NCBI GenBank assembly: GCA_016795505.1
Contig: JAEUHH010000064.1
Location: forward strand, 62,001 to 126,000
DNA from: Verrucomicrobiales bacterium
Lineage (GTDB): Bacteria > Verrucomicrobiota > Verrucomicrobiia > Verrucomicrobiales > DEV007
Length of the DNA: 64,000 nt
Direction of reading: 5' to 3'
Each line of letters begins with the position of its first letter. Within the stretch, counting starts at the first letter, position 1. A program made the position numbers and the translations under genes. Below the pieces are notes generated by a model. It did not search any database and had not been told where the DNA came from. It worked only from the letters and a program-made list of their open reading frames with translations. Below, in pieces: positions 1 to 64,000 of the stretch.

Positions 1-681
1 CGCCGCCAGCACCGCGTCGGCCTTTCCCGCGTCGAGCACCTCGACCAGGTGGTCCAGCGTGCCCGCCCCGCCGCTGGCAATCACCGGGATGCCCACCGCC
101 GAGCTGACCGCCGCCGTCAGGCCGATGTCGTAGCCGTCCTTGGTGCCGTCGGCATCCATACTGGTTAGCAAAATCTCGCCCGCCCCCAGCGCCTCGACCC
201 GCCGCGCCCACTCCACTGCATCGAGACCGGTCGGCGTGCGGCCGCCATGGGTGAACACTTCCCATCCCGTTCCGTCCGCCCGCCGCTTGGCATCGATCGC
301 CACCACGATGCACTGGCTGCCGAAGGCCTCAGCGCCTTCCGAAATCAACTCGGGCGTCTTCACTGCGGCGGTGTTGATTCCCACCTTGTCCGCGCCGGCC
401 AGCAGCATCTCGCGCATGTCATCCACCGTGCGGATGCCGCCGCCCACCGTCACGGGCATGAAACAGCGCTCCGCGGTGCGCCGCACCACGTCCACCATCG
501 TCTTGCGCCCGTCCGAGGAGGCGGTGATGTCGAGAAAGACCAGCTCGTCGGCGCCCTGGTTATTGTATTCCACGGCGCATTCCACCGGATCGCCCGCGTC
601 GCGGAGATCCACGAAGTTCGTGCCTTTCACGACCCGACCATCGGTCACATCGAGGCAGGGAATGATGCGTTTCGTCAACAT
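1..681 (-). CDS. hisF: Imidazole glycerol phosphate synthase subunit HisF (3' end beyond window)
   Basis: This is the cyclase subunit of histidine biosynthesis. With HisH it converts PRFAR and ammonia to IGP and AICAR in the cytoplasm. The protein begins [20 protein letters not shown], the usual HisF start with the catalytic Asp in CLDV. It continues through the (beta/alpha)8 barrel, including [24 protein letters not shown], a second catalytic Asp in the VVAIDAKR strand, [12 protein letters not shown] and [10 protein letters not shown]. The family is about 255 residues and 227 are visible, so roughly the last 25-30 residues lie beyond base 1. The ATG is at 681, and the next gene starts divergently about 155 bases away across an AT-rich gap. 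No other his gene is in the window. Confidence 0.97.
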
Positions 682-837
682 GGACGCCAGTTTAGCCCGT
701 TTTGCGGGCCGCGCCGGTGCAAAAACGCCCTCAAACTCAGTGAATTCCGAAATAAATTCATTAAGACAATTAAATTTTCTGGAATTTCTGATATTCATGT
801 GATACAAGGGCGTTGCTGGAGCAAATTTCCCTTTCCC

Positions 838-1353
838 ATGAAGACCTTGGCCCACTCTCTCGACGAAATGCTGCCCGAAAGCTACCGCGACGGTTCCTTC
901 GACTTGGTCGTGAGGGACGCCCACTCCGTGGCGATATACTGGGATCTGGCGCGCACCGCCGAGCCGCCGCACGACGGTTCCCGCCTCTGCCTGCGCTATA
1001 CGAATGCCGCCGGTGAGACCGACACGCTGATCCTCCATCACCAGGCTGGCCATGTCCTGGTGCCGCTCCACGGCGAAGGCCGTTGGTACAAGTTCACACT
1101 TGGCTGGCTCGACGCGGAAAAATTCCTCCGCATCGCCTCCGTCACCGCGGAACTGCCCCCGATCCGCCAATCCGGAGCCAGCCGGCCGGCCCTGCCTGCG
1201 AAGCAGCCGGCACCGTCCGCCGCCGCCGCCAAGCCGCAGAAGGCCGCCCATCACGCGCCCAGCAGCTCGAATTTCAACTACCGCGGCTCCGTTTTTCTCC
1301 CGCTCAGCATGCCGGTCGAGCGCCGGGGCTTCACGCCGCCGCCCTCCTACTGA
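838..1353 (+). CDS. DUF4912-like small protein with Pro/Ala-rich tail
   Basis: The protein has 171 residues. Residues about 15-110 resemble the DUF4912 family: an Arg-Asp pair before a hydrophobic strand ending in YWDL, then LRY, a WYKFTLGW block and a final Ser-rich strand. The family's role is unknown. Residues about 110-150 are Ala/Pro/Lys-rich linker and the C-terminus is probably disordered. There is no signal peptide or membrane segment, so it is likely cytoplasmic. The open frame extends upstream to 247, but that part lies antisense to hisF. The ATG at 838 gives a start in the AT-rich gap. It ends 34 bases before the recombinase gene and may be co-transcribed with it. The DUF4912 link is by eye. 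Confidence 0.65.
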
Positions 1354-1387
1354 GCAGCCGGAGGAACGGGCCGCCTTTCCCATTTCC

Positions 1388-2329
1388 ATGGCCGCGACCC
1401 GTTCCGCAGCCCGCGGCGAATCCGCTGCGGAGGCCAAACCACCACTCGACGAGCGGGCCGAAGCCTTTCTCGAATACCTGTCGGTCGAGAAAAACGTCTC
1501 CCACCGGACGCTGGCAAACTACGCCCATGCCCTCGCCACCTGCCGGGCAGCTATGGGCACCGGGCGGGACTGGGCCGACCTCACCGCCGACGATTATCGG
1601 CGCTACCTGTTCGAGTGCATGAAGGCTCGGCGTGCCCGCTCCACGATCCGCCTGCACTTCGCCGCCCTGCGCAGCTTCTACAAATACCTCTGTCATCGCC
1701 AGGGGCTGAAAAACAATCCCCTCCACGACGTCCAGCTACCCAAGGCCGAGAAAAAGCTGCCCGTCGTCCTCACCGTCGCCCAGGTCGATACCCTGCTCGA
1801 ACTGCCGTTCAAGTGCGACCGGGAAAAGCAGGCCCCCGAGTGGATGCCCTATCGCGATGCCGCCATCCTGGAGTTGTTCTACAGCAGCGGCATGCGCCTG
1901 GCCGAGCTGGCCGCGCTCGACGTGAGCGACTTCGATTTTTTCAACGAGACCGTGCGCGTTTTCGGCAAAGGCTCAAAGGAGCGCATCTGTCCCATCGGCC
2001 GGCCCGCCGTCGAGGCCATCCACCGCTATCGGAATCAGGCCCGTGTGTTCGAAGGGCCGCTCTTTCTCAGCAAGCTCCGCCAGCGCCTCTCCACCCGCGG
2101 CATTGCCGATGTCATCCGCAAATACCACGAGCTGTCCGGCATCCCCGTGAATGTCAGCCCGCACAAGCTGCGCCACAGCTTTGCCACCCACCTGCTCGAC
2201 AACGGCGCCGATCTCCGCAGCGTCCAGACCCTGCTCGGCCACGCCAGCCTCTCGACCACCCAGATCTACACCCACGTCTCGATCGAGCGGATGAAAAAGG
2301 TCTACGACGAGGCCCATCCGCGGGCGTGA
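1388..2329 (+). CDS. xerC: Tyrosine recombinase of the XerC/XerD type
   Basis: This 313-residue site-specific recombinase probably resolves chromosome dimers at dif. The N-terminal SAM-like core-binding domain spans about residues 20-115 and the catalytic domain about 130-310. All catalytic residues are present with canonical spacing: R170 (SSGMRLAEL), K194 (FGKGSKER), H259 and R262 (HKLRHSF), H285 (LLGHASL) and the nucleophile Y294 (QIYTHVS). Spacing matches E. coli XerD (R to K 24, H to H 26, H to Y 9). ATG 1388 was chosen because upstream codons overlap the DUF4912 gene. No phage or integron genes flank it, so a housekeeping role is more likely than an integrase role. XerC versus XerD cannot be decided from sequence alone. 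Confidence 0.92.
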
Positions 2330-2351
2330 GCCGGGGAAGGCTGGCTGCCCA

Positions 2352-3920
2352 TCACTCCTCGCCCCGGAATGCCTGCTCCACGCTGACCGATCCGACCGGT
2401 TCGCCGGCTTTGTTCCAAGTCAGGGTGGTCAGCGCCCGATAGTCCGGGCCGCCGCCGCGGAAATTGCCGTCGAGGTGCAGCACCAGTTCGCGGGGACTCT
2501 GCCACCACAGCGCCTTCTCGTACTGCTGATACCAGTTCGCTCCGGCATCAAGGGTCTCTTTCAGAAAGCCGTAGTCGATCTTCGGCAGCGGGCTCGATTC
2601 CCACGCTTTTCCGGCGAGCCGGTAGAGTCGGGTGCCGCCGACGCGGGGCGGTTCGTCGAGATACACTGCCACAGAGCGGCTGTCGGGATTCCACAGGCCG
2701 AAGACGCGGGTGTCGACCCCACCGTCGCCGCTGTCGAAATCGTAAATCACCGTGGGTTCCCCGCCGCCATCCGCCGCCGCGATCTCGACCCGTTGGAGAT
2801 ACTGCGGATGATAGAAAAGCTCCAGCTTCCACCGGCCGTCGGGCGAGAGGAAGGCGGTTTGGAAGCTTTCGTAGCTGTCCGGATCCGTCGGCGCGGGCTG
2901 GCGGGTGCGCAGCAGATAGGCCAGACGGACCGTCTCCTCGTCGTGAGCGAGATCGACCGGCGCGGCGCCCTCGGGAGCGAGCCGGGGGTCGTCCGTCAGT
3001 TCATCGATCCGCACGCACCGGTAGGCCCCATCGACGACGCGGTAAAGCCGGCGCCACTGGAATCCCGCGGGGCCTTCGTTGGACAACTCCAACTGGGGCC
3101 AGTCCGCATGGCTTTCCAGCGTCACCGGAGTTTGGGACGAATTTTCGGCCTCCAGGCGCTGGATCTGGCCTGTCTCGGTGTTTTTCACCGTGACCAGCCG
3201 CCGATTCGGCAGGTCGGCGTTCGGACTGGTCTGTTCCACGACAAAGGGATCGGGCGACTCCCGGGCGTAGGCCCAGGGCTCGGCCACCGGCAGACGCCGG
3301 CCGAGTTCGTAGCGGCCCGCTTTCGCGTTCCAGCTCACGATGCCCCGGGAGCGGCCTTCGGCGGTGCCTTCGCGATCGCCCTCGCCGACCACGTAGGCCT
3401 GATCAGAGAGAAAAATGACCCGCTGCGGGTCCAGCCAGCGTTCTGCCCGCAAGTCGCCCTGGATGCACTGGCCCAAGCCGACATTGTCGGAGAAACCCTG
3501 CGCCTTCTTGTCCGCGTAGAGGATTTCATCCGACCAGTCGCCCAGTTGCGAAATTCCCTCCACGTCGACGCGAACGAAGGCCTTGCCGTCCCAACGATAC
3601 AGGTAGGTATCGAGATGGCGGGTGCCGACGCGGGTGGTCAGCGCATAGGACAGCGAGTCGGGCGCCCACAGGATGGTCTCCTCGGGTCGGTAGGCATCGC
3701 CGAGCGGCTCCTTCGGGTCACTGACCAGCCGGCCGGTGGCGACCTCGATGATTCCGAAGGCAGGCCGTTTGCCCGCATCGACCTCTTCGCCGGAAAAGGC
3801 CTCGAAGGTAAAGCGGCCATCCGGAGAAAGCCAGGACAGATCGGTGACTTCAGCGTCCTGACCCAGGCTGATGCCGGCGGAGCAGAGGAGGGCAAACGGG
3901 AGTAAACAAGCTGACTTCAT
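2352..3920 (-). CDS. Exported propeller-like protein of unknown function
   Basis: This is a 522-residue protein with a Sec signal peptide (MKSACLLPFALLCSAGISLG, cleavage after about residue 20). The mature part has repeated blade-like elements with SPDGR or PDS at the turns (LSPDGRF, WAPDSLSY, LSPDGRWKLE, WNPDSRSVAV). This suggests a WD40/TolB-like beta-propeller acting in the periplasm. I do not recognise a specific family. The frame runs upstream to 3986, but ATG 3920 starts exactly at the signal peptide. It is convergent with the recombinase gene, with 22 bases between stops, and divergent from trpS across a gap holding a 22-nt repeat locus. Confidence 0.75.
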   Translation of the reverse strand: MKSACLLPFALLCSAGISLGQDAEVTDLSWLSPDGRFTFEAFSGEEVDAGKRPAFGIIEVATGRLVSDPKEPLGDAYRPEETILWAPDSLSYALTTRVGTRHLDTYLYRWDGKAFVRVDVEGISQLGDWSDEILYADKKAQGFSDNVGLGQCIQGDLRAERWLDPQRVIFLSDQAYVVGEGDREGTAEGRSRGIVSWNAKAGRYELGRRLPVAEPWAYARESPDPFVVEQTSPNADLPNRRLVTVKNTETGQIQRLEAENSSQTPVTLESHADWPQLELSNEGPAGFQWRRLYRVVDGAYRCVRIDELTDDPRLAPEGAAPVDLAHDEETVRLAYLLRTRQPAPTDPDSYESFQTAFLSPDGRWKLELFYHPQYLQRVEIAAADGGGEPTVIYDFDSGDGGVDTRVFGLWNPDSRSVAVYLDEPPRVGGTRLYRLAGKAWESSPLPKIDYGFLKETLDAGANWYQQYEKALWWQSPRELVLHLDGNFRGGGPDYRALTTLTWNKAGEPVGSVSVEQAFRGEE

Positions 3921-4061
3921 GGTGGGCAGTCGGACGGTCCGACGCGGGCGAGTATGCAGGAAAGGGCGATGCCGTGGCAATGGCAAAGCGGGCCGGAAAT
4001 TTTGAACCCCGGTGGATCGCTCCAGGCGGGCCGGTTTGCGATCATACCCGGTTGACTCTCC

Positions 4062-4110
4062 GATGAGACCCTCTTTGATTGGCGATTCAACCCTGTTCGA
4101 TCGAAAATCG
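4062..4110 (+). repeat. 22-nt lattice repeat, locus A (two units)
   Basis: There are two consecutive 22-nt units, 4062-4083 and 4084-4105, each opening with GAT and carrying a central ACCCTSTT. The second unit is closest to the window consensus. The locus lies between two divergent genes and ends 12 bases before the trpS start codon, so it would fall in the trpS leader if trpS has a promoter upstream of it. Confidence 0.85.
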
Positions 4111-4121
4111 TCTCTTTACCC

Positions 4122-5093
4122 ATGCGCATTCTTTCCGGCATCCAACCGAGTGGGCGGCTCCACATCGGCAATTATTTCGGCATGATGGAGCCTTCCATCC
4201 GGCTCCAGGAGCAGGGCGAGGCGTTTTATTTCATCGCCGACTACCACGCGCTGACGTCGATCCACGATCCCGCAGCGCTGCGGGGCCATGTGCGGGATCT
4301 GGCGATCGACTTCCTCGCCTGTGGCCTGGATCCGGAAAAGGCGACTTTCTGGCGCCAATCGGATGTGCCGGAGGTGACGGAGCTCACCTGGATCCTCAGT
4401 TGTGTGACGCCGATGGGCCTGCTGGAGCGCTGCGTCTCATACAAAGACAAAATCGCCCAGGGCATCTCGCCGTCACACGGGTTGTTCGCGTATCCGGTGC
4501 TCCAGGCAGCGGACATTCTGATTTTCGACTCGGACGTGGTGCCGGTGGGCAAGGACCAGAAACAGCATCTGGAGGTGACGCGGGATGTCGCGCAGAAGTT
4601 CAACGACCGCTACGGCGAGGGACTGCTGCGCATCCCGGAGCCGCGCATCCGCGAGGAGACGGCCGTGGTGCCCGGTCTGGACGGGCAGAAAATGAGCAAG
4701 AGCTACAACAACACGATCGAGATCTTCGAGGAGACGGAGAAAAAGCTGCGGAAAAAGATCATGGGCATCGTGACGGACTCGACGCCGGTGGAGGCGCCGA
4801 AGGACCCCGAGGGCAGCTATCTGGTGCAGCTTTTCTCGCTGTTCGCAGGCGCCGACGAGGTGGAGGCGATGAAAGCCAGCTACCGGGCCGGCGGGACCGG
4901 CTACGGGCACTACAAGCAGCAGCTTTTCGAGGCGGTGTGGGCGCATTTTGCCCCGATGCGGGAGCGGCGCGAGACCCTGGTGGCCGATCCGGCCTACGTG
5001 GACGGCGTGCTGGAGTCAGGGGCGCGGCGGGCGCGGGAGAAGGCCCGGGAGGTGCTCGACCGGGTGCGGGCGGCGACCGGCCTGGGCCGATGA
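4122..5093 (+). CDS. trpS: Tryptophanyl-tRNA synthetase
   Basis: This class I aminoacyl-tRNA synthetase charges tRNA-Trp. It has 323 residues, the usual bacterial size. The HIGH-type signature is HIGN at residues 14-17, following SGIQPSGRL. The KMSKS loop is at residues 190-194 (GQKMSKSYNN). Other landmarks are the DYHALTS segment and the AYPVLQAADIL helix that binds the tryptophan. The start codon lies 12 bases after a 22-nt repeat locus with no clear Shine-Dalgarno sequence. It is followed by a 125-base gap and the DUF1592 gene on the same strand. Confidence 0.97.
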   Translation: MRILSGIQPSGRLHIGNYFGMMEPSIRLQEQGEAFYFIADYHALTSIHDPAALRGHVRDLAIDFLACGLDPEKATFWRQSDVPEVTELTWILSCVTPMGLLERCVSYKDKIAQGISPSHGLFAYPVLQAADILIFDSDVVPVGKDQKQHLEVTRDVAQKFNDRYGEGLLRIPEPRIREETAVVPGLDGQKMSKSYNNTIEIFEETEKKLRKKIMGIVTDSTPVEAPKDPEGSYLVQLFSLFAGADEVEAMKASYRAGGTGYGHYKQQLFEAVWAHFAPMRERRETLVADPAYVDGVLESGARRAREKAREVLDRVRAATGLGR

Positions 5094-5218
5094 CAGGGCT
5101 CCGGACAGGTCAAAATCCGGTCCGTGGAGGGCAAGGAATGGCTGGCGCATCCCCTTTTCGCGTGAATTGTGGCGCGGTCTCCGTGAGGGACGCTGAAGGC
5201 GTAAGGATATCCAGAGGC

Positions 5219-7579
5219 ATGAGTGTATTTTCCAGAACGATGGCGGTGTGGCTGCTGGCGGCAGGCAGTGTGATGGCCGATCCGGCGGCGGTGATGAAAA
5301 CGTTCAACGAGCAGATCGAGCCGATCTTGGCCGACTATTGCTACGATTGTCACGGCGGCGGCTCGGACGAGGGCGACTTCGCCATGGACGACTACGACAA
5401 GCTGGAGGATCACCTGCAGGACCGCGAGCTGTGGTTTGGCGTCTGGGAGAGCGTCCGCGCCAGCCTGATGCCCCCGGCGAAAAAGGAAAAGCCGGGCGAT
5501 GCGGAGAAGGAAAAGCTGCTGTCTTGGATCGAGCGCGATGTTTTCAAGCTGGATCCGGAAAATCCCGATCCGGGCATCGTCACGGTGCGTCGTCTGAACC
5601 GGGAGGAATATCGGAATACGATCCAGGACCTGTTCGGGGTGAATTTCGACGTGACCGAGGCCTTCCCGGCCGACGACACGGGCTATGGCTTCGACACGAT
5701 CGGCGATGTGCTGAGCATTTCACCCCTGTTGATGGAAAAATACATCGAGGCGGCGGCCACGATCGTGGAAAAGGCGGTGCCGCCTGGCGGGCCGCAGATC
5801 CCGACGCAGTGGATCGGGCTGGAGGTCTTCAAGGACGCGAAGAACGACAAGCACAGCCTGAACTGGATGCCTTTCCAGAACGAGCGAACGCTGGCGGGCA
5901 AGCCGTGGATCAATCATGAGGGCGAGTATGAGATGCGGGTCGACTTTGCCGTGAAAGGCTCAATGGAAGCCACCTCCCACACGGCGACGCTGGCGGTGAT
6001 GGTCGGCGACCAGACCGTGGCCGAGCGCAAGCTGGGCTGGGACAACAGCGATTCGCTGAACCTGAAGGCCAAGGTCCGGCTGAAAAAGGGTCGCGAGCAG
6101 GAGATCCGCTTCGTGGTGAAACCGGGCGAGCCGCCACAGCAGGGGGAAAACTCCCTGGCCGTCCAGGTCCAGCGGATGACCTTTCGCGGGCCGCTCGACG
6201 GCAGCGTGAAGGAATATCCGTGGGAATTCCGCAACCTGTTCCCCGAAGGACCGCCGCCGGCTGACCCGAAGGAGCGCGATGGCTATCGCCGCGAGGTGCT
6301 GAAGCGGGTGGCGACGCGGGCTTTCCGGCGTCCGGTGGACGATGCCACGGTCGAGAAACTGGTCGGTCTGGCAAAGATGATGGAGGAGCAGCCCGGCAAG
6401 AGCTTCGAGCAAGGGATCGGCCATGCGCTCACGGCGATCCTGTCGAGCCCACGGTTCTTGTTCCGCGCGGAATTCCAGCCTGAGCCGAACAACCCGGCCA
6501 AGGTGGTGCCGATCGACGAGTTTGCTCTGGCGTCGCGGCTTTCCTATTTCCTGTGGACCTCGTGCCCGGACGATGAGCTGCTCCGGCTCGCCTCCGAGGG
6601 GCAGTTGCGGAAGCAGCTCCGAGCTCAGGTGGACCGCATGCTGGCGGACAAGAAGTCGGACCGGTTCATCCGGAACTTCGTGGGCCAGTGGCTCCAGGCC
6701 CGCGATGTGGAGACGGTGAACATCGATGCCCGCCGGGTGCTGGAGATCAAGGACTTCGAGGAATCGTTGCGCATTTTCAACGGCCAACTCCGCCAGTCGA
6801 TGCGACAGGAGACCGAGCTGTTTTTTGGTCATATTTTGAAGGAGAATCTGCCGGCGACCGAGTTGCTGACGGCCGATTTCACCTTCCTCAACGAGCGGCT
6901 CGCCCAGTGGTATGGCGTCGAGGGTGTGAAGGGCAACGACATGCGCAAGGTCGTGCTGCCGCCGGACTCCAAGCGTGGCGGGTTGCTCACCCAGGCGACC
7001 TTTCTCATCGTCACGTCGAATCCCACGCGGACCTCGCCGGTGAAACGCGGATTGTTCGTGCTGGAAAACCTCCTCGCCACGCCCGCGCCTCCCGCCGTGC
7101 CCGATGTGCCGCCGCTGGAGGCGTCCCAGAAGGGAAAAAATCAGGATCTGCCGTTGCGTGAGATCCTGAAAATACACAGCGAGGACGCGCTTTGTGCCTC
7201 GTGCCATGAGCGGATGGACCCGATCGGGCTGGCTTTGGAGAATTTCACTGCGGCGGGCAGTTGGCGCGATCTCTATCGCGGTAAGCCGATCGATGCCAGT
7301 GGTCAGCTCGTCACTGGGGAGACATTCAAGGACGCCCAGGAACTGTCCAAAATCCTCGCCGAGAAGCGGTTCCACGATTTCCACCGGGCGCTGGCGGAGA
7401 AACTGCTCACCTATTCGATCGGCCGCGGGGTCGAGTTTTACGATGCTCCGAGCATCGACCGCATCGTGAAGCACATGGAAAGCCACGGCAGCACCCTGCG
7501 TGAACTGCTTTACGGCATCATCGAAAGCGCCCCTTTCCAGAAACGCCGGGGCGATGGAGACTTGTTTGCGGACCGCTGA
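5219..7579 (+). CDS. Exported c-type cytochrome DUF1592/DUF1588 protein (PSD family)
   Basis: This 786-residue protein belongs to the family that is highly expanded in Planctomycetes and Verrucomicrobia. A signal peptide (residues 1-20) precedes a heme-binding CYDCH at 41-45 in the planctomycete cytochrome C domain. The order that follows fits DUF1587 (RRLNREEYRNTIQDLFGV), a beta-rich middle, DUF1595 (ATRAFRRPVDD), DUF1592 (FALASRLSYFLWTSCPDDEL), DUF1588 with a second heme-type motif CASCH at 659-663 (ERMDPIGLALE), and DUF1585 at the end. It probably transfers electrons in the periplasm; substrate unknown. ATG 5219 is set by the signal peptide, although the frame is open further upstream through trpS. 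The next gene is its usual partner, DUF1552. Confidence 0.93.
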   Translation: MSVFSRTMAVWLLAAGSVMADPAAVMKTFNEQIEPILADYCYDCHGGGSDEGDFAMDDYDKLEDHLQDRELWFGVWESVRASLMPPAKKEKPGDAEKEKLLSWIERDVFKLDPENPDPGIVTVRRLNREEYRNTIQDLFGVNFDVTEAFPADDTGYGFDTIGDVLSISPLLMEKYIEAAATIVEKAVPPGGPQIPTQWIGLEVFKDAKNDKHSLNWMPFQNERTLAGKPWINHEGEYEMRVDFAVKGSMEATSHTATLAVMVGDQTVAERKLGWDNSDSLNLKAKVRLKKGREQEIRFVVKPGEPPQQGENSLAVQVQRMTFRGPLDGSVKEYPWEFRNLFPEGPPPADPKERDGYRREVLKRVATRAFRRPVDDATVEKLVGLAKMMEEQPGKSFEQGIGHALTAILSSPRFLFRAEFQPEPNNPAKVVPIDEFALASRLSYFLWTSCPDDELLRLASEGQLRKQLRAQVDRMLADKKSDRFIRNFVGQWLQARDVETVNIDARRVLEIKDFEESLRIFNGQLRQSMRQETELFFGHILKENLPATELLTADFTFLNERLAQWYGVEGVKGNDMRKVVLPPDSKRGGLLTQATFLIVTSNPTRTSPVKRGLFVLENLLATPAPPAVPDVPPLEASQKGKNQDLPLREILKIHSEDALCASCHERMDPIGLALENFTAAGSWRDLYRGKPIDASGQLVTGETFKDAQELSKILAEKRFHDFHRALAEKLLTYSIGRGVEFYDAPSIDRIVKHMESHGSTLRELLYGIIESAPFQKRRGDGDLFADR

Positions 7580-7639
7580 AATACCGTCTTCGCCGAATAA
7601 AACCGGGCCGATTTCCCGTCACAACCACCGACTTTTGCC

Positions 7640-9022
7640 ATGAACAACCTCAATCACCTCCACCGCCGCCAGTTCCTGCGTGGCATCGGCGCGGGCATCG
7701 CCCTACCGGCCCTGCATTCGCTCATCCCGAGCCGGGTTTTTGCCGAAGCCGCCAAGGCCGCCGAAGCGGGCAAAGCCGGCCTGACCGCGTCCGGGATGCC
7801 GCTGCGCATGGCTTTCCTCTACCATCCGAACGGGGTGAACGTGGACAAGTGGGCCCCGAAGGGCAGCGGCAAGGAATACCAGTTCAACGAGACGCAGCAG
7901 CCCTACGCGAAGTTCAAGAACGACTTCCAGATCATCTCCGGCATGGAGCACCAGAACGGCACCGCCGGCAAGGACGGCGGCGGCGACCACGCCCGGGCGA
8001 ATGCGACCTTCCTCACTGGCATGCGGCCATTCAAGACCGCCGGGGCGGATATCAAGCTGGGTGTGTCGGTCGATCAGGTGGCGGCGCGCGTCATCGGCGA
8101 CCAGACGCGATTCGCCTCGCTGGAGCTGTCCTGCGACGGTGTCCGCAAGAGCGGCGTGTGCGATTCCGGCTATTCCTGCGCCTACCAGTTCAATCTCTCG
8201 TGGCGTTCCGACACCACGCCGATGACCCCCGAGTCGAATCCCCGGCTCGTCTTCGAGCGGCTCTTCGGCAGTGGCTCGAAGGAGGAGCGCGTCCGCGGCT
8301 ATCAGATGCGGCAGGCGCAGCAACGGTCGATCCTTGATTTCGTCATGGAGGACGCCCGGGCCCTCGAGAAGACGCTCGGCAACAACGACCGGATGAAACT
8401 CGACGAGTATCTCACCGGTGTCCGTGAGATCGAGGAGCGCATCGAGAAGGCGGAGCGTTTCGGCCCGCCCGCGGACCCGGGTCGTCCCGCGCCCGACGGC
8501 GTGCCGGAGAGCTACGAGGAGCACATCCGCCTGATGATGGACATGATGGTGCTGGCTTTCGAGACCGACACCACCCGCATTTCGACCTTCCTGCTCGCCC
8601 ACGACGGCAGCAACAGGAGCTTCAAGGAGATCGGCGTGCCGGATGGTCACCACAGCATCTCGCACCATCAGAAAAAGGCCGAAAATCTCGATAAACTGGC
8701 CAAGATCGACCTGTTCTACTCGCGGCAGTTCGCCTATTTCCTCGAAAAACTGACTGAGAAGAAGGATGCAGACGGCAAGTCGCTGCTGCACAACTCCATG
8801 ATCGTCTGGGGTGGCGGTCTCGCCGATCCGGATCGTCACAGCCACACCAATCTCCCCATCGTGTTCGCCGGACATGGTGGCGGCGGTCGTTTCCAGCACG
8901 GTCGTCACCTCGAACTCGGCTCCAACACGCCGATGAGCAATCTCTACCTGACCATGCTCGACTCGATGGGCGTGAAGGAGCAGACCTTCGGCGACGCCAC
9001 CGGCCGACTGTCGCAGGTCTGA
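7640..9022 (+). CDS. Tat-exported DUF1552 protein
   Basis: This 460-residue DUF1552 protein has a twin-arginine signal at its start (HRRQFLRGIGAGIALPAL). It should therefore be folded before export. Family landmarks include FLYHPNGVNVDKW, SGMEHQNG, GDHARANATFLTG, SVDQVAA, SLELSCDG, the conserved STFLLAHDGSNRSF and GHHSISHH blocks, and LPIVFAGHGGG near the C-terminus. The fold is related to alkaline-phosphatase-like DUF1501 proteins. It lies 60 bases after the DUF1592 cytochrome on the same strand, the arrangement in which these families are commonly found. This suggests one periplasmic redox or hydrolytic unit. The substrate cannot be read from sequence. Confidence 0.92.
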   Translation: MNNLNHLHRRQFLRGIGAGIALPALHSLIPSRVFAEAAKAAEAGKAGLTASGMPLRMAFLYHPNGVNVDKWAPKGSGKEYQFNETQQPYAKFKNDFQIISGMEHQNGTAGKDGGGDHARANATFLTGMRPFKTAGADIKLGVSVDQVAARVIGDQTRFASLELSCDGVRKSGVCDSGYSCAYQFNLSWRSDTTPMTPESNPRLVFERLFGSGSKEERVRGYQMRQAQQRSILDFVMEDARALEKTLGNNDRMKLDEYLTGVREIEERIEKAERFGPPADPGRPAPDGVPESYEEHIRLMMDMMVLAFETDTTRISTFLLAHDGSNRSFKEIGVPDGHHSISHHQKKAENLDKLAKIDLFYSRQFAYFLEKLTEKKDADGKSLLHNSMIVWGGGLADPDRHSHTNLPIVFAGHGGGGRFQHGRHLELGSNTPMSNLYLTMLDSMGVKEQTFGDATGRLSQV

Positions 9023-9218
9023 GCGGTTGCGCTTTTACGGCAAAGCCGGGAAATCGGATCTGGCAAGGGCGATGGCCCGATGCTGTAGAGGCTTCTTCGT
9101 GGTCGCCTTTCTGGGTGCCGTTCATTGACGAGATGCACGGGCATTGACGTTCAGTCGCGGCCGCGTCCTGATCGAGACTCGGCGACAGTGGCTTTTCAGA
9201 AAGCCGTCAATCAACCCC

Positions 9219-10529
9219 TCACAGCGCCTCGACTCGCATCAGCACGGGTTCCTCGCGCACGCAGGGCAGCTCGCGAAGGCGGGCGAGGGCGGTGCGGACG
9301 GTGCCGAACGTGGCGTAGTGGAGCATCAGCACGATGGCGGCGACTTCGTGGTCGAAGTCTTCGGGCTGGATCACGGACAGAATGCCGATGCCGTGGTCGC
9401 CGAGGACGCGGGCAATCTGAGCGAGCACGCCGGGCTCGTCCTGGGCTTCGATGCGGAGGTAATACTTCGATACGGACTCATCGACGGGCAGGGGTTTGCC
9501 ATAGAGACCGTGGGGGACGAATCCGGTGTGTCCCTCGCAGTTGTTCCGCCACAAGGCGGCATCGGCAAGGTCGCTGATGACGGAACTGGAGGTGGGATCC
9601 TGACCGGCGCCGGAACCGTAGAAGAGGGTCTCCCCGACCACGTCGCCGCGGATGAGGATGGCATTGTAAACGCCGTTGACCGACGCCAAAATGTGGGAAC
9701 GGGGAATGAGCGAGGGCTGGACTCGCACTTCGATGGCGCTGTCGGCGGGGTGCAGGCGGATGATGCCGAGCAATTTGACGATGTAGCCAAGCCGGCTGGC
9801 GAAATCGATGTCGCGCCGGGTGACGCGCTCGATGCCCTCGACATGGATCTCGTCGGTGGGCACCCAGCTGCCGTAGCTCAGCGAGGCGAGGATGATGGCT
9901 TTGTGGGCGGCGTCCCAACCGTTGACATCGAGCGTGGGATCGGCCTCGGCATACCCGAGCTGCTGGGCTTCGGCGAGGGCATCGCGGTAGTCGAGCCCGG
10001 CCTCGGTCATGCGGGTGAGGATGTAGTTGCAGGTGCCGTTGATGATGCCGGCGACGGACTGGATGTGATTGCCGACGAGGGATTCCTGGACGGTCTTGAT
10101 GATGGGAATGCCGCCGGCGACGGCCGCCTCGAAGTAAATGGGTGTCTTTTTGGCTTCGGCGACGGCGAACAATTCGCGCCCGCGCTCGGCGAGGAGCGCT
10201 TTGTTGCCGGTGACGACGGTTTTGCCGCGCTCGAGGGCACCTTTTACCAGATCGAAGGCCTGGACGGTGCCGCCGATGAGTTCGACGACGATTTCGATGG
10301 CCTCGTCTTCGAGCAGGTCCTCCAGCCGGGTGGAGACGAGGGCCTGGGGCGGGGCGATGTCGCGGACCTTGGCCGGGTCGCGCACGACGATGCGGCGGAT
10401 CTCGAGATCCCGCCCGATACGCTGACGGAGGAGATCGCGGTTCTTTTCCAGATTCTTGAACACGCCCGCCCCGACATTGCCGAAGCCGGCGAGCCCGATC
10501 TGCAGCGGTGGCTGGTGGGGTGTCGGCAT
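9219..10529 (-). CDS. hom: Homoserine dehydrogenase
   Basis: This enzyme reduces aspartate-semialdehyde to homoserine for threonine and methionine synthesis. It has 436 residues in the normal order. There is an N-terminal Rossmann nucleotide fold (IGLAGFGNVGAGV), the catalytic domain with AAVAGGIPIIK and the substrate loop GIINGTCNYILTRM, DPTLDVNGWDAAHKA, and a C-terminal ACT domain from about residue 355 (DEPGVLAQIARVLGDHGIGI). The ACT domain implies feedback control, typically by threonine. No aspartokinase domain is fused. ATG 10529 was chosen because upstream codons encode unrelated residues. It is divergent from moaD across 121 bases. Confidence 0.96.
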   Translation of the reverse strand: MPTPHQPPLQIGLAGFGNVGAGVFKNLEKNRDLLRQRIGRDLEIRRIVVRDPAKVRDIAPPQALVSTRLEDLLEDEAIEIVVELIGGTVQAFDLVKGALERGKTVVTGNKALLAERGRELFAVAEAKKTPIYFEAAVAGGIPIIKTVQESLVGNHIQSVAGIINGTCNYILTRMTEAGLDYRDALAEAQQLGYAEADPTLDVNGWDAAHKAIILASLSYGSWVPTDEIHVEGIERVTRRDIDFASRLGYIVKLLGIIRLHPADSAIEVRVQPSLIPRSHILASVNGVYNAILIRGDVVGETLFYGSGAGQDPTSSSVISDLADAALWRNNCEGHTGFVPHGLYGKPLPVDESVSKYYLRIEAQDEPGVLAQIARVLGDHGIGILSVIQPEDFDHEVAAIVLMLHYATFGTVRTALARLRELPCVREEPVLMRVEAL

Positions 10530-10650
10530 GGAGTGGGCGCTAGGTAAGCCGACTTTGCCCCCTGACGCAAGGAGAACGGGGCGTCGCCGCGCGTGGCCGG
10601 CACTTGCAGAGCGGGGAAATCGGGGCGACACACAGGGCCACCCGACAGCC

Positions 10651-10902
10651 ATGACCGTCCGCGTCCTCTACTTTTCCGTGCTCCAGGATCTCACCGGCAC
10701 AGCCGAGTGGGACGAAAAGCTGCCAACGGACCGCGAGTGGACTCTGGGCGACCTGCTGGAGCGCCTGTGGGAACGCACGCCGGCTTTGCGCGATTGGGAT
10801 GGCCGCCTGTTGCTGGCGGTGAATCAACGCTGGGCGGACCGAGAGCAGCCACTGGTGGACGGGGACGAGGTCGCCATCATGCCGCCGGTGCAGGGCGGGT
10901 GA
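10651..10902 (+). CDS. moaD: MoaD-like sulfur carrier protein
   Basis: This small ubiquitin-fold protein has 83 residues. It begins with a MoaD-like strand (VRVLYFSVLQDLTG) and ends in the GlyGly tail (PPVQGG) needed for adenylation and thiocarboxylate formation. DGDEVAIMPPVQGG at the end is characteristic of the small subunit of molybdopterin synthase. No moaE, moaA or moeB is next to it, so a ThiS-like role cannot be excluded. It is convergent with the oxidoreductase gene, with 8 bases between stops. Confidence 0.9.
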   Translation: MTVRVLYFSVLQDLTGTAEWDEKLPTDREWTLGDLLERLWERTPALRDWDGRLLLAVNQRWADREQPLVDGDEVAIMPPVQGG

Positions 10903-10910
10903 GGTTCAGG

Positions 10911-11852
10911 TCAGCCCGCGAGCACCTCGCTGAGCTTCACCTCGCGGCCGAGATCGAGGGAGCGCTTGCCGGCTTCGAGGGCGGCGATGACCTCGACTTC
11001 CTCCTCGATGGGCACGCGTTCCTTGCCGGTCTTGAGAAGGTCGAGGAAGGCCTCCAGCAGATAGGCATACAGGTTGGTCAGATCGGGCTGGACGCTGCGC
11101 CAGCCTTTTTCGCCGTAGAGATTGATCTGGTAGCCGCCGCGCATCCACTCCTTCTCGCCGACGATGAGCATCACGTCGCGCCCGCTTTCAAAGCGCAGCC
11201 GCACCAGATTCCGGCCCGGCTGGCCGACATTGAGGGCGCTCACGCACCCGCCGCCGAACACCCCGTAGATCATCGACAGGGCGTGGATGCCGTAGTAGAT
11301 CAGTTCATTACCGCAGGCGGTGGTGGCGAGATGGACGTTGCCGAGTTGGGGCAGTTCGTCGCGGAGTTTCACGATGTCCGGGACAAACCGGAGGCTGCTC
11401 GACGACATCAGTGGCGTGCCCGTTTCGCGGGAGAGACGGGCGATGGAGAGCGCCTCGCGGGCGGTCATGGCGAGCGGCTTGTCGCAAAAGACCGGCACGC
11501 CCTTCGACAGCGGGTGCGATGCGTACTTCCACTGGGCTCCGCTGCCATCGTCCACGATGAGCACGGCGTCCACGCCCTCGCTGGCGGCCTCGGCGGTGGT
11601 GGCGACTTCGTCGATTCCGCACGCGTCGGCGAGGCGCTTGGCCGACTCCAGATCGGGGTCCCAAACCTTCACCACCCGGGCGCCCTCTAGGCGTTTGCCC
11701 GATTTGACGAAGGTTCCCTGGAATGCCTTGGCCTTTTCCTCGTCCCAGCCATTGAAGGTGGTGGTAAAGGCGGTGCCGTGATTGGAGCCGGGGTTGCGGG
11801 GCGCGTCCATGTAGCCATAGGAAGCGGCGGAAATGAGGGAAAGTCGGAGCAT
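10911..11852 (-). CDS. Gfo/Idh/MocA family oxidoreductase
   Basis: This is a 313-residue NAD(P)-dependent dehydrogenase of the Gfo/Idh/MocA type. The N-terminal Rossmann half has VVKVWDPDLESAKRLAD and the diagnostic VFCDKPLAMT segment, in which the Lys is the family's catalytic residue. The C-terminal half holds the substrate-binding beta sheet. The usual GxGxxG start is modified here (ISAASYGYMDAP), which is common in subfamilies from this group. Substrate is unknown, typically a sugar or inositol derivative. ATG 11852 was chosen because the upstream open frame has no recognisable sequence. It appears monocistronic. Confidence 0.88.
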   Translation of the reverse strand: MLRLSLISAASYGYMDAPRNPGSNHGTAFTTTFNGWDEEKAKAFQGTFVKSGKRLEGARVVKVWDPDLESAKRLADACGIDEVATTAEAASEGVDAVLIVDDGSGAQWKYASHPLSKGVPVFCDKPLAMTAREALSIARLSRETGTPLMSSSSLRFVPDIVKLRDELPQLGNVHLATTACGNELIYYGIHALSMIYGVFGGGCVSALNVGQPGRNLVRLRFESGRDVMLIVGEKEWMRGGYQINLYGEKGWRSVQPDLTNLYAYLLEAFLDLLKTGKERVPIEEEVEVIAALEAGKRSLDLGREVKLSEVLAG

Positions 11853-12006
11853 GGTGGGTAGGGATTGCGGGGTTCTCGCTTGGGGAGTGGACCCTTGCAC
11901 CTTATCGCGATAGGCAAAGTCTGCCGTTCCGCGATGGCGCGGGAGGGCAATGGCGCGCCCTCTGCCGGACGGGGGGCTTCCTGGAGGGGCGGGAGCCGGC
12001 AATCGG

Positions 12007-12300
12007 CTACTTTGCCAGTGCCTTTAAACGCTGGGAGAGTGATATCCGCAAGACGCAGGGGTTCGCGGCCACATCCTGCAGTTGCTGTTCGGACAATCGA
12101 GCGGCGAAAACCGTTCGCCGGGTGTCGGCACGGACGCCGAGCTTTTCCAAGTCGGCCACCTGTTTTTCTGTAGGCGGGGAGCAGGTCCTCACGGTCACGT
12201 CCACCCCGGCTTCCGACATCGGAACGTCCTTGGCCACAGCTAGGGCCATCGTCAGCGGGATGTCGAATTTGGTCTCGGACATGGCGGAAAATAGGTCCAT
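12007..12300 (-). CDS. Small protein resembling a subtilisin propeptide / I9-type inhibitor
   Basis: This 97-residue protein is encoded immediately after the subtilisin gene. Its ATG lies one base past the subtilisin TGA (TGA-G-ATG), so translation is probably coupled. Residues about 30-95 align by eye with the subtilisin's own propeptide-like segment. Both have a VxVRT/VRVR strand, a charged helix, an AR-hydrophobic-S element (FAARLS versus TARVS), a VLRIS/VRRIS strand and a closing RLKAL/QLRPL. This suggests a separate inhibitor or folding helper for the protease. There is no signal peptide. Two other starts are possible: 12345, which overlaps the protease gene, and 12282. Confidence 0.7.
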   Translation of the reverse strand: MDLFSAMSETKFDIPLTMALAVAKDVPMSEAGVDVTVRTCSPPTEKQVADLEKLGVRADTRRTVFAARLSEQQLQDVAANPCVLRISLSQRLKALAK

Positions 12301-12301
12301 C

Positions 12302-14170
12302 TCACAACCGGAGCAAGCCGTATCCCCATCCCGGGTCGTGGACACCAGTCGCCGCAGCCGGAATGTGAGAATGGCTTTTCAGAAAATCCTTTGCCTCGTC
12401 GGGGGTCAATAGGGGCCTTTTCTCGAGCAGCAAGGCCATCACGCCAGCAACGAATGGCGACGCCATGCTGGTGCCGGCTTCGAGGACGTATCCCGTAGCG
12501 ATCCGATTGGACGGATTAAAACGGGCTGCCGACGATTCGCATGAGGCGATCATGGCTCCTGGTGCCGTCACGTCTGGTTTCGGTGCACCGTTTCTCAAGG
12601 GGCCAGGGCTGCTGAAGTCGGAGATATCGTTCTGGATCATCCCTACTTGGCGCTGTCTGCCGGAAAGATCCGTCCAGGTATTCCGGCTTGTATATGCAGC
12701 GACCGTGATCGCCTCACTCGAGGCTCCGGGGGACCCGATTAAATGAGAGTCGGTCGCCACTGATCCATCGAAACGCAGGGTTCGTCGGGAGGCATTGGGA
12801 TCGTGAAGCAACCAGACATGCACTGTGCCTGGCTTTCCCCGAGTCCGTCGAACTTCCAAAGTCCAGCGGCCTCCTTGCACCCGTCCGTCTCCGCCGACGA
12901 CCTCAACTCCAAATTGGTGGTCGCCAGTTCCGCCGAAACTGTCTGGAGTCGAAAGGGTGACGGTATCGGCACCCGATAGATGTCTCCGCGCCGGGGTTGA
13001 TCCGCCCATTAGCCCCTGCCAGGGCGTTTTCGTGCCTGCCGGTGAGATCAGGCGGATGTCGCAAGTGCCCGATCCGCTATACCAGCCATTCAACCAGAAC
13101 CATTCCAGTGGTTCTCCGCTGGAACGGGGCTCGACCGTCAGCGGGAAGCTTGCAGTCCTTGCTTCCGCCAGCGATTGCATGGCATGGATGCCATCACCCC
13201 TTTCGTTACCGGCTGCTGCCACTACCAGTCGACCGGGACCGCAAAGTTCGCTGATGCCGATCGACAAATCGTCATTCCCGTCATGTCCGTCGCCATGACC
13301 GCCAAGGCTGAGATTGACCACCGCAGGGCGGCCCAAGCTCTCGGCTTCTTCGAAAATCCACCGAACTCCTTCCAGAACGCTGCTGTTGTAGAAATCGGTT
13401 TTCACCACCAACAAATCGGCGTCCGGCGCGACTCCGCCAAATGGAGAACCCGATCCGGCGGCAATGCCGGCCACGTGAGTGCCATGACCATTTGAGTCCA
13501 CGCTCAGGTTATGTTGGCCGGATACAAGTACCTGCCCCCCGGTGGTGAAACCGGTGCCGGGTCCCGGCCCTTCGATGACTTGATCCCAAATCTTCAATAC
13601 TCTGCCCTGGAAGGCCGGGTGAGTGGCGTCGATACCGGAATCCACAATGCCGATGATGGTTCCGTTTCCTGTCGCAGATGTACCTGGAGCGTTGCGATAT
13701 GCCAGCACATTGGCCAGTGGCAACGCGATGTCCATCAACGGTCGCAGTTGGCGGGGCGCGGATATTCGACGGACAGCTTCCAGACTGGCCAATTCTCTGA
13801 CCCGATCCAATGATACTCGGGCGGTCCGAATGCTACCTCTGCCGCATAGCCCCTCAATTTGGGTGCCTTGGCGCACTCTCACGATGATTGGCACGGTTGA
13901 TTCGGGTCTGCCACCATGGGAGCGCCGCTCCGCGTCTGGCTTTCGGGCTTCGAAAGTGATGCCCAGTTTTGGGGAAAGGGAAGGCTCGTCTCTCTTCAAC
14001 TCCATGCGGGCCATCAACAAGCCCAAAGTTGCCGATACCTTCGTCTTGCCGGTGAGGGATGATGCCTTCTTTGGCTTTTCAACGATGGTGCTCTTACGGG
14101 TGGATTTCTTCGCTTTCGCTATGGGGCGGTCTGAAGCGAGCTTTTTGGGAGTGTTGGGCTTCCTGGGCAT
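12302..14170 (-). CDS. Subtilisin-like serine peptidase (S8), apparently intracellular
   Basis: This 622-residue S8 peptidase has an intact catalytic triad: D177 (GIVDSGIDATHP), H229 (NGHGTHVAGIAAG) and S568 (GTSMASPFVAGVMAL), plus the oxyanion Asn in AAAGNERG. Residues 1-45 are rich in Lys, Ser and Pro without a hydrophobic core, so no Sec signal is evident. Residues about 93-145 look like a propeptide ending in VRRISAPRQLRPL. A large insert of about 130 residues between the AAAGN and serine blocks looks like a beta-sandwich. The gene is less GC-rich than its neighbours and may have been acquired. ATG 14170 starts the basic tail; the upstream frame has no support. The partner small protein follows directly. 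Confidence 0.92.
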   Translation of the reverse strand: MPRKPNTPKKLASDRPIAKAKKSTRKSTIVEKPKKASSLTGKTKVSATLGLLMARMELKRDEPSLSPKLGITFEARKPDAERRSHGGRPESTVPIIVRVRQGTQIEGLCGRGSIRTARVSLDRVRELASLEAVRRISAPRQLRPLMDIALPLANVLAYRNAPGTSATGNGTIIGIVDSGIDATHPAFQGRVLKIWDQVIEGPGPGTGFTTGGQVLVSGQHNLSVDSNGHGTHVAGIAAGSGSPFGGVAPDADLLVVKTDFYNSSVLEGVRWIFEEAESLGRPAVVNLSLGGHGDGHDGNDDLSIGISELCGPGRLVVAAAGNERGDGIHAMQSLAEARTASFPLTVEPRSSGEPLEWFWLNGWYSGSGTCDIRLISPAGTKTPWQGLMGGSTPARRHLSGADTVTLSTPDSFGGTGDHQFGVEVVGGDGRVQGGRWTLEVRRTRGKPGTVHVWLLHDPNASRRTLRFDGSVATDSHLIGSPGASSEAITVAAYTSRNTWTDLSGRQRQVGMIQNDISDFSSPGPLRNGAPKPDVTAPGAMIASCESSAARFNPSNRIATGYVLEAGTSMASPFVAGVMALLLEKRPLLTPDEAKDFLKSHSHIPAAATGVHDPGWGYGLLRL

Positions 14171-14286
14171 GGTTTCGATCCTCCTACTGCCTGTTGGTTT
14201 CCCAAAGACTGAATATTCCAGCTGGAATTGCCAAGCAAATTCCTGCGAAAAGTCAGAGTTTTTTACTTGGGTGCTGAGCTGCCACG

Positions 14287-15612
14287 TCAAACCCCGCGCT
14301 CGCGGGAGGTCCGGAGGCTGACGAGATAGATCAGACCGCCGGCGGCGAGTGTCGCGAGACCCCAGGCGGACTCGACGGGTTTCTCCCGGATCTGGAAATA
14401 GAGCACATAGACGCTCGCCGCCGAGAAAATGAGTGGCGTCACTGGATAGCCCCACGCCCGGTAGGGACGCGGCGCCCGGGGCTGGCGCCAGCGCAGCCAG
14501 AAGACCGCCAGCACGGTGAGCAACGACGATAGCGTCAGCAGCGCCTGGACATACTGGATCAATTCCTGAAACTCCGATCGGGCCACCATGATCAGCACGA
14601 TGACCGCCTGGGCGAGGATGGCGATGGCCGGCACTCCATGGCGATTCCGCCTCGCCAGCCAGGAAAATATGCCGTAGTCCTCGCCGATGGTGGCCGAGAC
14701 CCGCGGACCCGCCCAGGTCATCGAACTGATCGTGGAAATCAGCCCGATGCTGATCAGCAGGCCCATCACCATCCCGCCGCGCTCGCCGTAGATTGCCGTC
14801 GCGGCGATGAAGCCGACCTCCGGCTTGCCCTGCATCGCTTTCATCGGCGTGGCGTGGAGGAAGGCCGCATTGAGCAACACATACAGGACTGTCACGATGG
14901 CCGTGCCGCCCAGCAGGGCGAGCGGCAGGGTGCGCTGCGGCTGGCGCAACTCACCAGCGATGTAGGCGGCCGCATTCCAGCCCGCGTAGGCATAGAGCAC
15001 ATAGACCAGCGAGATCGCGAAGGCGGGTTGGGCGATCAGTGCACCGTCGCCCTCGCGAGGCAGGAACGACACCGGCTGCGCCTGGCCGAGCCAGTAGGCC
15101 GACCCGATGAGCACCACGATCAGGGCGACTTTGAGCACGGTGAAGACCACCTGAAACCGGCCGATCCAGCTCAGGCTGCCCAGGTGGATCGCGGTCACCG
15201 CCACCACCACCGCGACGGAAAATACCCAGGCCGGCACGGCAAAAATCGCGTGCAGATAGGTGCCCAGCAGCACCGCATTGGCCGCCACTGGAGCGGCGAA
15301 GCCGACCACGATCGAGATCCAGCCCGACAGAAACCCCAGCGACGGGTGCCAGGCCTCGCGCAGCAGGTGGTATTCCCCGCCCGAGCGCGGCATCATCGCC
15401 GCCAGTTCCGCATAGCAGACGGCCCCGCAGAAGGACAGCAGCCCCCCGATGAGCCAGAGAAGAATGACCGGAAAGCCACTCGGGATATCCGCCACCTGAA
15501 AGCCGAGGCTGCCAAAGACGCCGGTGCCGACCATGTTGGCCACCACGACGGCGATGGCAACAGGGAGTGTGACCGTGCGGAGCGGGGCGGAAGCGGGTGG
15601 GGAGGCGGACAT
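14287..15612 (-). CDS. APC-superfamily amino acid permease
   Basis: This is a 441-residue polytopic inner-membrane transporter with about 12 predicted hydrophobic helices. The first helix has the APC signature VVVANMVGTGVFGSLGFQ, followed by LLWLIGGLLSFCGAVCYAELAAMMPRSGGEYHLLREAW. Helix 6 carries the family motif around YVLYAYAGWNAAAYIAGEL. It should exchange or import amino acids or polyamines; substrate specificity cannot be read. It is divergent from the lipoprotein gene across 87 bases. Confidence 0.93.
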   Translation of the reverse strand: MSASPPASAPLRTVTLPVAIAVVVANMVGTGVFGSLGFQVADIPSGFPVILLWLIGGLLSFCGAVCYAELAAMMPRSGGEYHLLREAWHPSLGFLSGWISIVVGFAAPVAANAVLLGTYLHAIFAVPAWVFSVAVVVAVTAIHLGSLSWIGRFQVVFTVLKVALIVVLIGSAYWLGQAQPVSFLPREGDGALIAQPAFAISLVYVLYAYAGWNAAAYIAGELRQPQRTLPLALLGGTAIVTVLYVLLNAAFLHATPMKAMQGKPEVGFIAATAIYGERGGMVMGLLISIGLISTISSMTWAGPRVSATIGEDYGIFSWLARRNRHGVPAIAILAQAVIVLIMVARSEFQELIQYVQALLTLSSLLTVLAVFWLRWRQPRAPRPYRAWGYPVTPLIFSAASVYVLYFQIREKPVESAWGLATLAAGGLIYLVSLRTSRERGV

Positions 15613-15699
15613 CGTGATTTTTTCAAATAAGCAAAGGACGGGCTTGCCGGCGAGGCAAGAATTGCTTAAGAAACACGAGATTTTTCACCTGCCACTCCG

Positions 15700-16836
15700 A
15701 TGAATCGCCTCCAACTGCTCCGACTCTGCCTTCTCTCGCTGATCTTCATGGGCTTGCCTGCGTGCACGCCAGTGCCGTCCGGCTCAGATGCCGGCGGAGA
15801 CTCCGAGGGCGCCCCGGTGGGCGGCTCGGGTGGGTTCACCCGCATCGATGAGACGGCGCGGTTTTTGGCCGGTCTCCCCGGCGGCGGTGACTCTCGCGTC
15901 AGGCAGTTACGGGCCACGGCGGAGTGGCAGGCGCATGCGGCGCGGATGGATCAGCAGTTCGGGGTGTTCGACCGCGGCTATCTGCCCAAAGTCCGTGCGT
16001 TTCGCGGTGAACTCGGTGGTTTGACCAGTCCCGGCGTGTTGTTCTATCCGTTCAGTGGACCGGATTACCTCTATGCGCGCGGCTTTTTCCCGGGCGCCGG
16101 GAGCTATGTGCTGGTGGGACAGGAAGGGGTCGATGCCCTGCCCGACCTCGCCTCACTGAGCGACGGGGAGATCCTCGCCGGGCTCGGTGGGCTGTCGCAT
16201 TCCCTGAAAAGTCTGACCGGGGCGAGCTATTTCATCACCAAGGACATGCGCGTGGACTTTGCCAGCACGCGGTTCCGCGGTGTGCTGCCCATCCTGCTCA
16301 CCATGATCGCCCGGAGCGGCCAGAGCATCTCGTCGGTCGATCCCGTGGGGCTCAGTCCGTCCGGGGGGCTGACCTCGCGGGCGGGCGGAGCCGGCTGCCC
16401 CGGCTGGCACATCGTGGCTGGCGGGAGGCACATCTATTACTTCCAGGAAGACCTGTCGAATGGCACCCTCGGCGGCGACAAGCGCCTGCTGAGCTTCGTC
16501 CGATCGAAAGGGGCGCCAGTCACCTTCGTCAAGAGCGCCAGCTACCTGATGCACTCGGATGGATTCTCCGTGATCCGGAATTTCGTCGTCAACGAGAGCC
16601 GCGGCATCCTGCAGGACTCCTCCGGGGTGCCCTACCGCATCCTCAATGCCAGCAACCTGAGTCTCTCCCTGTATGGCAACTACACCGGACCGCTCGACGT
16701 TTTCAGCGAGCGTCGGCAGGACGACCTGATCGCGGCCTACCGGGACCGGTCCCCGCATCCCGTGAAGCCCCTCGACTTTGGGGTCGGCTACTTGCGGAAT
16801 CCCGCGACTGCCTGTCTCATCGTGGCGCGGCGCTGA
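15700..16836 (+). CDS. Lipoprotein of unknown function
   Basis: This is a 378-residue protein with a lipoprotein signal (hydrophobic stretch then LPAC, lipidated Cys22), followed by a Gly/Ser-rich linker of about 20 residues. The mature domain contains FYPFSGPDYLYARGFFPGAGSYVLVGQE, followed by a segment of helices and a block with YLMHSDGFSVIRNFVVNES. I do not recognise an assigned function. It is likely membrane-anchored on the periplasmic side. The TGA stop is immediately followed by repeat locus B, and the next gene is convergent. Confidence 0.75.
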   Translation: MNRLQLLRLCLLSLIFMGLPACTPVPSGSDAGGDSEGAPVGGSGGFTRIDETARFLAGLPGGGDSRVRQLRATAEWQAHAARMDQQFGVFDRGYLPKVRAFRGELGGLTSPGVLFYPFSGPDYLYARGFFPGAGSYVLVGQEGVDALPDLASLSDGEILAGLGGLSHSLKSLTGASYFITKDMRVDFASTRFRGVLPILLTMIARSGQSISSVDPVGLSPSGGLTSRAGGAGCPGWHIVAGGRHIYYFQEDLSNGTLGGDKRLLSFVRSKGAPVTFVKSASYLMHSDGFSVIRNFVVNESRGILQDSSGVPYRILNASNLSLSLYGNYTGPLDVFSERRQDDLIAAYRDRSPHPVKPLDFGVGYLRNPATACLIVARR

Positions 16837-16888
16837 TTCCGATCAGACAGCGTTGGATCGGAGATGAGACCCTGTTTGATCGGATTCC
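16837..16888 (+). repeat. 22-nt lattice repeat, locus B (two units)
   Basis: Units lie at 16841-16862 (reverse-type core, ACAGCGTT) and 16863-16884 (forward core, ACCCTGTT). ATTCC-like ends flank both sides. The locus lies between the stop codons of two convergent genes and begins directly after the first stop. Confidence 0.88.
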
Positions 16889-16911
16889 GGGCGAGCCCGG
16901 ATTGTCAAAGA

Positions 16912-19362
16912 CTACCGCGAATACACCACCTCACCGCCCAGCACGGTCATCTCGACGCCGATGCGGCGGATCTCTTCGGCGGGGCATTCGAGGTAGTCGC
17001 GATCGAGGACGGCGAAATCGGCGAGCTTGCCGGGCTCGAGGGTGCCTAGCTTTTCCTCGTCGAAGCTGAGCCAGGCCGGCCAGATGGTCAGGGTGCGCAG
17101 GGCATCGAGACGGCTGAGCTGCTGGTGGGCGCCATGGACGCGACCGCGGTCGTCGCGGCGGTTCACGGCGATGTCGAGCATCAGGGCGGGGCGGAAGGCG
17201 TTCATGGCGCGATCGGGATCGAAGCCGATCATGTGGTCGCTGTTCAGGCCGACTGGGACGCCGGCTTTGACCCATTCGCCCAAGCCCATGAACCGCTCCG
17301 CCCAGTCGGGGCCATAGATCCTGGCGATGAAATCCGCGTCGCGCTCGTAGAGGTAGCCCTGAGTGTCGACGCCGGCGTTAAGGGACTTGGCGAGGGCGGC
17401 CATCTCCGGGGTGGGGAAGTAGCAGTGGATGAGGTTGAAGCGGCGCTCGCGGATGTCCGGCTGGGTCCTGGCGACGGCTTCGACGGCCCTCAGCACGGCC
17501 ATGGCACCGCCGTCGCCGGTGACATGGGCGCTCATCGGCCAGCCTTTGGCATTGGCGGCGCCGAAGATGGCCTCCATCTGGGCGGGCGTGTAGCTCTGGG
17601 TGCCGGTATAGGCGGGATCGGCATTGCGGTAAAAGGCGGTGCGCTTTTCGCCGTGCGGCTCGCTGAGCCAGGTGGTGCCCCAGTGGATGCCGCCATCGAC
17701 GGTGATCTTCAGGCAGGTGGCGCGGACGCGATCGTCGCCGTCTCCGGGTGACAGGCCGAGCTTGGCGAGGTAGGCGTCGACGCCGGCGGCGTCCTTTGCG
17801 GAAAAGCGGAAAGTGCCGCGCACCCGGACATTCAGGTCTCCCTTGGCGGCGAGTTCGCGGAAGGTATCGAAGCCGCTGCGATCCGTCGCGCGCTCAAAAA
17901 TGGTGGTGATGCCGACGGAATTGTAAACGCCGACGAGTTCGGCATGCTTGGCGAGCACGGCATCGATGGGGTGGACCTTCGGGGCGGGCATGTGCTTGCG
18001 CAGCGAGGCCTGGCCGCCGCGCATCAGCACCGGGCGGCCGTTTTCCCGCAGCACCTCGCCATCGGGTATGGTGGCATCGGGCTGGTCGAGGCCGAGGGCC
18101 TTCCAACCAGGGGAATTGAGCACGGTTTTGGTCACCGAGATGAAAACGACGGGGTGTGTGGTGGTGGCGGCATCGAGTTCCTCCGGAGTGGGAAAGCGCT
18201 GTTCGATGAGCCGGGTGATTTCGTTGCGCGGGGTCTCGATCCACGTGCCCGGCGGCACCTGGGCAGCGCGGCGGCGGATCCAGTCCTGCAACTCGGCGAT
18301 GCTGCGGACCTCGGCGTAGTCGCCATCGAGGGCGGCGCGGGCGGCGCCGAGGCTGTGGCAGTGACTTTCCACAAAGCCGGGCACGACGGTGCGCCCGCCG
18401 AGGTCGATCCTCTGGGTCGTCGGGCTGCCGAGGGCATCGATCGCCGCATTGGAGCCGACGGCGATGATCCTGCCGTCCTTCACCGCGAGGGCTTCGGCGA
18501 TGGACTCGGAGGGGTCGAGGGTGATGATCTTGCCTTTCAGATAGACGGCGTCGGGCGGACCCGCGTCGACGATGCCGTCGAGCCGCAGATAGGCAGCGGC
18601 ATAGCGGCGGCCTAGTTCGCGGTAGGAAGGGCTGTCGAAGTGGATCTTGTCTCCCTTGTGCGCGAGTCCTTCGGCAGAGACGAAGCCGCAGAGGGGAACC
18701 TGGCCGGGCAGACGGCGATGGACCGCGTCAACGGTCTCGATCTCAGGTGTCCACGGCACATCAGGGAATTTTCCCATCTGGCCGACGAGGAAGGGCACGC
18801 GAGAGGCTTTCAGCTCGGATCGGAAACGGCCGACGAGGTCGAGCAGTTTCGCCTCATAGGCTGGGGCGAGGGCGGGCCGGCAATCGCTCTCGCCCTGGTG
18901 CCAGAGGATGCCCTTCAGTGTCCCTGCCGGCAGGGCGGCGGCGGCCCGGCGGATGGTATCGTCCCAGGGGTGGGACTGGGTCTGGTCGTGGAGCGCACCG
19001 GGCTTCCACGTGTCGATGGGAGAGCCGCCGGCGGCGCAGGGGATGAGTCCGATGGTCACGCCGGGCCTGGCTTGGGCCACTGCGCGGGCAAAGGAGCGAC
19101 CGAGACCAACGCCGGCGGAGGGTTTGTCCCAGTGCATCGGATCGACGGCGGGCACCCAGCGGCCTTCGCGATCGAACATGAGGATGCGTGGGTCGGGCTC
19201 TTGGTCCGCTGGTGTGACTTCGCCGCGGCCGGCCATGTTTGACTGCCCCACGAGGAGGAACAGGTGGAAATCGTCTTTGGGGGGCAGCGGGACATCCTGC
19301 GCCGCGAGCGGAGCGGCGAGGAAGAGGGGAAACCAGAGGGCGGCGAATCGGAATCCTGACAT
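16912..19362 (-). CDS. Exported fusion: SGNH-type acetylesterase (SASA) plus YtcJ-like amidohydrolase
   Basis: This 816-residue protein has a signal peptide (residues 1-21) and two complete enzyme domains. Residues about 30-262 match the sialate O-acetylesterase-like SASA family: nucleophile S41 in LLVGQSNMAG, ILWHQGESD at about 152-160, and the D238/H241 pair (GDKIHFDS). Residues about 272-816 match amidohydrolase family 3: H334 and H336 (ESHCHS), later His residues in SAHVTGDGGA and NLIHCYFPTPE, and Asp in LNSDHM. There is no stop or frame break at the junction. The enzyme may deacylate and then hydrolyse one periplasmic substrate; this is inference. Confidence 0.9.
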   Translation of the reverse strand: MSGFRFAALWFPLFLAAPLAAQDVPLPPKDDFHLFLLVGQSNMAGRGEVTPADQEPDPRILMFDREGRWVPAVDPMHWDKPSAGVGLGRSFARAVAQARPGVTIGLIPCAAGGSPIDTWKPGALHDQTQSHPWDDTIRRAAAALPAGTLKGILWHQGESDCRPALAPAYEAKLLDLVGRFRSELKASRVPFLVGQMGKFPDVPWTPEIETVDAVHRRLPGQVPLCGFVSAEGLAHKGDKIHFDSPSYRELGRRYAAAYLRLDGIVDAGPPDAVYLKGKIITLDPSESIAEALAVKDGRIIAVGSNAAIDALGSPTTQRIDLGGRTVVPGFVESHCHSLGAARAALDGDYAEVRSIAELQDWIRRRAAQVPPGTWIETPRNEITRLIEQRFPTPEELDAATTTHPVVFISVTKTVLNSPGWKALGLDQPDATIPDGEVLRENGRPVLMRGGQASLRKHMPAPKVHPIDAVLAKHAELVGVYNSVGITTIFERATDRSGFDTFRELAAKGDLNVRVRGTFRFSAKDAAGVDAYLAKLGLSPGDGDDRVRATCLKITVDGGIHWGTTWLSEPHGEKRTAFYRNADPAYTGTQSYTPAQMEAIFGAANAKGWPMSAHVTGDGGAMAVLRAVEAVARTQPDIRERRFNLIHCYFPTPEMAALAKSLNAGVDTQGYLYERDADFIARIYGPDWAERFMGLGEWVKAGVPVGLNSDHMIGFDPDRAMNAFRPALMLDIAVNRRDDRGRVHGAHQQLSRLDALRTLTIWPAWLSFDEEKLGTLEPGKLADFAVLDRDYLECPAEEIRRIGVEMTVLGGEVVYSR

Positions 19363-19569
19363 GATCGGGGGCGGGTTTTCGCTCCAGAGTCGGGATCGGG
19401 CGGGGATTGGTCAAGCCCGGCAGGGGACGAGTTCGCGCCGGGTGGAGTCGCCGGGTTGCCCAGGGTGGCGGGCCGGATTGCTGCGCGAGGTAAGCCAGCG
19501 AGGTCGTTCCGGGGTTTCGATATTTTCGCGGGCAAAAAGGTTTGAGTGGGTTTATATTAGGAGTTCGCC

Positions 19570-20403
19570 GTGACCACACTTGTGATTTCCAGTCAGAAGG
19601 GAGGAGTCGGGAAGACCACAGTGGCGGTCAACCTGGCTTACTCGCTTGCCCGCCGCGGTTGGCGCGTGCTGCTGATCGATGCCGATCCGCAGGGCGGCGT
19701 GGGGCTGTCGCTGTCGGAAAAGGCCCGGGAGGCGAGGGGCTTTTTCCATCTGCTCGCGGGAGCGGTCGAGGGGCCGGCGGAAAGCCTCGTGTTGGCGACG
19801 CGGCTGCCGGAATTCCGCCTGCTGGTGAGCGGGAATGCCGATGCCTGTTTCGACGATGTGGACCCGCAGGACACGCCGGAACTGCGGGAGCGGCTCCGGG
19901 GAATCCTGGGGCAACTGGGTGGCTACGACCTGATCGTGCTGGACACCGAAGCCGGCGTGCACGGGCTGACCCGGGCGATCATGGCGGTGTCGGACTTCCT
20001 CCTGCTGCCGCAGCAGGCCGAGCCGCTGAGCGCGCGTTCGATGCCCCGGCTGCTGCGCCACATTGCGGCGCTGCGGCGGGAACTCGGTGAGGGTGCGACC
20101 CATCCGCGCGTGGCGGGAATGTTGCTGACGATGGTGAGGCACGACGACCCGGTCTCGCGCGAGATCGAGACGGAGATCCGGGCGATGCTGCCGGCGGGGA
20201 TGATCCTGGAGACGGAGATTCCCCGGGACGCCGCCTTCCTGAAAGCCAGCCGCGTGGGCGTGCCGGTGAGCCTGCTGCACCGTCAGCCACCGGAAGCGGC
20301 CCAAAGTTTCGACCAACTCGCCGCCGAAATGGAGGCCCGGATGAGCCTGACGAAAGAACCCAACCCCGACGAGGCCGATGAGTACACTCGACTCATGGAT
20401 TGA
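19570..20403 (+). CDS. ParA/MinD-family ATPase
   Basis: This 277-residue P-loop ATPase has the deviant Walker A motif KGGVGKTT at residues 10-17 with the signature Lys at position 10. It also has LLIDADPQGG and the Walker B-like strand LIVLDTEAG. Members partition DNA or position protein complexes. There is no adjacent ParB or parS-like site. It overlaps by 26 bases a gene for a very acidic Roadblock-like protein, which is probably its partner. The start is GTG with a good Shine-Dalgarno AGGAG at 19559-19563, rare in this window. A chromosome-partitioning ParA or a MinD-like positioning protein are both possible. Confidence 0.88.
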   Translation: MTTLVISSQKGGVGKTTVAVNLAYSLARRGWRVLLIDADPQGGVGLSLSEKAREARGFFHLLAGAVEGPAESLVLATRLPEFRLLVSGNADACFDDVDPQDTPELRERLRGILGQLGGYDLIVLDTEAGVHGLTRAIMAVSDFLLLPQQAEPLSARSMPRLLRHIAALRRELGEGATHPRVAGMLLTMVRHDDPVSREIETEIRAMLPAGMILETEIPRDAAFLKASRVGVPVSLLHRQPPEAAQSFDQLAAEMEARMSLTKEPNPDEADEYTRLMD

Positions 20404-22018
20404 CCGTGACGAACTCGCCGCCTTGGTGGCAGAGTTGGCTCCCACGCCTCCGACGGCCGCGGAAGAGCCGCCGGTGGAGGTGTCCGACGCCGCAGCCCCG
20501 CCGGCTGAGGAAACCGCCGAGCCGGTGACGGCTGGGCTGGATGTCTCGCCGGAGGCCGGCGTTGCAGAACCGGAGGAGCCGAGTAAGCCGATTTCGGCAG
20601 AAGTTCCAGAAGCGGCCGAGATTGAGGTGGAACCTGAGCCTTCTGAGGTCGAAGCCGAGGCCGAGATCGAGGCCGAAAGCGCTCCCGAGATCGAGCCGAC
20701 CGCGGAGCCGGAACTGGCCGAGCCGGAGGTGGTGGCGGACGAAGCCGGAGCCGTCACCGAGCCCGAGTTGCTGGGCAATGAAGAGGCGGAGGCGATCGAA
20801 ACCGAGGTGGAAGCCGAGCTTTCTGCGGAGCCAGAGCTGGAAATGGCCGAAGCCGAGTCCCCGGAGGCCGAAGTTGCCGCGTTGATTGCCGAGGAGGCTC
20901 CCGAGAGCGAGCCGGAAGCCGAGGCGGCTCCCTTTGAGGCAGAATCTGCGCCCGAAATCGCGACGATGGACGAGGCGGGCTCGAGTGAGGAGGCAGAGCC
21001 GGAACGGGAAGCGGAGATCGCTGCGGAGGAGGCCCCGGAGCCGGCTGCCGGAGACGAGTCCGAGGTGGTGGGTGCCGAAGATGGATTGAATTTCGATGAG
21101 CCGGCCGCCTACGAGGCGTCGCCGTTTCCGTTGGCCGAGATTCCGGCCGATGCCGATGAGCCCGGAGGGGCGCTGCGCCGGACGGCGGCGGTGCAGGCGG
21201 CCGAGGCGCTCGAGCGCGCCCGGGACCGGGCTCAGCAGGGCGGCTTGCTCAAGCTTTTCTCCACCCGGGTCGTCACCGGTGCGCTGACTGAGCCAGTTGA
21301 GACGCCCGTGGACGCACCCGTCGATGAGAGTGCCTCCGAGGCCGCGGAAGAGGAGCCGTCGTCGGCCATCGTGGAAGAGCCGGAAAGCCAGATCGAAGAA
21401 TTGGTGTCGGCTGAGGTGGCGGACGAGCCCGTGGTTTTGGAGGAGTTGGGCGAGCCGGCGGGGGAATCGCTGGATGATCTGTCGATCCCGGCCGCGGAAG
21501 CGGAGGAGGAAATCGGCTCCGAGCCTCTGCCGGTCGAGGAGGAAGAATTGGGAGTCCCCATCGACGAAGAGAGCGACGCGATTTTCGAGGCCGCCATCGA
21601 TGAGGACGCCGAGTCCGAGGCGCCGGCTTTCCTGCCCTTGCGCGAGCGGCTGCGGGGCTTTGCCGGCCGGGCGACGCTGGCGACCGGCTCCGGGCGGTTG
21701 GCGATCACTGATTTGCAGGGCTATCCGCTGCTGGCCGACGAGGGTGGTCCGGCTTCGCCTCATTCAGCACCCCGTTTGGCCCATTGGTTTGGGTCCCTGA
21801 CCCAGGAGTTGAAAGCCAGCCGCGATGGCATGTCGCAGGTGGCACTCGCGGGAGGCGACTGGCTCTGTGTGGTGGCGGCGGAGAGTGCGGCGGGTGGCGT
21901 GTGCGCCAGTTTCCGGGTTGCGGAGCCGCTTTCGGCCGAGCAGGCGCGGCTGTTGACCGAGGATCTGCGGTCCACGCTCCGCGAACCGGCCGTGCTGACA
22001 GCTCCCGTCGAGGGTTGA
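20378..22018 (+). CDS. Very acidic Glu/Ala/Pro repeat protein with C-terminal Roadblock/LC7-like domain
   Basis: This is a 546-residue protein. Residues about 20-270 and 305-410 are low-complexity, dominated by Glu, Ala, Pro and Val in degenerate repeats such as EAEAE and AEPELAEPE, probably disordered and strongly negative. The last 120 residues (from about LPLRERLRGFAGRATL) form an ordered domain. It resembles the Roadblock/LC7 fold, with a strand GRLAITDLQGYPL, a helix SLTQELKASRDG and strands DWLCVVAAES. Such domains act as platforms for small GTPases or ATPases. It overlaps the ParA gene by 26 bases in another frame, so the two are co-translated. The Roadblock assignment is by pattern only. 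Confidence 0.78.
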   Translation: MSTLDSWIDRDELAALVAELAPTPPTAAEEPPVEVSDAAAPPAEETAEPVTAGLDVSPEAGVAEPEEPSKPISAEVPEAAEIEVEPEPSEVEAEAEIEAESAPEIEPTAEPELAEPEVVADEAGAVTEPELLGNEEAEAIETEVEAELSAEPELEMAEAESPEAEVAALIAEEAPESEPEAEAAPFEAESAPEIATMDEAGSSEEAEPEREAEIAAEEAPEPAAGDESEVVGAEDGLNFDEPAAYEASPFPLAEIPADADEPGGALRRTAAVQAAEALERARDRAQQGGLLKLFSTRVVTGALTEPVETPVDAPVDESASEAAEEEPSSAIVEEPESQIEELVSAEVADEPVVLEELGEPAGESLDDLSIPAAEAEEEIGSEPLPVEEEELGVPIDEESDAIFEAAIDEDAESEAPAFLPLRERLRGFAGRATLATGSGRLAITDLQGYPLLADEGGPASPHSAPRLAHWFGSLTQELKASRDGMSQVALAGGDWLCVVAAESAAGGVCASFRVAEPLSAEQARLLTEDLRSTLREPAVLTAPVEG

Positions 22019-22039
22019 TGGATCATGCCGCGGGGCTGC

Positions 22040-23311
22040 CTACCCGCGCACCTGTCCGTTGCCGAGGATGCGGTACTTGTAGCTCGTCAACTCCTCGAGG
22101 CCCATGGGACCGCGGGCATGAAGTTTGTCGGTGCTGATGCCGATTTCCGCGCCGAAGCCGAACTCGCCACCGTCGCTGAAGCGGGTGGAGGCATTCCAAA
22201 ACACGGCCGCTGAGTCGATCTCGTCGAGAAAACGCTCCGCCGCCGCGGTGTCTGCGGTGACGATGCAATCACTGTGGTGCGATCCGTGGCGATTGATGTG
22301 GTCGATGGCCGCATCCAGGTCGTCCACGATACCGACGGTGAGAATGAGGTCGAGGTACTCGGTGATCCAATCCTGTTCGGTCGCCGATACAACCCTGTTT
22401 GATCGTGAAAGCCGGATGAAATCGGGGTCGCCGCGGAGTTCCACGCCCTTTTCCTCCATCGCGGCGGCGATTTTGGGGGCGAATTCGGCGGCGATGTCGC
22501 GATGGATGAGCAGGGTCTCCATGGCATTGCAGACACCGGGTTTCTGCGCCTTGGCATTCAGCGCGATGGCGATGGCCATCTCCTGATCGGCGGCGCGGTC
22601 GACGTAGGTGTGGCAGATCCCATCGTAGTGCTTGATCACCGGCATACGGGCCAGCGACACGACCGTCTCGATGAGGCCGGCGCCGCCACGCGGGATGATG
22701 AGGTCGAGGTAACGATCCATCTCAGCCATGTGGCGAACGCTTTCGCGATCGGTGAAGGGGATGAGTTGGATGCTGTGCGGGGGCAGGCCGGCCGGGGTGC
22801 CGCCTTCCTGGAGGGCGCGGGCGATCGCGACATTCGAGTGGATGGCCTCGCGGCCACCGCGGAGGATGGTGGCATTGCCGGTCTTGAAGCAGAGGACGGC
22901 GGCGTCGGCGGTGACATTGGGCCGGCTCTCGAAGATGATGCCGATGACGCCGATGGGGACGCGGCGCTTCACGATGTGCAGTCCATTGGGGCGGGTCCAC
23001 TCGCGCAGCACTTCGCCGACGGGGTCGTGCAGGGCGGCGACTTCGCGGATGCCCTGAGCCATGGCGGCGATCCGGGCCGGGGTGAGCCGGAGGCGGTCGA
23101 TCATGGCCCCGGTGAGCCCGGCGGCCTCGGCGGCGGCGAGGTCTTCGGCATTGGCTTCGAGGATTTCACTTTCGCGGGCGACGAGAGCATCGGCCATCGC
23201 GAGAAGGATGGCGTTCTTTTGCTCCGAGGACAGTTTACCGAGGGCATAGGAAGCCGCGCGGGCTTGGGCGCCCATCTGCCAGATCGCGGACTTGATCTCT
23301 TCGGAGGTCAT
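22040..23311 (-). CDS. proA: Gamma-glutamyl phosphate reductase
   Basis: This is the second step of proline synthesis, reducing glutamyl-5-phosphate to the semialdehyde with NADPH. The protein has 423 residues, typical for ProA. It shows the aldehyde dehydrogenase fold with VPIGVIGIIFESRPNVT, TGNATILRGGREA, IPRGGAGLI, the catalytic Cys in PGVCNAMETLL and the diagnostic ATEQDWITEYLDLI. Residues about 302-316 are encoded by repeat locus C, whose second unit gives SRSNRVV just before the conserved ATEQDW; this segment differs from what I expect in ProA but stays in frame. The start overlaps the proB stop by 4 bases (ATGA). Confidence 0.96.
   Translation of the reverse strand: MTSEEIKSAIWQMGAQARAASYALGKLSSEQKNAILLAMADALVARESEILEANAEDLAAAEAAGLTGAMIDRLRLTPARIAAMAQGIREVAALHDPVGEVLREWTRPNGLHIVKRRVPIGVIGIIFESRPNVTADAAVLCFKTGNATILRGGREAIHSNVAIARALQEGGTPAGLPPHSIQLIPFTDRESVRHMAEMDRYLDLIIPRGGAGLIETVVSLARMPVIKHYDGICHTYVDRAADQEMAIAIALNAKAQKPGVCNAMETLLIHRDIAAEFAPKIAAAMEEKGVELRGDPDFIRLSRSNRVVSATEQDWITEYLDLILTVGIVDDLDAAIDHINRHGSHHSDCIVTADTAAAERFLDEIDSAAVFWNASTRFSDGGEFGFGAEIGISTDKLHARGPMGLEELTSYKYRILGNGQVRG
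22364..22407 (+). repeat. 22-nt lattice repeat, locus C, inside proA
   Basis: Units are at 22364-22385 (diverged) and 22386-22407 (good match, core ACCCTGTT). They lie inside the proA reading frame on the opposite strand. The first unit encodes the conserved ATEQDWI segment and may match by chance; the second fits the consensus well. Confidence 0.65.
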
Positions 23312-24078
23312 GGCTGGGAATGGGCGAGAAACCGCGTCCCTTTGCCCCGTCCCTCGACCAGGTCGGGCAATTGCTCGGGATTGAGACCGGAGGCGATGAT
23401 GGTTTCGATCCCGGCGTCGACCGCGGTCTTCACGGCGGTCAGTTTGGTCTTCATGCCGCCCACGGACAGGTGGCCTTTGTCGTCGCCGGCAAAGTGAAAG
23501 ACTTCCTCGACGTTTTCGACCAGCTCGACGATGTCGTCCGGGTCCTCGACGCCCGATCGGCGCAGACCGGGCACGCTGGTCAGCAGGATGAGCCGGTCGG
23601 CGTCGATGAGGGTGGCGACGCCGGCCGAGAGCAGGTCGTTGTCGCCGACTTTCAGCTCAAACACGGCGACCGAGTCGTTTTCGTTGACGATGGGGATGAC
23701 GCCGGGGAACTCCAGCAGTCGGTCCAGGGTGGTGCGGACGTTGGCGCGGCGCTTCTCGTCGGTCAGGTCGTCACTGGTCAGCAGCAACTGGGCGACCTTG
23801 AGCCCGAAATGGCTGAAGTGGCTCTCGTAGATGTGCATGAGCCGCGCCTGTCCCGCGGCGGCGCAGGCCTGGAGCATCCCGACATCGGTGGGGCGCTCCT
23901 TGAGGCCGAAGGTCATCAGTCCGGCGCCGACGGCTCCGCTGGTGACCACGATGGTGCGGTGGCCGGCCTCATTCAGATCCGCGATCGACTGGGTGAGTCG
24001 GGCGATCATCGCGTGGTGGAGGGCCACCCCGCCGGCGCGGGTGAGGACACCGGTTCCGATTTTGATGACGATTTTCAG
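23308..24078 (-). CDS. proB: Glutamate 5-kinase (short form, no PUA domain), probable CTG start
   Basis: This enzyme phosphorylates glutamate in the first step of proline synthesis. The amino acid kinase domain includes KIVIKIGTGVLTR, VVTSGAVGAGL, QACAAAGQARLM, QLLLTSDDL, IPIVNENDSV, GDNDLLSAGVA and GGMKTKLTAVKTA. It ends at about residue 256 without the C-terminal PUA domain, a known short form. No ATG, GTG or TTG lies upstream of the essential KIGTG loop in this frame. The first in-frame GTG (24027) would delete that loop. I therefore place the start at CTG 24078, giving L/M-KIVIKIGTG. Translation is coupled to proA by an ATGA overlap. Confidence 0.88.
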   Translation of the reverse strand: MKIVIKIGTGVLTRAGGVALHHAMIARLTQSIADLNEAGHRTIVVTSGAVGAGLMTFGLKERPTDVGMLQACAAAGQARLMHIYESHFSHFGLKVAQLLLTSDDLTDEKRRANVRTTLDRLLEFPGVIPIVNENDSVAVFELKVGDNDLLSAGVATLIDADRLILLTSVPGLRRSGVEDPDDIVELVENVEEVFHFAGDDKGHLSVGGMKTKLTAVKTAVDAGIETIIASGLNPEQLPDLVEGRGKGTRFLAHSQP

Positions 24079-24224
24079 AGGGAAATGGAGGGGCGGGTTG
24101 GCGCGCCGGCGGTCCGGTTTTGGGAGCGGGGAAAAATGCCGATTTTTGCCCTTTCCAGCAGGCGGGCGGGACGATATTGCTTGCGCGGCGGGGTGTAAAG
24201 GAACAGTTTACCCGCTCGCGAAAC

Positions 24225-24299
24225 GCACCCGTAGTAAAACGGATATTACGTCGGTCTCCGGAACCGAAGGTCCAGGTTCGATTCCTGGCGGGTGCACCA
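24225..24299 (+). tRNA. tRNA-Arg (CCG)
   Basis: The acceptor arm GCACCCG (24225-24231) pairs with CGGGTGC (24289-24295), followed by discriminator A and an encoded CCA (24297-24299). The T arm has GGTTCGATTC. The anticodon stem TCGGT/ACCGA encloses the loop CTCCGGA, giving anticodon CCG, which reads CGG arginine codons. It is divergent from proB and convergent with the PLP enzyme gene. Confidence 0.95.
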
Positions 24300-24343
24300 C
24301 GAATGGCGTCTCCACCGTGCCGGAGCGTCTCGCGACACCGAGA

Positions 24344-25480
24344 TCAGATCGTGATGCGCCGGTCGCGCGAGCGGATGGTCCAGCGCTCCCCGGTGGCTTT
24401 GCCGTCCCGGATGACGACGCCCTCCTGATGCAGGGCCACGGTGGGGCAGATGTGCCAGGGGATGCCGTAGATTTCGTCACCGACGGCCAGGTCGGCGGCG
24501 GAGGGGGTCTCGACGACGAGGTGCTCCTCGCTCTGCATGAGCGGGACGGGATCGGTCAATTCCGGAAAGCGCACCCGGTTGGCGATGGGATTTTCGCCGG
24601 AGACGGCCTTGTGTCCCAAATCGACGCAGATCCGTCCCGTGCCGGGCTTGCTGATCACGCGGACGAGTAGGGCGGCGGCGGGGACGAAAGGCAGGTCGGG
24701 GTGTTTCGTCCCGTAGCCGGAGTCCCACAGCAGGGTGGTGCCGGGACTGCACTGGTAGCGCGACCCGAAGGCGGCGGAGAGCCGGGCATGCCAGGGAAAA
24801 GTCGGTGAACCGCCTCCGACGATGAGTGGCACCTCGATGCCGGCTTCGGCGAGGCGGGCATGGAAGGGCTCGACGATGTGCTGGGCCTCCTCGAAGTGGC
24901 GACCGCGCTCTCCGGCGTCGACGTCGTGGATATGGCCGTCGTAGATATGCAGTCCCGCAAAGGTGACGCCAGGGGTGCTCAGGATGCGCCGGCACAGGTC
25001 GAGCGCTGCGTCTCCCGGAGCGATGCCGGTGCGTCCCATGCCGCAATCGATATCGACAAAGAGCCGCAGCGTCTGGCTTTTGGCGGAAAAATGGCGGCCG
25101 ATGCGCTCGAGATTGTCCGGATCATCGACGAGCGCGGCGAACGAAACCCCGGGGAAGTGTTCCATGAGGCGGGACATCCGGTTGATGTTCGGGCCCACCG
25201 GTTGATAGGCGAGGAGGACGTCGGTGCCGCCGGCTGCCGCAGTCATCTCGACTTCGGCGATGGTGGCGCATTTGAAACGGGTGATGCCGGCCTCGACCTG
25301 CATGGCCACGATCTCGCCGAGCTTGTGGGTTTTCACGTGCGGCCGCAACCGGGACGGGTCGCCATCGACGGCGTCCAGCATGTGGCGGATATTGGTCGCG
25401 ACCCGGTCGGGCCAGATCAGGAGGGCCGGGGAGGCGATTTCCGCGGCATTGGTGACATGAAACCAGGAAGTGTCTGACAT
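24344..25480 (-). CDS. D-threonine aldolase / D-serine dehydratase-type PLP enzyme
   Basis: This 378-residue fold-type III enzyme has an alanine-racemase-like N-terminal barrel with the PLP lysine in RPHVKTHKLGEI, then CATIAEVEMTAAAGG and FVDIDCGMGRTGI. The C-terminal DSD1/metal-binding domain has GHKAVSGENP and the Zn/Mn ligands in IPWHICPTVALHQEG. It probably cleaves or deaminates a D-beta-hydroxy amino acid. D-threonine aldolase and D-serine dehydratase cannot be separated by eye. ATG 25480 was chosen because upstream codons show no family sequence. The substrate-binding protein gene is divergent. Confidence 0.9.
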   Translation of the reverse strand: MSDTSWFHVTNAAEIASPALLIWPDRVATNIRHMLDAVDGDPSRLRPHVKTHKLGEIVAMQVEAGITRFKCATIAEVEMTAAAGGTDVLLAYQPVGPNINRMSRLMEHFPGVSFAALVDDPDNLERIGRHFSAKSQTLRLFVDIDCGMGRTGIAPGDAALDLCRRILSTPGVTFAGLHIYDGHIHDVDAGERGRHFEEAQHIVEPFHARLAEAGIEVPLIVGGGSPTFPWHARLSAAFGSRYQCSPGTTLLWDSGYGTKHPDLPFVPAAALLVRVISKPGTGRICVDLGHKAVSGENPIANRVRFPELTDPVPLMQSEEHLVVETPSAADLAVGDEIYGIPWHICPTVALHQEGVVIRDGKATGERWTIRSRDRRITI

Positions 25481-25609
25481 GGAGTCCCACCCTAGCAGAG
25501 GGGCTGGGGCGGGCACCAATCCGAATCGGCGCAATCACGCGATTTTTCGGGGATGGGATTATTCGCTTGCCCGATGGTGTCCAAAAGTGGCACCTTTTCC
25601 TCTTTTTCG

Positions 25610-26596
25610 ATGACCTTGGCTGTTAGTCCGACCCGGCAGCGGGCGATTTTCTGGGTTTTTGTGCTGATCGATGTGATCCTCTGGGTGCTGGCATTCAGTT
25701 GGAAGCCTCCGCGGTTGGACTCCGCACCCATCGTGGCGGTAAACATCTGGCCGGGGACGGAATCGTTGATCGCGGCCCGGGAAATGGGAAAGGTGACCAC
25801 GCGGGAGATCAATTTCGTGGAAATGTCATGGAGCAGTTCCGCGATGCGGGCCTTCGGCAACCGGGCGATCGATGCCTCCGTGCTGGCGCTGAGCGAGGTG
25901 CTCCTGATGCGTGAACTGGGCTATCCGATCCGGGTGATCATGGCGGTGGATGAGTCTGTCGGCGCCGATGCGATCGTTGCGGGACCCGGGATCAACGGAG
26001 TTCCGGAACTGAGGGGAAAGCGGGTCGGGGTCGAGATCCGATCGGTCGGGCATTACCTGCTGGGCAGGGCGCTGCAGGACGCGGGCATGAGCATCGACGA
26101 TGTGGAACTGGTCCCGGTCGTGTTGCCGGAGATCGAGACGGCTTTCACCGAGTTGGGGGTGGATGCCGTGGTGGCGGCCGAGCCATGGCTGAGCCGGATC
26201 AACGCCAGGGGAGGGCGGGTGATCTACGATTCGGCCGACACGCCCGGGGAGATCATCCGGGTGATGATTGCCCGGGATGTTGTGATTGAGAGATCCCCCG
26301 CTCCATTGGGGAAATTGCTGGATGCTCACTTCCGTCTGGCTGATCCGACTGACTGGAGTGAGGATGCGAGAGTGGGCATCCTGCGGCGGGAAGGAGTTTC
26401 GGCGCCCGAGTTCGACCGCATCCGGAAAGGGGTGCGGCTGTATTCGCGGACTGATCAGACTTCGATGCTTTCCGGAGAATCTCCGTCTCTGACGGCCGCG
26501 CTGGATCGGGTGGCCGCGAGGATGCGGGAACTGGACCTGCTGACGGGAGGAACGAACAACCGTTTGGAAATCGACGACCGCTTCGTAACGCCATGA
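25610..26596 (+). CDS. Membrane-anchored NMT1/THI5-like substrate-binding protein
   Basis: This 328-residue protein has one N-terminal hydrophobic helix (about residues 12-29) that serves as an uncleaved anchor or signal. A periplasmic-binding fold of the NMT1/THI5 (taurine, nitrate, thiamine-precursor) type follows: NIWPGTESLIAARE, an SSSAMRAFGNRAIDAS segment, ELRGKRVGVEIRSVGHYLL and VDAVVAAEPWL. No ABC permease or ATPase is adjacent. Instead its stop overlaps the start of a sensor kinase by 4 bases (ATGA), so it is probably the ligand-sensing part of a signalling system. ATG 25610 was preferred to the upstream codon at 25553 because it places the helix close to the N-terminus. Confidence 0.87.
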   Translation: MTLAVSPTRQRAIFWVFVLIDVILWVLAFSWKPPRLDSAPIVAVNIWPGTESLIAAREMGKVTTREINFVEMSWSSSAMRAFGNRAIDASVLALSEVLLMRELGYPIRVIMAVDESVGADAIVAGPGINGVPELRGKRVGVEIRSVGHYLLGRALQDAGMSIDDVELVPVVLPEIETAFTELGVDAVVAAEPWLSRINARGGRVIYDSADTPGEIIRVMIARDVVIERSPAPLGKLLDAHFRLADPTDWSEDARVGILRREGVSAPEFDRIRKGVRLYSRTDQTSMLSGESPSLTAALDRVAARMRELDLLTGGTNNRLEIDDRFVTP

Positions 26597-28380
26597 GCCA
26601 GAGACTCTTCCGCTATCGCAGAGTCCGGCTGCCGCTCCTGGTGTTCTTTGCCGGTCTGACCCTGATCGTGCATCACGCGGTCCGAAGTCACCGCCAGAAT
26701 CTGGATCGGCAGATCTCGCTGGTCAGCCAGCAGGCGAGCGAGGCGGGAGCCCAGATCTCCGGGATGACGCAGCACCTGTTCCGCAAGAACCTGCCGCGTT
26801 CCGTCGATTTGCTTCTGAGTTATGCCTCGGTGTCGCCCGATCTGGAAATCGGCGTGGTCATCGACGCGGCGGACATCATTCGGCATTCGACCCGGCAGCA
26901 ATGGGAGGGAATGGCTCTGGCTGACAGTCCCTTTGCGGGTTTGGCGAGTCCTCTGGATGGCGTGAGGGAGAGAATGGAAGGGATGACCATCCAGGATCCA
27001 TCGGGACAGTCCCTGACGGGCTACTTCCCGTTTTGGAGCCGGCCCGAGAGCCGCACCAAGGGTGTGATCGTGCTGCACTACCGGCTGGATGGGGCTATCC
27101 TGACGGCTTGGAATGAGACGGTACACAATTCGATTTCGCAGACATTCTCGCTGGCCGCCGGGAGCCTGATGTTTTGGCTGATTTTAACGCAGTGGGCGGC
27201 ATCCGAGCGTCTGAGGCGGGTGGTGGATCAGGCGCGGACCCTGGTGGACCGCGGCGAAAAGCCGGTGCCACTCGAGGGCGAGGATGAGCTGGCTCAACTG
27301 TCCCGCAGTTTCTCCGCCGCGGCGGAGCGGATCGAGGAGACGGAGCTTCAGTTCCGCGAGTTGGCGGCGGGGATCCGCGATGTGTTCTGGTTTGTCCGCA
27401 ACGAGCGGGGGGCGACGCCTTTGGTGAACGATGCCTTCTCCAGGATCTGGGAATGCCCGGCGATGGAGTTGCTCCGTCGACGCTGGTCCTGGTTGCGCCG
27501 GGTGGCCAAGGAGGATCGCCGCAAGGCGCTGGAGTTCATCCGGGATCTGCGCGGCGGAGTCGAGGTGGGGACGATGGAGATCCGGCTTGTGTTTCCCGAA
27601 GGTCGTCAGAAATGGGTCGAATGCCGGGGTTTTTCCCTAGCCCACCAGCCGGGCCAGATCCGGGCGATCGGGGGGCTGGCCGCGGACGTGACGGAGCGCA
27701 AGGATATCGACCGGAGGCTGATGGAGGCGGCCGAGGATGAGCGCATGCGCATCGGGCTCGATCTCCACGACGATGTGTGTCAGCGGATGGCCGCCGTGCA
27801 GTTAAAGGGCGGCATTTTGCAGAACAGCCTGCAACGAGCCGGGCTGCCCCAGGCGGAGCTGGCTGCCGAAGTCTCCAGAAATCTCTCCGAGGCGACCGAA
27901 ATCGTGCGTGGCTTTGCCCACGGCCTGGCTCCGGTGGTGTTGGAAGCCGAGGGATTGGTGCCGGCCCTGGCGCAGTTGGCCCAGTTCATCGAGAAGGCCT
28001 TTGGCATTCGTTGTTGGGCCAGTTGCGGGGTGGCCGGCATCCCGCTGGATGCGACGGCCACCACCCACCTTTACCGCATCGCCCAGGAGTTGGTCACCAA
28101 TGCCGCTCGACATGCGAAACCGGCCGGCATCGGCATTTCCGTGACCCGGAGCGAGAGATTGCTGGTGTTGCAGGTCAGCAACGATGGCATTCCCTTTGAT
28201 GGTACACCGCCGGCAGGTTCGCGGGGCATGGGGTTGCATGCCATCCGGAAACACCTTGACGCGCTCGGAGGGCGGATTTTCTTCAAGCCCTCGCCCGAGT
28301 TGCTGGGAGGCACTCTGGCTGTCTGTGAGATTCCCCTGCCTCCGGAGCAGACTGACCCCAACTGGACTCCCGCCATATGA
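26593..28380 (+). CDS. NarL-type sensor histidine kinase
   Basis: This 595-residue inner-membrane kinase has transmembrane helices at about residues 12-28 and 180-198 flanking a periplasmic domain of about 150 residues. A HAMP-like segment follows, then a PAS domain (about 250-375), a HisKA_3 dimerisation domain with phospho-acceptor H392 (LDLHDDVCQR), and an HATPase_c domain (QELVTNAARHA, VSNDGIPFDG, RGMGLHAIRKHLDALGG). It should sense through the periplasmic domain, probably together with the binding protein encoded just upstream, and phosphorylate the regulator encoded just downstream. Both junctions are 4-base ATGA overlaps. Confidence 0.94.
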   Translation: MSQRLFRYRRVRLPLLVFFAGLTLIVHHAVRSHRQNLDRQISLVSQQASEAGAQISGMTQHLFRKNLPRSVDLLLSYASVSPDLEIGVVIDAADIIRHSTRQQWEGMALADSPFAGLASPLDGVRERMEGMTIQDPSGQSLTGYFPFWSRPESRTKGVIVLHYRLDGAILTAWNETVHNSISQTFSLAAGSLMFWLILTQWAASERLRRVVDQARTLVDRGEKPVPLEGEDELAQLSRSFSAAAERIEETELQFRELAAGIRDVFWFVRNERGATPLVNDAFSRIWECPAMELLRRRWSWLRRVAKEDRRKALEFIRDLRGGVEVGTMEIRLVFPEGRQKWVECRGFSLAHQPGQIRAIGGLAADVTERKDIDRRLMEAAEDERMRIGLDLHDDVCQRMAAVQLKGGILQNSLQRAGLPQAELAAEVSRNLSEATEIVRGFAHGLAPVVLEAEGLVPALAQLAQFIEKAFGIRCWASCGVAGIPLDATATTHLYRIAQELVTNAARHAKPAGIGISVTRSERLLVLQVSNDGIPFDGTPPAGSRGMGLHAIRKHLDALGGRIFFKPSPELLGGTLAVCEIPLPPEQTDPNWTPAI

Positions 28381-29066
28381 GCAAAACCCAAGCCGGTGAG
28401 AAGGCGAATCTCCATCGAGTGGCGATCGTCGACGACCACACCCTGATGCGGGAGGGCGTGCAATTGTTCATCGAGAGCCTGCCGGGTTTCACCTGCATCT
28501 GGACGGCCGGGAGCGCCCGCGAGGCGGTCGGCAAGCTGGAGCAGACCCCGCCAGACCTGCTGGTGGTCGACATCAGCCTGCCCGACCGGAATGGACTGGA
28601 ACTGGTCAAGGATGTCGTGGCGATGAAGGCGGACCTGCCCATTTTGGTCCTGTCGATGCACGACGAAAAACTGTATGCCCTGCGTGCCCTGCGGGCGGGG
28701 GCGAAAGGCTACGTGATGAAAAATGCCTCGCACCAGGTGCTGGAGGCGTCGCTGCGCCGCGTTGCCTCCGGCGGCATCGGAGTCAGTCCGGCCGTGTCCG
28801 AGATGGTCATCGGTGCCTACTCTTCCGGTGGCAAAGTGAGGCCCGAGGAAGGGCTGCACAGCCTCAGTGACCGTGAGTTCGAGGTCTTTCAGTTGATCGG
28901 AGAGGGCCAGAGCACCAATCAGATCGCGGAGTCACTGCGGATCAGCCCGAAGACGGTCGATGTCCATCGGATGAACATCCGCATGAAGTTGAATCTGGAA
29001 GACGGTGCCGCGCTTACCCGCTGGGCGATCCGGTGGACGGAGTCGCGTCGGCACGATCGGGAGTAA
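28377..29066 (+). CDS. LuxR/NarL-family response regulator
   Basis: This is a 229-residue regulator. The receiver domain has the acidic pair in AIVDDHTLM, the phospho-acceptor D65 (LVVDISLPDRNG), the Ser in LSMHD and the Lys in GAKGYVMKNA. The C-terminal LuxR-type helix-turn-helix (about 165-220) has LSDREFEVFQLIGEGQ and IAESLRISPKTVDVHRMNI. The start overlaps the kinase stop by 4 bases. Targets are unknown; no obvious repeated operator was seen in front of the operon. Confidence 0.95.
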   Translation: MSKTQAGEKANLHRVAIVDDHTLMREGVQLFIESLPGFTCIWTAGSAREAVGKLEQTPPDLLVVDISLPDRNGLELVKDVVAMKADLPILVLSMHDEKLYALRALRAGAKGYVMKNASHQVLEASLRRVASGGIGVSPAVSEMVIGAYSSGGKVRPEEGLHSLSDREFEVFQLIGEGQSTNQIAESLRISPKTVDVHRMNIRMKLNLEDGAALTRWAIRWTESRRHDRE

Positions 29067-29242
29067 ACCGGCGCCGGGGGTGCCGCTAAAGACATTTCCT
29101 AGGGCGTTACAAGCCACCCGCTGATGGAGCGGGATGAGGCGTCGGCGCACACTGGAGGAGCCTTTGCCACCTCCTCGATAGCAGCGGGATTCACCCCGGA
29201 TTGCCCGGCCGAAAGAGGTGGGATGGCGACCTGCCTCTACCC

Positions 29243-30469
29243 ATGAAATCCTCTCATACGCCCCATTTTCCCGCCAAACCACCCGGACTGCCATTTTCCA
29301 GCCTGCCTGCCGGTCTCTCTCGCGCTCTTGAGTCACCCAGAAAGGCGGCGGCGCCAAACCCGGCGGTTCGTGTGGCCCCAGCCCGCGGTGCCTGGGGCAA
29401 AGTGGATCAATATCCCTTCTTCTTGGAGGCTCCCGCGCATTTGCTCGACCGGATGCCGATGCCCAATCCCAAGATTCGCTGGTTTGTCAATGCCGCCGAA
29501 GCCGGTCAGGTGCTGGAGCGGATGGCAAAGGCGGGATTGCCTCAGGACATCATCCAAGCGATCAACCAACCCTCCAACCGGGCGATCATTGGCGACCAGA
29601 TGGTCTTTTTCCCGCCGCCGGTCAGCGTGCTGAAACTCGATCCCGAGGTACGGGCGGCGGTTTACCGGGAACTCAGGCGGTATCCGGCCAATGTGGACAT
29701 CGTCGGCCCTCTGGTCGTCGCCAACGGCAATGTTCAGGAGTGGTTCCACGGCTGCGGCCTGCGACCGGAACTGATCGAATTGATCGACCGGATGTCCTAT
29801 CGCCGGGGCGATGCCCTCGTTTTCAGCGATCTGTCGGCGGTGATGGGCCTGGTAAACGGCAACGCCGAGGGGCGGCAACTGATGTCGGTTTTCACCCGCA
29901 CCCGGACCCTCATCTTGAAGCTGAATCTGGAGGACGAGACGCGTCTGAATGAAGTGCGGGGCTTCTGGAATTTCGGTCCCGCGAACCAATCGCGGAATGT
30001 GCTGCCGCTCCTGCAATCCCTCTCCGAAACCCAGGCCCGCGACAGAATCGATGTCGCCCATCTCCTGCCGCCGCTGCCGCGCAAACTGCTCTACTCCTAT
30101 CCGGAGCTGTCGATGGTGGTGGATGGTGAGATGCCCGACTGTCACTGGACTTCCCTGAATTTCTTCAATTCCACTCCCGAGCCCACCTATCTCGACGGTC
30201 GCTTGGCCGCCGCCGCCTTGTTGGACAACTATCAGCCGGTCAAGGCGCCCTACAAATACGGCGACCTGCTCGTCTTCGTGGACAACGTGGTGGGAAATGC
30301 CTTCCACTCCTGCGTTTACATCGCCGACGACGTGGTCTTCACCAAGAATGGGCGGAATCTCCTCTCGCCGTGGGTGTTGCAGACGCTCGATCACGCCCGG
30401 CAGACCTACCTGTATGAGGGCAATGGCCGCATCCAGGGCTATCGGGCCAAAAGTCTCATGGGCAAGTGA
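29243..30469 (+). CDS. Protein of unknown function with possible NlpC/P60-like C-terminal domain
   Basis: This is a 408-residue protein. The first 50 residues are Pro/Ser-rich without a clear signal peptide. The middle part is helical and not recognised (EAGQVLERMAKAGLPQDIIQAIN). The last 130 residues may be a papain-like NlpC/P60-type domain, with a Cys at about 300 (MPDCHWTSLNFF), then YGDLLVFVD and a His at about 354 in AFHSCVYIADD, echoing the Cys...GDL.F...H..IYI pattern. This is a weak resemblance. It lies 176 bases after the regulator gene, so it could be a target, and it is convergent with the sulfatase-like gene. Confidence 0.62.
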   Translation: MKSSHTPHFPAKPPGLPFSSLPAGLSRALESPRKAAAPNPAVRVAPARGAWGKVDQYPFFLEAPAHLLDRMPMPNPKIRWFVNAAEAGQVLERMAKAGLPQDIIQAINQPSNRAIIGDQMVFFPPPVSVLKLDPEVRAAVYRELRRYPANVDIVGPLVVANGNVQEWFHGCGLRPELIELIDRMSYRRGDALVFSDLSAVMGLVNGNAEGRQLMSVFTRTRTLILKLNLEDETRLNEVRGFWNFGPANQSRNVLPLLQSLSETQARDRIDVAHLLPPLPRKLLYSYPELSMVVDGEMPDCHWTSLNFFNSTPEPTYLDGRLAAAALLDNYQPVKAPYKYGDLLVFVDNVVGNAFHSCVYIADDVVFTKNGRNLLSPWVLQTLDHARQTYLYEGNGRIQGYRAKSLMGK

Positions 30470-30477
30470 AAGCCGCC

Positions 30478-32220
30478 TCACCGCGGCTCCGACGGCTCGG
30501 TCTTTCGACGCAGGCTCAGCCGGCGAAAGGGGATCGACTGGCTTGATTCCATCGCGGGTGCGAGGGTGATCCATTCCTGGCCTGACCCGAGGACGATTTC
30601 TCCCACCAGGACAGGAATGTCATCTTCCTGATCCGGCTCGGCCGCGGGGAGGGGGAAATCCAGCCGCTCGTCGCCACAGCGCAGGATCAGCCTGGCCCCG
30701 GCGGCGTCTCCCCGGTCAGCGGCGGGGCAAAGCACTTCGTAGAGACCTTCTGGGGCGACGATTTCCACCGGCCAGCGGAGTTTCTGTCCGGAGGAGCGCC
30801 AGTCGGTCACGGTCCCCGAATCGTCGATCGGCGCCTCCCAGTCCCCTGAGGGGCTGGCTTCGGTGGCCCGCAGGGTGACGAGGGGCCAGTCCGGCCGACC
30901 TATTTCCACCGGGATCGGACCGAGGCCGTCGTCGGTCGTCTCGTCCATCCAGCGGGAGAAGTCGGCCCGCATGTCGCTGAGGAGAAAAGGATAGTCGTCC
31001 GACAGGTCGGTCCACTCGTGGGGATCGGCATTCAGATCGTACAGCTCCCAGCCGCTGTGGGTCTCCGAGGGCTCGCCCCGCCGCCAGGGGACGTCGCGTA
31101 GTGCCACCCAGCGATCGGTGCGCACTGCCACCGAGGCTTGATCGACGGCAAAGCCGGGCGGCGTCCACGAAGTAAACAGCAACCGGTTCGGCCAGCGGCC
31201 TGGCTGACCACCACTCGTCAGAGCTGGGGCCAGGCTCATGCCGTCGAGCCAGACGCGTTCGATCGGATCGATCGCGCAAAGATCCAGCAGGGTCGGCAGC
31301 AGATCGAGGTGGGCAGTGAGCCGGCGGAATTTCGTCCCCGCGGGTATGTGCCCCGGCCAGCTCACGAAGGCGGGCACCCGGACGCCGCCCTCGTGGACGC
31401 TGCCGCTGGCGCCGCGCAGGTGGCCGTTGTAGCGCACTTTCCCACCGTCGGGCGGCATTTCGGGGCCGCTGTCGGAGAGAAACCAGATCACCGTGTTTTT
31501 TCGCAGCCCTTCCCGCTCCAGCCAGTCGATCAGTTGCCCGCAACGGGCATCGAGAGCGGTGATGGACTCGTGGATGGCACCCGCCCATGAGCCTCCCACA
31601 GCGGGTGCAGTGATCGATCCGGCCGGCAGACGGACCAGGCAGAAAAACGGGCTGTCTTTTCCATGCTGCTCCGAGAGGAAAGCCATCGTCGCTGACCATA
31701 TGGCGTCGGCTGGTGGTCCATCAGGTCCTCCCGGCTCTTCGAACTCCCCCGTCCAAGGGCCAAACCATCCGGCGAACCGATCAAAGCCCTGGCCGGCTGG
31801 ATGATGCGGGCGGTTCGAGCCGTGCGACCAACCGCCGAAGTAAGCCGTCTCGTAGCCGGCTGCCTGAAAGTGCTCTGCCACCGTCAGCTCGTGCGCATGC
31901 ACGGTGCCTTCGCCCCGGGTGTCACCGCTGGCACCCGTCCGGTAGTGGTAGCGTCCCGTCAGCAGACTGGCCAGCGAGGTGGATGGCTGTGGGCACACGT
32001 GGAAGCGCTCCAGCCGCAGGCCCGATTCCGCGAGCGCATCGAGCCGTGGCGTGGCGAGGTCCGGATTGCCGTGGAGCCCCAAATCGCCCCAGCCAAAATG
32101 GCCGGCAACAATCACGATTACATTGGGTCGCTCGACCGCAGCCGAAGGCAGACTCCCCAGCGCCGCCAGCCCCAGAATGAGGCAGGCAAACCGGCAGGGA
32201 GGGAGGACAGGGCGGAGCAT
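30478..32220 (-). CDS. Sulfatase-fold protein with missing catalytic residues (pseudoenzyme)
   Basis: This is a 580-residue exported protein (signal peptide about 1-28) with the overall sulfatase fold: NVIVIV start, LDALAESG, LTGRYHYRTG, LVRLPAGS, EGGVRVPAFVSWPGHIPAG, HLDLLPTLLDL and DLNADPHEWTDLS. Catalytic positions are replaced. The metal-binding Asp-Asp after NVIVIV is G40-H41. The formylglycine motif CxPxR is P79-S-T-S-L83. SDNG is SDSG, the Lys of LRGGKGS is lost, and the GKWH element is GGWS. The last 130 residues hold an unassigned beta-rich extension. It probably binds rather than hydrolyses sulfate esters. The gene is intact, with no frameshift. Confidence 0.9.
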   Translation of the reverse strand: MLRPVLPPCRFACLILGLAALGSLPSAAVERPNVIVIVAGHFGWGDLGLHGNPDLATPRLDALAESGLRLERFHVCPQPSTSLASLLTGRYHYRTGASGDTRGEGTVHAHELTVAEHFQAAGYETAYFGGWSHGSNRPHHPAGQGFDRFAGWFGPWTGEFEEPGGPDGPPADAIWSATMAFLSEQHGKDSPFFCLVRLPAGSITAPAVGGSWAGAIHESITALDARCGQLIDWLEREGLRKNTVIWFLSDSGPEMPPDGGKVRYNGHLRGASGSVHEGGVRVPAFVSWPGHIPAGTKFRRLTAHLDLLPTLLDLCAIDPIERVWLDGMSLAPALTSGGQPGRWPNRLLFTSWTPPGFAVDQASVAVRTDRWVALRDVPWRRGEPSETHSGWELYDLNADPHEWTDLSDDYPFLLSDMRADFSRWMDETTDDGLGPIPVEIGRPDWPLVTLRATEASPSGDWEAPIDDSGTVTDWRSSGQKLRWPVEIVAPEGLYEVLCPAADRGDAAGARLILRCGDERLDFPLPAAEPDQEDDIPVLVGEIVLGSGQEWITLAPAMESSQSIPFRRLSLRRKTEPSEPR

Positions 32221-32304
32221 TGGGAGAAAGAGTCCCCCGATCCCACCCTCAGCGTCAATGGTTTTCCTGCGGGCGCGTGCGTCTTCCCGCCCCGGCCAGT
32301 CCGA

Positions 32305-33534
32305 TCAGAGCAGCGCGCCGATGCGGCGGCAGACTTCCTCCACATTGGCCCGGCTGTTGAACGCCGAGATGCGGAAATAGCCCTCTCCCGCGGCACCGAA
32401 GCCCGCGCCGGGAGTGATCACCACGTTGGCCTGTTCCAGCATCTTGTCGAACATGCCCCAGCTCGTCACGCCGGCCGGGCAGCCCACCCAGACGTAGGGT
32501 GCGTTGACCCCGCCAAAGACCGGCAGGCCGGCCTGGGCGCAGGCCTCGCGCAGCAGCGCCGCATTGCCCATGTAGTGATCGATCAACGTTTTCACCTCGG
32601 CCTTGCCTGCGTCGGAAAAGACCGCCTCGGCACCGCGCTGCACCGGATAACTGGCGCCGTTGAATTTCGTGCTGTGACGGCGGGACCAGAGCGGATGCAC
32701 CGCCTGCCGCGAGCCGTCCGCGAGCGTGCCGGTGAGCGCCTTCGGGATGATGGTGTAGGCGCAGCGCACCCCGGTGAAGCCGGCGATCTTCGAGAAACTG
32801 CGGAACTCCATCGCGCACTCATGCGCCCCCTCGATCTCGAAAATCGACCGCGGGATCTCCGGGTCGCGGATGAATGCCTCGTAGGCCGCATCGTAGAGGA
32901 TGATGGCGCCGTGCTCACGCGCGTAGGCCACCCAGGCGGTTAACTGTTCGCGGGTCGCCGTCGCGCCGGTGGGATTGTTCGGGTAGCAGAGATAGATCAG
33001 GTCGGCTTTGCCCTCGGGGATGGCCGGCACGAACTGGTTGGCGGCATTACAGGGGAGGTAGACCAGGCCCGCGTAGGCGCCGCTGGCGTCGGCGTCGCCG
33101 GTATTGCCCGCCATCACGTTGGTGTCCACATAGACCGGGTAGACCGGATCGGTGATCGCGATCGTGTTACCCGGGCCGAAAATGTCGAGGATGTTCCCCG
33201 TGTCGCACTTCGAGCCGTCGGAGATGAAAATCTCGTCCGCCGCGATGCCCAGGCCGGCAAACTGGTGATCCACGATCGCCTGCCGCAGGAATTCATAGCC
33301 CTGCTCCGGACCGTAGCCGTGGAACTGCTCACGCGTGCCCAGTTCGTCGATCGCCCGGTGCATCGCCTCGCGGCAGGCCGCCGGCAGCGGCTCCGTCACA
33401 TCGCCGATCCCGCAGCGGATGATGTTTTTCGCCGCCTCCGGATTCGCGTCGGAGAAGGCTTTCACCCGGCGGGCGATCTCGGGAAAGAGATAGCCGGCTT
33501 TCAGTTTCAGGAAGTTGTCGTTCAGACGGGCCAT
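32305..33534 (-). CDS. dapL: LL-diaminopimelate aminotransferase
   Basis: This 409-residue fold-type I PLP aminotransferase converts tetrahydrodipicolinate directly to LL-DAP for lysine and peptidoglycan. The N-terminus [24 protein letters not shown] is typical of DapL. Further marks are [64 protein letters not shown] and the PLP lysine in [14 protein letters not shown]. DapL occurs in plants, Chlamydiae and Verrucomicrobiota, fitting the host. The open frame runs far upstream, but ATG 33534 gives the canonical start and length. It is divergent from a small exported protein. Confidence 0.96.
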
Positions 33535-33654
33535 GATGTTGCGGTTGGGGAAAAGTTCGGGTTTTGGGGCAAAAAGGAGCCTGACTGAACCGATTTTTGC
33601 CCGTCGTGCAAGCGGGCTGGCTTTTTTCCGCCCGATTTGGTGAAATGGTGTCGC

Positions 33655-34203
33655 ATGTACCTCCTTCAGCCTATCCGAGTCTGCCTGGGCGCCTTGCTGG
33701 CACTGCTGCCCGCCGCTGCGGCGATGGGGGCCGACCGACCCACCCCCTTTGACGAAGGCCGCCTCCAGATTGCCCTGCCCGACGGGTGGAAAGTCACCCA
33801 GCAGAGCATCGCCGGTAGTGACAGCATCGCCGGATGGGAGTCCTCGGACCGCAAGACCTCCCTCTACGTTCACCGCCTGCCCACCATGAGCCAGGCCGCC
33901 GACATGCGCAATTCCCTCCAGGCCACCATCGAGGCCATGGACCAGGCCGACCACTGGCTCATCCAGAAAATCGGCGACTACCGCGACATCACCCTCGGCG
34001 GTCTGCCCGCTGTCTATGTGAGCGTCGAGGCGGAGCTCCGCGCCGGCGAGCGCAAGACCCCGTTCCGCTTCCACTTCGCCATGATCGGCGCCGCGCGGGC
34101 CTTCTACCTGCTCCAGGCCAGCAACATCCAGCCCGTCAGGCAGATCCGGGAGGATGAGATCATCCGGATGATGAAGTCCTTCCAGGTTCTCCGCGAAGAA
34201 TAG
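33655..34203 (+). CDS. Small exported protein of unknown function
   Basis: This 182-residue protein has a Sec signal peptide (residues 1-27, ending AAAMGA). The mature domain begins with [16 protein letters not shown], a strand pattern seen in small periplasmic domains such as PsbP-like or DUF1795-like folds, and ends in a helix [11 protein letters not shown]. No catalytic residues are evident. ATG 33655 was preferred to the start at 33637 because it places the hydrophobic core close to the N-terminus. A membrane TMEM43 protein follows 84 bases downstream. Confidence 0.72.
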
Positions 34204-34287
34204 CGCCAGATCCGGCGACCCTCGATTTGCGCAGACCCCAAAGCCGCGCCAAAGTCCCGCCGTTTCCCAATCGCACATCGCACCACC

Positions 34288-35493
34288 ATGGCCGACGAGT
34301 TTACCGAGATCACCACCCAGGGATGGGGCAGCCGGGTCAAGAATGCCTTCGGCGGCATCATCTTCGGCATCATCCTCACCGTCGGCTCCTTTCCCCTGCT
34401 CTTTCTCAATGAAGGCCGCGCCGTGAAGCGTCACCAGAGCCTCCAGGAGGGCGCCGGGCTGGTGCAATCCGTCGCCGCGGACCGCATCGACCCCGCCCAC
34501 GAAGGCCGCCTCGTCCACGTCACCGGCACTGCCGAAGCGCGAAAGGGCGAGCCCCTGACCGATCCCGATTTCGGCGTCGTCGCACCGGGCGGGCTGAAAC
34601 TCCGGCGCAAAGTCGAGATGTATCAATGGACCGAGGAGCAGCGCCGCGAGACCCGCAACAAGACCGGCGGCGGCACCGAGACCGTCACCACCTACAACTA
34701 TGCCAAGCGCTGGTCTCCCGAATTGGAAAAATCAGCCAATTTTCACCACCCGGGCGGCCATCAGAACCCCACCTCGATGCCCTTTCCATCCGACCTCCGG
34801 ACCGCCGAATCGATCGCGCTCGGGGCCTTCACCCTGCCCGACTTTTTCGTCGCCCAGATCAATGACTTTCAGCCGCTCGACGGAGTGAAAGCCGACACCC
34901 TGCCCGAGGCCCTGCGCGGCAAGGTCAAACCCATCGAAAACGGCTTCTACGTCGGCGCCGACCCCGCCGCGCCCGCCGTGGGCGATGTGCGGGTCTCCTT
35001 TTCCGCCGTGCCCGCCGGACTTGTCAGTGTCGTGGCCCAGCAGAGCGGGGAGACCTTTGTTAAATACCGGACCGCCGCCGGCGGCGAGATCGAACTGCTC
35101 CAGATGGGCACCCGGTCTGCGGCCGAGATGTTTGCCTCGGCCGAGCAGGCGAACAAGGTCCTCACCTGGGCGCTGCGGCTGGCCGGCTTCATCGCCATGG
35201 CCATCGGCCTCAGCCTCGTCGCCCAGCCCCTGCGCGTCATGGCCGATGTCCTGCCGCTGGCCGGACGCGTCGTCGGGATGGGGATCGGCTTTTTCGCCTT
35301 TCTCGTCGCCGGCATCGGATCGACCATCACCATCGCCGTCGCCTGGATCAGTTACCGGCCCATCATCGGCATCCCGGTGCTGGTGCTGACCCTGGGTTTC
35401 TTCATCTGGCTCGTCGCCCGGCTCCGCAAAGCCCGCCCCGCCGCCGCACCATCGCTGGATCCAGCGAGTCCCGCGCCCCCGCCGCTGACGTGA
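34288..35493 (+). CDS. TMEM43 family membrane protein
   Basis: This 401-residue protein belongs to the TMEM43/LUMA family, found in animals and scattered bacteria. One transmembrane helix near residues 22-42 is followed by a large extracytoplasmic domain (about 45-295) with [36 protein letters not shown] and [15 protein letters not shown]. Three closing helices (about 297-385) include [14 protein letters not shown] and [14 protein letters not shown]. The bacterial function is not established. The C-terminal tail is Pro/Ala-rich. Confidence 0.9.
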
Positions 35494-35819
35494 ACGGCGG
35501 TTCACTGCCGTTCGGCAGGAATGGGCGTGAGAGCGTGGTTAAACGGGGCTTGAAATCAAGCGCCGCAAATGGTCAGCGCCAGGTGCTTCGGGGAAGTTGT
35601 CTCGAAATAGGGAGGAATGGCCGGAGTTGACGATTCGACATGGACTGATACTGACGACACCCGTAAGCGAGTGCGAAAAAAATGAAGGCGCCGCCCGCTG
35701 CTCTAAACGGTTGACTTTGAGCGAGGTAAAAGAGCCCCTTGAGAAGATGAGTCTTCGCGAAATTAAGAAAATTATTAAAATTGTTGACAAATAGTGCAAA
35801 AATCGGTTTTCCTCACCGC
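35494..35819. other. AT-rich intergenic region
   Basis: There is no convincing gene here. The DNA changes from GC-rich to AT-rich, especially 35690-35819. A TTGACA hexamer at 35784-35789 is a possible -35 element for the next gene, but the best -10 at 17-base spacing (TTTTCC) is poor. A 65-codon frame starting with TTG at 35597 shows no family features. Confidence 0.5.
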
Positions 35820-36482
35820 ATGAAACCGTCAAAGTCTCTCTCCTTGATGTCGGTGTTGGCCTTGGCCATCGGTTCGCAGTTCGCAGCCCCGCAGGTATCC
35901 GAAGCGGTTGTTCGGGTCTATCAGGTGTCCTTCAGTGCGAAGGCGGCTGTCCGTCCGAAACCGATTACGCAAGGGGGGCGCTCCCTGGCACGAGTAGGCT
36001 TTCTGATTTACGACACCAATGCCCCGGGCCAATCAGCCACGATCGAAGTGTTTCGAAATCGAACCTATCAAATTAACGGTCCAATGTGGACTGGATTCCC
36101 GTTCCCTGGAACGAATACTCCGGATGGTGTGGGTATCATTCCGTCGGCAATCGGCCTCTCTGCGCTTGATCTGAATTCTGATGGATTCGTAGACACGGAA
36201 TTGGCTTCCATGGGCTTCGGTTTCGGTTCCACCACACATTCGCGGATCTTGGCAGGTGCGATTCCCCGGAATGGCTTTCGGATCGGAAACACGACGTTCT
36301 TCCAGACCGCTAAAGCACTCAGTGGGTATGGTTGCGTGACAGTTTCCGGAGTCGATCACTACTTCATCCGGGAGAAGTGGGCCATCAACGGCTTTTCTGC
36401 GAACAATCCTGCGAACGTCGCGGCCGGAGTGAACCTCGTGGTGGCATACCTGTTGTCTCGCGGCTACGTTGTGGCTCCCTGA
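35820..36482 (+). CDS. Low-GC exported protein of unknown function
   Basis: This 220-residue protein has a signal peptide (about residues 1-29, ending VSEAV). I do not recognise the family. The mature protein has few charged residues and contains FLIYDTNAPGQSATIEVFRN, LDLNSDGFVDTELASMGFGFGS and a C-terminal helix GVNLVVAYLLSRGYVV. The LNSDGFVD stretch could bind calcium like a dockerin or EF loop. Base composition is clearly more AT-rich than the neighbours, suggesting recent acquisition. ATG 35820 begins at the signal peptide. Confidence 0.7.
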   Translation: MKPSKSLSLMSVLALAIGSQFAAPQVSEAVVRVYQVSFSAKAAVRPKPITQGGRSLARVGFLIYDTNAPGQSATIEVFRNRTYQINGPMWTGFPFPGTNTPDGVGIIPSAIGLSALDLNSDGFVDTELASMGFGFGSTTHSRILAGAIPRNGFRIGNTTFFQTAKALSGYGCVTVSGVDHYFIREKWAINGFSANNPANVAAGVNLVVAYLLSRGYVVAP

Positions 36483-36544
36483 CAGGCATCCGCGCGCAAC
36501 TCGCCCGGTCGATGGGATATCCAGTTAATCCCCTTGGGAACGGC

Positions 36545-37441
36545 ATGACATTTCGTTCCTTTGTTCCGCGGGCGGGCGGGTTGTTTTGTGCGGTCTCCGT
36601 GTTGGTTCAGTGCAGTGAGCCACCGGAGCCGGAGGAGACCGACAGCGGACCGCCGAAAGCGGTGACGCTTTCACCTGCCACGCCTCCCGTCGCCGCCGCG
36701 GTTGACGACCCGACCGCCGCCGTGACCCTGCGCGATCCCCGCCTGGGGCCCCACGATCAGCGGGAGTTTGCGCCACTGGCCGACGAGGATCGCGCCCCGT
36801 TCGAGGCTCTGACCGGAGAGTTTTTCGCTTCCACGGATCTCGATCGGCGCCTGGAGATTCTCGATGAGATCGAGGAAGCCTATTACGGCGACCAATTGCT
36901 CCCCTTCGTCGATCGCATCCTCGCTCTCGGTCAGGATGAGTTGTCTGTGAGGGCGGTCGAGATGCTCCAGGGCAATGTTTCGCCCGCCATTTTGGCCGTC
37001 TTGGAAAAAGCTCTGGCATCCCCGTCGGAGGACGTTCGCCTCGCCGCCGCCACCGCCGGAGCCCATGTCCGCGACGATGCGCTGGTTGGCTATTACCGAA
37101 AAATCTTTGCCGATCCCAGCATCGACGTTCAGATGCAGGCGATCGAAAGCGTGGACGCCCAGTCCGAGCCACGGCGGGTGCAGATCTTCCGGGCGGCCCT
37201 TCAATCGAAGCTGCCCGAGTTGCAGGTGGCGGCCGTCGGCATCGTCCACCTGACCGCCACCCGCCAGAGTGTCGATGTTTTGTTCGAAGCGCTCGACTCT
37301 CCCCACGCCGACGTGAAGGACGAGGCGCGGTTTGCCCTGGAGTTCCTGGTGGGAGAGATCTTCTCCAGCGGCGGCCAGGCCCGCGAGTGGTGGGGTCAGA
37401 ACCGCAACCGCTTCGACAACGATCTGGCTCCCGCCGAGTAA
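36545..37441 (+). CDS. HEAT-repeat lipoprotein
   Basis: This 298-residue protein has a lipoprotein signal (GGLFCAVSVLVQC, lipidated Cys at about residue 20) and a Pro/Asp/Glu-rich linker of about 45 residues. Alpha-helical HEAT-type repeats follow from about 120 onwards: VRAVEMLQGNVSPAILAVLEKAL, VRLAAATAGAHVRDDALVGYYRKI, VQMQAIESVD, LQVAAVGIVHLTATRQSVDVLFEAL and VKDEARFALEFLV. Such solenoids scaffold proteins, here in the periplasm or outer membrane. It is convergent with the helicase gene, with repeat locus D between them. Confidence 0.82.
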   Translation: MTFRSFVPRAGGLFCAVSVLVQCSEPPEPEETDSGPPKAVTLSPATPPVAAAVDDPTAAVTLRDPRLGPHDQREFAPLADEDRAPFEALTGEFFASTDLDRRLEILDEIEEAYYGDQLLPFVDRILALGQDELSVRAVEMLQGNVSPAILAVLEKALASPSEDVRLAAATAGAHVRDDALVGYYRKIFADPSIDVQMQAIESVDAQSEPRRVQIFRAALQSKLPELQVAAVGIVHLTATRQSVDVLFEALDSPHADVKDEARFALEFLVGEIFSSGGQAREWWGQNRNRFDNDLAPAE

Positions 37442-37475
37442 GAAACTCCCTCCGCGCCTCCGCCGCTGACGTGAC

Positions 37476-37545
37476 GATGGAACAGGGTTGCCTCTCCGAT
37501 GGAACCCTGTTTGATCGGAGATCCTACCCTGTTTGATCGGAATCC
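37476..37545 (+). repeat. 22-nt lattice repeat, locus D (three units)
   Basis: The units are 37476-37497 (reverse core, ACAGGGTT), 37498-37519 and 37520-37541 (forward core, ACCCTGTT), closed by ATCC. The first two can pair as AACAGGGTT/AACCCTGTT around a 13-base loop. The third unit overlaps the end of the helicase gene and encodes its last residues (SDQTG and stop). Confidence 0.92.
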
Positions 37546-40256
37546 GAGCCCGATGGGCCGAGCAGGCCGGCTAGGATCTCCGGGGTCAGGGCGAGGCTGC
37601 GGGTGGCGCCGGAAAGCAGGTCGCCGGCGAGGTCGCCTTTTTTCTCCTGCATCTGCTGGATGCGCTCCTCCACGGTGTCCTGACAGATCAGCTTGTGGAC
37701 GAAGACGGGCTTGTCCTGTCCGATGCGGTAGGCGCGGTCGGTGGCCTGGTTCTCGGCGGCGGGATTCCACCAGGGGTCGTAGTGGATCACAATGTCCGCG
37801 CCGGTGAGGGTGAGTCCGGTGCCGCCGGCTTTCAGGGAAATGAGGAACACCTCGCCCTCGCCGCCCTGGAACCGCTCGACCAGCGACTGGCGGTCGCGGG
37901 TCTCGCCGGTGAGCTTGAGATAGGTGCAGCCGGTGGCGACGAGATGCGCCTCGATGAGGTCCAGCATGGAGGTAAACTGGGAAAAGAGCAGCACGCGGTT
38001 GCCCTCCTGCCGGAAGGTGTCGAGCAGGTCGACGAGGTGGTCGAACTTGGCCGAAGGGGCGTCGCGGCCGTCGAGCAGGCGTGGATGGCAGCAGATCTGG
38101 CGCAGTTTCAGCAGGGCGTCGAGGAACATGACGCGGGCCTCGGTGCCCTGGATGGCGAGGGCCTGACGCACGTGTTTGTCCATGGTGGAGCGCACGGTCT
38201 CGTAGAGGTCCTTTTGTGCCTCGGACATCTCGATGGTGTGGACGATCTCGGTCTTGGGCGGCAATTCCTTGGCCACGTCGTGCTTGGTGCGGCGCAGGAT
38301 GAGCGGGCCGACGCGGCGGGCCAGCGCGGCGCGCCGGGACTCGTTGCCGTTTTTCTCGATGGGGGTGCGATAGGTTTCGGTGAAGCGGTCCCAGCCGCCC
38401 AGCAGGCCGGGCATGAGGAAATGCATCAGGCTCCACAACTCGCCGAGGTGATTTTCCACCGGGGTGCCGGACAGGCAGAGCCGGTGCGCGGCGCGGAGCC
38501 GGCCGACGGCGTGGGTGACCTGGGCGCCGGGATTCTTGATGTGCTGGGCTTCGTCGAGCACGAGCAGGTGGAACTCGTGGGCGAGGAAGGCGTCGAGATC
38601 GCGTCCGATGAGGGCGTAGGAGCTGAGCACGAGATCGGCCGAGGGGATGCGGGGGAAATGCCGCTGCCGGTCGGCGCCCTGGAGGACGAGGACTCGCAGG
38701 CCGGGGGCGAATTTGGCGGCTTCGCGCTGCCAGTTCATCACCACGCTGGTCGGTGCGAGGACCAGCGATGGCCGCCCGGCATGCCGGCCGCTTTCGATCT
38801 CGGCGAGGAGATGGGCGATGGTTTGCAGGGTCTTTCCGAGGCCCATGTCGTCGGCGAGGATGCCATTCAGCCGATAGCGGGCGAGGAACTGCATCCAGTG
38901 GTAACCATCGAGCTGATATTCCCGCAGGGTGGCGCGCAGGCCGGAGGGCAGGGGCACGCGGTCGATGCGGTCGAAGCCGGTGAGCCGCTCGGCCAGTCCG
39001 GCGATCTCTGGCGGCGCCTCGACGGCGGGCAGCAGGCCCGGTTCGGCAGTGAGCAGGGCGGCATCGAGCGCGCCGAGGCGGATGGGGCCGCCGGGGAATT
39101 TGAAATCCATCAATTCCCCCAGAGTGACGAGGATGCGCCGGAATCGGCCGACCGGCAGGGCGAGTCCGCGGCCGTCGGGCAGGAAGATCATGAACTCCTG
39201 TCCGTCGGGCAGGCCCTCGGTGACTTCGAGAAATCGGTTGGCGACCAGTGCGGCGAGGATGGGCTGCAACTCGAAGGCTTCGCCATCGATCTCAAAGCCG
39301 GCGGAGAGATGGAACCACCCGCGGCCTTCCTCCACGATCTCGGCGCGCCAGGCCTGGCTGCGGAAAATCAGCGGCTTCAGGCCGAAGTCGGGAGCGAAGC
39401 GGACCTCCCAGCCGCGTTTTTCGAGCGCGGGCACGCCTTCGTGGCGGAATCGCTGCCAGAAAAATTCCTCGTGAGGCCATTCCTGCCGATTGGGGGCCCA
39501 GAGGGTGCCGGAAAAGGGAGGGCGCTCCAGTTTTCGCAGCGAGGCGGGCGGCTCCTCCGCACCGGGCAGGAAATCGAGGGCGTAGAGATGATTCAGCGCC
39601 GCGGTCTCGCGCGCCCGGTCGCGGCGGATCTTTCCCTCCGGGGTCACGATGGGCAGGAGTTGGCCGGCGGGATCGAGCGGCACGCGGTGGGTGCCGTAGA
39701 TCGCCCAGGCCTGGGCCAGTCGTTCGGGTAGCCAGGCGAGGCGCTCGCGGTCGTCGGGCCGACGCTCGAGCCGGAGAAGAAAGCGGGGTTCGGGCGTTTC
39801 GCCGGTGACCGGTGGGGGCGGGGCGGCTGGCTGGGGATCGGCTTTTGGCTCGGCGGGCAGGGCGAGGGATTTCCCCTGGGTCATGGTTTCCGCATGGGGA
39901 CTGCCACCGAGGGCGGTCTGGAGGCGCGTTTCCGGGTCTTTGGCCAGCAGTTCGAGCAGGGCGGCGGCATGTTCGCACTGGGTCGAGACGGCGCAGTCGC
40001 AGGAGGCATCGAGGGCGAGGCCGGCACACTCGCGCCACAGGGCGACGACGGGATGGTGGGTGGCGCCGTCCTTGTCGACGACGGTGGCGGTGAGTTCGGC
40101 ATCGCCGGTGTCGAGGAGTTCGGCCCGCACGTCGATGACCTGTCGGCCGCGGGCGAGTTTCTGGCCGGCTGCGAGCGCCGATCCGCCGAATCGGCGGCGC
40201 CAGTCGCCCCGGGCAAGATGGTCGGCCAGTGCGGCGGCGTCGAGCGGGGCGGACAT
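37524..40256 (-). CDS. SNF2-family helicase with SWIM zinc finger
   Basis: This is a 910-residue DNA-dependent ATPase. An N-terminal SWIM-type zinc motif (CDCAVSTQCEHAAALLELL) lies near residue 75, and a long bacterial SNF2 N-terminal extension follows. The helicase core has motif I GILADDMGLGKTLQTIAHL, motif II VLDEAQHIKN, motif III CLSGTPVENHLGELWSLMHFL and the C-terminal lobe with VLLFSQFTSMLDLI, LISLKAGGTGLTLTGAD and DRAYRIGQDKPVFVHKL. It probably remodels protein-DNA complexes or acts with RNA polymerase. The last five residues come from repeat locus D. ATG 40256 gives the usual start before the SWIM region. Confidence 0.95.
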   Translation of the reverse strand: MSAPLDAAALADHLARGDWRRRFGGSALAAGQKLARGRQVIDVRAELLDTGDAELTATVVDKDGATHHPVVALWRECAGLALDASCDCAVSTQCEHAAALLELLAKDPETRLQTALGGSPHAETMTQGKSLALPAEPKADPQPAAPPPPVTGETPEPRFLLRLERRPDDRERLAWLPERLAQAWAIYGTHRVPLDPAGQLLPIVTPEGKIRRDRARETAALNHLYALDFLPGAEEPPASLRKLERPPFSGTLWAPNRQEWPHEEFFWQRFRHEGVPALEKRGWEVRFAPDFGLKPLIFRSQAWRAEIVEEGRGWFHLSAGFEIDGEAFELQPILAALVANRFLEVTEGLPDGQEFMIFLPDGRGLALPVGRFRRILVTLGELMDFKFPGGPIRLGALDAALLTAEPGLLPAVEAPPEIAGLAERLTGFDRIDRVPLPSGLRATLREYQLDGYHWMQFLARYRLNGILADDMGLGKTLQTIAHLLAEIESGRHAGRPSLVLAPTSVVMNWQREAAKFAPGLRVLVLQGADRQRHFPRIPSADLVLSSYALIGRDLDAFLAHEFHLLVLDEAQHIKNPGAQVTHAVGRLRAAHRLCLSGTPVENHLGELWSLMHFLMPGLLGGWDRFTETYRTPIEKNGNESRRAALARRVGPLILRRTKHDVAKELPPKTEIVHTIEMSEAQKDLYETVRSTMDKHVRQALAIQGTEARVMFLDALLKLRQICCHPRLLDGRDAPSAKFDHLVDLLDTFRQEGNRVLLFSQFTSMLDLIEAHLVATGCTYLKLTGETRDRQSLVERFQGGEGEVFLISLKAGGTGLTLTGADIVIHYDPWWNPAAENQATDRAYRIGQDKPVFVHKLICQDTVEERIQQMQEKKGDLAGDLLSGATRSLALTPEILAGLLGPSGSDSDQTG

Positions 40257-40556
40257 GGCGAAAAGATTGGGGGAGACGGGTCGGGTGAGGGAAATCTCGG
40301 GCCTTTTGTCGGCTTGGCCCGAAAATGGCTGCGGTTGTCGCCGGGGAAAATGACGATATCGTGGCGGTCGCCAAGGGGAATCCGAATTTCCGACCGAAAT
40401 CCGATGGGCAATGAACCGAGCCAACCGGCGGCGTGAGGGCTGTGGGTAAAAATTCGCCAAAAAATCGGCGCTTGACCGCCTGAAACATTGAGATTAAAGG
40501 TCAAAGAGTCAAAACTCGACATTTCCGATAGGGAATTAGGTATTTAGCATCAAAGA
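40257..40556. promoter_or_regulatory. Divergent control region between helicase and cysH
   Basis: This is 300 bases without a gene, becoming AT-rich towards cysH. TTGACC at 40472-40477 could be a -35 box. An imperfect palindrome ATTTCC-GATA-GGGAAT at 40521-40536, close to cysH, resembles the operator style of Rrf2-type sulfur regulators. Both are suggestions from pattern only. Confidence 0.35.
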
Positions 40557-41309
40557 ATGATTGCCGCTGCTCAACCCGCCGATCGCTTGGCCGAGATCGA
40601 GTCCCGTCTGGGGCTGGATCTGCGGGCGGCGAATGCGCGTCTGGAGTCGGCCAGTGCCGAGGACCGAGTGGCGTGGGGGCTGGATGCCTTTCGCCCGCGC
40701 ATTGCCCTGAGCTCCAGTTTCGGCGCCCAATCGGCCGTATCGCTGCATCTGGTGGCGCGGCAATGGCCGGACATTCCGGTGATTCTGGTGGATACGGGTT
40801 ATTTGTTTCCGGAGACCTACGATTTCGTCGATCGACTGGTGAACCAGCTCTCGCTGAACCTGAAGGTCTACCGCAGCGAGATCAGCCCGGCCTGGCAGGA
40901 GCGCCGCTACGGCAAGCTCTGGGAGCAGGGGCTGAACGGGATCGAGAAATACAACCAGCTCAACAAGGTGGAGCCGATGAATCGCGCTCTGGTGGAGTTG
41001 GGAGTCGATGCGTGGATCACCGGCCTGCGGCGCCAGCAGAGCAAGAGCCGGGAGAATCTGGGCGTCCTGGCGATCTCGGATGGCCGGGTGAAGGTGCATC
41101 CGATCGTTGACTGGACGGACCGCGACATTTTCGACTATCTGAAGAAGCACGATTTACCCTACCATCCGCTGTGGGAGCAGGGCTACGTGTCGATCGGCGA
41201 CTGGCACACGACGCGGAAGCTGACGGACGGTCTGACCGAGGAGGAAACGCGCTTTTTCGGCCTGAAACGGGAGTGCGGATTGCATGAAAACGCGGATTTC
41301 GTGATTTGA
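40557..41309 (+). CDS. cysH: Phosphoadenylyl-sulfate reductase
   Basis: This enzyme reduces PAPS to sulfite with thioredoxin or glutaredoxin. It has 250 residues. The PP-loop-type nucleotide site is [17 protein letters not shown], followed by [17 protein letters not shown], the Arg-rich [15 protein letters not shown] and the C-terminal catalytic C240 in KRECGLHEN. The paired Cys motifs that hold an iron-sulfur cluster in APS reductases are absent, so it should use PAPS. This agrees with the APS kinase gene next to it. It is the first gene of the sulfate operon, and cysC follows after 4 bases. Confidence 0.94.
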
Positions 41310-41313
41310 GACG

Positions 41314-41913
41314 ATGAGCACGAACCTCCATCCCACTTTCGACCGCATGCTGCCGCGCGAGGCCAAGGAGCGTCTGCTCGGCCAGCGCGGGCTGGTGGTC
41401 TGGCTTTATGGGCTGAGTGGATCGGGTAAAAGCACCCTGGCGCATCTGCTGGAGCGCCAATTGCACGAGCAGGGGCGCTTCACGGTGGTGCTCGACGGCG
41501 ACAACGTCCGCACCGGACTGAACAACAACCTGGGATTCTCCGATGACGACCGGCGGGAAAACATCCGGCGCGTGGCGGAGGTGGCGAGGCTCTTCGCTCA
41601 GGCGGGAGTCGTCACGATCGCGTCATTCATCACGCCTAAAAACGCCCTGCGCGACCTGGCGCGGGAAATCGTGGGCGATGCCGACCTGTTGGAGGTCTAC
41701 GTGAAGGCGTCCTTCGAGACCTGTGCCGCCCGCGACGTGAAGGGGCTCTATGCCAAGGCCGAAGCCGGCGGGGTGAAGCAATTCACCGGCCGGGATTCGG
41801 CCTTTGAGGAGCCGGATCGGGCCGATCTGGTCATCGATACGGAGGCGGAGAGCGAGAGTGAATCGCTCGCGAAGCTGCTGGCGGCGGTGAATGCGCGGAT
41901 CGTGGCGGGTTGA
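41314..41913 (+). CDS. cysC: Adenylylsulfate kinase
   Basis: This enzyme phosphorylates APS to PAPS. It has 199 residues. The P-loop GLSGSGKS is at residues 33-40, followed by LDGDNVRTGLNNNLGFSDDDRRENIRRVAEVA and the substrate lid FITPKNALRDLAREI. In most relatives this lid reads FISPY. VYVKASFETCAARDVKGLYAKA and FTGRDSAFEEP follow. It is a stand-alone kinase, not fused to CysN. The start lies 4 bases after the cysH stop. Confidence 0.95.
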   Translation: MSTNLHPTFDRMLPREAKERLLGQRGLVVWLYGLSGSGKSTLAHLLERQLHEQGRFTVVLDGDNVRTGLNNNLGFSDDDRRENIRRVAEVARLFAQAGVVTIASFITPKNALRDLAREIVGDADLLEVYVKASFETCAARDVKGLYAKAEAGGVKQFTGRDSAFEEPDRADLVIDTEAESESESLAKLLAAVNARIVAG

Positions 41914-41960
41914 GCCGCGGCGGCCGAAACAAACCCGGGAAATTTCATTTCTGATTTACT

Positions 41961-42878
41961 ATGGACAGTCAAATACACTCCTATCAGGTCAATCACCTCA
42001 AACAACTCGAGTCGGAGGCCATCTTCATCCTTCGGGAGACGGCGGCGCAGTTCGACAAGCCGGCTTTGCTTTTTTCGGGAGGCAAGGACTCGATCGTGAT
42101 GGCTCATCTGGCACGGAAGGCCTTCCACCCGGCGCGACTGCCCTTCCCGCTGCTGCACATCGACACGGGGCACAATTTCCCGGAGACGCTGACCTATCGG
42201 GACGAGTTCGTGGCGGATCTGAAGGCGCGGCTCATCGTGGCGCTGGTCCAGGACTCCATCGATCGCGGCACGGCACGCGAGGAAAAGGGACCGAACCCGA
42301 GCCGCAACGCGATCCAGACGGTGACGCTGCTGGAGGCGATCGAATCGAACCAGTTCGACGCCTGTCTCGGCGGTGGTCGCCGCGACGAGGAGAAGGCACG
42401 CGCGAAAGAGCGGTTTTTCTCCCACCGCGATGACTTCGGGCAGTGGGATCCGAAGAATCAGCGCCCGGAACTGTGGAACATCTTCAATGGACGCAAACAT
42501 CACGGCGAGCATTTCCGGGTATTCCCGCTCAGCAACTGGACGGAGATGGACGTGTGGCAATACATCAAGGCGGAGAAGATTCCGCTGCCGAATCTGTATT
42601 TCACCCACGAGCGGGTGGTCTTCAAACGCGCCGGCGCGTGGTTGGCGGTGTCGGAATTCGTCACTCTGGGAGAGGACGAGGAGCCGTTGAAGAAGACCGT
42701 CCGCTTCCGCACGATCGGGGACATGACCTGCACCGGTGCGGTGGAGTCGGAGGCCTCAACGCTGGACGAAATCATCCAGGAAGTGGCGACGGCCCGGCAA
42801 ACCGAGCGGGGCACCCGGGCCGATGACAAGCGTTCCGAGACGGCGATGGAAGACAGGAAGAAGGAAGGTTACTTCTGA
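41961..42878 (+). CDS. cysD: Sulfate adenylyltransferase subunit 2
   Basis: This is the catalytic subunit that makes APS from ATP and sulfate, driven by GTP hydrolysis in CysN. It has 305 residues, the usual size. Landmarks are HLKQLESEAIFILRE, the PP-loop LLFSGGKDSIVMAHLA, LHIDTGHNFPETLTYRDE, CLGGGRRDEEKARAKER, FRVFPLSNWTEMDVWQYI and TIGDMTCTGAVESEA. It is followed after 40 bases by cysN; that gap holds a short 10-nt tandem repeat. Confidence 0.97.
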   Translation: MDSQIHSYQVNHLKQLESEAIFILRETAAQFDKPALLFSGGKDSIVMAHLARKAFHPARLPFPLLHIDTGHNFPETLTYRDEFVADLKARLIVALVQDSIDRGTAREEKGPNPSRNAIQTVTLLEAIESNQFDACLGGGRRDEEKARAKERFFSHRDDFGQWDPKNQRPELWNIFNGRKHHGEHFRVFPLSNWTEMDVWQYIKAEKIPLPNLYFTHERVVFKRAGAWLAVSEFVTLGEDEEPLKKTVRFRTIGDMTCTGAVESEASTLDEIIQEVATARQTERGTRADDKRSETAMEDRKKEGYF

Positions 42879-42893
42879 TGTCTTTGGGCAGTA

Positions 42894-42913
42894 TTAACAG
42901 GATTTAACAAGAT
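42894..42913 (+). repeat. Two-copy 10-nt tandem repeat in the cysD-cysN gap
   Basis: TTAACAGGAT (42894-42903) is followed directly by TTAACAAGAT (42904-42913) and a T run reaching the cysN start codon. It occupies most of the leader just before cysN. Confidence 0.7.
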
Positions 42914-42918
42914 TTTTT

Positions 42919-44202
42919 ATGAGTGACGAAAATATCACGGCTGGCTATTTGGACATGGATCTGCTGCGTTTCACAACTGCGGGCAGCGTGGACGACGGGA
43001 AATCGACTTTGATCGGTCGTTTGCTTTACGACTCCAAGAACACGTTCGAGGATCAAATGGAAGCCGTGGAGCGCAGTTCGAAGCAGCGCGGCGACGAAAA
43101 CATCAACCTGGCGCTGCTGACCGACGGCCTGCGGGCCGAGCGGGAGCAGGGGATCACCATCGATGTGGCCTACCGCTATTTCGCGACGCCGAAGCGTAAG
43201 TTCATCATCGCTGACACGCCCGGCCACATTCAATACACCCGCAACATGGTGACGGGCGCCTCGACGGCTAACCTGGCGATCATCCTGGTCGATGCGCGGC
43301 TCGGGGTCATCGAGCAGACCTGCCGCCACGCGTTCATCGCCGACCTGCTCCGCATCCGGCACATCGTGCTGGCGGTGAACAAGATGGACCTGGTGGAATA
43401 CAGCCAGGAGGCGTTCGACAAGATCGTTGACGAGTTCAAGCGCTTCGCCTCCCGCCTCGACAATCTGGTGGATATCACGGCCATTCCCATCTCCGCTCTG
43501 CATGGCGACAATGTGGTGACGAAGTCGGACAAGATGCCCTGGTACCACGGTCCCGACCTGTTGTATCATCTGGAGACGGTCTATATCGGGTCGGATCACA
43601 ATCATGTCGATCCGCGCTTCCCGGTGCAGTGGGTGATCCGGCCGCACTCGGACGAGCATCATGATTACCGTGGCTACGCCGGTCGCGTGGCGGGTGGTGT
43701 CTTCAAGCCCGGCGACGATGTCGTCATCCAGCCTTCCGGCTTTGCCACCAAGATCAAGTCGATCGACTCGTTCGAAGGGCCGGTGGAGGAGGCCTTCGCG
43801 CCTCTGTCGGTGACCGTCACCCTCGAGGACGAGATCGACATCAGCCGCGGCGACATGATCGCGAAGCCGAACAACCAGCCGCACAAAAGCCAGGAAATCG
43901 ATGCGATGATCTGCTGGTTCTCCGACAAGACGAAGCTCGCGCTGCGCGGAAAGTACTTTCTGCGCCACACCACCCGGGAGGTGAAGGCCATCGTCGAGGA
44001 AGTGCGCTACAAGGTGAACATCAACACGCTGCACAAGATCGAGGACGACCTGGAGTTCAGCCTGAACGACATCGGCCGCATCTCCCTGCGCACCTCGGCG
44101 CCGCTGCTCTATGACAGCTACCGGCGGAATCGCATCACCGGCAGTTTCATCCTGATCGACCAGCACACCAATGAGACGGTGGCGGCCGGGATGATCGTGT
44201 GA
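42919..44202 (+). CDS. cysN: Sulfate adenylyltransferase subunit 1 (GTPase)
   Basis: This regulatory GTPase subunit of ATP sulfurylase has 427 residues. GTPase motifs are G1 AGSVDDGKST, G3 DTPGH and G4 NKMD, with the REQGITIDVAYRYF switch region typical of CysN. Domains 2 and 3 of the elongation-factor type follow (FPVQWVIRP, RGYAGRVAGGVFKPGDDV, PLLYDSYRRNRITGSFILID). The kinase domain fused to CysN in some bacteria is absent; CysC is encoded separately upstream. It ends the operon. Confidence 0.97.
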   Translation: MSDENITAGYLDMDLLRFTTAGSVDDGKSTLIGRLLYDSKNTFEDQMEAVERSSKQRGDENINLALLTDGLRAEREQGITIDVAYRYFATPKRKFIIADTPGHIQYTRNMVTGASTANLAIILVDARLGVIEQTCRHAFIADLLRIRHIVLAVNKMDLVEYSQEAFDKIVDEFKRFASRLDNLVDITAIPISALHGDNVVTKSDKMPWYHGPDLLYHLETVYIGSDHNHVDPRFPVQWVIRPHSDEHHDYRGYAGRVAGGVFKPGDDVVIQPSGFATKIKSIDSFEGPVEEAFAPLSVTVTLEDEIDISRGDMIAKPNNQPHKSQEIDAMICWFSDKTKLALRGKYFLRHTTREVKAIVEEVRYKVNINTLHKIEDDLEFSLNDIGRISLRTSAPLLYDSYRRNRITGSFILIDQHTNETVAAGMIV

Positions 44203-44247
44203 GCGGCGAAAGTTTGACCGGATCAGCTCTGCGCAGCGAAGCGTGGC

Positions 44248-45429
44248 TCAGCTCAGGTGATCGACATCGAGCCCCTCGGGCCGGGGGGCTTCGTAGTTCA
44301 CCCGGTGTACCCAGACGCTCTGCACCAGGCCCATCAGGCCCATGATGATCACCACGAAGGTGCCGCCGTAGCTGATAAGAGGCAGGGGAATGCCGGTGAT
44401 CGGCATGATGAGCAGGTTCATGCCCACATTCTGGAAGATATGGGCAAAAAATAGGCCCACCACCCCCACGACCATGAGACGTCCGAGCATGTCTCTACTG
44501 TAAAAGGCCACGAAGAGGCACTGCATGATCAACAGCAGGAAACCCGACAGCATGAGCACGGCGCCGCGAAAGCCGTGTTCCTCGGCCAGCACGGCGAAGA
44601 TGAAGTCGTTGATGGCCGTCGTCGGCGAGATGAACTGCTTGTTGTTGATCGTCTCAGGGTTCTTGAATCCCTTGCCCGTGAAGCCGCCCGAGCCGATCGC
44701 GAGCAGGTTGTAGTGGGCGTTGTAGGCGGCCCCGAGGGTGTCCACCTTGCGGCCCATCAGCATGTCGATCTGCACCGTGATGCGCTTTTTCTGGTAGTCT
44801 TTGAGCCCGAAAAAGTAGGCGTAGGGCAGGAACATCGTCGCGCACAGCACGACCACGATGAGGTAGCGGAAAGGGATGCTGCCGACCAGCACCATCGCCC
44901 CGATCACCGGCACCCACACGATCGCCGAGCCGAAGTCACCCGACGCCAGCACCAGCAGAAAGGGGATGCCGCCGATCACGCCGGTCATGATGAGGCGCAG
45001 GAAGTGATTCCGGAAGATCGGATGCAGCTTGTGCAGACCACTGAGCATCAGCGACAGGAAAATGATGCCGCCGGCGATGGCGGGCTGGGACGTTTGCAGG
45101 GTGAGCCCACCGGGGAGCCGCACCCAGCCTTTCTGCCCATAGACCTCGACCCCGAAAAAGAGCGTGTAGACCAGCATCCCGACCCCTGCGAGATACAGCG
45201 GCAGGCCGGCCCAGCGGACCCAGCGGTAATCGATCAGGCTGGCGATGAAAAAGACCACCATGCCGATCGTGACCCACTGCACCTGGGCGCGCCAGACGCC
45301 ATTGAGGTCGGGATTGTCCCGCATCCAGCAGGCGCTGTAGATCGCGGAGACGCCGAAGACCAGGAGCCCTGCCATGGTGGCGAACAGGATCCAGTTCATG
45401 CCGAGGAACTTGCGCAGCAGGGGCGTCAT
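44248..45429 (-). CDS. rodA: Rod shape-determining SEDS protein RodA
   Basis: This 393-residue protein has about ten transmembrane helices and belongs to the SEDS peptidoglycan polymerase family. RodA-like marks are GVSAIYSA near the start, KGWVRLPGGLTLQTSQPA, LASGDFGSAIVW, GGFTGKGFKNPETINNKQFISPTTAINDFIFAVLAEEHGF and the closing LIMPITGIPLPLISYGGT. The residue order favours RodA (cell elongation) over FtsW. No PBP2 or mreBCD gene is adjacent on this side. It is convergent with cysN. Confidence 0.94.
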   Translation of the reverse strand: MTPLLRKFLGMNWILFATMAGLLVFGVSAIYSACWMRDNPDLNGVWRAQVQWVTIGMVVFFIASLIDYRWVRWAGLPLYLAGVGMLVYTLFFGVEVYGQKGWVRLPGGLTLQTSQPAIAGGIIFLSLMLSGLHKLHPIFRNHFLRLIMTGVIGGIPFLLVLASGDFGSAIVWVPVIGAMVLVGSIPFRYLIVVVLCATMFLPYAYFFGLKDYQKKRITVQIDMLMGRKVDTLGAAYNAHYNLLAIGSGGFTGKGFKNPETINNKQFISPTTAINDFIFAVLAEEHGFRGAVLMLSGFLLLIMQCLFVAFYSRDMLGRLMVVGVVGLFFAHIFQNVGMNLLIMPITGIPLPLISYGGTFVVIIMGLMGLVQSVWVHRVNYEAPRPEGLDVDHLS

Positions 45430-45526
45430 GCGGGAGGCAAAGGCGGGCGGAAATCCTTAAGTAAACTCAAGTTTCGGAAAGCTCAATGCGCCGATTTGCC
45501 CACAATACGGTATTTTCCCGGCGCGT

Positions 45527-46315
45527 TCACGGGCGGGGCAGGGCGGCGGCGATGAGCCGGCGGGTGTAGTCGTGGGACGGTGCGGCGACGATGGCCTCGG
45601 GCGAGCCGGACTCGACGACGCGACCGCGGCTCAGGATATGAATGTCGCTGGCCAGGTGGTCGGCGACGGAAAGGTCGTGAGTCATGACCAGCAGGGTGAG
45701 CCCGAGTTCATCCCGCAGGTCGCAGAGCCGGTTCAGCAGGGAGGCCTGGAGCGAGGCGTCGAGGCCGCGGGTGTAGTCGTGGCAGATCAGCAGGCGGGGA
45801 TGAAACAGCAGCGCCCGCGCGAGTTGGACCCGCTGACGATCCTCCGGCGCGAGTTCCGCCGGGTGCCGTGAGCGAGTCAGCAGCGAGAGCCGGGCCTTTT
45901 CCATAGCCTGCTCGATGTCGCGGATCTGGGAGGCCCGGTCGCGCCCGCCGCCTGCGAGACGCCGCGCCGACAGGAGCAGCCGGGCCACCGTCTGATGCGC
46001 CGGCAGCGCGCCAAAGGCATCGGAGAACAGCACCTGCATCCGGCTCCGGAACGGCCGGAGACGGCGATCGCTCAGTCCCGCCAGGCTTTCCCCATCGTAG
46101 CGGATGTCACCGCCAGCCACGGGCAGCAGGCCCACCAGCGCCAGGGCCAGCGGCAGCGTGCCGCTCGCATTTTCACCCACCACCGCCACGGTCTGGCCGG
46201 CCTCGATGGAAAAGGTCACCGCATCGAGCAGTCGCGGCGCGTCCTCGGGATAGCCGCGCCAGCCGGGCTCGCGGACATCGAGCACGGTCAGGTTGGTGAT
46301 TTCCAGCAGGGCCAT
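45527..46315 (-). CDS. ABC-type ATP-binding protein with degenerate nucleotide motifs
   Basis: This 262-residue protein is homologous to oligopeptide-transporter ATPases (DppF/OppF type), and the family frame is intact over the whole length. Key motifs are altered. Walker A reads GENASGTL at 47-54, with the Lys replaced by T53. The Q-loop Gln is S98. The signature SGGQ is A156-P-E-D159. Walker B ends in H179-D180 instead of Asp-Glu. The H-loop is kept (VMTHDLSVA, H213). ATP hydrolysis is very unlikely, so a regulatory or structural role is more plausible. No permease gene is adjacent. It is followed on the opposite side by rodA. Confidence 0.87.
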   Translation of the reverse strand: MALLEITNLTVLDVREPGWRGYPEDAPRLLDAVTFSIEAGQTVAVVGENASGTLPLALALVGLLPVAGGDIRYDGESLAGLSDRRLRPFRSRMQVLFSDAFGALPAHQTVARLLLSARRLAGGGRDRASQIRDIEQAMEKARLSLLTRSRHPAELAPEDRQRVQLARALLFHPRLLICHDYTRGLDASLQASLLNRLCDLRDELGLTLLVMTHDLSVADHLASDIHILSRGRVVESGSPEAIVAAPSHDYTRRLIAAALPRP

Positions 46316-46356
46316 GGACGGGACACTACCGCGGATCGGCGCCAGCGAAAGACCGA

Positions 46357-47025
46357 TCAGTTTGTCGGTCCGCCGAGTGCCACCGGCGGACCGAGGAAGC
46401 GCGGCTTCGTGTTCAGCAGCCAGACATCGGCCACCGTCTTGGCCCGGGCGAAAACCTCGCGCACCTTCGTCTTCCTGCCCCCGAGCCGGGCCACATCGGG
46501 CGCGTCGAAGGCCACCGCGTCGATGCCGTGGGACCGGGCGATGAAAAGCGCGCGCTGGTTGTGGAATCGCTGCGAGACGATGACGTAGGCCTCCTGGCCA
46601 AAGACTTCCCGCGCCCGGATCACCGAGTCCAGCGTGCGAAAGCCGGCGTAGTCCCGGTAAATGCGATCCGCTGGCACGCCCGCGGCGATCAGGGCGTCGC
46701 GCATGTCGGTCGGCTCATCGTAGCCGGTCCGGTGATTGTCGCCGCTCACGATCAGGTAGTCCACCCGGCCTGCGTCATAGAGCGCTGCCGCCGCCCTCAT
46801 GCGGAGGCTGAAATACAGATTCGGCCGGCCAGTCGGCAGCGTCTTGGCGCAGCCGAGCACCAGGGCGGTCCGATGCGGCGGCACCGAGTCGGGATCGGTG
46901 TAGAGCCGGCCGCGGGATGCCAGATGGATCGCCCCGTGACTTCCCAGCAGGATGGCCAGCAGGCCGCCGACACAGAGGACGGCGAGCCGGACGGGGCGTT
47001 TGGGGAGAAAGCGGCGGAGACTCAT
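46357..47025 (-). CDS. sanA: SanA/YdcF-family DUF218 membrane protein
   Basis: This is a 222-residue protein with one N-terminal membrane helix (about residues 14-33) and a periplasmic DUF218 domain. Diagnostic segments are TALVLGCAKTLPTGRPNLYFSLRMRAAAALY, DYLIVSGDNHRTGYDEPTDMRDALIAAGV, YAGFRTLDSVIRAREVFG and VIVSQRFHNQRALFIARSHGIDAVAF. SanA in E. coli affects envelope permeability to vancomycin. It is transcribed towards the ABC-type gene, 41 bases away. Confidence 0.92.
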   Translation of the reverse strand: MSLRRFLPKRPVRLAVLCVGGLLAILLGSHGAIHLASRGRLYTDPDSVPPHRTALVLGCAKTLPTGRPNLYFSLRMRAAAALYDAGRVDYLIVSGDNHRTGYDEPTDMRDALIAAGVPADRIYRDYAGFRTLDSVIRAREVFGQEAYVIVSQRFHNQRALFIARSHGIDAVAFDAPDVARLGGRKTKVREVFARAKTVADVWLLNTKPRFLGPPVALGGPTN

Positions 47026-47062
47026 GGCTGAGGTCCGCTACGGCACGTCGTGCTCCCGTCTT

Positions 47063-47767
47063 TCAGCGATTTTCCCCCAGCAGATCGGGCCGGTTCCTCT
47101 GGGTGCGGGCCACCGCCTGCTCATGGCGCCAGGTGGCGATGCGACCGTGATGCCCCGAGGTGAGCACTTCCGGCACCGGCATGCCCTCGAAATCCGCCGG
47201 GCGCGTGTAGTGCGGCGCCTCCAGCAGCGGACCGTGACCCGTCACCGCCGGATCGGCAAAGCTCTCCTCCTCCGGCGAGCGGGCGTCTCCCAGCACGCCG
47301 GGCAGCAGGCGCACCACCGCATCGACCACCACCACCGCGGCGATCGCGCCATTGGTCAGCACGTAATCGCCGATCGACAACTCCAGGTCGACCAGCGCCT
47401 CCACCACGCGGTGATCGACTCCCTCGTAGTGTCCGCACAGGAAAATGAGGTGCGACTCGGTCGCCAGACTCCGGGCGCAGGCCTGATCGAATCGCCGGCC
47501 CTGCGGCGTCAGCAGGATCACCCGCGCGTCCGGCGAATCCGCCTTCAGAGCCCGCACCGCGGCAAAAAAGGGCTCCGGCTTCATCACCATGCCCGGTCCA
47601 CCCCCGTATGGGATGTCATCGACCTGCCGATGGCGGTCCGTGGTCCAGTCGCGCAGGTCATGCACCGCCAGGGACAGCACGCCCGCCTCCTGGGCGCGCT
47701 TCATCATGCTCTCGCCCAGCGGAGCGCGGCACATCTCGGGGAAAATGGTGACGATGTCGATTTTCAC
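47063..47767 (-). CDS. trmD: tRNA (guanine-N1)-methyltransferase TrmD
   Basis: This enzyme methylates G37 of tRNAs reading CNN codons, using SAM. The trefoil-knot domain has VKIDIVTIFPEM at the start, VDDIPYGGGPGMVMKPEP, LCGHYEGVDHRV and SIGDYVLTNGAIAAVVVVDAVVRLLPGVLG, then the C-terminal tRNA-binding helices (GHHGRIATWRHEQAVARTQRNRPDLL). In most TrmD proteins the knot loop reads VLTGGELPA, so the Glu there is Ala in this copy. The start is GTG 47767, set by alignment to the family N-terminus. The protein has 234 residues. Confidence 0.93.
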   Translation of the reverse strand: MKIDIVTIFPEMCRAPLGESMMKRAQEAGVLSLAVHDLRDWTTDRHRQVDDIPYGGGPGMVMKPEPFFAAVRALKADSPDARVILLTPQGRRFDQACARSLATESHLIFLCGHYEGVDHRVVEALVDLELSIGDYVLTNGAIAAVVVVDAVVRLLPGVLGDARSPEEESFADPAVTGHGPLLEAPHYTRPADFEGMPVPEVLTSGHHGRIATWRHEQAVARTQRNRPDLLGENR

Positions 47768-47789
47768 AGTCCTAAACCAAAAATTCAGA

Positions 47790-47929
47790 CAGGAAGGCCC
47801 ACGGAGGACACGGAATGCACAGACCGAGAAACCTTGGAAAAAACGATCCCACCCTCCGCACATACGAGCCTCGAGGATCGCTGCAAAACCGCATCCTTCC
47901 GTGGCCTTCCGTGCATTCCGTGGGCATTC
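47790..47929. repeat. Inverted-repeat element built from CACGGA motifs
   Basis: The left arm (47790-47823) contains GGAAGGCCCACGGA and ACACGGAATGCACAGA. The right arm (47893-47929) contains the inverse TCCGTGGCCTTCCGTGCATTCCGTG. The interior is about 70 bases without an open frame. It sits upstream of trmD and looks like a small non-autonomous mobile or REP-type element. Confidence 0.6.
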
Positions 47930-48022
47930 ATTTCGCTTTCCCGCTACAGGGTTCCAGACTCGCTCCGATTCGCCTTTCCCGCAGCCCCTTTTCGCCGCGG
48001 GCCGATTGAAATCACCGCCCGC

Positions 48023-48898
48023 TCAGCGGCTTCCAACCAGAAAATTCGCCACCACGATGACCCGGTCCGGCCAGTCCGCCTCCTTCGGGCGCAGCCACAG
48101 CACTCCCGGCGCCTCCACCAACAGAAAAGGCCGGCCCCGCAGCCACTCCCCGCGGGCCTCGGTGCCCTTCAGGGCATTGAAATCCTGCCGCGTCTCGGCA
48201 TACACATAGGCGCTCGATACCCGGGCGCCGTCCGGATCGATCAATTCCATCGCAAAGCCCAGATCCGTCGCCCGCAGGTCGCGCCGCACCCCCGTCACCA
48301 CCACCCAGTGGTGCTGGGCCAGCTCCCAGGCCAGCTCGTCGTCCATCCGCTTCAGTCGGCGGGCGATATAGGTCTTCAGGCTTAGGATGGGCGGCTGGCC
48401 GTCGCGCAGCGAGCCGGCGATCAGCCCGTGCACCCGGGCGAGAAACTCCGGCGACTTTTCCCCGACCCGCCGGTCCAGATAGCCGCCCGTCGGAGCCGGC
48501 AGCCCGGCTTCGGCCCAGATCTCCCGGCAGGCATCGGCCAGATCCTCCTCCAGCACCCCATCGTGGCTCAGCCGCTTCTTACCGGGAAAAGCCGCCGAGG
48601 GCCGATTGCGGAACCAGCGATCGATCACAAATCGCAGCCGCGTCGCGTCGTCGCCGCCCACCAGACCGTCCCACATCGCCGCCATCCGGGGCGTGCCCTG
48701 CCGCAGACAGTTCACCACCGCCGCCGGGCCGCAGACCGCCTCGCCATCGGCGAACAGGTGCTGGCTCACCAGCCGCCCCGCATCCACCGCGATCGCCAGG
48801 TCCGACGCCGTCTCACCGGACACCTGGGCCCGCCCCGTCCCGGCGATCGACAGCCCCGCCAGCAGCGCGGGCGCGATCAGCCACCGGGACGGATGCAT
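48023..48898 (-). CDS. Exported C39-like cysteine peptidase-fold protein
   Basis: This is a 291-residue protein (294 if the ATG at 48907 is used) with a signal peptide ending near GTGRA. The sequence AVCGPAAVVNCL followed much later by LAQHHWVVVTGV gives the Cys and His of a papain-like C39-type domain, with the DPDG turn after the His strand. The catalytic state is uncertain because the Asp/Asn partner is not obvious. The substrate is unknown; C39 relatives cut leader peptides or act on peptidoglycan. It lies 3 to 12 bases downstream of prfB on the same strand. Confidence 0.7.
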   Translation of the reverse strand: MHPSRWLIAPALLAGLSIAGTGRAQVSGETASDLAIAVDAGRLVSQHLFADGEAVCGPAAVVNCLRQGTPRMAAMWDGLVGGDDATRLRFVIDRWFRNRPSAAFPGKKRLSHDGVLEEDLADACREIWAEAGLPAPTGGYLDRRVGEKSPEFLARVHGLIAGSLRDGQPPILSLKTYIARRLKRMDDELAWELAQHHWVVVTGVRRDLRATDLGFAMELIDPDGARVSSAYVYAETRQDFNALKGTEARGEWLRGRPFLLVEAPGVLWLRPKEADWPDRVIVVANFLVGSR

Positions 48899-48910
48899 CG
48901 CCTGCATCAG

Positions 48911-50042
48911 TCAGTCCAGGTCGCCGCCGCCCTTTTTCGACTTCAGGCCCCGCAGCTTCGCCTCGATGAAGCCGTCCAGATCGCCGTCCATCACCGCCTG
49001 GATGTTGCCCGTCTCCCAGCCCGTGCGCAGGTCCTTGACCATCTGGTAGGGTTGGAAAACATAGGACCGGATCTGGCTGCCGAAGGCGATCTCGCCCTTC
49101 TCGCCATAGACCCGCTCCATCTCCGAGCGCTTCTTGTCCTCCTGCAGTTGGTAGAGCTTGGCCTTCAGCATCTGCATCGCGAGGTCGCGGTTGCGATGCT
49201 GGCTGCGCTCCACCGTGCAGCGGATCTGGATGCCGGTGGGAAAGTGGGTCAGTTGCACCGCCGTCTCCACCTTGTTCACATTCTGGCCGCCCTTGCCGCC
49301 GCTGCGGGCCGTCTTGATCTCGATGTCCTCGTCGCGGATCTCGATGGTCGAGTCCTCGTCGAGTTCCGGCGACACATCCACGCTGGCGAACGACGTGTGC
49401 CGCCGCGCATTCGAGTCGAATGGCGAGATCCGCACCAGCCGGTGCACACCCCGCTCGCAGGTGAGAAAGCCGTAGGCATTTTCGCCCTCCACCCGCATCG
49501 TCACCCCGCGGATGCCGACCTCCTCACCCTCCTGCACGTCCACGATCTCCACCTTGTAGCCCTTGGCCTCGGCCCAGCGCTTGTACATGCGGAAGAGCAT
49601 GTCCGCCCAGTCGCACGCCTCCGTGCCGCCGGCACCCGCGTGGATGGTCAGGAAGGCATTGCCCCCGTCGTGCTCGCCATTGAGCAGCGTCTGGATCTCC
49701 AGCTTGTCGAGCGCCTCCGTGATGGCCGCCGACTCATCCAGCACCTCGCGGATGGACTGCGAGTCCGCCTCCTCGCGCGCCATGTCGATCAGCACCTCGA
49801 AGTCGTCGATCCGGGCCGTCAGCGTGTTGATGGGCACGATCTTGTTTTTAAGGCGCGCCACCTCGCCCATCTTCTGTTGAGCGGCCTCCTTGCGATCCCA
49901 GAAGCCGGGCTGGCTCATCTCCATTTCGAGCCCGCCGAGTTGTCCTACCAGGCGTTCGAAGTCAAAGATACCTCCGGAGCTGGCCCAGGCGGGCCTTGAG
50001 CGCTTCCGTGTCGATGGCATTGAGGTCTTCGAGCGTTTCCAT
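48911..50042 (-). CDS. prfB: Peptide chain release factor 2 with programmed +1 frameshift
   Basis: This factor ends translation at UGA and UAA codons. The zero frame begins at ATG 50042 ([18 protein letters not shown]) and runs 26 codons to an in-frame TGA at 49962-49964. Decoding then shifts by one base, skipping the T at 49964, and continues [13 protein letters not shown] in the second frame to the stop at 48911, giving about 376 residues. The stop-codon recognition motif SPFD and the catalytic GGQ ([11 protein letters not shown]) are present. Release factor 2 regulates its own level through this shift. Confidence 0.96.
49958..49976 (-). promoter_or_regulatory. prfB programmed frameshift signal
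   Basis: On the minus strand the sequence reads CGGAGG-TAT-CTT-TGA-C. There is an internal Shine-Dalgarno-like element (GGAGG) three bases before the slippery CTT codon and the TGA stop followed by C. This is the classical bacterial release factor 2 recoding site. Confidence 0.97.
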
Positions 50043-50305
50043 GGTGTTGGGATATGGGACAGGGGGGGGAAGAAGGAGGGACAGTGCCGGCAAAAACCGG
50101 GCCATATCAGTGCCACCAAAGCGTCCCGCGTCAACCCGCGACCCCGTCGAGCGCCCGCCCGCCAGCCCCTCAGAGTGTCGGTCCCGCCGCCCCCGAGCCG
50201 GCCAACCCCTCCGGGATGCGGCGTGTGGGTCAGGAGCATCAAAGCCGCATCAAACAAAAGTAGCTCGGGCTTCAGCCCGAAACCCGTCAGTCCCGGCGCC
50301 GCCCC

Positions 50306-50415
50306 ATCCCGAGCCGCCACCAATCCCTCGCCAACGACACCGCCACCACCCCCCAAAAAAATCCCGAGCCGCCACCAATCCCTCGCCAACGACACCGCCA
50401 CCACCCCCCAAAAAA
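50306..50415 (+). repeat. 55-nt tandem duplication
   Basis: Two copies, at 50306-50360 and 50361-50415, are essentially identical. Each starts ATCCCGAGCCGCCACC and ends in a C run followed by an A run. The sharpness of the copies suggests a recent duplication by slippage or unequal exchange. Confidence 0.9.
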
Positions 50416-50578
50416 ATCCCGAACCGCGGAACAGTTCTCCATCAAACCGAACCGCGGAGCGGTTCTCCTTGAATAGCCAGGGGTCGGAACGACCCCTGGT
50501 ATCCGCCCACGCCCCCGGCAACCCCGGATGGGGTTGTCCTATGCGGTAAACGCGCCGCCCACCCACCCCCTATTTTCC

Positions 50579-50626
50579 GATCAAAGAGGGTTGTCTCGCC
50601 GATCCAACCCTGTTGCATCGGATTCC
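50579..50626 (+). repeat. 22-nt lattice repeat, locus E (two units)
   Basis: Units are at 50579-50600 (reverse core, AGAGGGTT) and 50601-50622 (forward core, ACCCTGTT), closed by TTCC. AGGGTTG and CAACCCT can pair. The locus lies about 106 bases before the esterase start. Confidence 0.88.
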
Positions 50627-50731
50627 ACCACAAGCCGTTTCTGCTGTCGGAAAAAATATCGACCGTGCCTGCCCGCGATCTATCCCCTCCACCCGCCGAT
50701 ACTTTTCCCCCTCCGGCCGGTTCCATGAAGC

Positions 50732-51865
50732 ATGAACGAACGCCCCCGCCTCCATCCTGCGACCCTGTTGACCCTTTTCCTGATCCTACCCTTTTCTCTG
50801 GCCGCGCAACAGCCGCCGGGGGGAGATCGCTTCGCGGAGTGGGACCGCAATGGTGACGGAAAGCTGAGCCGCGACGAATTGCCCGAGCGCCTGCGTCCGA
50901 ACTTCGACCGGGTCGATGCGAATCGCGACGGCGCGATCTCCCGCGAGGAACACGCCGCAGTGGGCCGCGCCCGCGGGCAACAGGGCGGCGGTGGCCGGGT
51001 GCCGGAGGGGGTGAAGAAGATCGCCGATCTCGACTATGTCGGCGGGGGCAATCCCCGGCAAAAGCTCGACCTCTATCTGCCGGAAAAGCCGGCGGGAGCG
51101 AAGCCTGTGCCGCTGGTGGTGTTCATCCACGGTGGTGGCTGGCAGGGCGGTGACAAGACCGGCGGCGGGGGCCGGGTGGGACCGCTGGTGGCTACGGGAA
51201 ACTATGCCGGCGCCTCGATCGGCTACCGGCTCAGCGGGGAGGTCCAGTGGCCGGCCCAGATCCACGACTGCAAGGCGGCGATTCGCTGGCTGCGCGCCCA
51301 CGCGGCGGAATACGGCTACGATCCCGACCGCATCGCTGTCTGGGGCACCTCGGCCGGCGGTCATCTCGTCGCCATGCTCGGCGTCTCCCACGGGGTGGCG
51401 GCGCTGGAGGGCGATCTCGGCGAGCACGATGCGGTGTCGTCGCAGGTGCAGTGCGTGGTGGATTTCTTCGGACCGACCGATTTTCTCTCCATCGGCGATC
51501 ATCCCAGCTCGATCCGCCATGACGCCGCCGATTCGCCGGAGTCGAAGCTCATCGGCGGGCCGATCCGGGAACATCCGGAGAAGGCCACCCAGGTGTCGCC
51601 CATCACCCACGTCTCGGCCGGCGATGCCCCCCATCTCATCGTCCATGGCACCGAGGATCAGGCGGTGCCCTATCCGCAATCGGTCGAGTACGAAAAGCGG
51701 CTCGAGGCGGCGGGCGTGCCGGCCATCCTCATCACCGTGGAGGGCGGCGGCCACGGGCAGGGCTTCGGCCCGGAGGTGAATGGGGCGGTCGAGGCTTATC
51801 TGGCGCGGCATCTGCTCGGCGAACCGCGGGAGCTCGCCGATAAAAAGGTCAAAGCCGGCGAGTGA
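50732..51865 (+). CDS. Exported EF-hand alpha/beta-hydrolase esterase
   Basis: This 377-residue protein has a signal peptide (about 1-25) and two EF-hand-type calcium loops, DRNGDGKLSRDEL at about 38-50 and DANRDGAISREEH at about 62-74. A carboxylesterase-type domain follows, related to the BD-FAE feruloyl/acetylxylan esterases. HGGGW (about 133-137) forms the oxyanion hole, and GTSAGG carries the nucleophile Ser near residue 209. The Asp in HGTEDQAVPY and the His in GGGHGQGF complete the triad. It probably removes ester groups from plant or algal polysaccharides. A protein of unknown function follows 21 bases later. Confidence 0.92.
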   Translation: MNERPRLHPATLLTLFLILPFSLAAQQPPGGDRFAEWDRNGDGKLSRDELPERLRPNFDRVDANRDGAISREEHAAVGRARGQQGGGGRVPEGVKKIADLDYVGGGNPRQKLDLYLPEKPAGAKPVPLVVFIHGGGWQGGDKTGGGGRVGPLVATGNYAGASIGYRLSGEVQWPAQIHDCKAAIRWLRAHAAEYGYDPDRIAVWGTSAGGHLVAMLGVSHGVAALEGDLGEHDAVSSQVQCVVDFFGPTDFLSIGDHPSSIRHDAADSPESKLIGGPIREHPEKATQVSPITHVSAGDAPHLIVHGTEDQAVPYPQSVEYEKRLEAAGVPAILITVEGGGHGQGFGPEVNGAVEAYLARHLLGEPRELADKKVKAGE

Positions 51866-51886
51866 ACCCGTGCTACGGTGCCCGTC

Positions 51887-52765
51887 ATGATAACACGGGC
51901 CTGTCTCCGACTCGCGCTTTCTCTCGCCCTGGCAGCTCCGGCCGGGGCGCAGGAGGAATGGACTTTTCTCGACAACGGCCGGGTGCGGCTGGGCGTGAAT
52001 CGCTCCGCCGGCGGGGCCATCGGCTGGTTTTCCGAGTCGGGCGCGTCGGAAAACCTGCTGAACCACTACGACCACGGCCGCTACGTGCAGCAATCTTGGT
52101 ACGGCGACGAGGACGGGTCCGACTGGAACGGCAAGCCGTGGCGGTGGAATCCCGTGCAGGGTGGCGGCTGGCGCGGCGAGCCAGCCGAGACGCTGGAGTG
52201 GCGCGCCGATTCGCCGGCTACCCTCTATGCGAAGACCCGGCCCCGGCATTGGGCGACCGGCCAGCCGGTACCGGACGTGATCTTCGAGCAATGGATCGCG
52301 CTGGAGGGGCCGGTGGCGAAGCTGCGCTTTCGCATGGCTTACTCCGGAGAGAAAAGCCACGCGCCCCGGCATCAGGAGTTGCCCGCCGTGTTCGTGAACG
52401 GTCGCCACACCACGCTGGTGCACTACGCCGGCGAGGCGCCGTGGACGGGCGGCGAGGTGGCGCGGTCAGTACCCGGCTGGCCCAACGAAGGTCGGAAGAT
52501 CACGGAAAACTGGGCCGCCTTTATCGATCCCGCCACGGAGCGCGGCGTCGGTGTGTTCGTGCCGGTGGCGAACGAGATCACCTGCTACCGCTTTGGCCAG
52601 CCCGGTGGGAAGGACGAGTGCTCCTATTTCGCGCCGGTAAAGACCCTCGCCGTGACCGCGGGGATGACTTTCGAGTATGAGGTGTTCCTCACGGCCGGCA
52701 CCGTGGCCGAGATGCGGGAGCGTTTTGCCGGGCTCCGATCGGCGGCGGCGAAGGCGGGTCCCTGA
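51887..52765 (+). CDS. Exported beta-rich protein of unknown function
   Basis: This is a 292-residue protein with a signal peptide (residues about 1-20, ending PAGA). The mature part begins WTFLDNGRVRLGVNRSAGGAIGWFSES, a strand pattern like galactose-mutarotase or polysaccharide-lyase beta-sandwiches, and contains HYDHGRYVQQSWYGDEDGSDW. I do not recognise an assigned family. It is likely co-transcribed with the esterase, which suggests a role in carbohydrate breakdown. ATG 51887 was preferred to GTG 51878. Confidence 0.75.
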   Translation: MITRACLRLALSLALAAPAGAQEEWTFLDNGRVRLGVNRSAGGAIGWFSESGASENLLNHYDHGRYVQQSWYGDEDGSDWNGKPWRWNPVQGGGWRGEPAETLEWRADSPATLYAKTRPRHWATGQPVPDVIFEQWIALEGPVAKLRFRMAYSGEKSHAPRHQELPAVFVNGRHTTLVHYAGEAPWTGGEVARSVPGWPNEGRKITENWAAFIDPATERGVGVFVPVANEITCYRFGQPGGKDECSYFAPVKTLAVTAGMTFEYEVFLTAGTVAEMRERFAGLRSAAAKAGP

Positions 52766-52873
52766 CCTCCCAGAACGCCCGCACCTGCAAGTATCCCGCC
52801 GTACCGCCGGAATGATCGCTGGAAATCCCGCGGGAATGGGGACAAGATCGCGGCTTTTCCGCCCCTTTTCCGC

Positions 52874-53830
52874 ATGAAACCGAAAGTCCTCGTCACCCTG
52901 AAGATCCCGATGGAAGACCTCGCCCCCCTCGATGGGCTGGCGGACATCGAGATGTCCCCCTACGACTGGAATATCATGCCGCGCGCCGAGATCCTGGCCC
53001 GGATCGGCGATTGCGACGCGCTGCTCAGCCAGGGCGAACTGCGGGTGGACGACGAACTGCTCGACGCCGCCCCGCGCCTGCGCATCGCCGCCAATGCCGC
53101 CATGGGGATCGACAATTTCGACCTCGCCGCCCTGACCCGGCGCGGCATCTGGGCGACGAACACTCCCAGCGCCTTCGTCGAATCCACCGCCGACCTCACT
53201 CTCGGGCTGATCCTGTCCGTGGTGCGGAAAATGGCCGAGGGCGACCGCTTCGTCCGGCGCGGCGAATGGGAAAAGGTCGGCTTCCAGCCGGTGCGCTGGG
53301 AGGGTTCCCTGCTCGGTGGGAAGACCCTCGGCCTCGTCGGCTATGGTCGCATCGGCAAGGCAGTCGAGAGGCGCGCCCAGGGCTTCGGGCTGAAGACGAT
53401 CCATTCCCGCACCACGCCCAGCGACCATCCCGACTGCCGTCCGCTGGAGACCCTGCTCGCCGAGTCGGACATCGTCGGTCTCTTCGTCCCCCACACCCCG
53501 GCGACGCACCAACTCATCAATGCCCGCACCCTCGCGATGATGAAGCCCGGCGCCGTGCTGATCAATGTCGCCCGCGGCAAGGTGGTCGACGAGTCCGCCC
53601 TCGTCGAGGCTCTCCAGAGCGGTCATCTGCGTGGAGCGGGGCTCGATGTCTTCGAGGCCGAGCCGAAAGTCCATCCCGCCCTGCTGACGATGGAAAATGT
53701 CGCCCTGACCCCGCACCTCGGCGGCAGCACCCGCGAGGACCGCCGTGGCGGCCGGCTCGAGGCGGCGGAGAATGTCGCCCGCGTACTCCGCGGCGAGTTG
53801 CCGTTGACGCCGGTGAATCAACCGGGTTGA
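52874..53830 (+). CDS. D-isomer-specific 2-hydroxyacid dehydrogenase
   Basis: This 318-residue NAD(P)H-dependent enzyme is of the glyoxylate or phosphoglycerate dehydrogenase type. The nucleotide site is LGLVGYGRIGKAVERRAQGFG. Catalytic residues are the Arg in INVARGKVVD, the Glu in GLDVFEAEPKVHP and the His in LTPHLGGSTRED. It should reduce a 2-keto acid such as glyoxylate or hydroxypyruvate. Phosphoglycerate dehydrogenase is less likely because there is no ACT domain. The PIN-domain gene starts 4 bases after its stop. Confidence 0.92.
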   Translation: MKPKVLVTLKIPMEDLAPLDGLADIEMSPYDWNIMPRAEILARIGDCDALLSQGELRVDDELLDAAPRLRIAANAAMGIDNFDLAALTRRGIWATNTPSAFVESTADLTLGLILSVVRKMAEGDRFVRRGEWEKVGFQPVRWEGSLLGGKTLGLVGYGRIGKAVERRAQGFGLKTIHSRTTPSDHPDCRPLETLLAESDIVGLFVPHTPATHQLINARTLAMMKPGAVLINVARGKVVDESALVEALQSGHLRGAGLDVFEAEPKVHPALLTMENVALTPHLGGSTREDRRGGRLEAAENVARVLRGELPLTPVNQPG

Positions 53831-53834
53831 ATCG

Positions 53835-54266
53835 ATGAGGCAGTACTTCGACACCTCCGTCCTGATCGCCGCCTTCGTCGAAGACGAAGTTCACCATCGC
53901 TCCTGTGCGGCGGCCCTGTCCGGTGGCGACGAGGGCTTTATCCTCGATCACGGCGTGACCGAATGCTTTTCGATCCTGACCGGCGGGCGCGGGTTGCCGA
54001 TTCGCCTTTCCCCAGCCTTGGCGGTGGCTTTGCTGGAGCGGAATGTAATCGGGCGGCTGAGCATGGTGTCCCTGTCGGCGGAAGAGCAATTCGCCGTTTT
54101 GAAGAGTTGCCAGCAGTTGGGCATACGTGGCGGCTCGGTCTACGACGCCATGCACGTGGCCGCCGCGAGGAAGGCTGGCTAAGAGGCGATTTTCACCCTC
54201 AATCTCGGCCATTTCTCAGCCTGCGCCCCCGACCTGGCCGACCGTATCCGGATTCCAGCCCCGTAA
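53835..54266 (+). pseudogene. PIN-domain (VapC-like) ribonuclease interrupted by a nonsense codon
   Basis: The frame starts MRQYFDTSVLIAAFVEDEVHH, with the first acidic residue D6 of a PIN domain. It continues through VTECFSIL and SVYDAMHVAAARKAG, then hits TAA at 54180-54182 (codon 116). The same frame continues in PIN-like sequence (EAIFTLNLGHFSACAPDL) to TAA at 54264, so one in-frame stop truncates a 143-residue toxin. The missing part holds the last conserved acidic region. An AbrB-type antitoxin lies convergently, with 7 bases between the two stops, instead of upstream on the same strand as is usual for vapBC. Confidence 0.85.
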
Positions 54267-54273
54267 ATAGGGC

Positions 54274-54519
54274 TTATCGGTTTTCGCGCTCCATTTCGAC
54301 CGCCTCCAGAGCATTGCATGGAGTGCCCTTCGCGGGGATGACCAGGAGACCGTCGCGCTCCACCAGTTCGGGTTCATCAAAGCCGACTGGCGTAAGCTCA
54401 AAGTGATTCCCGGTCGAGCGTATCCGCAGGAGGCTTCCGCTGGTCAAATTGAACTGCTCCCGGATGGCCAGGGGCAGCATCAATCGGCCGGCATCGTCGA
54501 TGACTACGGTGGCGCTCAT
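54274..54519 (-). CDS. AbrB/MazE-type antitoxin
   Basis: This 81-residue protein has a swapped-hairpin DNA-binding domain at residues 1-47 (MSATVVIDDAGRLMLPLAIREQFNLTSGSLLRI), typical of AbrB/SpoVT antitoxins. The acidic C-terminal half (FDEPELVERDGLLVIPAKG) is where such proteins bind their toxin. It should repress its own promoter and neutralise the PIN protein encoded convergently. Tail-to-tail orientation is unusual for such a pair. Confidence 0.85.
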   Translation of the reverse strand: MSATVVIDDAGRLMLPLAIREQFNLTSGSLLRIRSTGNHFELTPVGFDEPELVERDGLLVIPAKGTPCNALEAVEMERENR

Positions 54520-54674
54520 TGGATGATGGTAATTTCTATCATCGACTCACGGTCTCGGCAAGACCGGGCATGGGGCAGAGGAGGTCGGCCCGCCACATCG
54601 TTCTTGATTCGATCCAAATCGCTCTGAAGCTTTTAGAACCCTCGCCGACGGAACGCCCGTCCGGAATCCCTCCC

Positions 54675-55592
54675 ATGCCAGCCAACGCCGATTCCGAAAA
54701 AGCAGCCCCCACCCCCGACGCTGCCCGCATCGACGTGTGGCTGTGGGCGGTGCGCCTTTTCAAGACCCGCAGCCTTGCCGCCGAGGCGTGCCGCAAGGGC
54801 CAGGTCGCGGTGAACGGCCAGCGGGTGAAGCCTGCCCGGCAGGTGCGGCCCGGCGATGAACTGTCCGTCACCAAGAGCGATCTCGTCCTCACCGTTGCCG
54901 TGCGGGCCGTCCTGACCCGCCGGGTCGGGGCCAGGGAGGTGCCCGCCTATCTCGAGGATCGCACGCCCGAGGAGGCCCGCCTCGCGGCCGCCGCTGCGCG
55001 GCAGCAGTCACGCGAGGGCGTCTTCGACCGCGACGAGGGCGCCGGCCGACCGACCAAGCGCGAGCGCCGCGAGATGGAGGACATCATCGCCGAAGCCGAG
55101 GACCGGCAGGCCTTTCTCACCGCCATGCAAAAAGCCACCCGCTCCCGTTTCCTCCTCGGTCTCCTGGCCACCCTGCTGTTCGCCCACGCGGCGCCGGGTT
55201 GGGCGGCCGAGCCTCCGCGTCGCTCCTTCGAGCCGTCGGCCAAGGCGCTGACCTTCCAGATTTCGGAGAACCTCAGCGTCTCGGCGGAACAGCTCGCGCC
55301 GGAGAACGATCCCGCGACCGGCGCCATGACCGGCCTGGCCGCCTCGGGCCGGGTCATCATCAAGGCCAAGCCAAATGGCGCCGCCGATTTCATCGTGGTC
55401 AGTTGCGACAAGGCGACCTACCAGGCCGACGGCGATGTCATCGTGCTGACCGGCTGGCCGGCGGTGAAGTCGGGGATGCAGATCCTGCGCGCCACCGCCG
55501 CCGAGACCTTCGTGCGCGTCGCCCGCGCCTCCGGCAAATGGGAGATCAAAGGGCCGCACAAGATCGAGCTGAGTTTTGGGAAGAAGAAGTGA
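54675..55592 (+). CDS. Fusion of an S4 RNA-binding (Hsp15-like) domain and an LptA/OstA-like exported domain
   Basis: This is a 305-residue open frame. Residues about 15-150 match the Hsp15/HslR family: S4 fold RIDVWLWAVRLFKTRSLAAEACRKGQVAVNGQRVKPARQV, then PAYLEDRTPEE and the basic tail RPTKRERREMEDI. From residue 151 an in-frame ATG (55125) starts a signal-peptide-like stretch MQKATRSRFLLGLLATLLFA and a domain like LptA/OstA (SEQLAPENDP, ATGRV-type repeats, ADFIVVSCDKATYQADGDVIVLTGWP). A cytoplasmic and an exported function would conflict in one chain. Two proteins may be made, the second from 55125. Confidence 0.85.
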   Translation: MPANADSEKAAPTPDAARIDVWLWAVRLFKTRSLAAEACRKGQVAVNGQRVKPARQVRPGDELSVTKSDLVLTVAVRAVLTRRVGAREVPAYLEDRTPEEARLAAAAARQQSREGVFDRDEGAGRPTKRERREMEDIIAEAEDRQAFLTAMQKATRSRFLLGLLATLLFAHAAPGWAAEPPRRSFEPSAKALTFQISENLSVSAEQLAPENDPATGAMTGLAASGRVIIKAKPNGAADFIVVSCDKATYQADGDVIVLTGWPAVKSGMQILRATAAETFVRVARASGKWEIKGPHKIELSFGKKK

Positions 55593-55972
55593 GGGGGGAG
55601 AGTTCCAGGTTCAAAGTTCAAAGTTCAAAGTTCGGGCTCCCTTTTGCCTGTGCCATATCGATCGGACAGGGTGTCATCGCTGATGCAACAGGGTGTCATC
55701 GGAGAGGCAACAGGGTGCCATCGGAATCCGTTGGCTTTTACCGGTTGGCGGGTCTTGGTCCCCGTGTATCAAGTCTCACTCCTGATTGAAAACTTGACGT
55801 TGGCCAACGGCCAACCTCACCGTAGCCAGGGGCAACGCCCCTGGAACCTGTCCACGAAATACCGGTTTGGCTGAAGGCCAAACTCACCGAGGGCAGGCCC
55901 TGGCGTCCGATGTCGACGCGATGCCGGTCTGAATTTCACAGTGCCGGATCGCGCCTTGACCGGCTGCCCGAA
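55593..55972. other. Intergenic region with heptamer repeat, locus F and three hairpins
   Basis: This is 380 bases without a gene. A TTCAAAG heptamer is repeated three times near 55608-55630. Repeat locus F follows (55660-55729). Then come three close hairpins: GTTGGCC-AAC-GGCCAAC (55799-55815), CCAGGGGC-AAC-GCCCCTGG (55826-55844) and GTTTGGC-TGAAG-GCCAAAC (55865-55883). The first and third are followed by CTCACCG or TCACCG. Flanking genes are convergent, so the hairpins could also act as terminators. Confidence 0.75.
55660..55729 (+). repeat. 22-nt lattice repeat, locus F (three reverse units)
   Basis: Units are at 55660-55681, 55682-55703 and 55704-55725, all with the reverse core ACAGGGTG, closed by ATCC. 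The locus lies between convergent genes. Confidence 0.9.
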
Positions 55973-57055
55973 TCACAACTTCGCCAGCGAATCGTCCATG
56001 GCGGCGAGGAGATTGCCAATGGTCTCGTCGGTCTCGTCGCCCATGTTGGAGATGCGGAAGGTGGTGCCTTTGATCTTGCCGTAGCCGCCGTCGAGGGCGA
56101 GGCGGTGATTTTCGCGGAGCAGCTTCTGGAAGCGGGCGACATCGATGCCGAGATTGTTGGCCACGCAGGTCAGGGACACGGAGCGGTAGCCCTCCGGGGC
56201 GAAGAAGTCGAAGCCGTGGCGGCGCACCCAGTCGTGGGCCATGGCATTGAGTCGGGCATGGCGGGCGTGGCGCTGCTCGATGCCTTCGTCAAAGATGACG
56301 CCGAGCTGGTGCCGCAGGCCATAAATGGTGGCGATGCAGGGGGTGCTGGGGGTCATGAAGCTCTCCTGATTTTTCTGGAACTCGAGGAAGTCGAGGTAGT
56401 AGCCGCGGTCGGGCATGGATTTGGCGCGCTCGAGGGCGGCCTCGGACACGGCAAAGAGGGCGAGGCCGGGCGGGAGGGCGAGGGCTTTCTGGCTGCCGGT
56501 GAGGAGAACGTCGATGCCGAGTTCGTCCATGGGGGTGGGCACGACGGTGAAGGAGGACACGGTGTCGACGACGAGGAGCACGCCGGGGTGTTTTTTCACG
56601 GCGGCGGCGACGCCGGCGAGGGAACTCATCACGCCGGTGGAAGTCTCGTTGTGGATGAAGGTGACGAGGTCGAACTCGCCGGTGGCGAGGCGGTCTTCGA
56701 CATCGGCGGGATCGATGGGCTGGCCCCACTCGTACTGGAGGGCTTCGGCCTGCTTGCCACAGCGACGGGCGACGTCGACCCATTTGTCGGAGAAGGCGCC
56801 TTTGCAGAGACAGAGCACTTTCTTGGCGGCGAGGTTGCGCAGGGCGCCCTCCATGACGCCCCAGGCCGACGAGGTGCTGAGGAAGACGGGACGGCTGGTC
56901 TGGAACAGGGCCTGGAGCCGGGGATGCATCTCCTCGTAGAGGGCCTGGAAGTCCTTGCTGCGGTGGCCGATCATGGGGGCCGACATGGCGGCGTAGGTGG
57001 CGGGGGACACTTCGACGGGGCCGGGGATGTGGAGGCGGATGTGGTCTTGGCTCAT
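55973..57055 (-). CDS. Class V aminotransferase (alanine/serine-glyoxylate type)
   Basis: This 360-residue PLP enzyme has the fold of alanine-glyoxylate and serine-glyoxylate aminotransferases. It starts RLHIPGPVEVSPATYAAMSAPMIGHRSKDF, followed by STSSAWGVMEGALRN, FIHNETSTGVMS, VDTVSSFTVVP and the PLP lysine in LLTGSQKALALPPGLAL. The C-terminal domain ends RISNMGDETDETI, which is typical. It could convert glyoxylate to glycine, in keeping with the 2-hydroxyacid dehydrogenase nearby; 2-aminoethylphosphonate or other substrates are possible. ATG 57055 was chosen over 57100 because the extra residues are not conserved. Confidence 0.9.
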   Translation of the reverse strand: MSQDHIRLHIPGPVEVSPATYAAMSAPMIGHRSKDFQALYEEMHPRLQALFQTSRPVFLSTSSAWGVMEGALRNLAAKKVLCLCKGAFSDKWVDVARRCGKQAEALQYEWGQPIDPADVEDRLATGEFDLVTFIHNETSTGVMSSLAGVAAAVKKHPGVLLVVDTVSSFTVVPTPMDELGIDVLLTGSQKALALPPGLALFAVSEAALERAKSMPDRGYYLDFLEFQKNQESFMTPSTPCIATIYGLRHQLGVIFDEGIEQRHARHARLNAMAHDWVRRHGFDFFAPEGYRSVSLTCVANNLGIDVARFQKLLRENHRLALDGGYGKIKGTTFRISNMGDETDETIGNLLAAMDDSLAKL

Positions 57056-57199
57056 GGGTAGGGGAAAAAAGAAACGCCGCGATCGCGGCGCCGGTTGCAT
57101 GAAAAGAGGCGGAATTAAGGTCCCGCGCCTCCGGATGTAAACTGGAAATCGGGAGGAGGTGCCGGCTGGGGCGCGGCGAGGACCGGCTGGGGTGGGGGA

Positions 57200-58762
57200 T
57201 CAGCCGGCGGGATCCTCCCAGATGAAGTGCCGCAGTCGCAGGGACTCGCCGATGCGGGCGGCCTCGGTGGCGCGGGGGCCGCCGGAGACGGCGACGCGGT
57301 CGGCGATGGCGATGGCCTGGGTCCATTTTTCCTCGCGCTGGAGCAGGCGGATGGCGGCGAGCCCGGCGCGGAAGAACCAGTCGAACTCGGCCACGGGCAC
57401 GGCGGCGGCGGGGCCGGCGGGCGGGGAGTCCTGGACGATGCTGCTGTAGAGGGCGAGGGCTTCGTCGTTGCGGCCGAGGGCTTCGAGGCATTTCCCGTGG
57501 CGCACGGCGGCCTGGAGGCGCCACCATTTTTCGGCCTGGGGATCGCGCTCGATGGCGGCAAAGGTGTCGATGGCGGCGGCGAGGCGCTCGGGATCGACGC
57601 CGGTCGCGGTGGCTTGGGCGTAGAGGGCCTCGCCCCGGTCTGCGCGGGCGGCGATCTTCAGCTCGGGGGAGGCGGTGGGCAGGGCTTCGATGGCGGCGAA
57701 GGCGGCCACGGCGGCGTCGAATCGATCATTTTCCAACTCCAGGAGGCCGATCTCGTGCTGGGCGGCGGGGCTGAGGGGGCCGGCTGCGGCGACGACGCGC
57801 TCCCAGAAGGCGCGGGCGCGGAGTTGGCTGGCGGCGTCGTGGGTCTGGCTGGTGGCTTTTCCGGCAAAAAAGAGGGCGGGCTGGGCGAGCGGGGAGTCGG
57901 GTGACTCGGTGGCCAACTGCTCGAAGTGGCCGGCGGCTTCGGTGAATTGGCCGGCGCGGTAGAGGCTCTCTCCGAGCACCATGAGGATGGTGGGGCGGTG
58001 CCGGGACTGGGGCCAGTCGGCGAGGAACCGCTCGGCCCGCTCGGCGACGGTGCTGGAGTCGGGTGTGGCGATCTCGGTCCAGATGGCGACGTGGTCGAGC
58101 CACTCGCGCTGGGCCAGGGTGAGCGGTCGCTCGCGGGCGCTGTCGAGGTGCTCGCGGGAGGCGGTGGGCTGGGGGGGCACCTGGGTCAGATACAGCTCGG
58201 CCAGCGAGATCTCGGCGTGGGCGGCCCGGGAATGGTCGGGAAAGCGCCGCAAGAAGGTCTCGAGGCTGTCGAAGGCGGCGGTATCGGCACGGGCGGCCTC
58301 GATCAGGCCGCGCTCGAGCGCGAGATCGGCGATCAGGGGCGAGCCGGCCCCGGCGTTGGTCTGCACGATGCCGGCGAGGCGGTCGTAGGAGGCGATGTCG
58401 CCGCCTTGCAGGGCGGCGAGGGCGGCATTGTAGGCCAGGGTGGTGCGCAGCGGCCCGTCCGGGGCGGTGGCGAGAGAGGCGGCGAAGCTGGCTGCGGCTT
58501 TCTGGGCGTCGCCGCGGGCGGTGTGGAGTACGCCCTCGAGATTGAGCAGTCGGGAAGCGGCCGCGGCGTCATTGCCGGCAGCGGCGCGGGCCTGGGCGAT
58601 GGCTTTGGCCGCCTCGGCGTGCTCGCCGCGGGCGATGAGGGCCTCGATGTCGGCGAGGGAGTGAGCCGCAGTCGTGGCTTCCACCGGTGTCTCCTGGGCG
58701 CCGCCGCCCGTCGCCACGAGGGCGAGGGTCAGCGACAGGAGCGGGAAAAACCGGTGAGCCAT
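57200..58762 (-). CDS. Exported TPR-repeat protein
   Basis: This is a 520-residue protein with a signal peptide (residues 1-22, ending GGGA). It consists almost entirely of Ala-rich helical repeats of the tetratricopeptide type. Examples are GEHAEAAKAIAQARAA, GDAQKAAASFAASLATAP, GQFTEAAGHFEQLATESPDSPLAQPALFFAG and GRNDEALALYSSI. Such proteins act as periplasmic scaffolds. It resembles the BamD/YbgF style, but I cannot identify it further. ATG 58762 is set by the signal peptide. It runs downstream of the DUF5069 gene. Confidence 0.83.
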   Translation of the reverse strand: MAHRFFPLLSLTLALVATGGGAQETPVEATTAAHSLADIEALIARGEHAEAAKAIAQARAAAGNDAAAASRLLNLEGVLHTARGDAQKAAASFAASLATAPDGPLRTTLAYNAALAALQGGDIASYDRLAGIVQTNAGAGSPLIADLALERGLIEAARADTAAFDSLETFLRRFPDHSRAAHAEISLAELYLTQVPPQPTASREHLDSARERPLTLAQREWLDHVAIWTEIATPDSSTVAERAERFLADWPQSRHRPTILMVLGESLYRAGQFTEAAGHFEQLATESPDSPLAQPALFFAGKATSQTHDAASQLRARAFWERVVAAAGPLSPAAQHEIGLLELENDRFDAAVAAFAAIEALPTASPELKIAARADRGEALYAQATATGVDPERLAAAIDTFAAIERDPQAEKWWRLQAAVRHGKCLEALGRNDEALALYSSIVQDSPPAGPAAAVPVAEFDWFFRAGLAAIRLLQREEKWTQAIAIADRVAVSGGPRATEAARIGESLRLRHFIWEDPAG

Positions 58763-58787
58763 GGGGGGAAACCGATCGCTTTCCGGA

Positions 58788-59309
58788 TCAGGCGGAGGCT
58801 TTGCGGACGTAGGCGAGGACTTTGGCGTCGTCATCGCCGGCCGCCCACACCGCGCGCAGGAAATCGGCGGGGGCGATGTCGTGCTCGCGGAGAAAGCGGC
58901 GGTCGCCACCGCAGCAGTACATGATCTCGGGGTTCAGTTCGCCGCGCAGCTTGGCCCGGGCCTTCATCAGGATGCGGGGCAGCCAGCGGACGCCTTCCAT
59001 CTCGGAGTCTTTGGCCGGCAACTGGTCGGGCGTGATCTCGGCGCGGCTCAGTTCGCCGCCCATCACGGTGCGCAGGTAGTCGCGGCGGACCGAGGCGATC
59101 ATGACGGCGGTGGTCAGGCTGGGCTCGCCGCCGTCGCCGTGGTCTTCGATGAAGTCGAAAAACTCGCGCGGTTTGTAGCCGATCGACTGGAGGAAGGCCA
59201 GATCCGCCTCGGAGTAGTAGCTTTGAAAATCGGCATCGCCAGCCCGGTAGCGGGCGAGGCAGCGGTCAAACAGGTCAACGAAGGTGGTATCCCAGGCGTA
59301 GTTGGACAT
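58788..59309 (-). CDS. DUF5069 protein
   Basis: This 173-residue soluble protein matches the DUF5069 family. It has LPRILMKARAKLRGELNPEIMYCCGGDRRFLREHDI, where KARAKL and the later GGDRRFL segment are conserved, and a C-terminal helix FLRAVWAAGDDDAKVLAYVRK. No function is established for the family, which is common in Verrucomicrobiota and Planctomycetes. The N-terminus lacks a signal peptide. Confidence 0.8.
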   Translation of the reverse strand: MSNYAWDTTFVDLFDRCLARYRAGDADFQSYYSEADLAFLQSIGYKPREFFDFIEDHGDGGEPSLTTAVMIASVRRDYLRTVMGGELSRAEITPDQLPAKDSEMEGVRWLPRILMKARAKLRGELNPEIMYCCGGDRRFLREHDIAPADFLRAVWAAGDDDAKVLAYVRKASA

Positions 59310-59415
59310 GGCGGGTCGGAGGGAGGTGGTGGTGGGGTGATGAGATTTCGAAAACGGCCGACTCCGCGTCGGGAAAGCCAGCGTGGGTCACCTTAGCCCG
59401 ACTGGAGCCGGCTGG

Positions 59416-60792
59416 CTATGCCGGTTTTTCCGCCGGAGCGGGCGTTTGCGCCGGTTCGCGGTAGGCATCGGGCTGGGCCAGCACGTCGGCGATGCGCTGA
59501 TACGTCTCGAGGGCGCCGATCTGCTTGGGATCGGCTTCGTGGGCGGCAATCAGGCGGTCGATCGCCTCGCGCTGACCGCCGGACTCGCCGCGCAGGCGCT
59601 GGGCGGCGGTCTCCCGCCAAGTTTCCAGGCAGGTGCGGAGCAATTGGCGGCCGGGTACGCTGCGCTGGAGCAGGCGGATGAAGCCGGAGGCGGCGTTTTC
59701 TCCCGCCACGGCGTCGCCCGAGTCGGACAGCAGGCCGCGCTCGACGGCTTCGCTGCCTGGTGCGAGGGGCGAGGCGCTGCGCCAGGCGAGCAGGGCGATG
59801 AAGCCGAGGCAGCCGATCAAAAAGCCGTGGAATCGGTAGCGGCGGATCATTTTCATGGCCCCGCCGGACTCGACCGAACCGTGAACGGTCTCGTCGAAAA
59901 CGACGCGCTGCTTGCCTCCGGTGATCCAGAGTAGAAAATCCGCCTCGGCGCCCTGCCAGAGCGCCTCGTTGCTGGCAAAATAGGAATCGGATGCCAGCAC
60001 CACGGTGCCCGATCCGTAGGGGCGCTCCACCACCACCGCCTGGCCATCGACGCTTGCCACGACTTTCCAGTCAGGTCCCAGGTCGGTGAATCGATACTGA
60101 CTGCGCCACTCGGGCAGCGTCTCGGGGACCGGACGCGAGGCGGCAAGGCTCTCGCCGCGGGCCAGTTCCCAGCCCGATTTGGGACGCTTGAACCGGTCGG
60201 GGGTCGTCAGTTTCACCTCGAACAACTCCGAGAGGCTCGGGGCATCGGACTCCGCCGCCTCTTCGTCTGTTTCCTCGTCAGAGTCGCGGTCTTTCCCGTC
60301 GTCGGCTTTTTCCTTGTCGGTTGGTTCTTCTTCGCGGGCTTTGCGTGCGGCCTCCCGGCGATCCCACCAGTCCTCAGCAGCAGTCTGCTCCTTGAGGTCG
60401 TATTTTTCAGGGACCGCTTCGGGATTGATGGTGAGGATGAGCCGCGCCCCGTCATCCCGGACGGCTTTGAGGATGGGCGAATCCTCCGGTCCGCGCAGGC
60501 TGGAGAAAGTCCGGCGCGACACACCGCAGAGCCAGAGCGTGCTGTCGGCATCGAGTCCGCGGAGGGCCATCAGGCTCTGGCGGTTCACCGTCACCTCGTA
60601 GCCGGGCAGCGCGGCCAGCGATTGGCGCAGCGCGCTCGCGCCGAGGGGATCGCTTCGCTCGGTCGAGTAATGCGGGTAGAAATCGCCGGTGGAAAAACGC
60701 CTTTCCAACACCGCGACAAAGACGGTGATCAGTCCCGCCAGCAGCACGGCGAAACCGAAGAGATGGGAAAGCGGGCGTGCGGAGCGTTTCAT
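59416..60792 (-). CDS. DUF4350-like membrane protein
   Basis: This is a 458-residue protein. One transmembrane helix (about 11-30) is followed by an extracytoplasmic domain with DPLGASALRQSLAALPGYEVTVN and DSTLWLCGVS, and a DUF4350-style segment GSGTVVLASDSYFASNEALWQG. A second helix near 315-332 leads to a cytoplasmic helical tail. A highly charged Lys/Asp/Glu stretch of about 35 residues lies near 155-190. Such proteins often accompany DUF4129, DUF58 and MoxR genes in stress or aerotolerance-type operons. The start overlaps the preceding stop by 4 bases. Confidence 0.82.
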   Translation of the reverse strand: MKRSARPLSHLFGFAVLLAGLITVFVAVLERRFSTGDFYPHYSTERSDPLGASALRQSLAALPGYEVTVNRQSLMALRGLDADSTLWLCGVSRRTFSSLRGPEDSPILKAVRDDGARLILTINPEAVPEKYDLKEQTAAEDWWDRREAARKAREEEPTDKEKADDGKDRDSDEETDEEAAESDAPSLSELFEVKLTTPDRFKRPKSGWELARGESLAASRPVPETLPEWRSQYRFTDLGPDWKVVASVDGQAVVVERPYGSGTVVLASDSYFASNEALWQGAEADFLLWITGGKQRVVFDETVHGSVESGGAMKMIRRYRFHGFLIGCLGFIALLAWRSASPLAPGSEAVERGLLSDSGDAVAGENAASGFIRLLQRSVPGRQLLRTCLETWRETAAQRLRGESGGQREAIDRLIAAHEADPKQIGALETYQRIADVLAQPDAYREPAQTPAPAEKPA

Positions 60793-62561
60793 CGGGCGGG
60801 TGGCAGGACCGGAGCGCCGGGAGCGGGAACCGCGGCGGACTGGAGGGTGATGCGCTCGTAGTTCGCCAGAAACCGGTCACTGGCTTCGCGGCCGATCTCG
60901 TGCAGCCCGTACCAGGCCCGCTCGAACAGACCGACATTTTCGGAAAATGCCGAACGCAGCTCGGCCAGGGCGCGGGCTTTCAACTGGAGCTCGCGGGTGT
61001 AATCGCGGTTCGATTTGAAACGGGCGACCTTCAGCAGACCGCGGTCGCCGAGGTGAGCCAGAGTGGCCAGGAAAAGCGCCCGCACCGCCAGCCGGTGGTC
61101 GCCCCGTGCGATCTGTTCGCGGGCCAGTCGCAGCCACTCATCCTCGGGCAACTGGGTCGCCACGATGGCATCGCTCTCCAAGTCGACCGGCCCCGTCAGC
61201 CCGGCTTCATCGGCCAGGGCGGGTCGGGCCTCGCGGGATCGCATCAGCACCATCACCAGCACCCAGATTAGCAGGGCCGTCACGGTCGCGACGAGGGCGA
61301 TCTTTGCCGCCAGGCCGATGCCGGCGCCCAGCGGAGCCGCTCCCGATGGGGCCGGGCGGGCGCGTTCATTCTCGAACAGACGGCGCATCAGGCGTTCCAT
61401 CATCTCCCCAAACGCCGTTCCACCCCGTTGGATGCTTTTTGCCAGCGCCTCAAATTGACGGGCCAGCCAGCTCTTTTCGGTTTCGTCCCCGGAATCGTCG
61501 CGCCTCGGGTAACGCCATTGGTATTCCTTCTGGCGCAGTGTCTCCTCGATCGACTTCATCAGGTCCTCGGCGGTGGCGTTGGCTCCCGTCTCTTCCGCGC
61601 GGACCGGCTGACGGCTATCCTGTGCCGATAGGGGCGCCGGAGCGGCCGAGACGATCAACAGGATGGCCCCGAGGGAGGCGGCGCCGCGCGACCGGGCCAG
61701 TCGGCTCAGCAGGTCGGCGCCGGTGCTGCGGGAGATCCCGCGGAAGCACCGCAGGGTGTGGATGGCCTTCATCATCGGGTCGATGACCAGAAAGGTCAGC
61801 AACAGCGACGCGAAAATGAAGGTGGTGTTCATCAGTGTGGCACCGGGATTCAGGGTGAAGACGGTCTCGATGCCAAAGAAGATTTTCAAGGCCATCGGGA
61901 CCAGCGCCACGGTGCCCACCACGTTGATCCACACGAAAAAGGCGATCACGCCCATCAGCAGCACGTTCACGTAGTTCGCCGCCCAGTCCCGGTGGGCCAG
62001 TGACGCGGCTCCCGCGATGGTGCGTCGCAGCGGCTGGCGACCGAAGTCCTGTGAGAAAGCCTGCACCGTGGCATTTTGGAAAAACGCGCCCGTCCAGCCG
62101 ATCAGCAGCAGCGTCAACATCCGCACCGGCAGCGACAGCGAGTGGATCAGCACCTGTGCCGCGGCGTGACGGAGCCAGCGGGTACGGCTGAGTCGCAGTG
62201 GCTTGCCGGATGGGTGGAGTTGCTCCCAGAGCCGGCGGCAAAAAAGGCCCTGCCACACTTTCATCCACCCGTAGGCCAGGGCCAGCCCCGCCGAGCCGAG
62301 GGCGGCGTCGGAGGCGGCATGACTGGAGCGGCTCATGTCGGCCCAAAAATAAAACACCGCGAGGGCAAAGGGCACCGTGCCCACGAAGTAGAGCCACAGC
62401 CCGTCGGCGGGAGTCGTGCGCAGCAGTTGGAAGGCTTCCTCGGCCACCTGGATCACGCCGGTGTCGGCCACCTCCGACGGGTGGCGTCGCCGGCGACGCC
62501 TCCGGGCCGCGGGGGAGCCGGCGGGGGTGGTGGAGGTTGGGGCTGGCGCGCTGGCGGGCAT
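60789..62561 (-). CDS. Multi-pass membrane protein with DUF4129-like C-terminus
   Basis: This is a 590-residue protein. An Arg-rich N-terminal tail (RRRRRRRHPSE) precedes about six transmembrane helices in the first 300 residues (LWLYFVGTVPFALAVFYFWA, MLTLLLIGWTGAFF, VLLMGVIAFFVWINVVGTVAL, TTFIFASLLLTFLVIDPMM). One more helix lies near 450-470 (ALLIWVLVMVLM). The C-terminal 120 residues, with LAREQIARGDHRLAVRALFLATLAHLGDRGLLKVARFKSNRDYTREL, are DUF4129-like. The DUF4350-like gene follows with an ATGA overlap. A start at 62600 would overlap the previous gene by 20 bases. Confidence 0.83.
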   Translation of the reverse strand: MPASAPAPTSTTPAGSPAARRRRRRRHPSEVADTGVIQVAEEAFQLLRTTPADGLWLYFVGTVPFALAVFYFWADMSRSSHAASDAALGSAGLALAYGWMKVWQGLFCRRLWEQLHPSGKPLRLSRTRWLRHAAAQVLIHSLSLPVRMLTLLLIGWTGAFFQNATVQAFSQDFGRQPLRRTIAGAASLAHRDWAANYVNVLLMGVIAFFVWINVVGTVALVPMALKIFFGIETVFTLNPGATLMNTTFIFASLLLTFLVIDPMMKAIHTLRCFRGISRSTGADLLSRLARSRGAASLGAILLIVSAAPAPLSAQDSRQPVRAEETGANATAEDLMKSIEETLRQKEYQWRYPRRDDSGDETEKSWLARQFEALAKSIQRGGTAFGEMMERLMRRLFENERARPAPSGAAPLGAGIGLAAKIALVATVTALLIWVLVMVLMRSREARPALADEAGLTGPVDLESDAIVATQLPEDEWLRLAREQIARGDHRLAVRALFLATLAHLGDRGLLKVARFKSNRDYTRELQLKARALAELRSAFSENVGLFERAWYGLHEIGREASDRFLANYERITLQSAAVPAPGAPVLPPAR

Positions 62562-62580
62562 CGTCAACAGGTCGGGAGTG

Positions 62581-62895
62581 TCATTTCCACACCGTGCCAT
62601 CGTGGAAATCGGCAGGAATCGACAGCAGCAGGTGGGCCACGCCCTGCCACATCAGCCAGAGCAACGCCAGCCCGATGAGCAATTGCAGCGCCGGCCACAC
62701 CGCCAGCCTTCGCTCCCGCTGGCGTGCCGCCGTGACCTGATTTCGCTCTGCGGCCAGACAGGCTGCGCAGGTGAGCCGGCCATCGTGCTCGGTGATGCAC
62801 TCGGCGCAATAGAAGACCCCGCAGGTGGGGCAGCGTGCCGCCGCCGGTCGATCGGCGTGGATGCGGCACAGGGTCTTGGACAGCGGCGTCGTCAT
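62581..62895 (-). CDS. B-box/zinc-ribbon protein with one membrane helix
   Basis: This 104-residue protein has an N-terminal zinc-binding segment rich in Cys and His: CRIHADRPAAARCPTCGVFYCAECITEHDGRLTCAACLA, resembling a B-box or rhomboid-associated zinc finger. A transmembrane helix follows at about 66-92 (LQLLIGLALLWLMW). It probably binds a partner in the same membrane complex. Its ATG overlaps the stop of the preceding gene by 4 bases, and the junction lies inside repeat locus G. Confidence 0.85.
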   Translation of the reverse strand: MTTPLSKTLCRIHADRPAAARCPTCGVFYCAECITEHDGRLTCAACLAAERNQVTAARQRERRLAVWPALQLLIGLALLWLMWQGVAHLLLSIPADFHDGTVWK

Positions 62896-62934
62896 GACAG
62901 GGTTTGATCGGCGATGGTACCCTGTTGCCTCGTA
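62891..62934 (+). repeat. 22-nt lattice repeat, locus G (two units)
   Basis: Units are at 62891-62912 (reverse core, ACAGGGTT) and 62913-62934 (forward core, ACCCTGTT). The locus spans a gene junction. It encodes the last residues (RQQGTIADQTLS) of one membrane protein and the start codon of the next. Confidence 0.85.
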
Positions 62935-63911
62935 AGCCGCCCGCGCCACCGAAGCGTCACCGCCAGACCGGCGATGGCCGCCGCGAACAAAGCCGCGCCG
63001 ATGGACAGGAAAAGCGCGTGGAAAGCCAGCCCGCCACGTCCGCGGATGTCCGAGAGCGCCCCGATCGGTCCCATCAGGTCGAGGGTGACCGACGGATCGT
63101 TGATCGCCTGATCCGTGAGATACACCGCCGTCAGCGTCGCCAGAGCCAGCACGCTGGCCAGGAGCGCCCAGAGCGCCTGCCGGACCGATTCCGGGCAGAG
63201 ATGACGCACGCTGCCGGCTTGGGCGATCAGCAGCAGCACCAGCCCCGCAACGGAAAGCACAATGGTGGCGGCCGCGAGCGTCGCCTGACCGAGCGCCACC
63301 CCCGCGAGCAGGCTGCCGGACAGAATGAGGTAAAGGCCAAAAGCCGGCAGAGCCAGACCGGGCAGGCGCATGGTGAGCGGGTCCGTCGGCACGGTGACCG
63401 ACGCCGGATCGGCCGCCGCGAGGTCCGCCTGGGCCGCCCGTACCCGGTCCGCGATCTCCCGGACGACCTCGCGTCCGCGATGCAGGCGGTTCACCGGACG
63501 CAGCCGCTCGCGACGCAATCCGGTCTGGATCTCGCAGATACAGCGCGGACCCAGCACCAGGTGCCGCGTCAGCAGCGCCAGCATCAGCGCCGCCACGGGC
63601 AGCGGCAGGGCCAGAGCCGTCGCCAGCATCCCGACATCGCCCGGCTCCCGGAAGAACAGCAGCGCGAAACAGATGCCCCCCGCGATCGCCAGCCCGGCTA
63701 GGTAAGCCAGCGCGCCCGGCCACAGGCCTGCGGTGCGGGCCAGCACCACGCCATGGATGTCGGCATAGCGGAATCGCCGGTATTCCTCGTTGAAGGGCAG
63801 CAGGAAGCCGCTGCCCTTCACATACAGCAGGTGGTCCGACCCGAGCCACAGGCTCGACATCCCCAGGCTGCCCCGGGCGATGCGCCGAAATTCTCCAAAG
63901 GCCTTTTTCAT
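62892..63911 (-). CDS. Polytopic membrane protein of unknown function
   Basis: This 339-residue protein has an N-terminal soluble part (HLLYVKGSGFLLPFNEEYRRFRYADI) that looks like a small PH-like domain. About seven hydrophobic helices follow between residues 66 and 325, with a charged loop at 128-165. I do not recognise a family. It is the first gene of a four-gene operon with the B-box protein, the DUF4129-like protein and the DUF4350-like protein. Its C-terminal residues come from repeat locus G. ATG 63911 is the only start that fits. Confidence 0.8.
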   Translation of the reverse strand: MKKAFGEFRRIARGSLGMSSLWLGSDHLLYVKGSGFLLPFNEEYRRFRYADIHGVVLARTAGLWPGALAYLAGLAIAGGICFALLFFREPGDVGMLATALALPLPVAALMLALLTRHLVLGPRCICEIQTGLRRERLRPVNRLHRGREVVREIADRVRAAQADLAAADPASVTVPTDPLTMRLPGLALPAFGLYLILSGSLLAGVALGQATLAAATIVLSVAGLVLLLIAQAGSVRHLCPESVRQALWALLASVLALATLTAVYLTDQAINDPSVTLDLMGPIGALSDIRGRGGLAFHALFLSIGAALFAAAIAGLAVTLRWRGRLTRQQGTIADQTLS

Positions 63912-64000
63912 CGCGGCGACATCCTGCCCCGGCTCAGCCGGTGAGGGAAGGAAAAAATCACGTGTCGGAGTCGTTTTCCACCGCCCCGAATGCCGCGTTC

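Follow-up and report, generated by a model that had tools for sequence, protein, structure and literature searches.

A Csp-like subtilase gene adjoined by a gene for a stand-alone propeptide homologue in a Verrucomicrobiales bacterium

Two adjoining minus-strand genes of the window (i.e., the whole 64,000-nucleotide stretch of DNA analyzed here) raise the question of why a subtilase should be accompanied by a second, separately encoded propeptide. The need for such a protein is not obvious, because the protease (P0002) has a propeptide of its own. We consider it probable that the small protein (P0001) is a stand-alone S8 propeptide, forming one operon with a Csp-like subtilase, and that it holds the enzyme inactive and maybe serves as a folding helper.

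Layout of the gene pair and architecture of the protease

The protease gene (positions 14170-12302, minus strand, 622 amino acids [aa]) starts with an ATG at 14170, just 3' of a Shine-Dalgarno-like GGAGG (14180 to 14184, minus strand), and ends with a TGA at 12304-12302. The gene for P0001 (12300-12007, minus strand, 97 aa) starts with an ATG at 12300, and the junction reads TGA-G-ATG (12298 to 12304, minus strand), with a single base (G, 12301) between stop and start. The two adjoining frames with a 1-base gap, described earlier in a reading made from the sequence alone (hereafter, the sequence-only reading), were thus confirmed, and the arrangement suggests translational coupling of the pair. 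A GTG at 12345 is a possible alternative start for P0001, giving 112 aa; the ATG at 12300, which yields a protein beginning with MDL, is favored because five of six homologues start with MD(F/Y) or MN. No Rfam element was found around the pair, no tandem repeats were found at it, and no promoter-like or terminator-like sites were seen there on the minus strand.

The GC content of the protease gene is 58.7% (GC3, 0.62) and that of the small open reading frame (ORF) is 59.5% (GC3, 0.74), compared with 65 to 66% (GC3, 0.82 to 0.85) for the genes adjoining the pair, so the earlier remark that the protease gene is less GC-rich than its surroundings holds. The neighbors of the pair in the window encode an APC permease and a Gfo/Idh oxidoreductase. 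Elsewhere in the window, an 816-aa ORF (16912-19362) seems to combine a sialate esterase/SGNH-type N-terminal part with an amidohydrolase and looks, by eye, like a fusion.

P0002 belongs to peptidase family S8 (PF00082; 1.7e-43) and has a complete catalytic triad (D177, H229, and S568), which is invariant, together with the oxyanion residue N322, among nine family members. A Lys-rich N-terminal tail (residues 1 to 60) is followed by a propeptide at about residues 90 to 147 (13730 to 13903, minus strand) and by a catalytic domain with an all-beta insertion at about residues 331 to 456. The propeptide was delimited by family alignments and is the sole part of the protease matched by the profile of the small proteins. 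In the alignments it is shorter around the first helix than that of the related Embleya protease, and it keeps the conserved strands and the second helix. Judged by hydropathy, no export signal was seen in P0002 (highest 15-residue value of 0.87 within the first 80 residues), and P0001 is likewise devoid of a visible signal peptide by the same measure; both proteins are presumably cytoplasmic. The triad, the propeptide-like segment, and the lack of an export signal (by hydropathy) in the protease all agree with the sequence-only reading.

N322 and S568 are separated by 246 residues, versus 66 in subtilisin BPN', and nine strands were predicted at residues 331 to 456 in a shallow structure model (pLDDT of 46.5 overall). 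The best 11 Foldseek matches of this low-confidence model were all Csp chains (E values of 3e-24 to 2e-18; next match, 2e-9), and sequence searches likewise placed Csp germination proteases, with long alignments, among the top PDB entries. The spacing, the predicted strands, and the Foldseek matches agree in pointing to the jellyroll insertion of Csp proteins, as far as a model of low confidence allows. On the other hand, the scores for the NCBIfam models CspBA (96.9 versus a cutoff of 1250 bits) and CspC (60.6 versus 675 bits) were far below threshold. P0002, with its jellyroll-like insertion, is therefore a Csp-like subtilase rather than one of the Csp proteases of germination.

Relationship of the small protein to S8 propeptides

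By sequence comparison, the 97-aa P0001 is homologous to S8 propeptides. A profile of seven small proteins was aligned by hhalign with a profile of nine family propeptides with a probability of 96 and a score of 49.5, whereas column-shuffled controls reached 14.9 at most (30 shuffles) and the reversed profile reached 12.3. When the small-protein profile was slid along the whole protease family, the propeptide windows scored 33 to 51 and all other windows scored 23 or less, and the match is in register with the domain border, as is to be expected of propeptide homologues in the wider S8 sense. Furthermore, a six-frame search covered every ORF in about 120 loci; below the small proteins themselves, almost all matches were family proteases at their propeptide. 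The resemblance claimed by the sequence-only reading therefore exceeds chance at the level of the family. Assignment to the Pfam inhibitor family I9 (PF05922), which that reading had proposed as a check alongside S8 propeptides, did not succeed: P0001 scored 14.7 bits against a gathering cutoff of 21.2 (E value, 0.049), and the other six small proteins gave no match.

In pairwise comparisons, the small proteins P0014 and P0011 matched the propeptide of P0019 with z scores of 10.7 and 9.4, respectively, and the Embleya small protein matched its own protease with a z score of 5.3. P0001 aligned with P0002 with a z score of 3.0, staying in register as far as the domain border, a match that is weak when taken alone (reached by 9 of 500 shuffles).

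A single-sequence model of P0001 (pLDDT of 56.6) showed strands and helices in the order E34-39, H45-53, E64-66, H71-78, and E83-89. Thus, the E-H-E-H-E order of an I9-like fold appears, at the low confidence of this model. Its top Foldseek match was chain A of CspB (4i0w_A, a 92-residue prodomain; E value of 0.3, not significant), the third match was chain B of PAM protease (not significant), and the VIA-align list contained POIA1 and subtilisin propeptides together with further ferredoxin-like folds. The ferredoxin-like fold is a common one. Profile searches of the PDB, run with the small proteins as well as the propeptides, yielded no convincing relative, and a match to tau in such a search was rejected as a repeat artifact.

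Distribution and origins of the pair

Searches with the protease, followed by searches with small-protein profiles, revealed the same arrangement in six records of plasmids (three from Rhizobium and one each from Embleya, Agrobacterium, and Sphingobium), the Embleya protease being 40% identical to P0002. A survey of other genomes, suggested in the sequence-only reading, thus added six loci from several lineages; with the window, the small gene occupies the same position at seven loci in several phyla. A profile of four of the small proteins recovered the other three (8.5e-34, 9.9e-18, and 5.9e-7), and the small genes of Rhizobium are under purifying selection (dN/dS of about 0.27, TH2 versus the other two). 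The Embleya and Rhizobium proteases have fuller internal propeptides, and the small gene is still present.

In a tree of 20 proteases, seven of them with a small partner, the paired proteases fell on two separate branches, one comprising the window and Embleya and the other Rhizobiaceae and Sphingobium. A single clade for all paired proteases was rejected (p-AU of 0.007, to be taken with care given the long branches present). In the first branch, the small proteins most resemble the propeptide of their own proteases (score of 38.0, versus 21.9 for the remaining small proteins). In the second branch, they most resemble the propeptide found in a different rhizobial S8 branch (pairwise z scores of 9.4, 10.7, and 5.3) and show little likeness to that of the protease with which they are paired. 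With two branches and different closest propeptides, the propeptide seems to have become a separate gene at least twice, by independent recruitment, as read from short sequences and few rows.

As for the window, three congeners carry the permease and its 5' neighbor without the pair, and their Gfo/Idh gene lies on another contig. In 57 genomes spanning the genus, family, and order, neither protein had a relative apart from one short weak match (G053), and no close relatives were found among 387 genomes of the phylum; degenerate peptide patterns revealed no close relative of either protein among genome contigs. Since the permease region is present without the pair in three congeners and relatives are absent from related genomes, the simplest explanation is that the pair was acquired horizontally, at a site where gene order is not conserved, and its lower GC3 is consistent with this. 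Of the mobile module envisaged in the sequence-only reading, the late arrival stands, but no mobile gene is adjacent to the pair in the window. One genome (G045) had a distant S8 without a small-gene match, and a weak match in another (G249) was rejected as probably due to chance, the matched ORF being antisense to an exonuclease-like frame. Phages held distant S8s only, as did viral contigs, one of whose S8s (L015) is close to the family, and no small gene was found on the viral contigs. In two of the congeners (G001 and G003; loci L117 and L118), the match to the Gfo/Idh homologue crosses one and two in-frame TGA codons, which are possibly assembly errors or signs of decay.

Proposed action of the small protein and known systems

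Based on sequence and on the analogy with CspB and ASP/ORF2, P0001 most likely binds P0002 in trans as an inhibitor and, possibly, as a folding helper. We infer that the two genes are cotranscribed, that the small protein exerts inhibition or chaperone action, and that a trigger frees the enzyme. P0001 would be made by coupled translation right after P0002 and would dock on the catalytic domain at the usual subtilase-propeptide site, with its C-terminal strand entering the active-site cleft, and the protease would thereby be kept inactive inside the cell. P0001 may also aid folding of P0002, or might, once autoprocessing has occurred, take the place of the shortened internal propeptide. The prodomain of CspB remains attached to its enzyme and obstructs the active site; when it is supplied in trans, folding is recovered and labeling of the active site is prevented (PMC3567191).

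Among known systems, ASP/ORF2 of Aeromonas comes nearest. In Aeromonas sobria, ORF2 has its C-terminal residues positioned at the ASP active site, with a 50% inhibitory concentration of 84 nM (PMC5638518). As there, the helper gene lies directly 3' of the subtilase gene (here with a 1-base gap), action in trans being a property of ORF2 (PMC5638518). However, ASP is kexin-like, lacks a propeptide of its own, and is secreted (PMC5638518), whereas P0002 is Csp-like and keeps its propeptide, and no signal peptide was seen in either protein of the pair. P0002 resembles CspB of Clostridium, its best fold match, in the predicted jellyroll insertion of the catalytic domain (PMC3567191), although the Csp prodomain is encoded within the gene of the protease itself, a separate gene for it has not been described, and Csp function in Clostridium is spore germination (PMC3567191). 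Other stand-alone propeptide-like proteins are POIA1, yeast proteinase B inhibitor, AtSPI-1, TgMIC5, and Plasmodium SUB1-ProM, for which subtilase inhibition is described and the last of which adjoins its protease gene (PMC6993865); unlike P0001, all are eukaryotic and none forms an operon with stop-start coupling (PMC6993865). PopC of Myxococcus xanthus is, like P0002, a signal-less subtilase and is held back in a complex with PopD, but it reaches the periplasm and is secreted (PMC6434023). In the open-access literature searched, we found no description of a Csp-like subtilase retaining its own propeptide while a coupled gene supplies another. Eukaryotic stand-alone inhibitors, ASP/ORF2, and PopC/PopD are already known.

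There is a lesser chance that P0001 acts mainly as an external chaperone for folding, in the manner of ORF2 with ASP, the short internal propeptide folding the enzyme poorly and inhibition being a by-product. The shortness of that propeptide in the first-helix region, the order of protease and then helper as in asp-orf2 (PMC5638518), and a coupled translation that would supply P0001 in step all fit such a role. Nevertheless, P0002 retains a propeptide with its conserved strands and second helix, and the Embleya and Rhizobium proteases are accompanied by the small gene despite their fuller propeptides.

A more far-reaching view, which we regard as doubtful, is that Csp-like subtilases were more than once given a second propeptide gene to form a two-gene intracellular switch, in which loss or destruction of the trans-propeptide frees the protease onto partner effectors (PLD-like or others) in a conflict or cell-death system. 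It is improbable that the pair in the window is itself a toxin/immunity or defense module (i.e., an intracellular protease silenced by a labile inhibitor and freed on infection or stress), even with relatives on plasmids, a PLD-like protein following the pair in Rhizobiaceae, horizontal acquisition in the window, and a sister protease branch coupled to an MBL-fold protein that matches LmuA (5.8e-43) and Avs1a (1.9e-32). The pair in the window has no such partner, nor any phage or mobile gene beside it, and none was recognized beside the Embleya pair; protease-inhibitor pairs also serve plain regulation or folding. In addition, P0002 scored 27.8 bits against the IetS cutoff of 900, and the genes next door are those for the permease and the Gfo/Idh oxidoreductase, not an AAA ATPase IetA. 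The toxin/immunity-like pair proposed by the sequence-only reading therefore found no support at this locus, where no known defense or mobility gene adjoins the pair. Finally, P0001 is very improbable as a decaying, functionless relic of a duplicated or broken-off propeptide, since its weak similarity when taken alone and the lack of close relatives in the searched genomes are outweighed by its constant position at seven loci from several phyla, the purifying selection seen in Rhizobium, and an intact frame with stop-start coupling.

If our preferred reading of P0001 as a trans-acting inhibitor is true, a natural bacterial trans propeptide beside a propeptide-bearing protease would show how subtilases can be controlled in trans in the cytoplasm, and the pair would be a natural version of the CspB prodomain coexpression experiments. 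It would offer a simple two-gene testable system and a marker for similar switches on plasmids, some of them beside effector-like genes.

Several related loci have further partners. On three rhizobial plasmids (L011:2701-6920, L012:2452-6665, and L095:5728-9845), the order of S8 protease, small propeptide-like protein, and PLD-like protein is conserved; the PLD-like third gene has two PLD stretches, and in L012 a CHAT-domain gene lies upstream of the set. On Rhizobium and Sinorhizobium plasmids (L101-L104, L107, and L108; e.g., L104:5473-8876), an S8 of the sister branch overlaps the downstream MBL-fold gene by 1 to 4 bases. The LmuA (Lamassu) and Avs1a matches given above are PADLOC matches of the MBL-fold protein of L104, which also matches RTasMBL (3.6e-30), and from their sequences these S8 and MBL-fold pairs might possibly represent a conflict module. 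On a Gemmatirosa plasmid (L100:5503-12360), a 2285-codon ORF holds an S8 domain of the P0002 family, and the protease there seems to be fused into a very large protein.

Follow-up and report, generated by a model that had tools for sequence, protein, structure and literature searches.

A phased 22-bp repeat placed at even intervals along a verrucomicrobial chromosome points to a putative chromosome-wide recognition system

Short units on an exact 22-nt lattice, in both orientations, recur in a 64,000-nt stretch of DNA (hereafter the window; contig C88, positions 62001–126000, of the 6.55-Mb draft genome G000). Are they mobile repeats, parts of RNAs or sites at which a protein reads the chromosome? 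The original prediction, made from the letters of the window, had left these readings side by side. It had placed units at 4062, 16841, 22364, 37476, 50579, 55660 and 62891, and all of these coordinates proved correct. A profile scan recovered the same seven loci together with an additional unit starting at 4040, which raises the earlier total of 16 units to 17 (Table 1). Fifteen matches to the unit pattern with up to three mismatches were found in the window, compared with a mean of 0.11 and a maximum of 3 in 100 shuffles. From its translation, we take the start next to element A to be that of trpS. The sole Rfam match in the window was a tRNA gene at 24225–24296.

Table 1. Elements of the window, with their units and neighbouring open reading frames (ORFs)
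Element	Position	Strand	Units	Context
A	4040..4105	.	three, the first weak	just upstream of trpS-like start at 4122
B	16838..16887	.	two, TTCC/GGATT ends	convergent ORFs 15700-16836 (+) and 16912-19362 (-) on either side
C	22364..22407	.	two, over the ATEQDWITEYLD stretch	inside proA (ORF 22040-23311, -)
D (locus of the original prediction)	37473..37545	.	three	flanked by ORF 36332-37441 (+, HEAT repeats) and ORF 37524-40460 (-, SNF2 helicase)
E	50576..50625	.	two (reverse, forward)	flanked by ORF 48911-50566 (-, release factor) and ORF 50732-51865 (+, esterase)
F	55657..55729	.	three	flanking ORFs 54519-55592 (+) and 55910-57061 (+)
G	62891..62934	.	two	overlap with 3' end of ORF 62892-63911 (-)

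We read 12 contigs or contig parts of G000 (1.21 Mb, 18.5% of the genome) with a 19-bp unit profile, the score being summed over two units 22 bp apart. This search yielded 131 elements at thresholds of 12–16 bits, falling to 127 at 25 bits, and the reversed sequence contained none; about 707 elements are projected for the complete genome. As the count is nearly flat from 12 to 25 bits, there is hardly any tail of decayed two-unit copies. Weak lone units (≥4 bits) outside the elements numbered 71 compared to 9 in the reversed control, indicating that some relics or precursors exist. Two units were present in 101 elements and three in 30; a stricter earlier count gave 127 arrays, including two of a single unit and two of four. 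In G000 overall, ACCCTGTTNNATCGGA occurs 318 times (163 forward, 155 reverse) and, read backwards, not once. The genome scan proposed in the original prediction therefore showed that the units are clearly far commoner, and more phased, than chance would produce. By eye, tandem minisatellite-like repeats were seen in element flanks at G000:C3 120040–120440 and C48 72458–73321.

The unit is 19 bp long and reads GATnnnAC-AGG-GTnnnATC or its reverse complement. Of 290 units, 252 have CCT or AGG as the inner triplet and 31 have CGG or CCG; the triplet between units is TCC, GGA, GGC or GCC in 151 of 163 cases. The half-site GATnnnAC alternates in direction with its mirror, GTnnnATC, at a pitch of 11 bp (an 8-bp half-site and a 3-bp spacer), so that each element presents 4 to 6 half-sites on one helix face. 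Distances between units that matched at 11 or more of 13 positions and lay within 80 nt of each other were 22 nt in 144 pairs, 44 nt in 27, 53 nt in one and 75 nt in one. The exact lattice noticed in the window thus holds across the 1.21 Mb with two exceptions, and both core orientations share it, as had been stated. The AATCC or ATTCC ending was a local impression; TTTCC is the commonest left boundary and GGAAA the commonest right one, with conservation weakening ~5 nt beyond the units. Two units of one element are directly similar to each other (p=0.009 and 0.002), which suggests local unit duplication. The arrays are not CRISPR, in agreement with the first description, as their 2–3 units are contiguous at 22 nt, without unique spacers of ~30 nt. 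The alternating halves look like the half-sites of a protein, and the idea that a contiguous, phased repeat is a candidate protein site on one helix face appears plausible. One element (L053:2207–2313, G000:C20) is unusually long, with five units and CCCAG/CCCGG cores, and lies ~370 nt after a Y1_Tnp gene that contains an internal TAG.

The elements are evenly spaced along the chromosome. The mean gap between neighbours in G000 is 9.1 kb, with a coefficient of variation (CV) of 0.475 (119 gaps). Three nulls of 2000 runs each, all keeping the counts per contig, placed elements anywhere, in intergenic DNA by length or among intergenic gaps; their mean CVs were 0.93, 1.10 and 0.90, and the lowest CV in any run was 0.688. 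Gaps below 3 kb numbered 2 of 119, compared to null means of 33.6, 44.8 and 31.4 (null minimum 18), and the longest gap, 24.0 kb, is shorter than the smallest longest gap of the null runs (24.2 kb). Short and long gaps are both scarce in G000. In G013, a genome of another genus, the mean gap is 6.2 kb with a CV of 0.65 (null mean 0.95, null minimum 0.63), 7 gaps fall below 3 kb where 22.1 are expected (null minimum 13), and there is one 26-kb gap. Placement along the chromosome is regular in G000 and more weakly so in G013.

Positions are also shared with close relatives. For 8 of the 131 elements, in three 20-kb regions, the matching place was located in three congeners; element C3:119977, which runs across a region edge, was left out. 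Pairs were not counted when the prediction fell off the locus, identity was below 68% or the place was more than 400 nt from an aligned stretch. An element was found within 100 bp of the predicted position in 15 of 22 testable element–genome pairs and within 500 bp in 16. Among random places more than 1.1 kb from any element, the corresponding figures were 4 and 23 of 289, and among intergenic places without an element, 3 and 4 of 52. The counterparts of element E in G001, G002 and G003 are 58, 79 and 310 bp away from the predicted position, respectively; that of element D is at the matching place in G001 (L187) and was not found in G002 (L186). Element F and element C3:133881 are without a counterpart within 500 bp in any counted locus, the former in its two testable congeners, G002 and G003. 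One best-placed locus per genome was kept, and among those dropped is a G001 locus (L273) with a counterpart of C3:133881 25 bp from the prediction. The in-gene element G000:C9 35149–35190 has counterparts 6–12 bp from the matching place in all three congeners; these counterparts are spelled differently, and those of G001 and G003 have the core turned the other way.

The spelling of the elements changes between relatives. G000 and its congeners have the core ACAGGGT in common; the outer bases are GAC in 61% and GAT in 23% of 66 congener units, compared to GAT in 77% of the 292 units of G000. The unit of G013 (51% GC) reads GAAccAAyAGGGTtgGTTC, and 62 elements, most in the inverted AGG...CCT form, were found in 400 kb of this genome at all thresholds from 8 to 18 bits, with none in the reversed sequence. 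Of 386 genomes drawn from the order, 38 contain the exact pair ACAGGGT-N15-ACCCTGT; the backward control gave single matches in 6. The 38 include 4 of 4 genomes of the window's genus (63–162 matches each), 2 of 2 of genus g11 (92 and 528) and 30 of 33 of genus g2 (1–150), besides a single match each in G015 and G160. With up to two mismatches allowed, in 74 genomes of the family, G179, G021 and G200 of g2 were at or near the control, as were the genomes outside g1, g2 and g11, the largest excess there being 11 versus 2 (G026, g17). Among 387 genomes of the phylum, 4 matched (G000 with 142, three with one each), and the control gave single matches in 4. Because the pattern demands both the inverted arrangement and the ACAGGGT core, it would not detect dialects that have diverged further. 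Within these samples, three genera of a single family are rich in the exact core pair, and elsewhere its counts are close to chance. Genome-wide over-representation with clade dialects, as used to define DNA uptake sequences (DUS/USS), is thus observed.

At least 13 stretches with the element came from a scan of the genome-contig collection. Element D with its flanks had no match in 72,556 plasmid records, and in the viral collection 4 stretches carried a single unit while two-unit patterns matched 1 and 0 times. A two-unit element of GACTC-type spelling lies within ORF 4309–4986 of viral contig IMGVR_UViG_3300035698_019880 (L293:4678–4718), which may be a bacterial or proviral stretch. On G049:C14 (113 kb, L143–L148), elements spelled as in G000 (50–64 bits) occur in the first 45 kb and those beyond are weaker and differently spelled; four other sampled contigs of G049 have weak elements only. 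This contig is possibly chimeric or mis-binned, or reflects a transfer.

Gene calls were made with a simple codon-usage finder (868 genes, 87% coding), and gene contexts are therefore approximate. By a loose criterion, 28 of the 131 elements are in-gene; co-oriented genes flank 48, convergent genes 27 and divergent genes 25, and the remaining 3 are at contig edges. By a stricter one, 21 are in-gene, and 84% are not fully within genes. The in-gene elements are weaker (median 46 versus 57 bits, p=0.016) and lie farther from intergenic space than random in-gene points do (1651 versus 540 nt, p=3e-4), which would be expected if a stretch that lacks intergenic room still requires an element. Two in-gene copies were compared with homologues. 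The product of proA has no inserted residues at element C relative to two solved ProA proteins, and in a DLTGLPP-type gene, where an element covers the DLTGLPP motif itself, the length was unchanged by eye relative to three paralogues. The absence of an insertion indicates that these two copies arose by substitution.

Of 127 units lying between co-oriented genes, 94 have the CCT form on the sense strand (p=6e-8, with units within an element not being independent), and the elements in this setting lie a median of 35 nt past the upstream gene. Replication polarity was rejected as the cause, because the bias resides in elements between co-oriented genes and is absent in G013 (36 of 69 units). Element orientation in G000 correlates with GC skew (r 0.26–0.33), which probably follows from the orientation bias together with C-rich coding strands. 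In the predicted coding strands of the 1.21 Mb, C (355960) exceeds G (331933), and local GC skew follows the gene strand. Avoidance of AGGG, which resembles a ribosome-binding site, in transcribed leaders may be a reason for the bias.

Could the elements act in RNA, as terminators, processing sites or leader elements between genes? The orientation bias and the position just past the upstream gene would suit such a role, as would the density in convergent gaps (27 elements in 69 gaps of at least 60 nt, compared to 48 in 312 co-oriented and 25 in 134 divergent gaps). However, the elements are evenly spaced and number about one for every 6.6 predicted genes, 21 of the 131 are in-gene and without orientation bias there (22 of 43 units), G013 shows none, and AGGG avoidance may be all that the bias in G000 reflects. 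The original prediction had also suggested hairpins from reverse–forward pairs of units. The fixed half-site bases are complementary by design; the variable triplets within units have a mean of 1.06 complementary positions compared to 1.20 after shuffling (289 units), and are fully complementary in 12 of 289 units where 20.4 are expected. Hairpin models for 47 elements were rejected, since within-unit, inner and outer pairings gave no excess over shuffles and two of four were in deficit. Complementarity being below, or no better than, that of shuffled sequences, and Rfam at gathering score finding only the tRNA in the window, neither the hairpins nor an RNA element are borne out, and we consider a function at the transcript level improbable. 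A mobile repeat is improbable as well, whether REP/REPIN-like and dispersed by a RAYT-type transposase or a MITE that has target immunity. Hundreds of mostly intergenic copies and 17 Y1_Tnp matches in G000 would fit it, and target immunity could impose a minimum spacing. Yet positions are common to congeners, the two in-gene copies were formed without insertion, and 292 units of the 1.21 Mb comprise 210 distinct sequences. Nor do Y1_Tnp counts follow the elements, contrary to the RAYT link that the original prediction had raised. Matches occur in 54 of 74 family genomes, unrelated to element counts; G025 is the richest in core pairs and has a single weak match, and there is no Y1_Tnp match in G047, G051, G053, G182 and G203, all of which exceed the control in core pairs. 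Three of eight fetched Y1_Tnp loci (22.2 kb) contained an element, with ~2.4 expected from density. Within 25 nt of the ends of the 131 elements, the tags GTAG, CTAC, CGTC and GACG occurred 4, 6, 25 and 23 times, without enrichment over scaled shifted controls (9.9, 12.2, 32.2 and 35.5). Flanking direct repeats, as left by target duplication, were about as frequent as after shuffling in 11 of 12 tests; in the remaining one, 3 were observed versus 0.4 (5 nt, offset 5).

A transposable repeat is less well supported by these data than a site for a putative DNA-binding protein that is kept in place and limited to about one copy per 9 kb. The element would be a compound binding site, its half-sites repeating every 11 bp and its ends usually marked by TTTCC and GGAAA, at which a dimeric putative reader protein may bind the units cooperatively. 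Selection could hold about one site per 9 kb, spare neighbours being lost and long site-free stretches disfavoured. Such a periodic mark might organise the chromosome as a domain anchor, a supercoil barrier or a loading site for a bridging, condensing or segregating protein. We regard this as the most likely use, at a little short of an even chance. It explains why the elements are compound, why they are evenly spaced and why some sit within long genes, and is consistent with the exact lattice of 131 elements (none in reversed sequence), with a CV, longest gap and count below 3 kb outside all 3 × 2000 null placements, with weak in-gene copies far from intergenic space, with the kept positions and with an independent dialect, fairly evenly spaced, in another genus. 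On the other hand, the orientation bias in G000 is unexplained by the model, spacing in G013 is less even, with its 26-kb gap, 2 of 8 tested elements are without a counterpart in counted loci, and the weak lone units may be precursors or relics. Moreover, close relatives have switched the outer bases at many sites together; a joint change is hard to evolve for many needed sites and fits a self-propagating drive, such as that of uptake, better. The fuller proposal, that a putative cooperative reader anchors regular ~9-kb domains and that landmark and reader co-diverged into genus and species dialects with many landmarks staying in place, is more tentative still.

The elements might instead be uptake signals like DUS or USS. 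A competence receptor would prefer element-bearing DNA, and drive plus recombination would keep about one element per ~10-kb imported fragment, which would yield both even spacing and clade dialects. This use is possible, though doubtful. It would explain the dialects and the accumulation by substitution, and it sits well with a dialect change between congeners that left positions unchanged, with in-gene copies lacking insertions and with the excess of weak lone units, as gradual accumulation would leave. DUS show clade dialects, inverted-pair arrangements and intragenic copies (PMC3630211), and USS a relatively even distribution (PMC7811141). ComEC (PF03772) is present in 58 of 74 family genomes, among them every one of the 4 in the window's genus and the two in g11; it is equally present in genomes without elements, so by itself it does not decide the matter. 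The spacing of ~9 kb here stands against ~1 kb for USS (PMC7811141), and 21 of 131 in-gene copies against 65% in H. influenzae and 35% in N. gonorrhoeae (PMC1939737). The same paper refers to an opinion that an even distribution is a sign of replication, repair or compaction, and its own argument is that uptake sequences fall short of the evenness required of compaction sites. A mark for recombination, repair or self-DNA, acting like Chi or as a shield from a defence nuclease, would also be genome-wide and mostly chromosomal, in line with the single two-unit viral match and with the lack of plasmid matches to the one element searched. Known Chi sites are far shorter than these compound-lattice sites of 41–63 bp, and we consider such a mark unlikely.

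Both the reading as an organising mark and the uptake reading point to a chromosome-wide recognition system whose landmark is carried by relatives in the same design and their own spelling. In the usual view, a bacterial chromosome is partitioned into ~10-kb domains, and we know of no dedicated, evenly spaced sequence mark at this scale; a literature search for such marks found none. In the material searched on repeats and uptake sequences in Verrucomicrobia, the element is described nowhere, as far as the available text of those sources extends. The even ~9-kb spacing, the dialects of relatives and the positional conservation are the main findings, and they were beyond the reach of a reader of the window alone. 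If the elements are domain marks, domain organisation becomes testable by mapping or editing the sites; should they be uptake signals, none earlier is known to us in Verrucomicrobiota. With either use, several hundred sites, many of them retained in place, that are respelled together between close relatives make a strong case for studying the coevolution of a site and its reader.

Among known systems, parS, KOPS, Chi, matS and similar sites are dispersed along chromosomes and read by a cellular protein, as the elements would be by a putative one. To our knowledge, none of them is a compound site on a 22-bp lattice, present about once per 9 kb and with genus-level dialects. REP, BIME and REPIN sequences resemble the elements in their hundreds of short, mostly intergenic copies, with units in alternating orientations and regularly spaced (PMC2817692), and the verrucomicrobium O. 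terrae is reported to be rich in GTAG repeats (PMC3733652). The elements differ in lacking hairpin support, GTAG/CGTC enrichment and a Y1_Tnp link, and in their conserved positions and even spacing. HIP1 of cyanobacteria is likewise highly iterated and clade-restricted (PMC4390886). It is a single 8-bp palindrome tied to methyltransferases, whereas the site here is compound. DUS of Neisseriaceae and USS of Pasteurellaceae share with the elements the genome-wide occurrence, clade dialects, relatively even distribution, intragenic copies and inverted pairs. They are, however, short motifs, ~1 kb apart in H. influenzae, while the elements described here span 41–63 bp, consist of 2–3 phased units and recur every ~9 kb.
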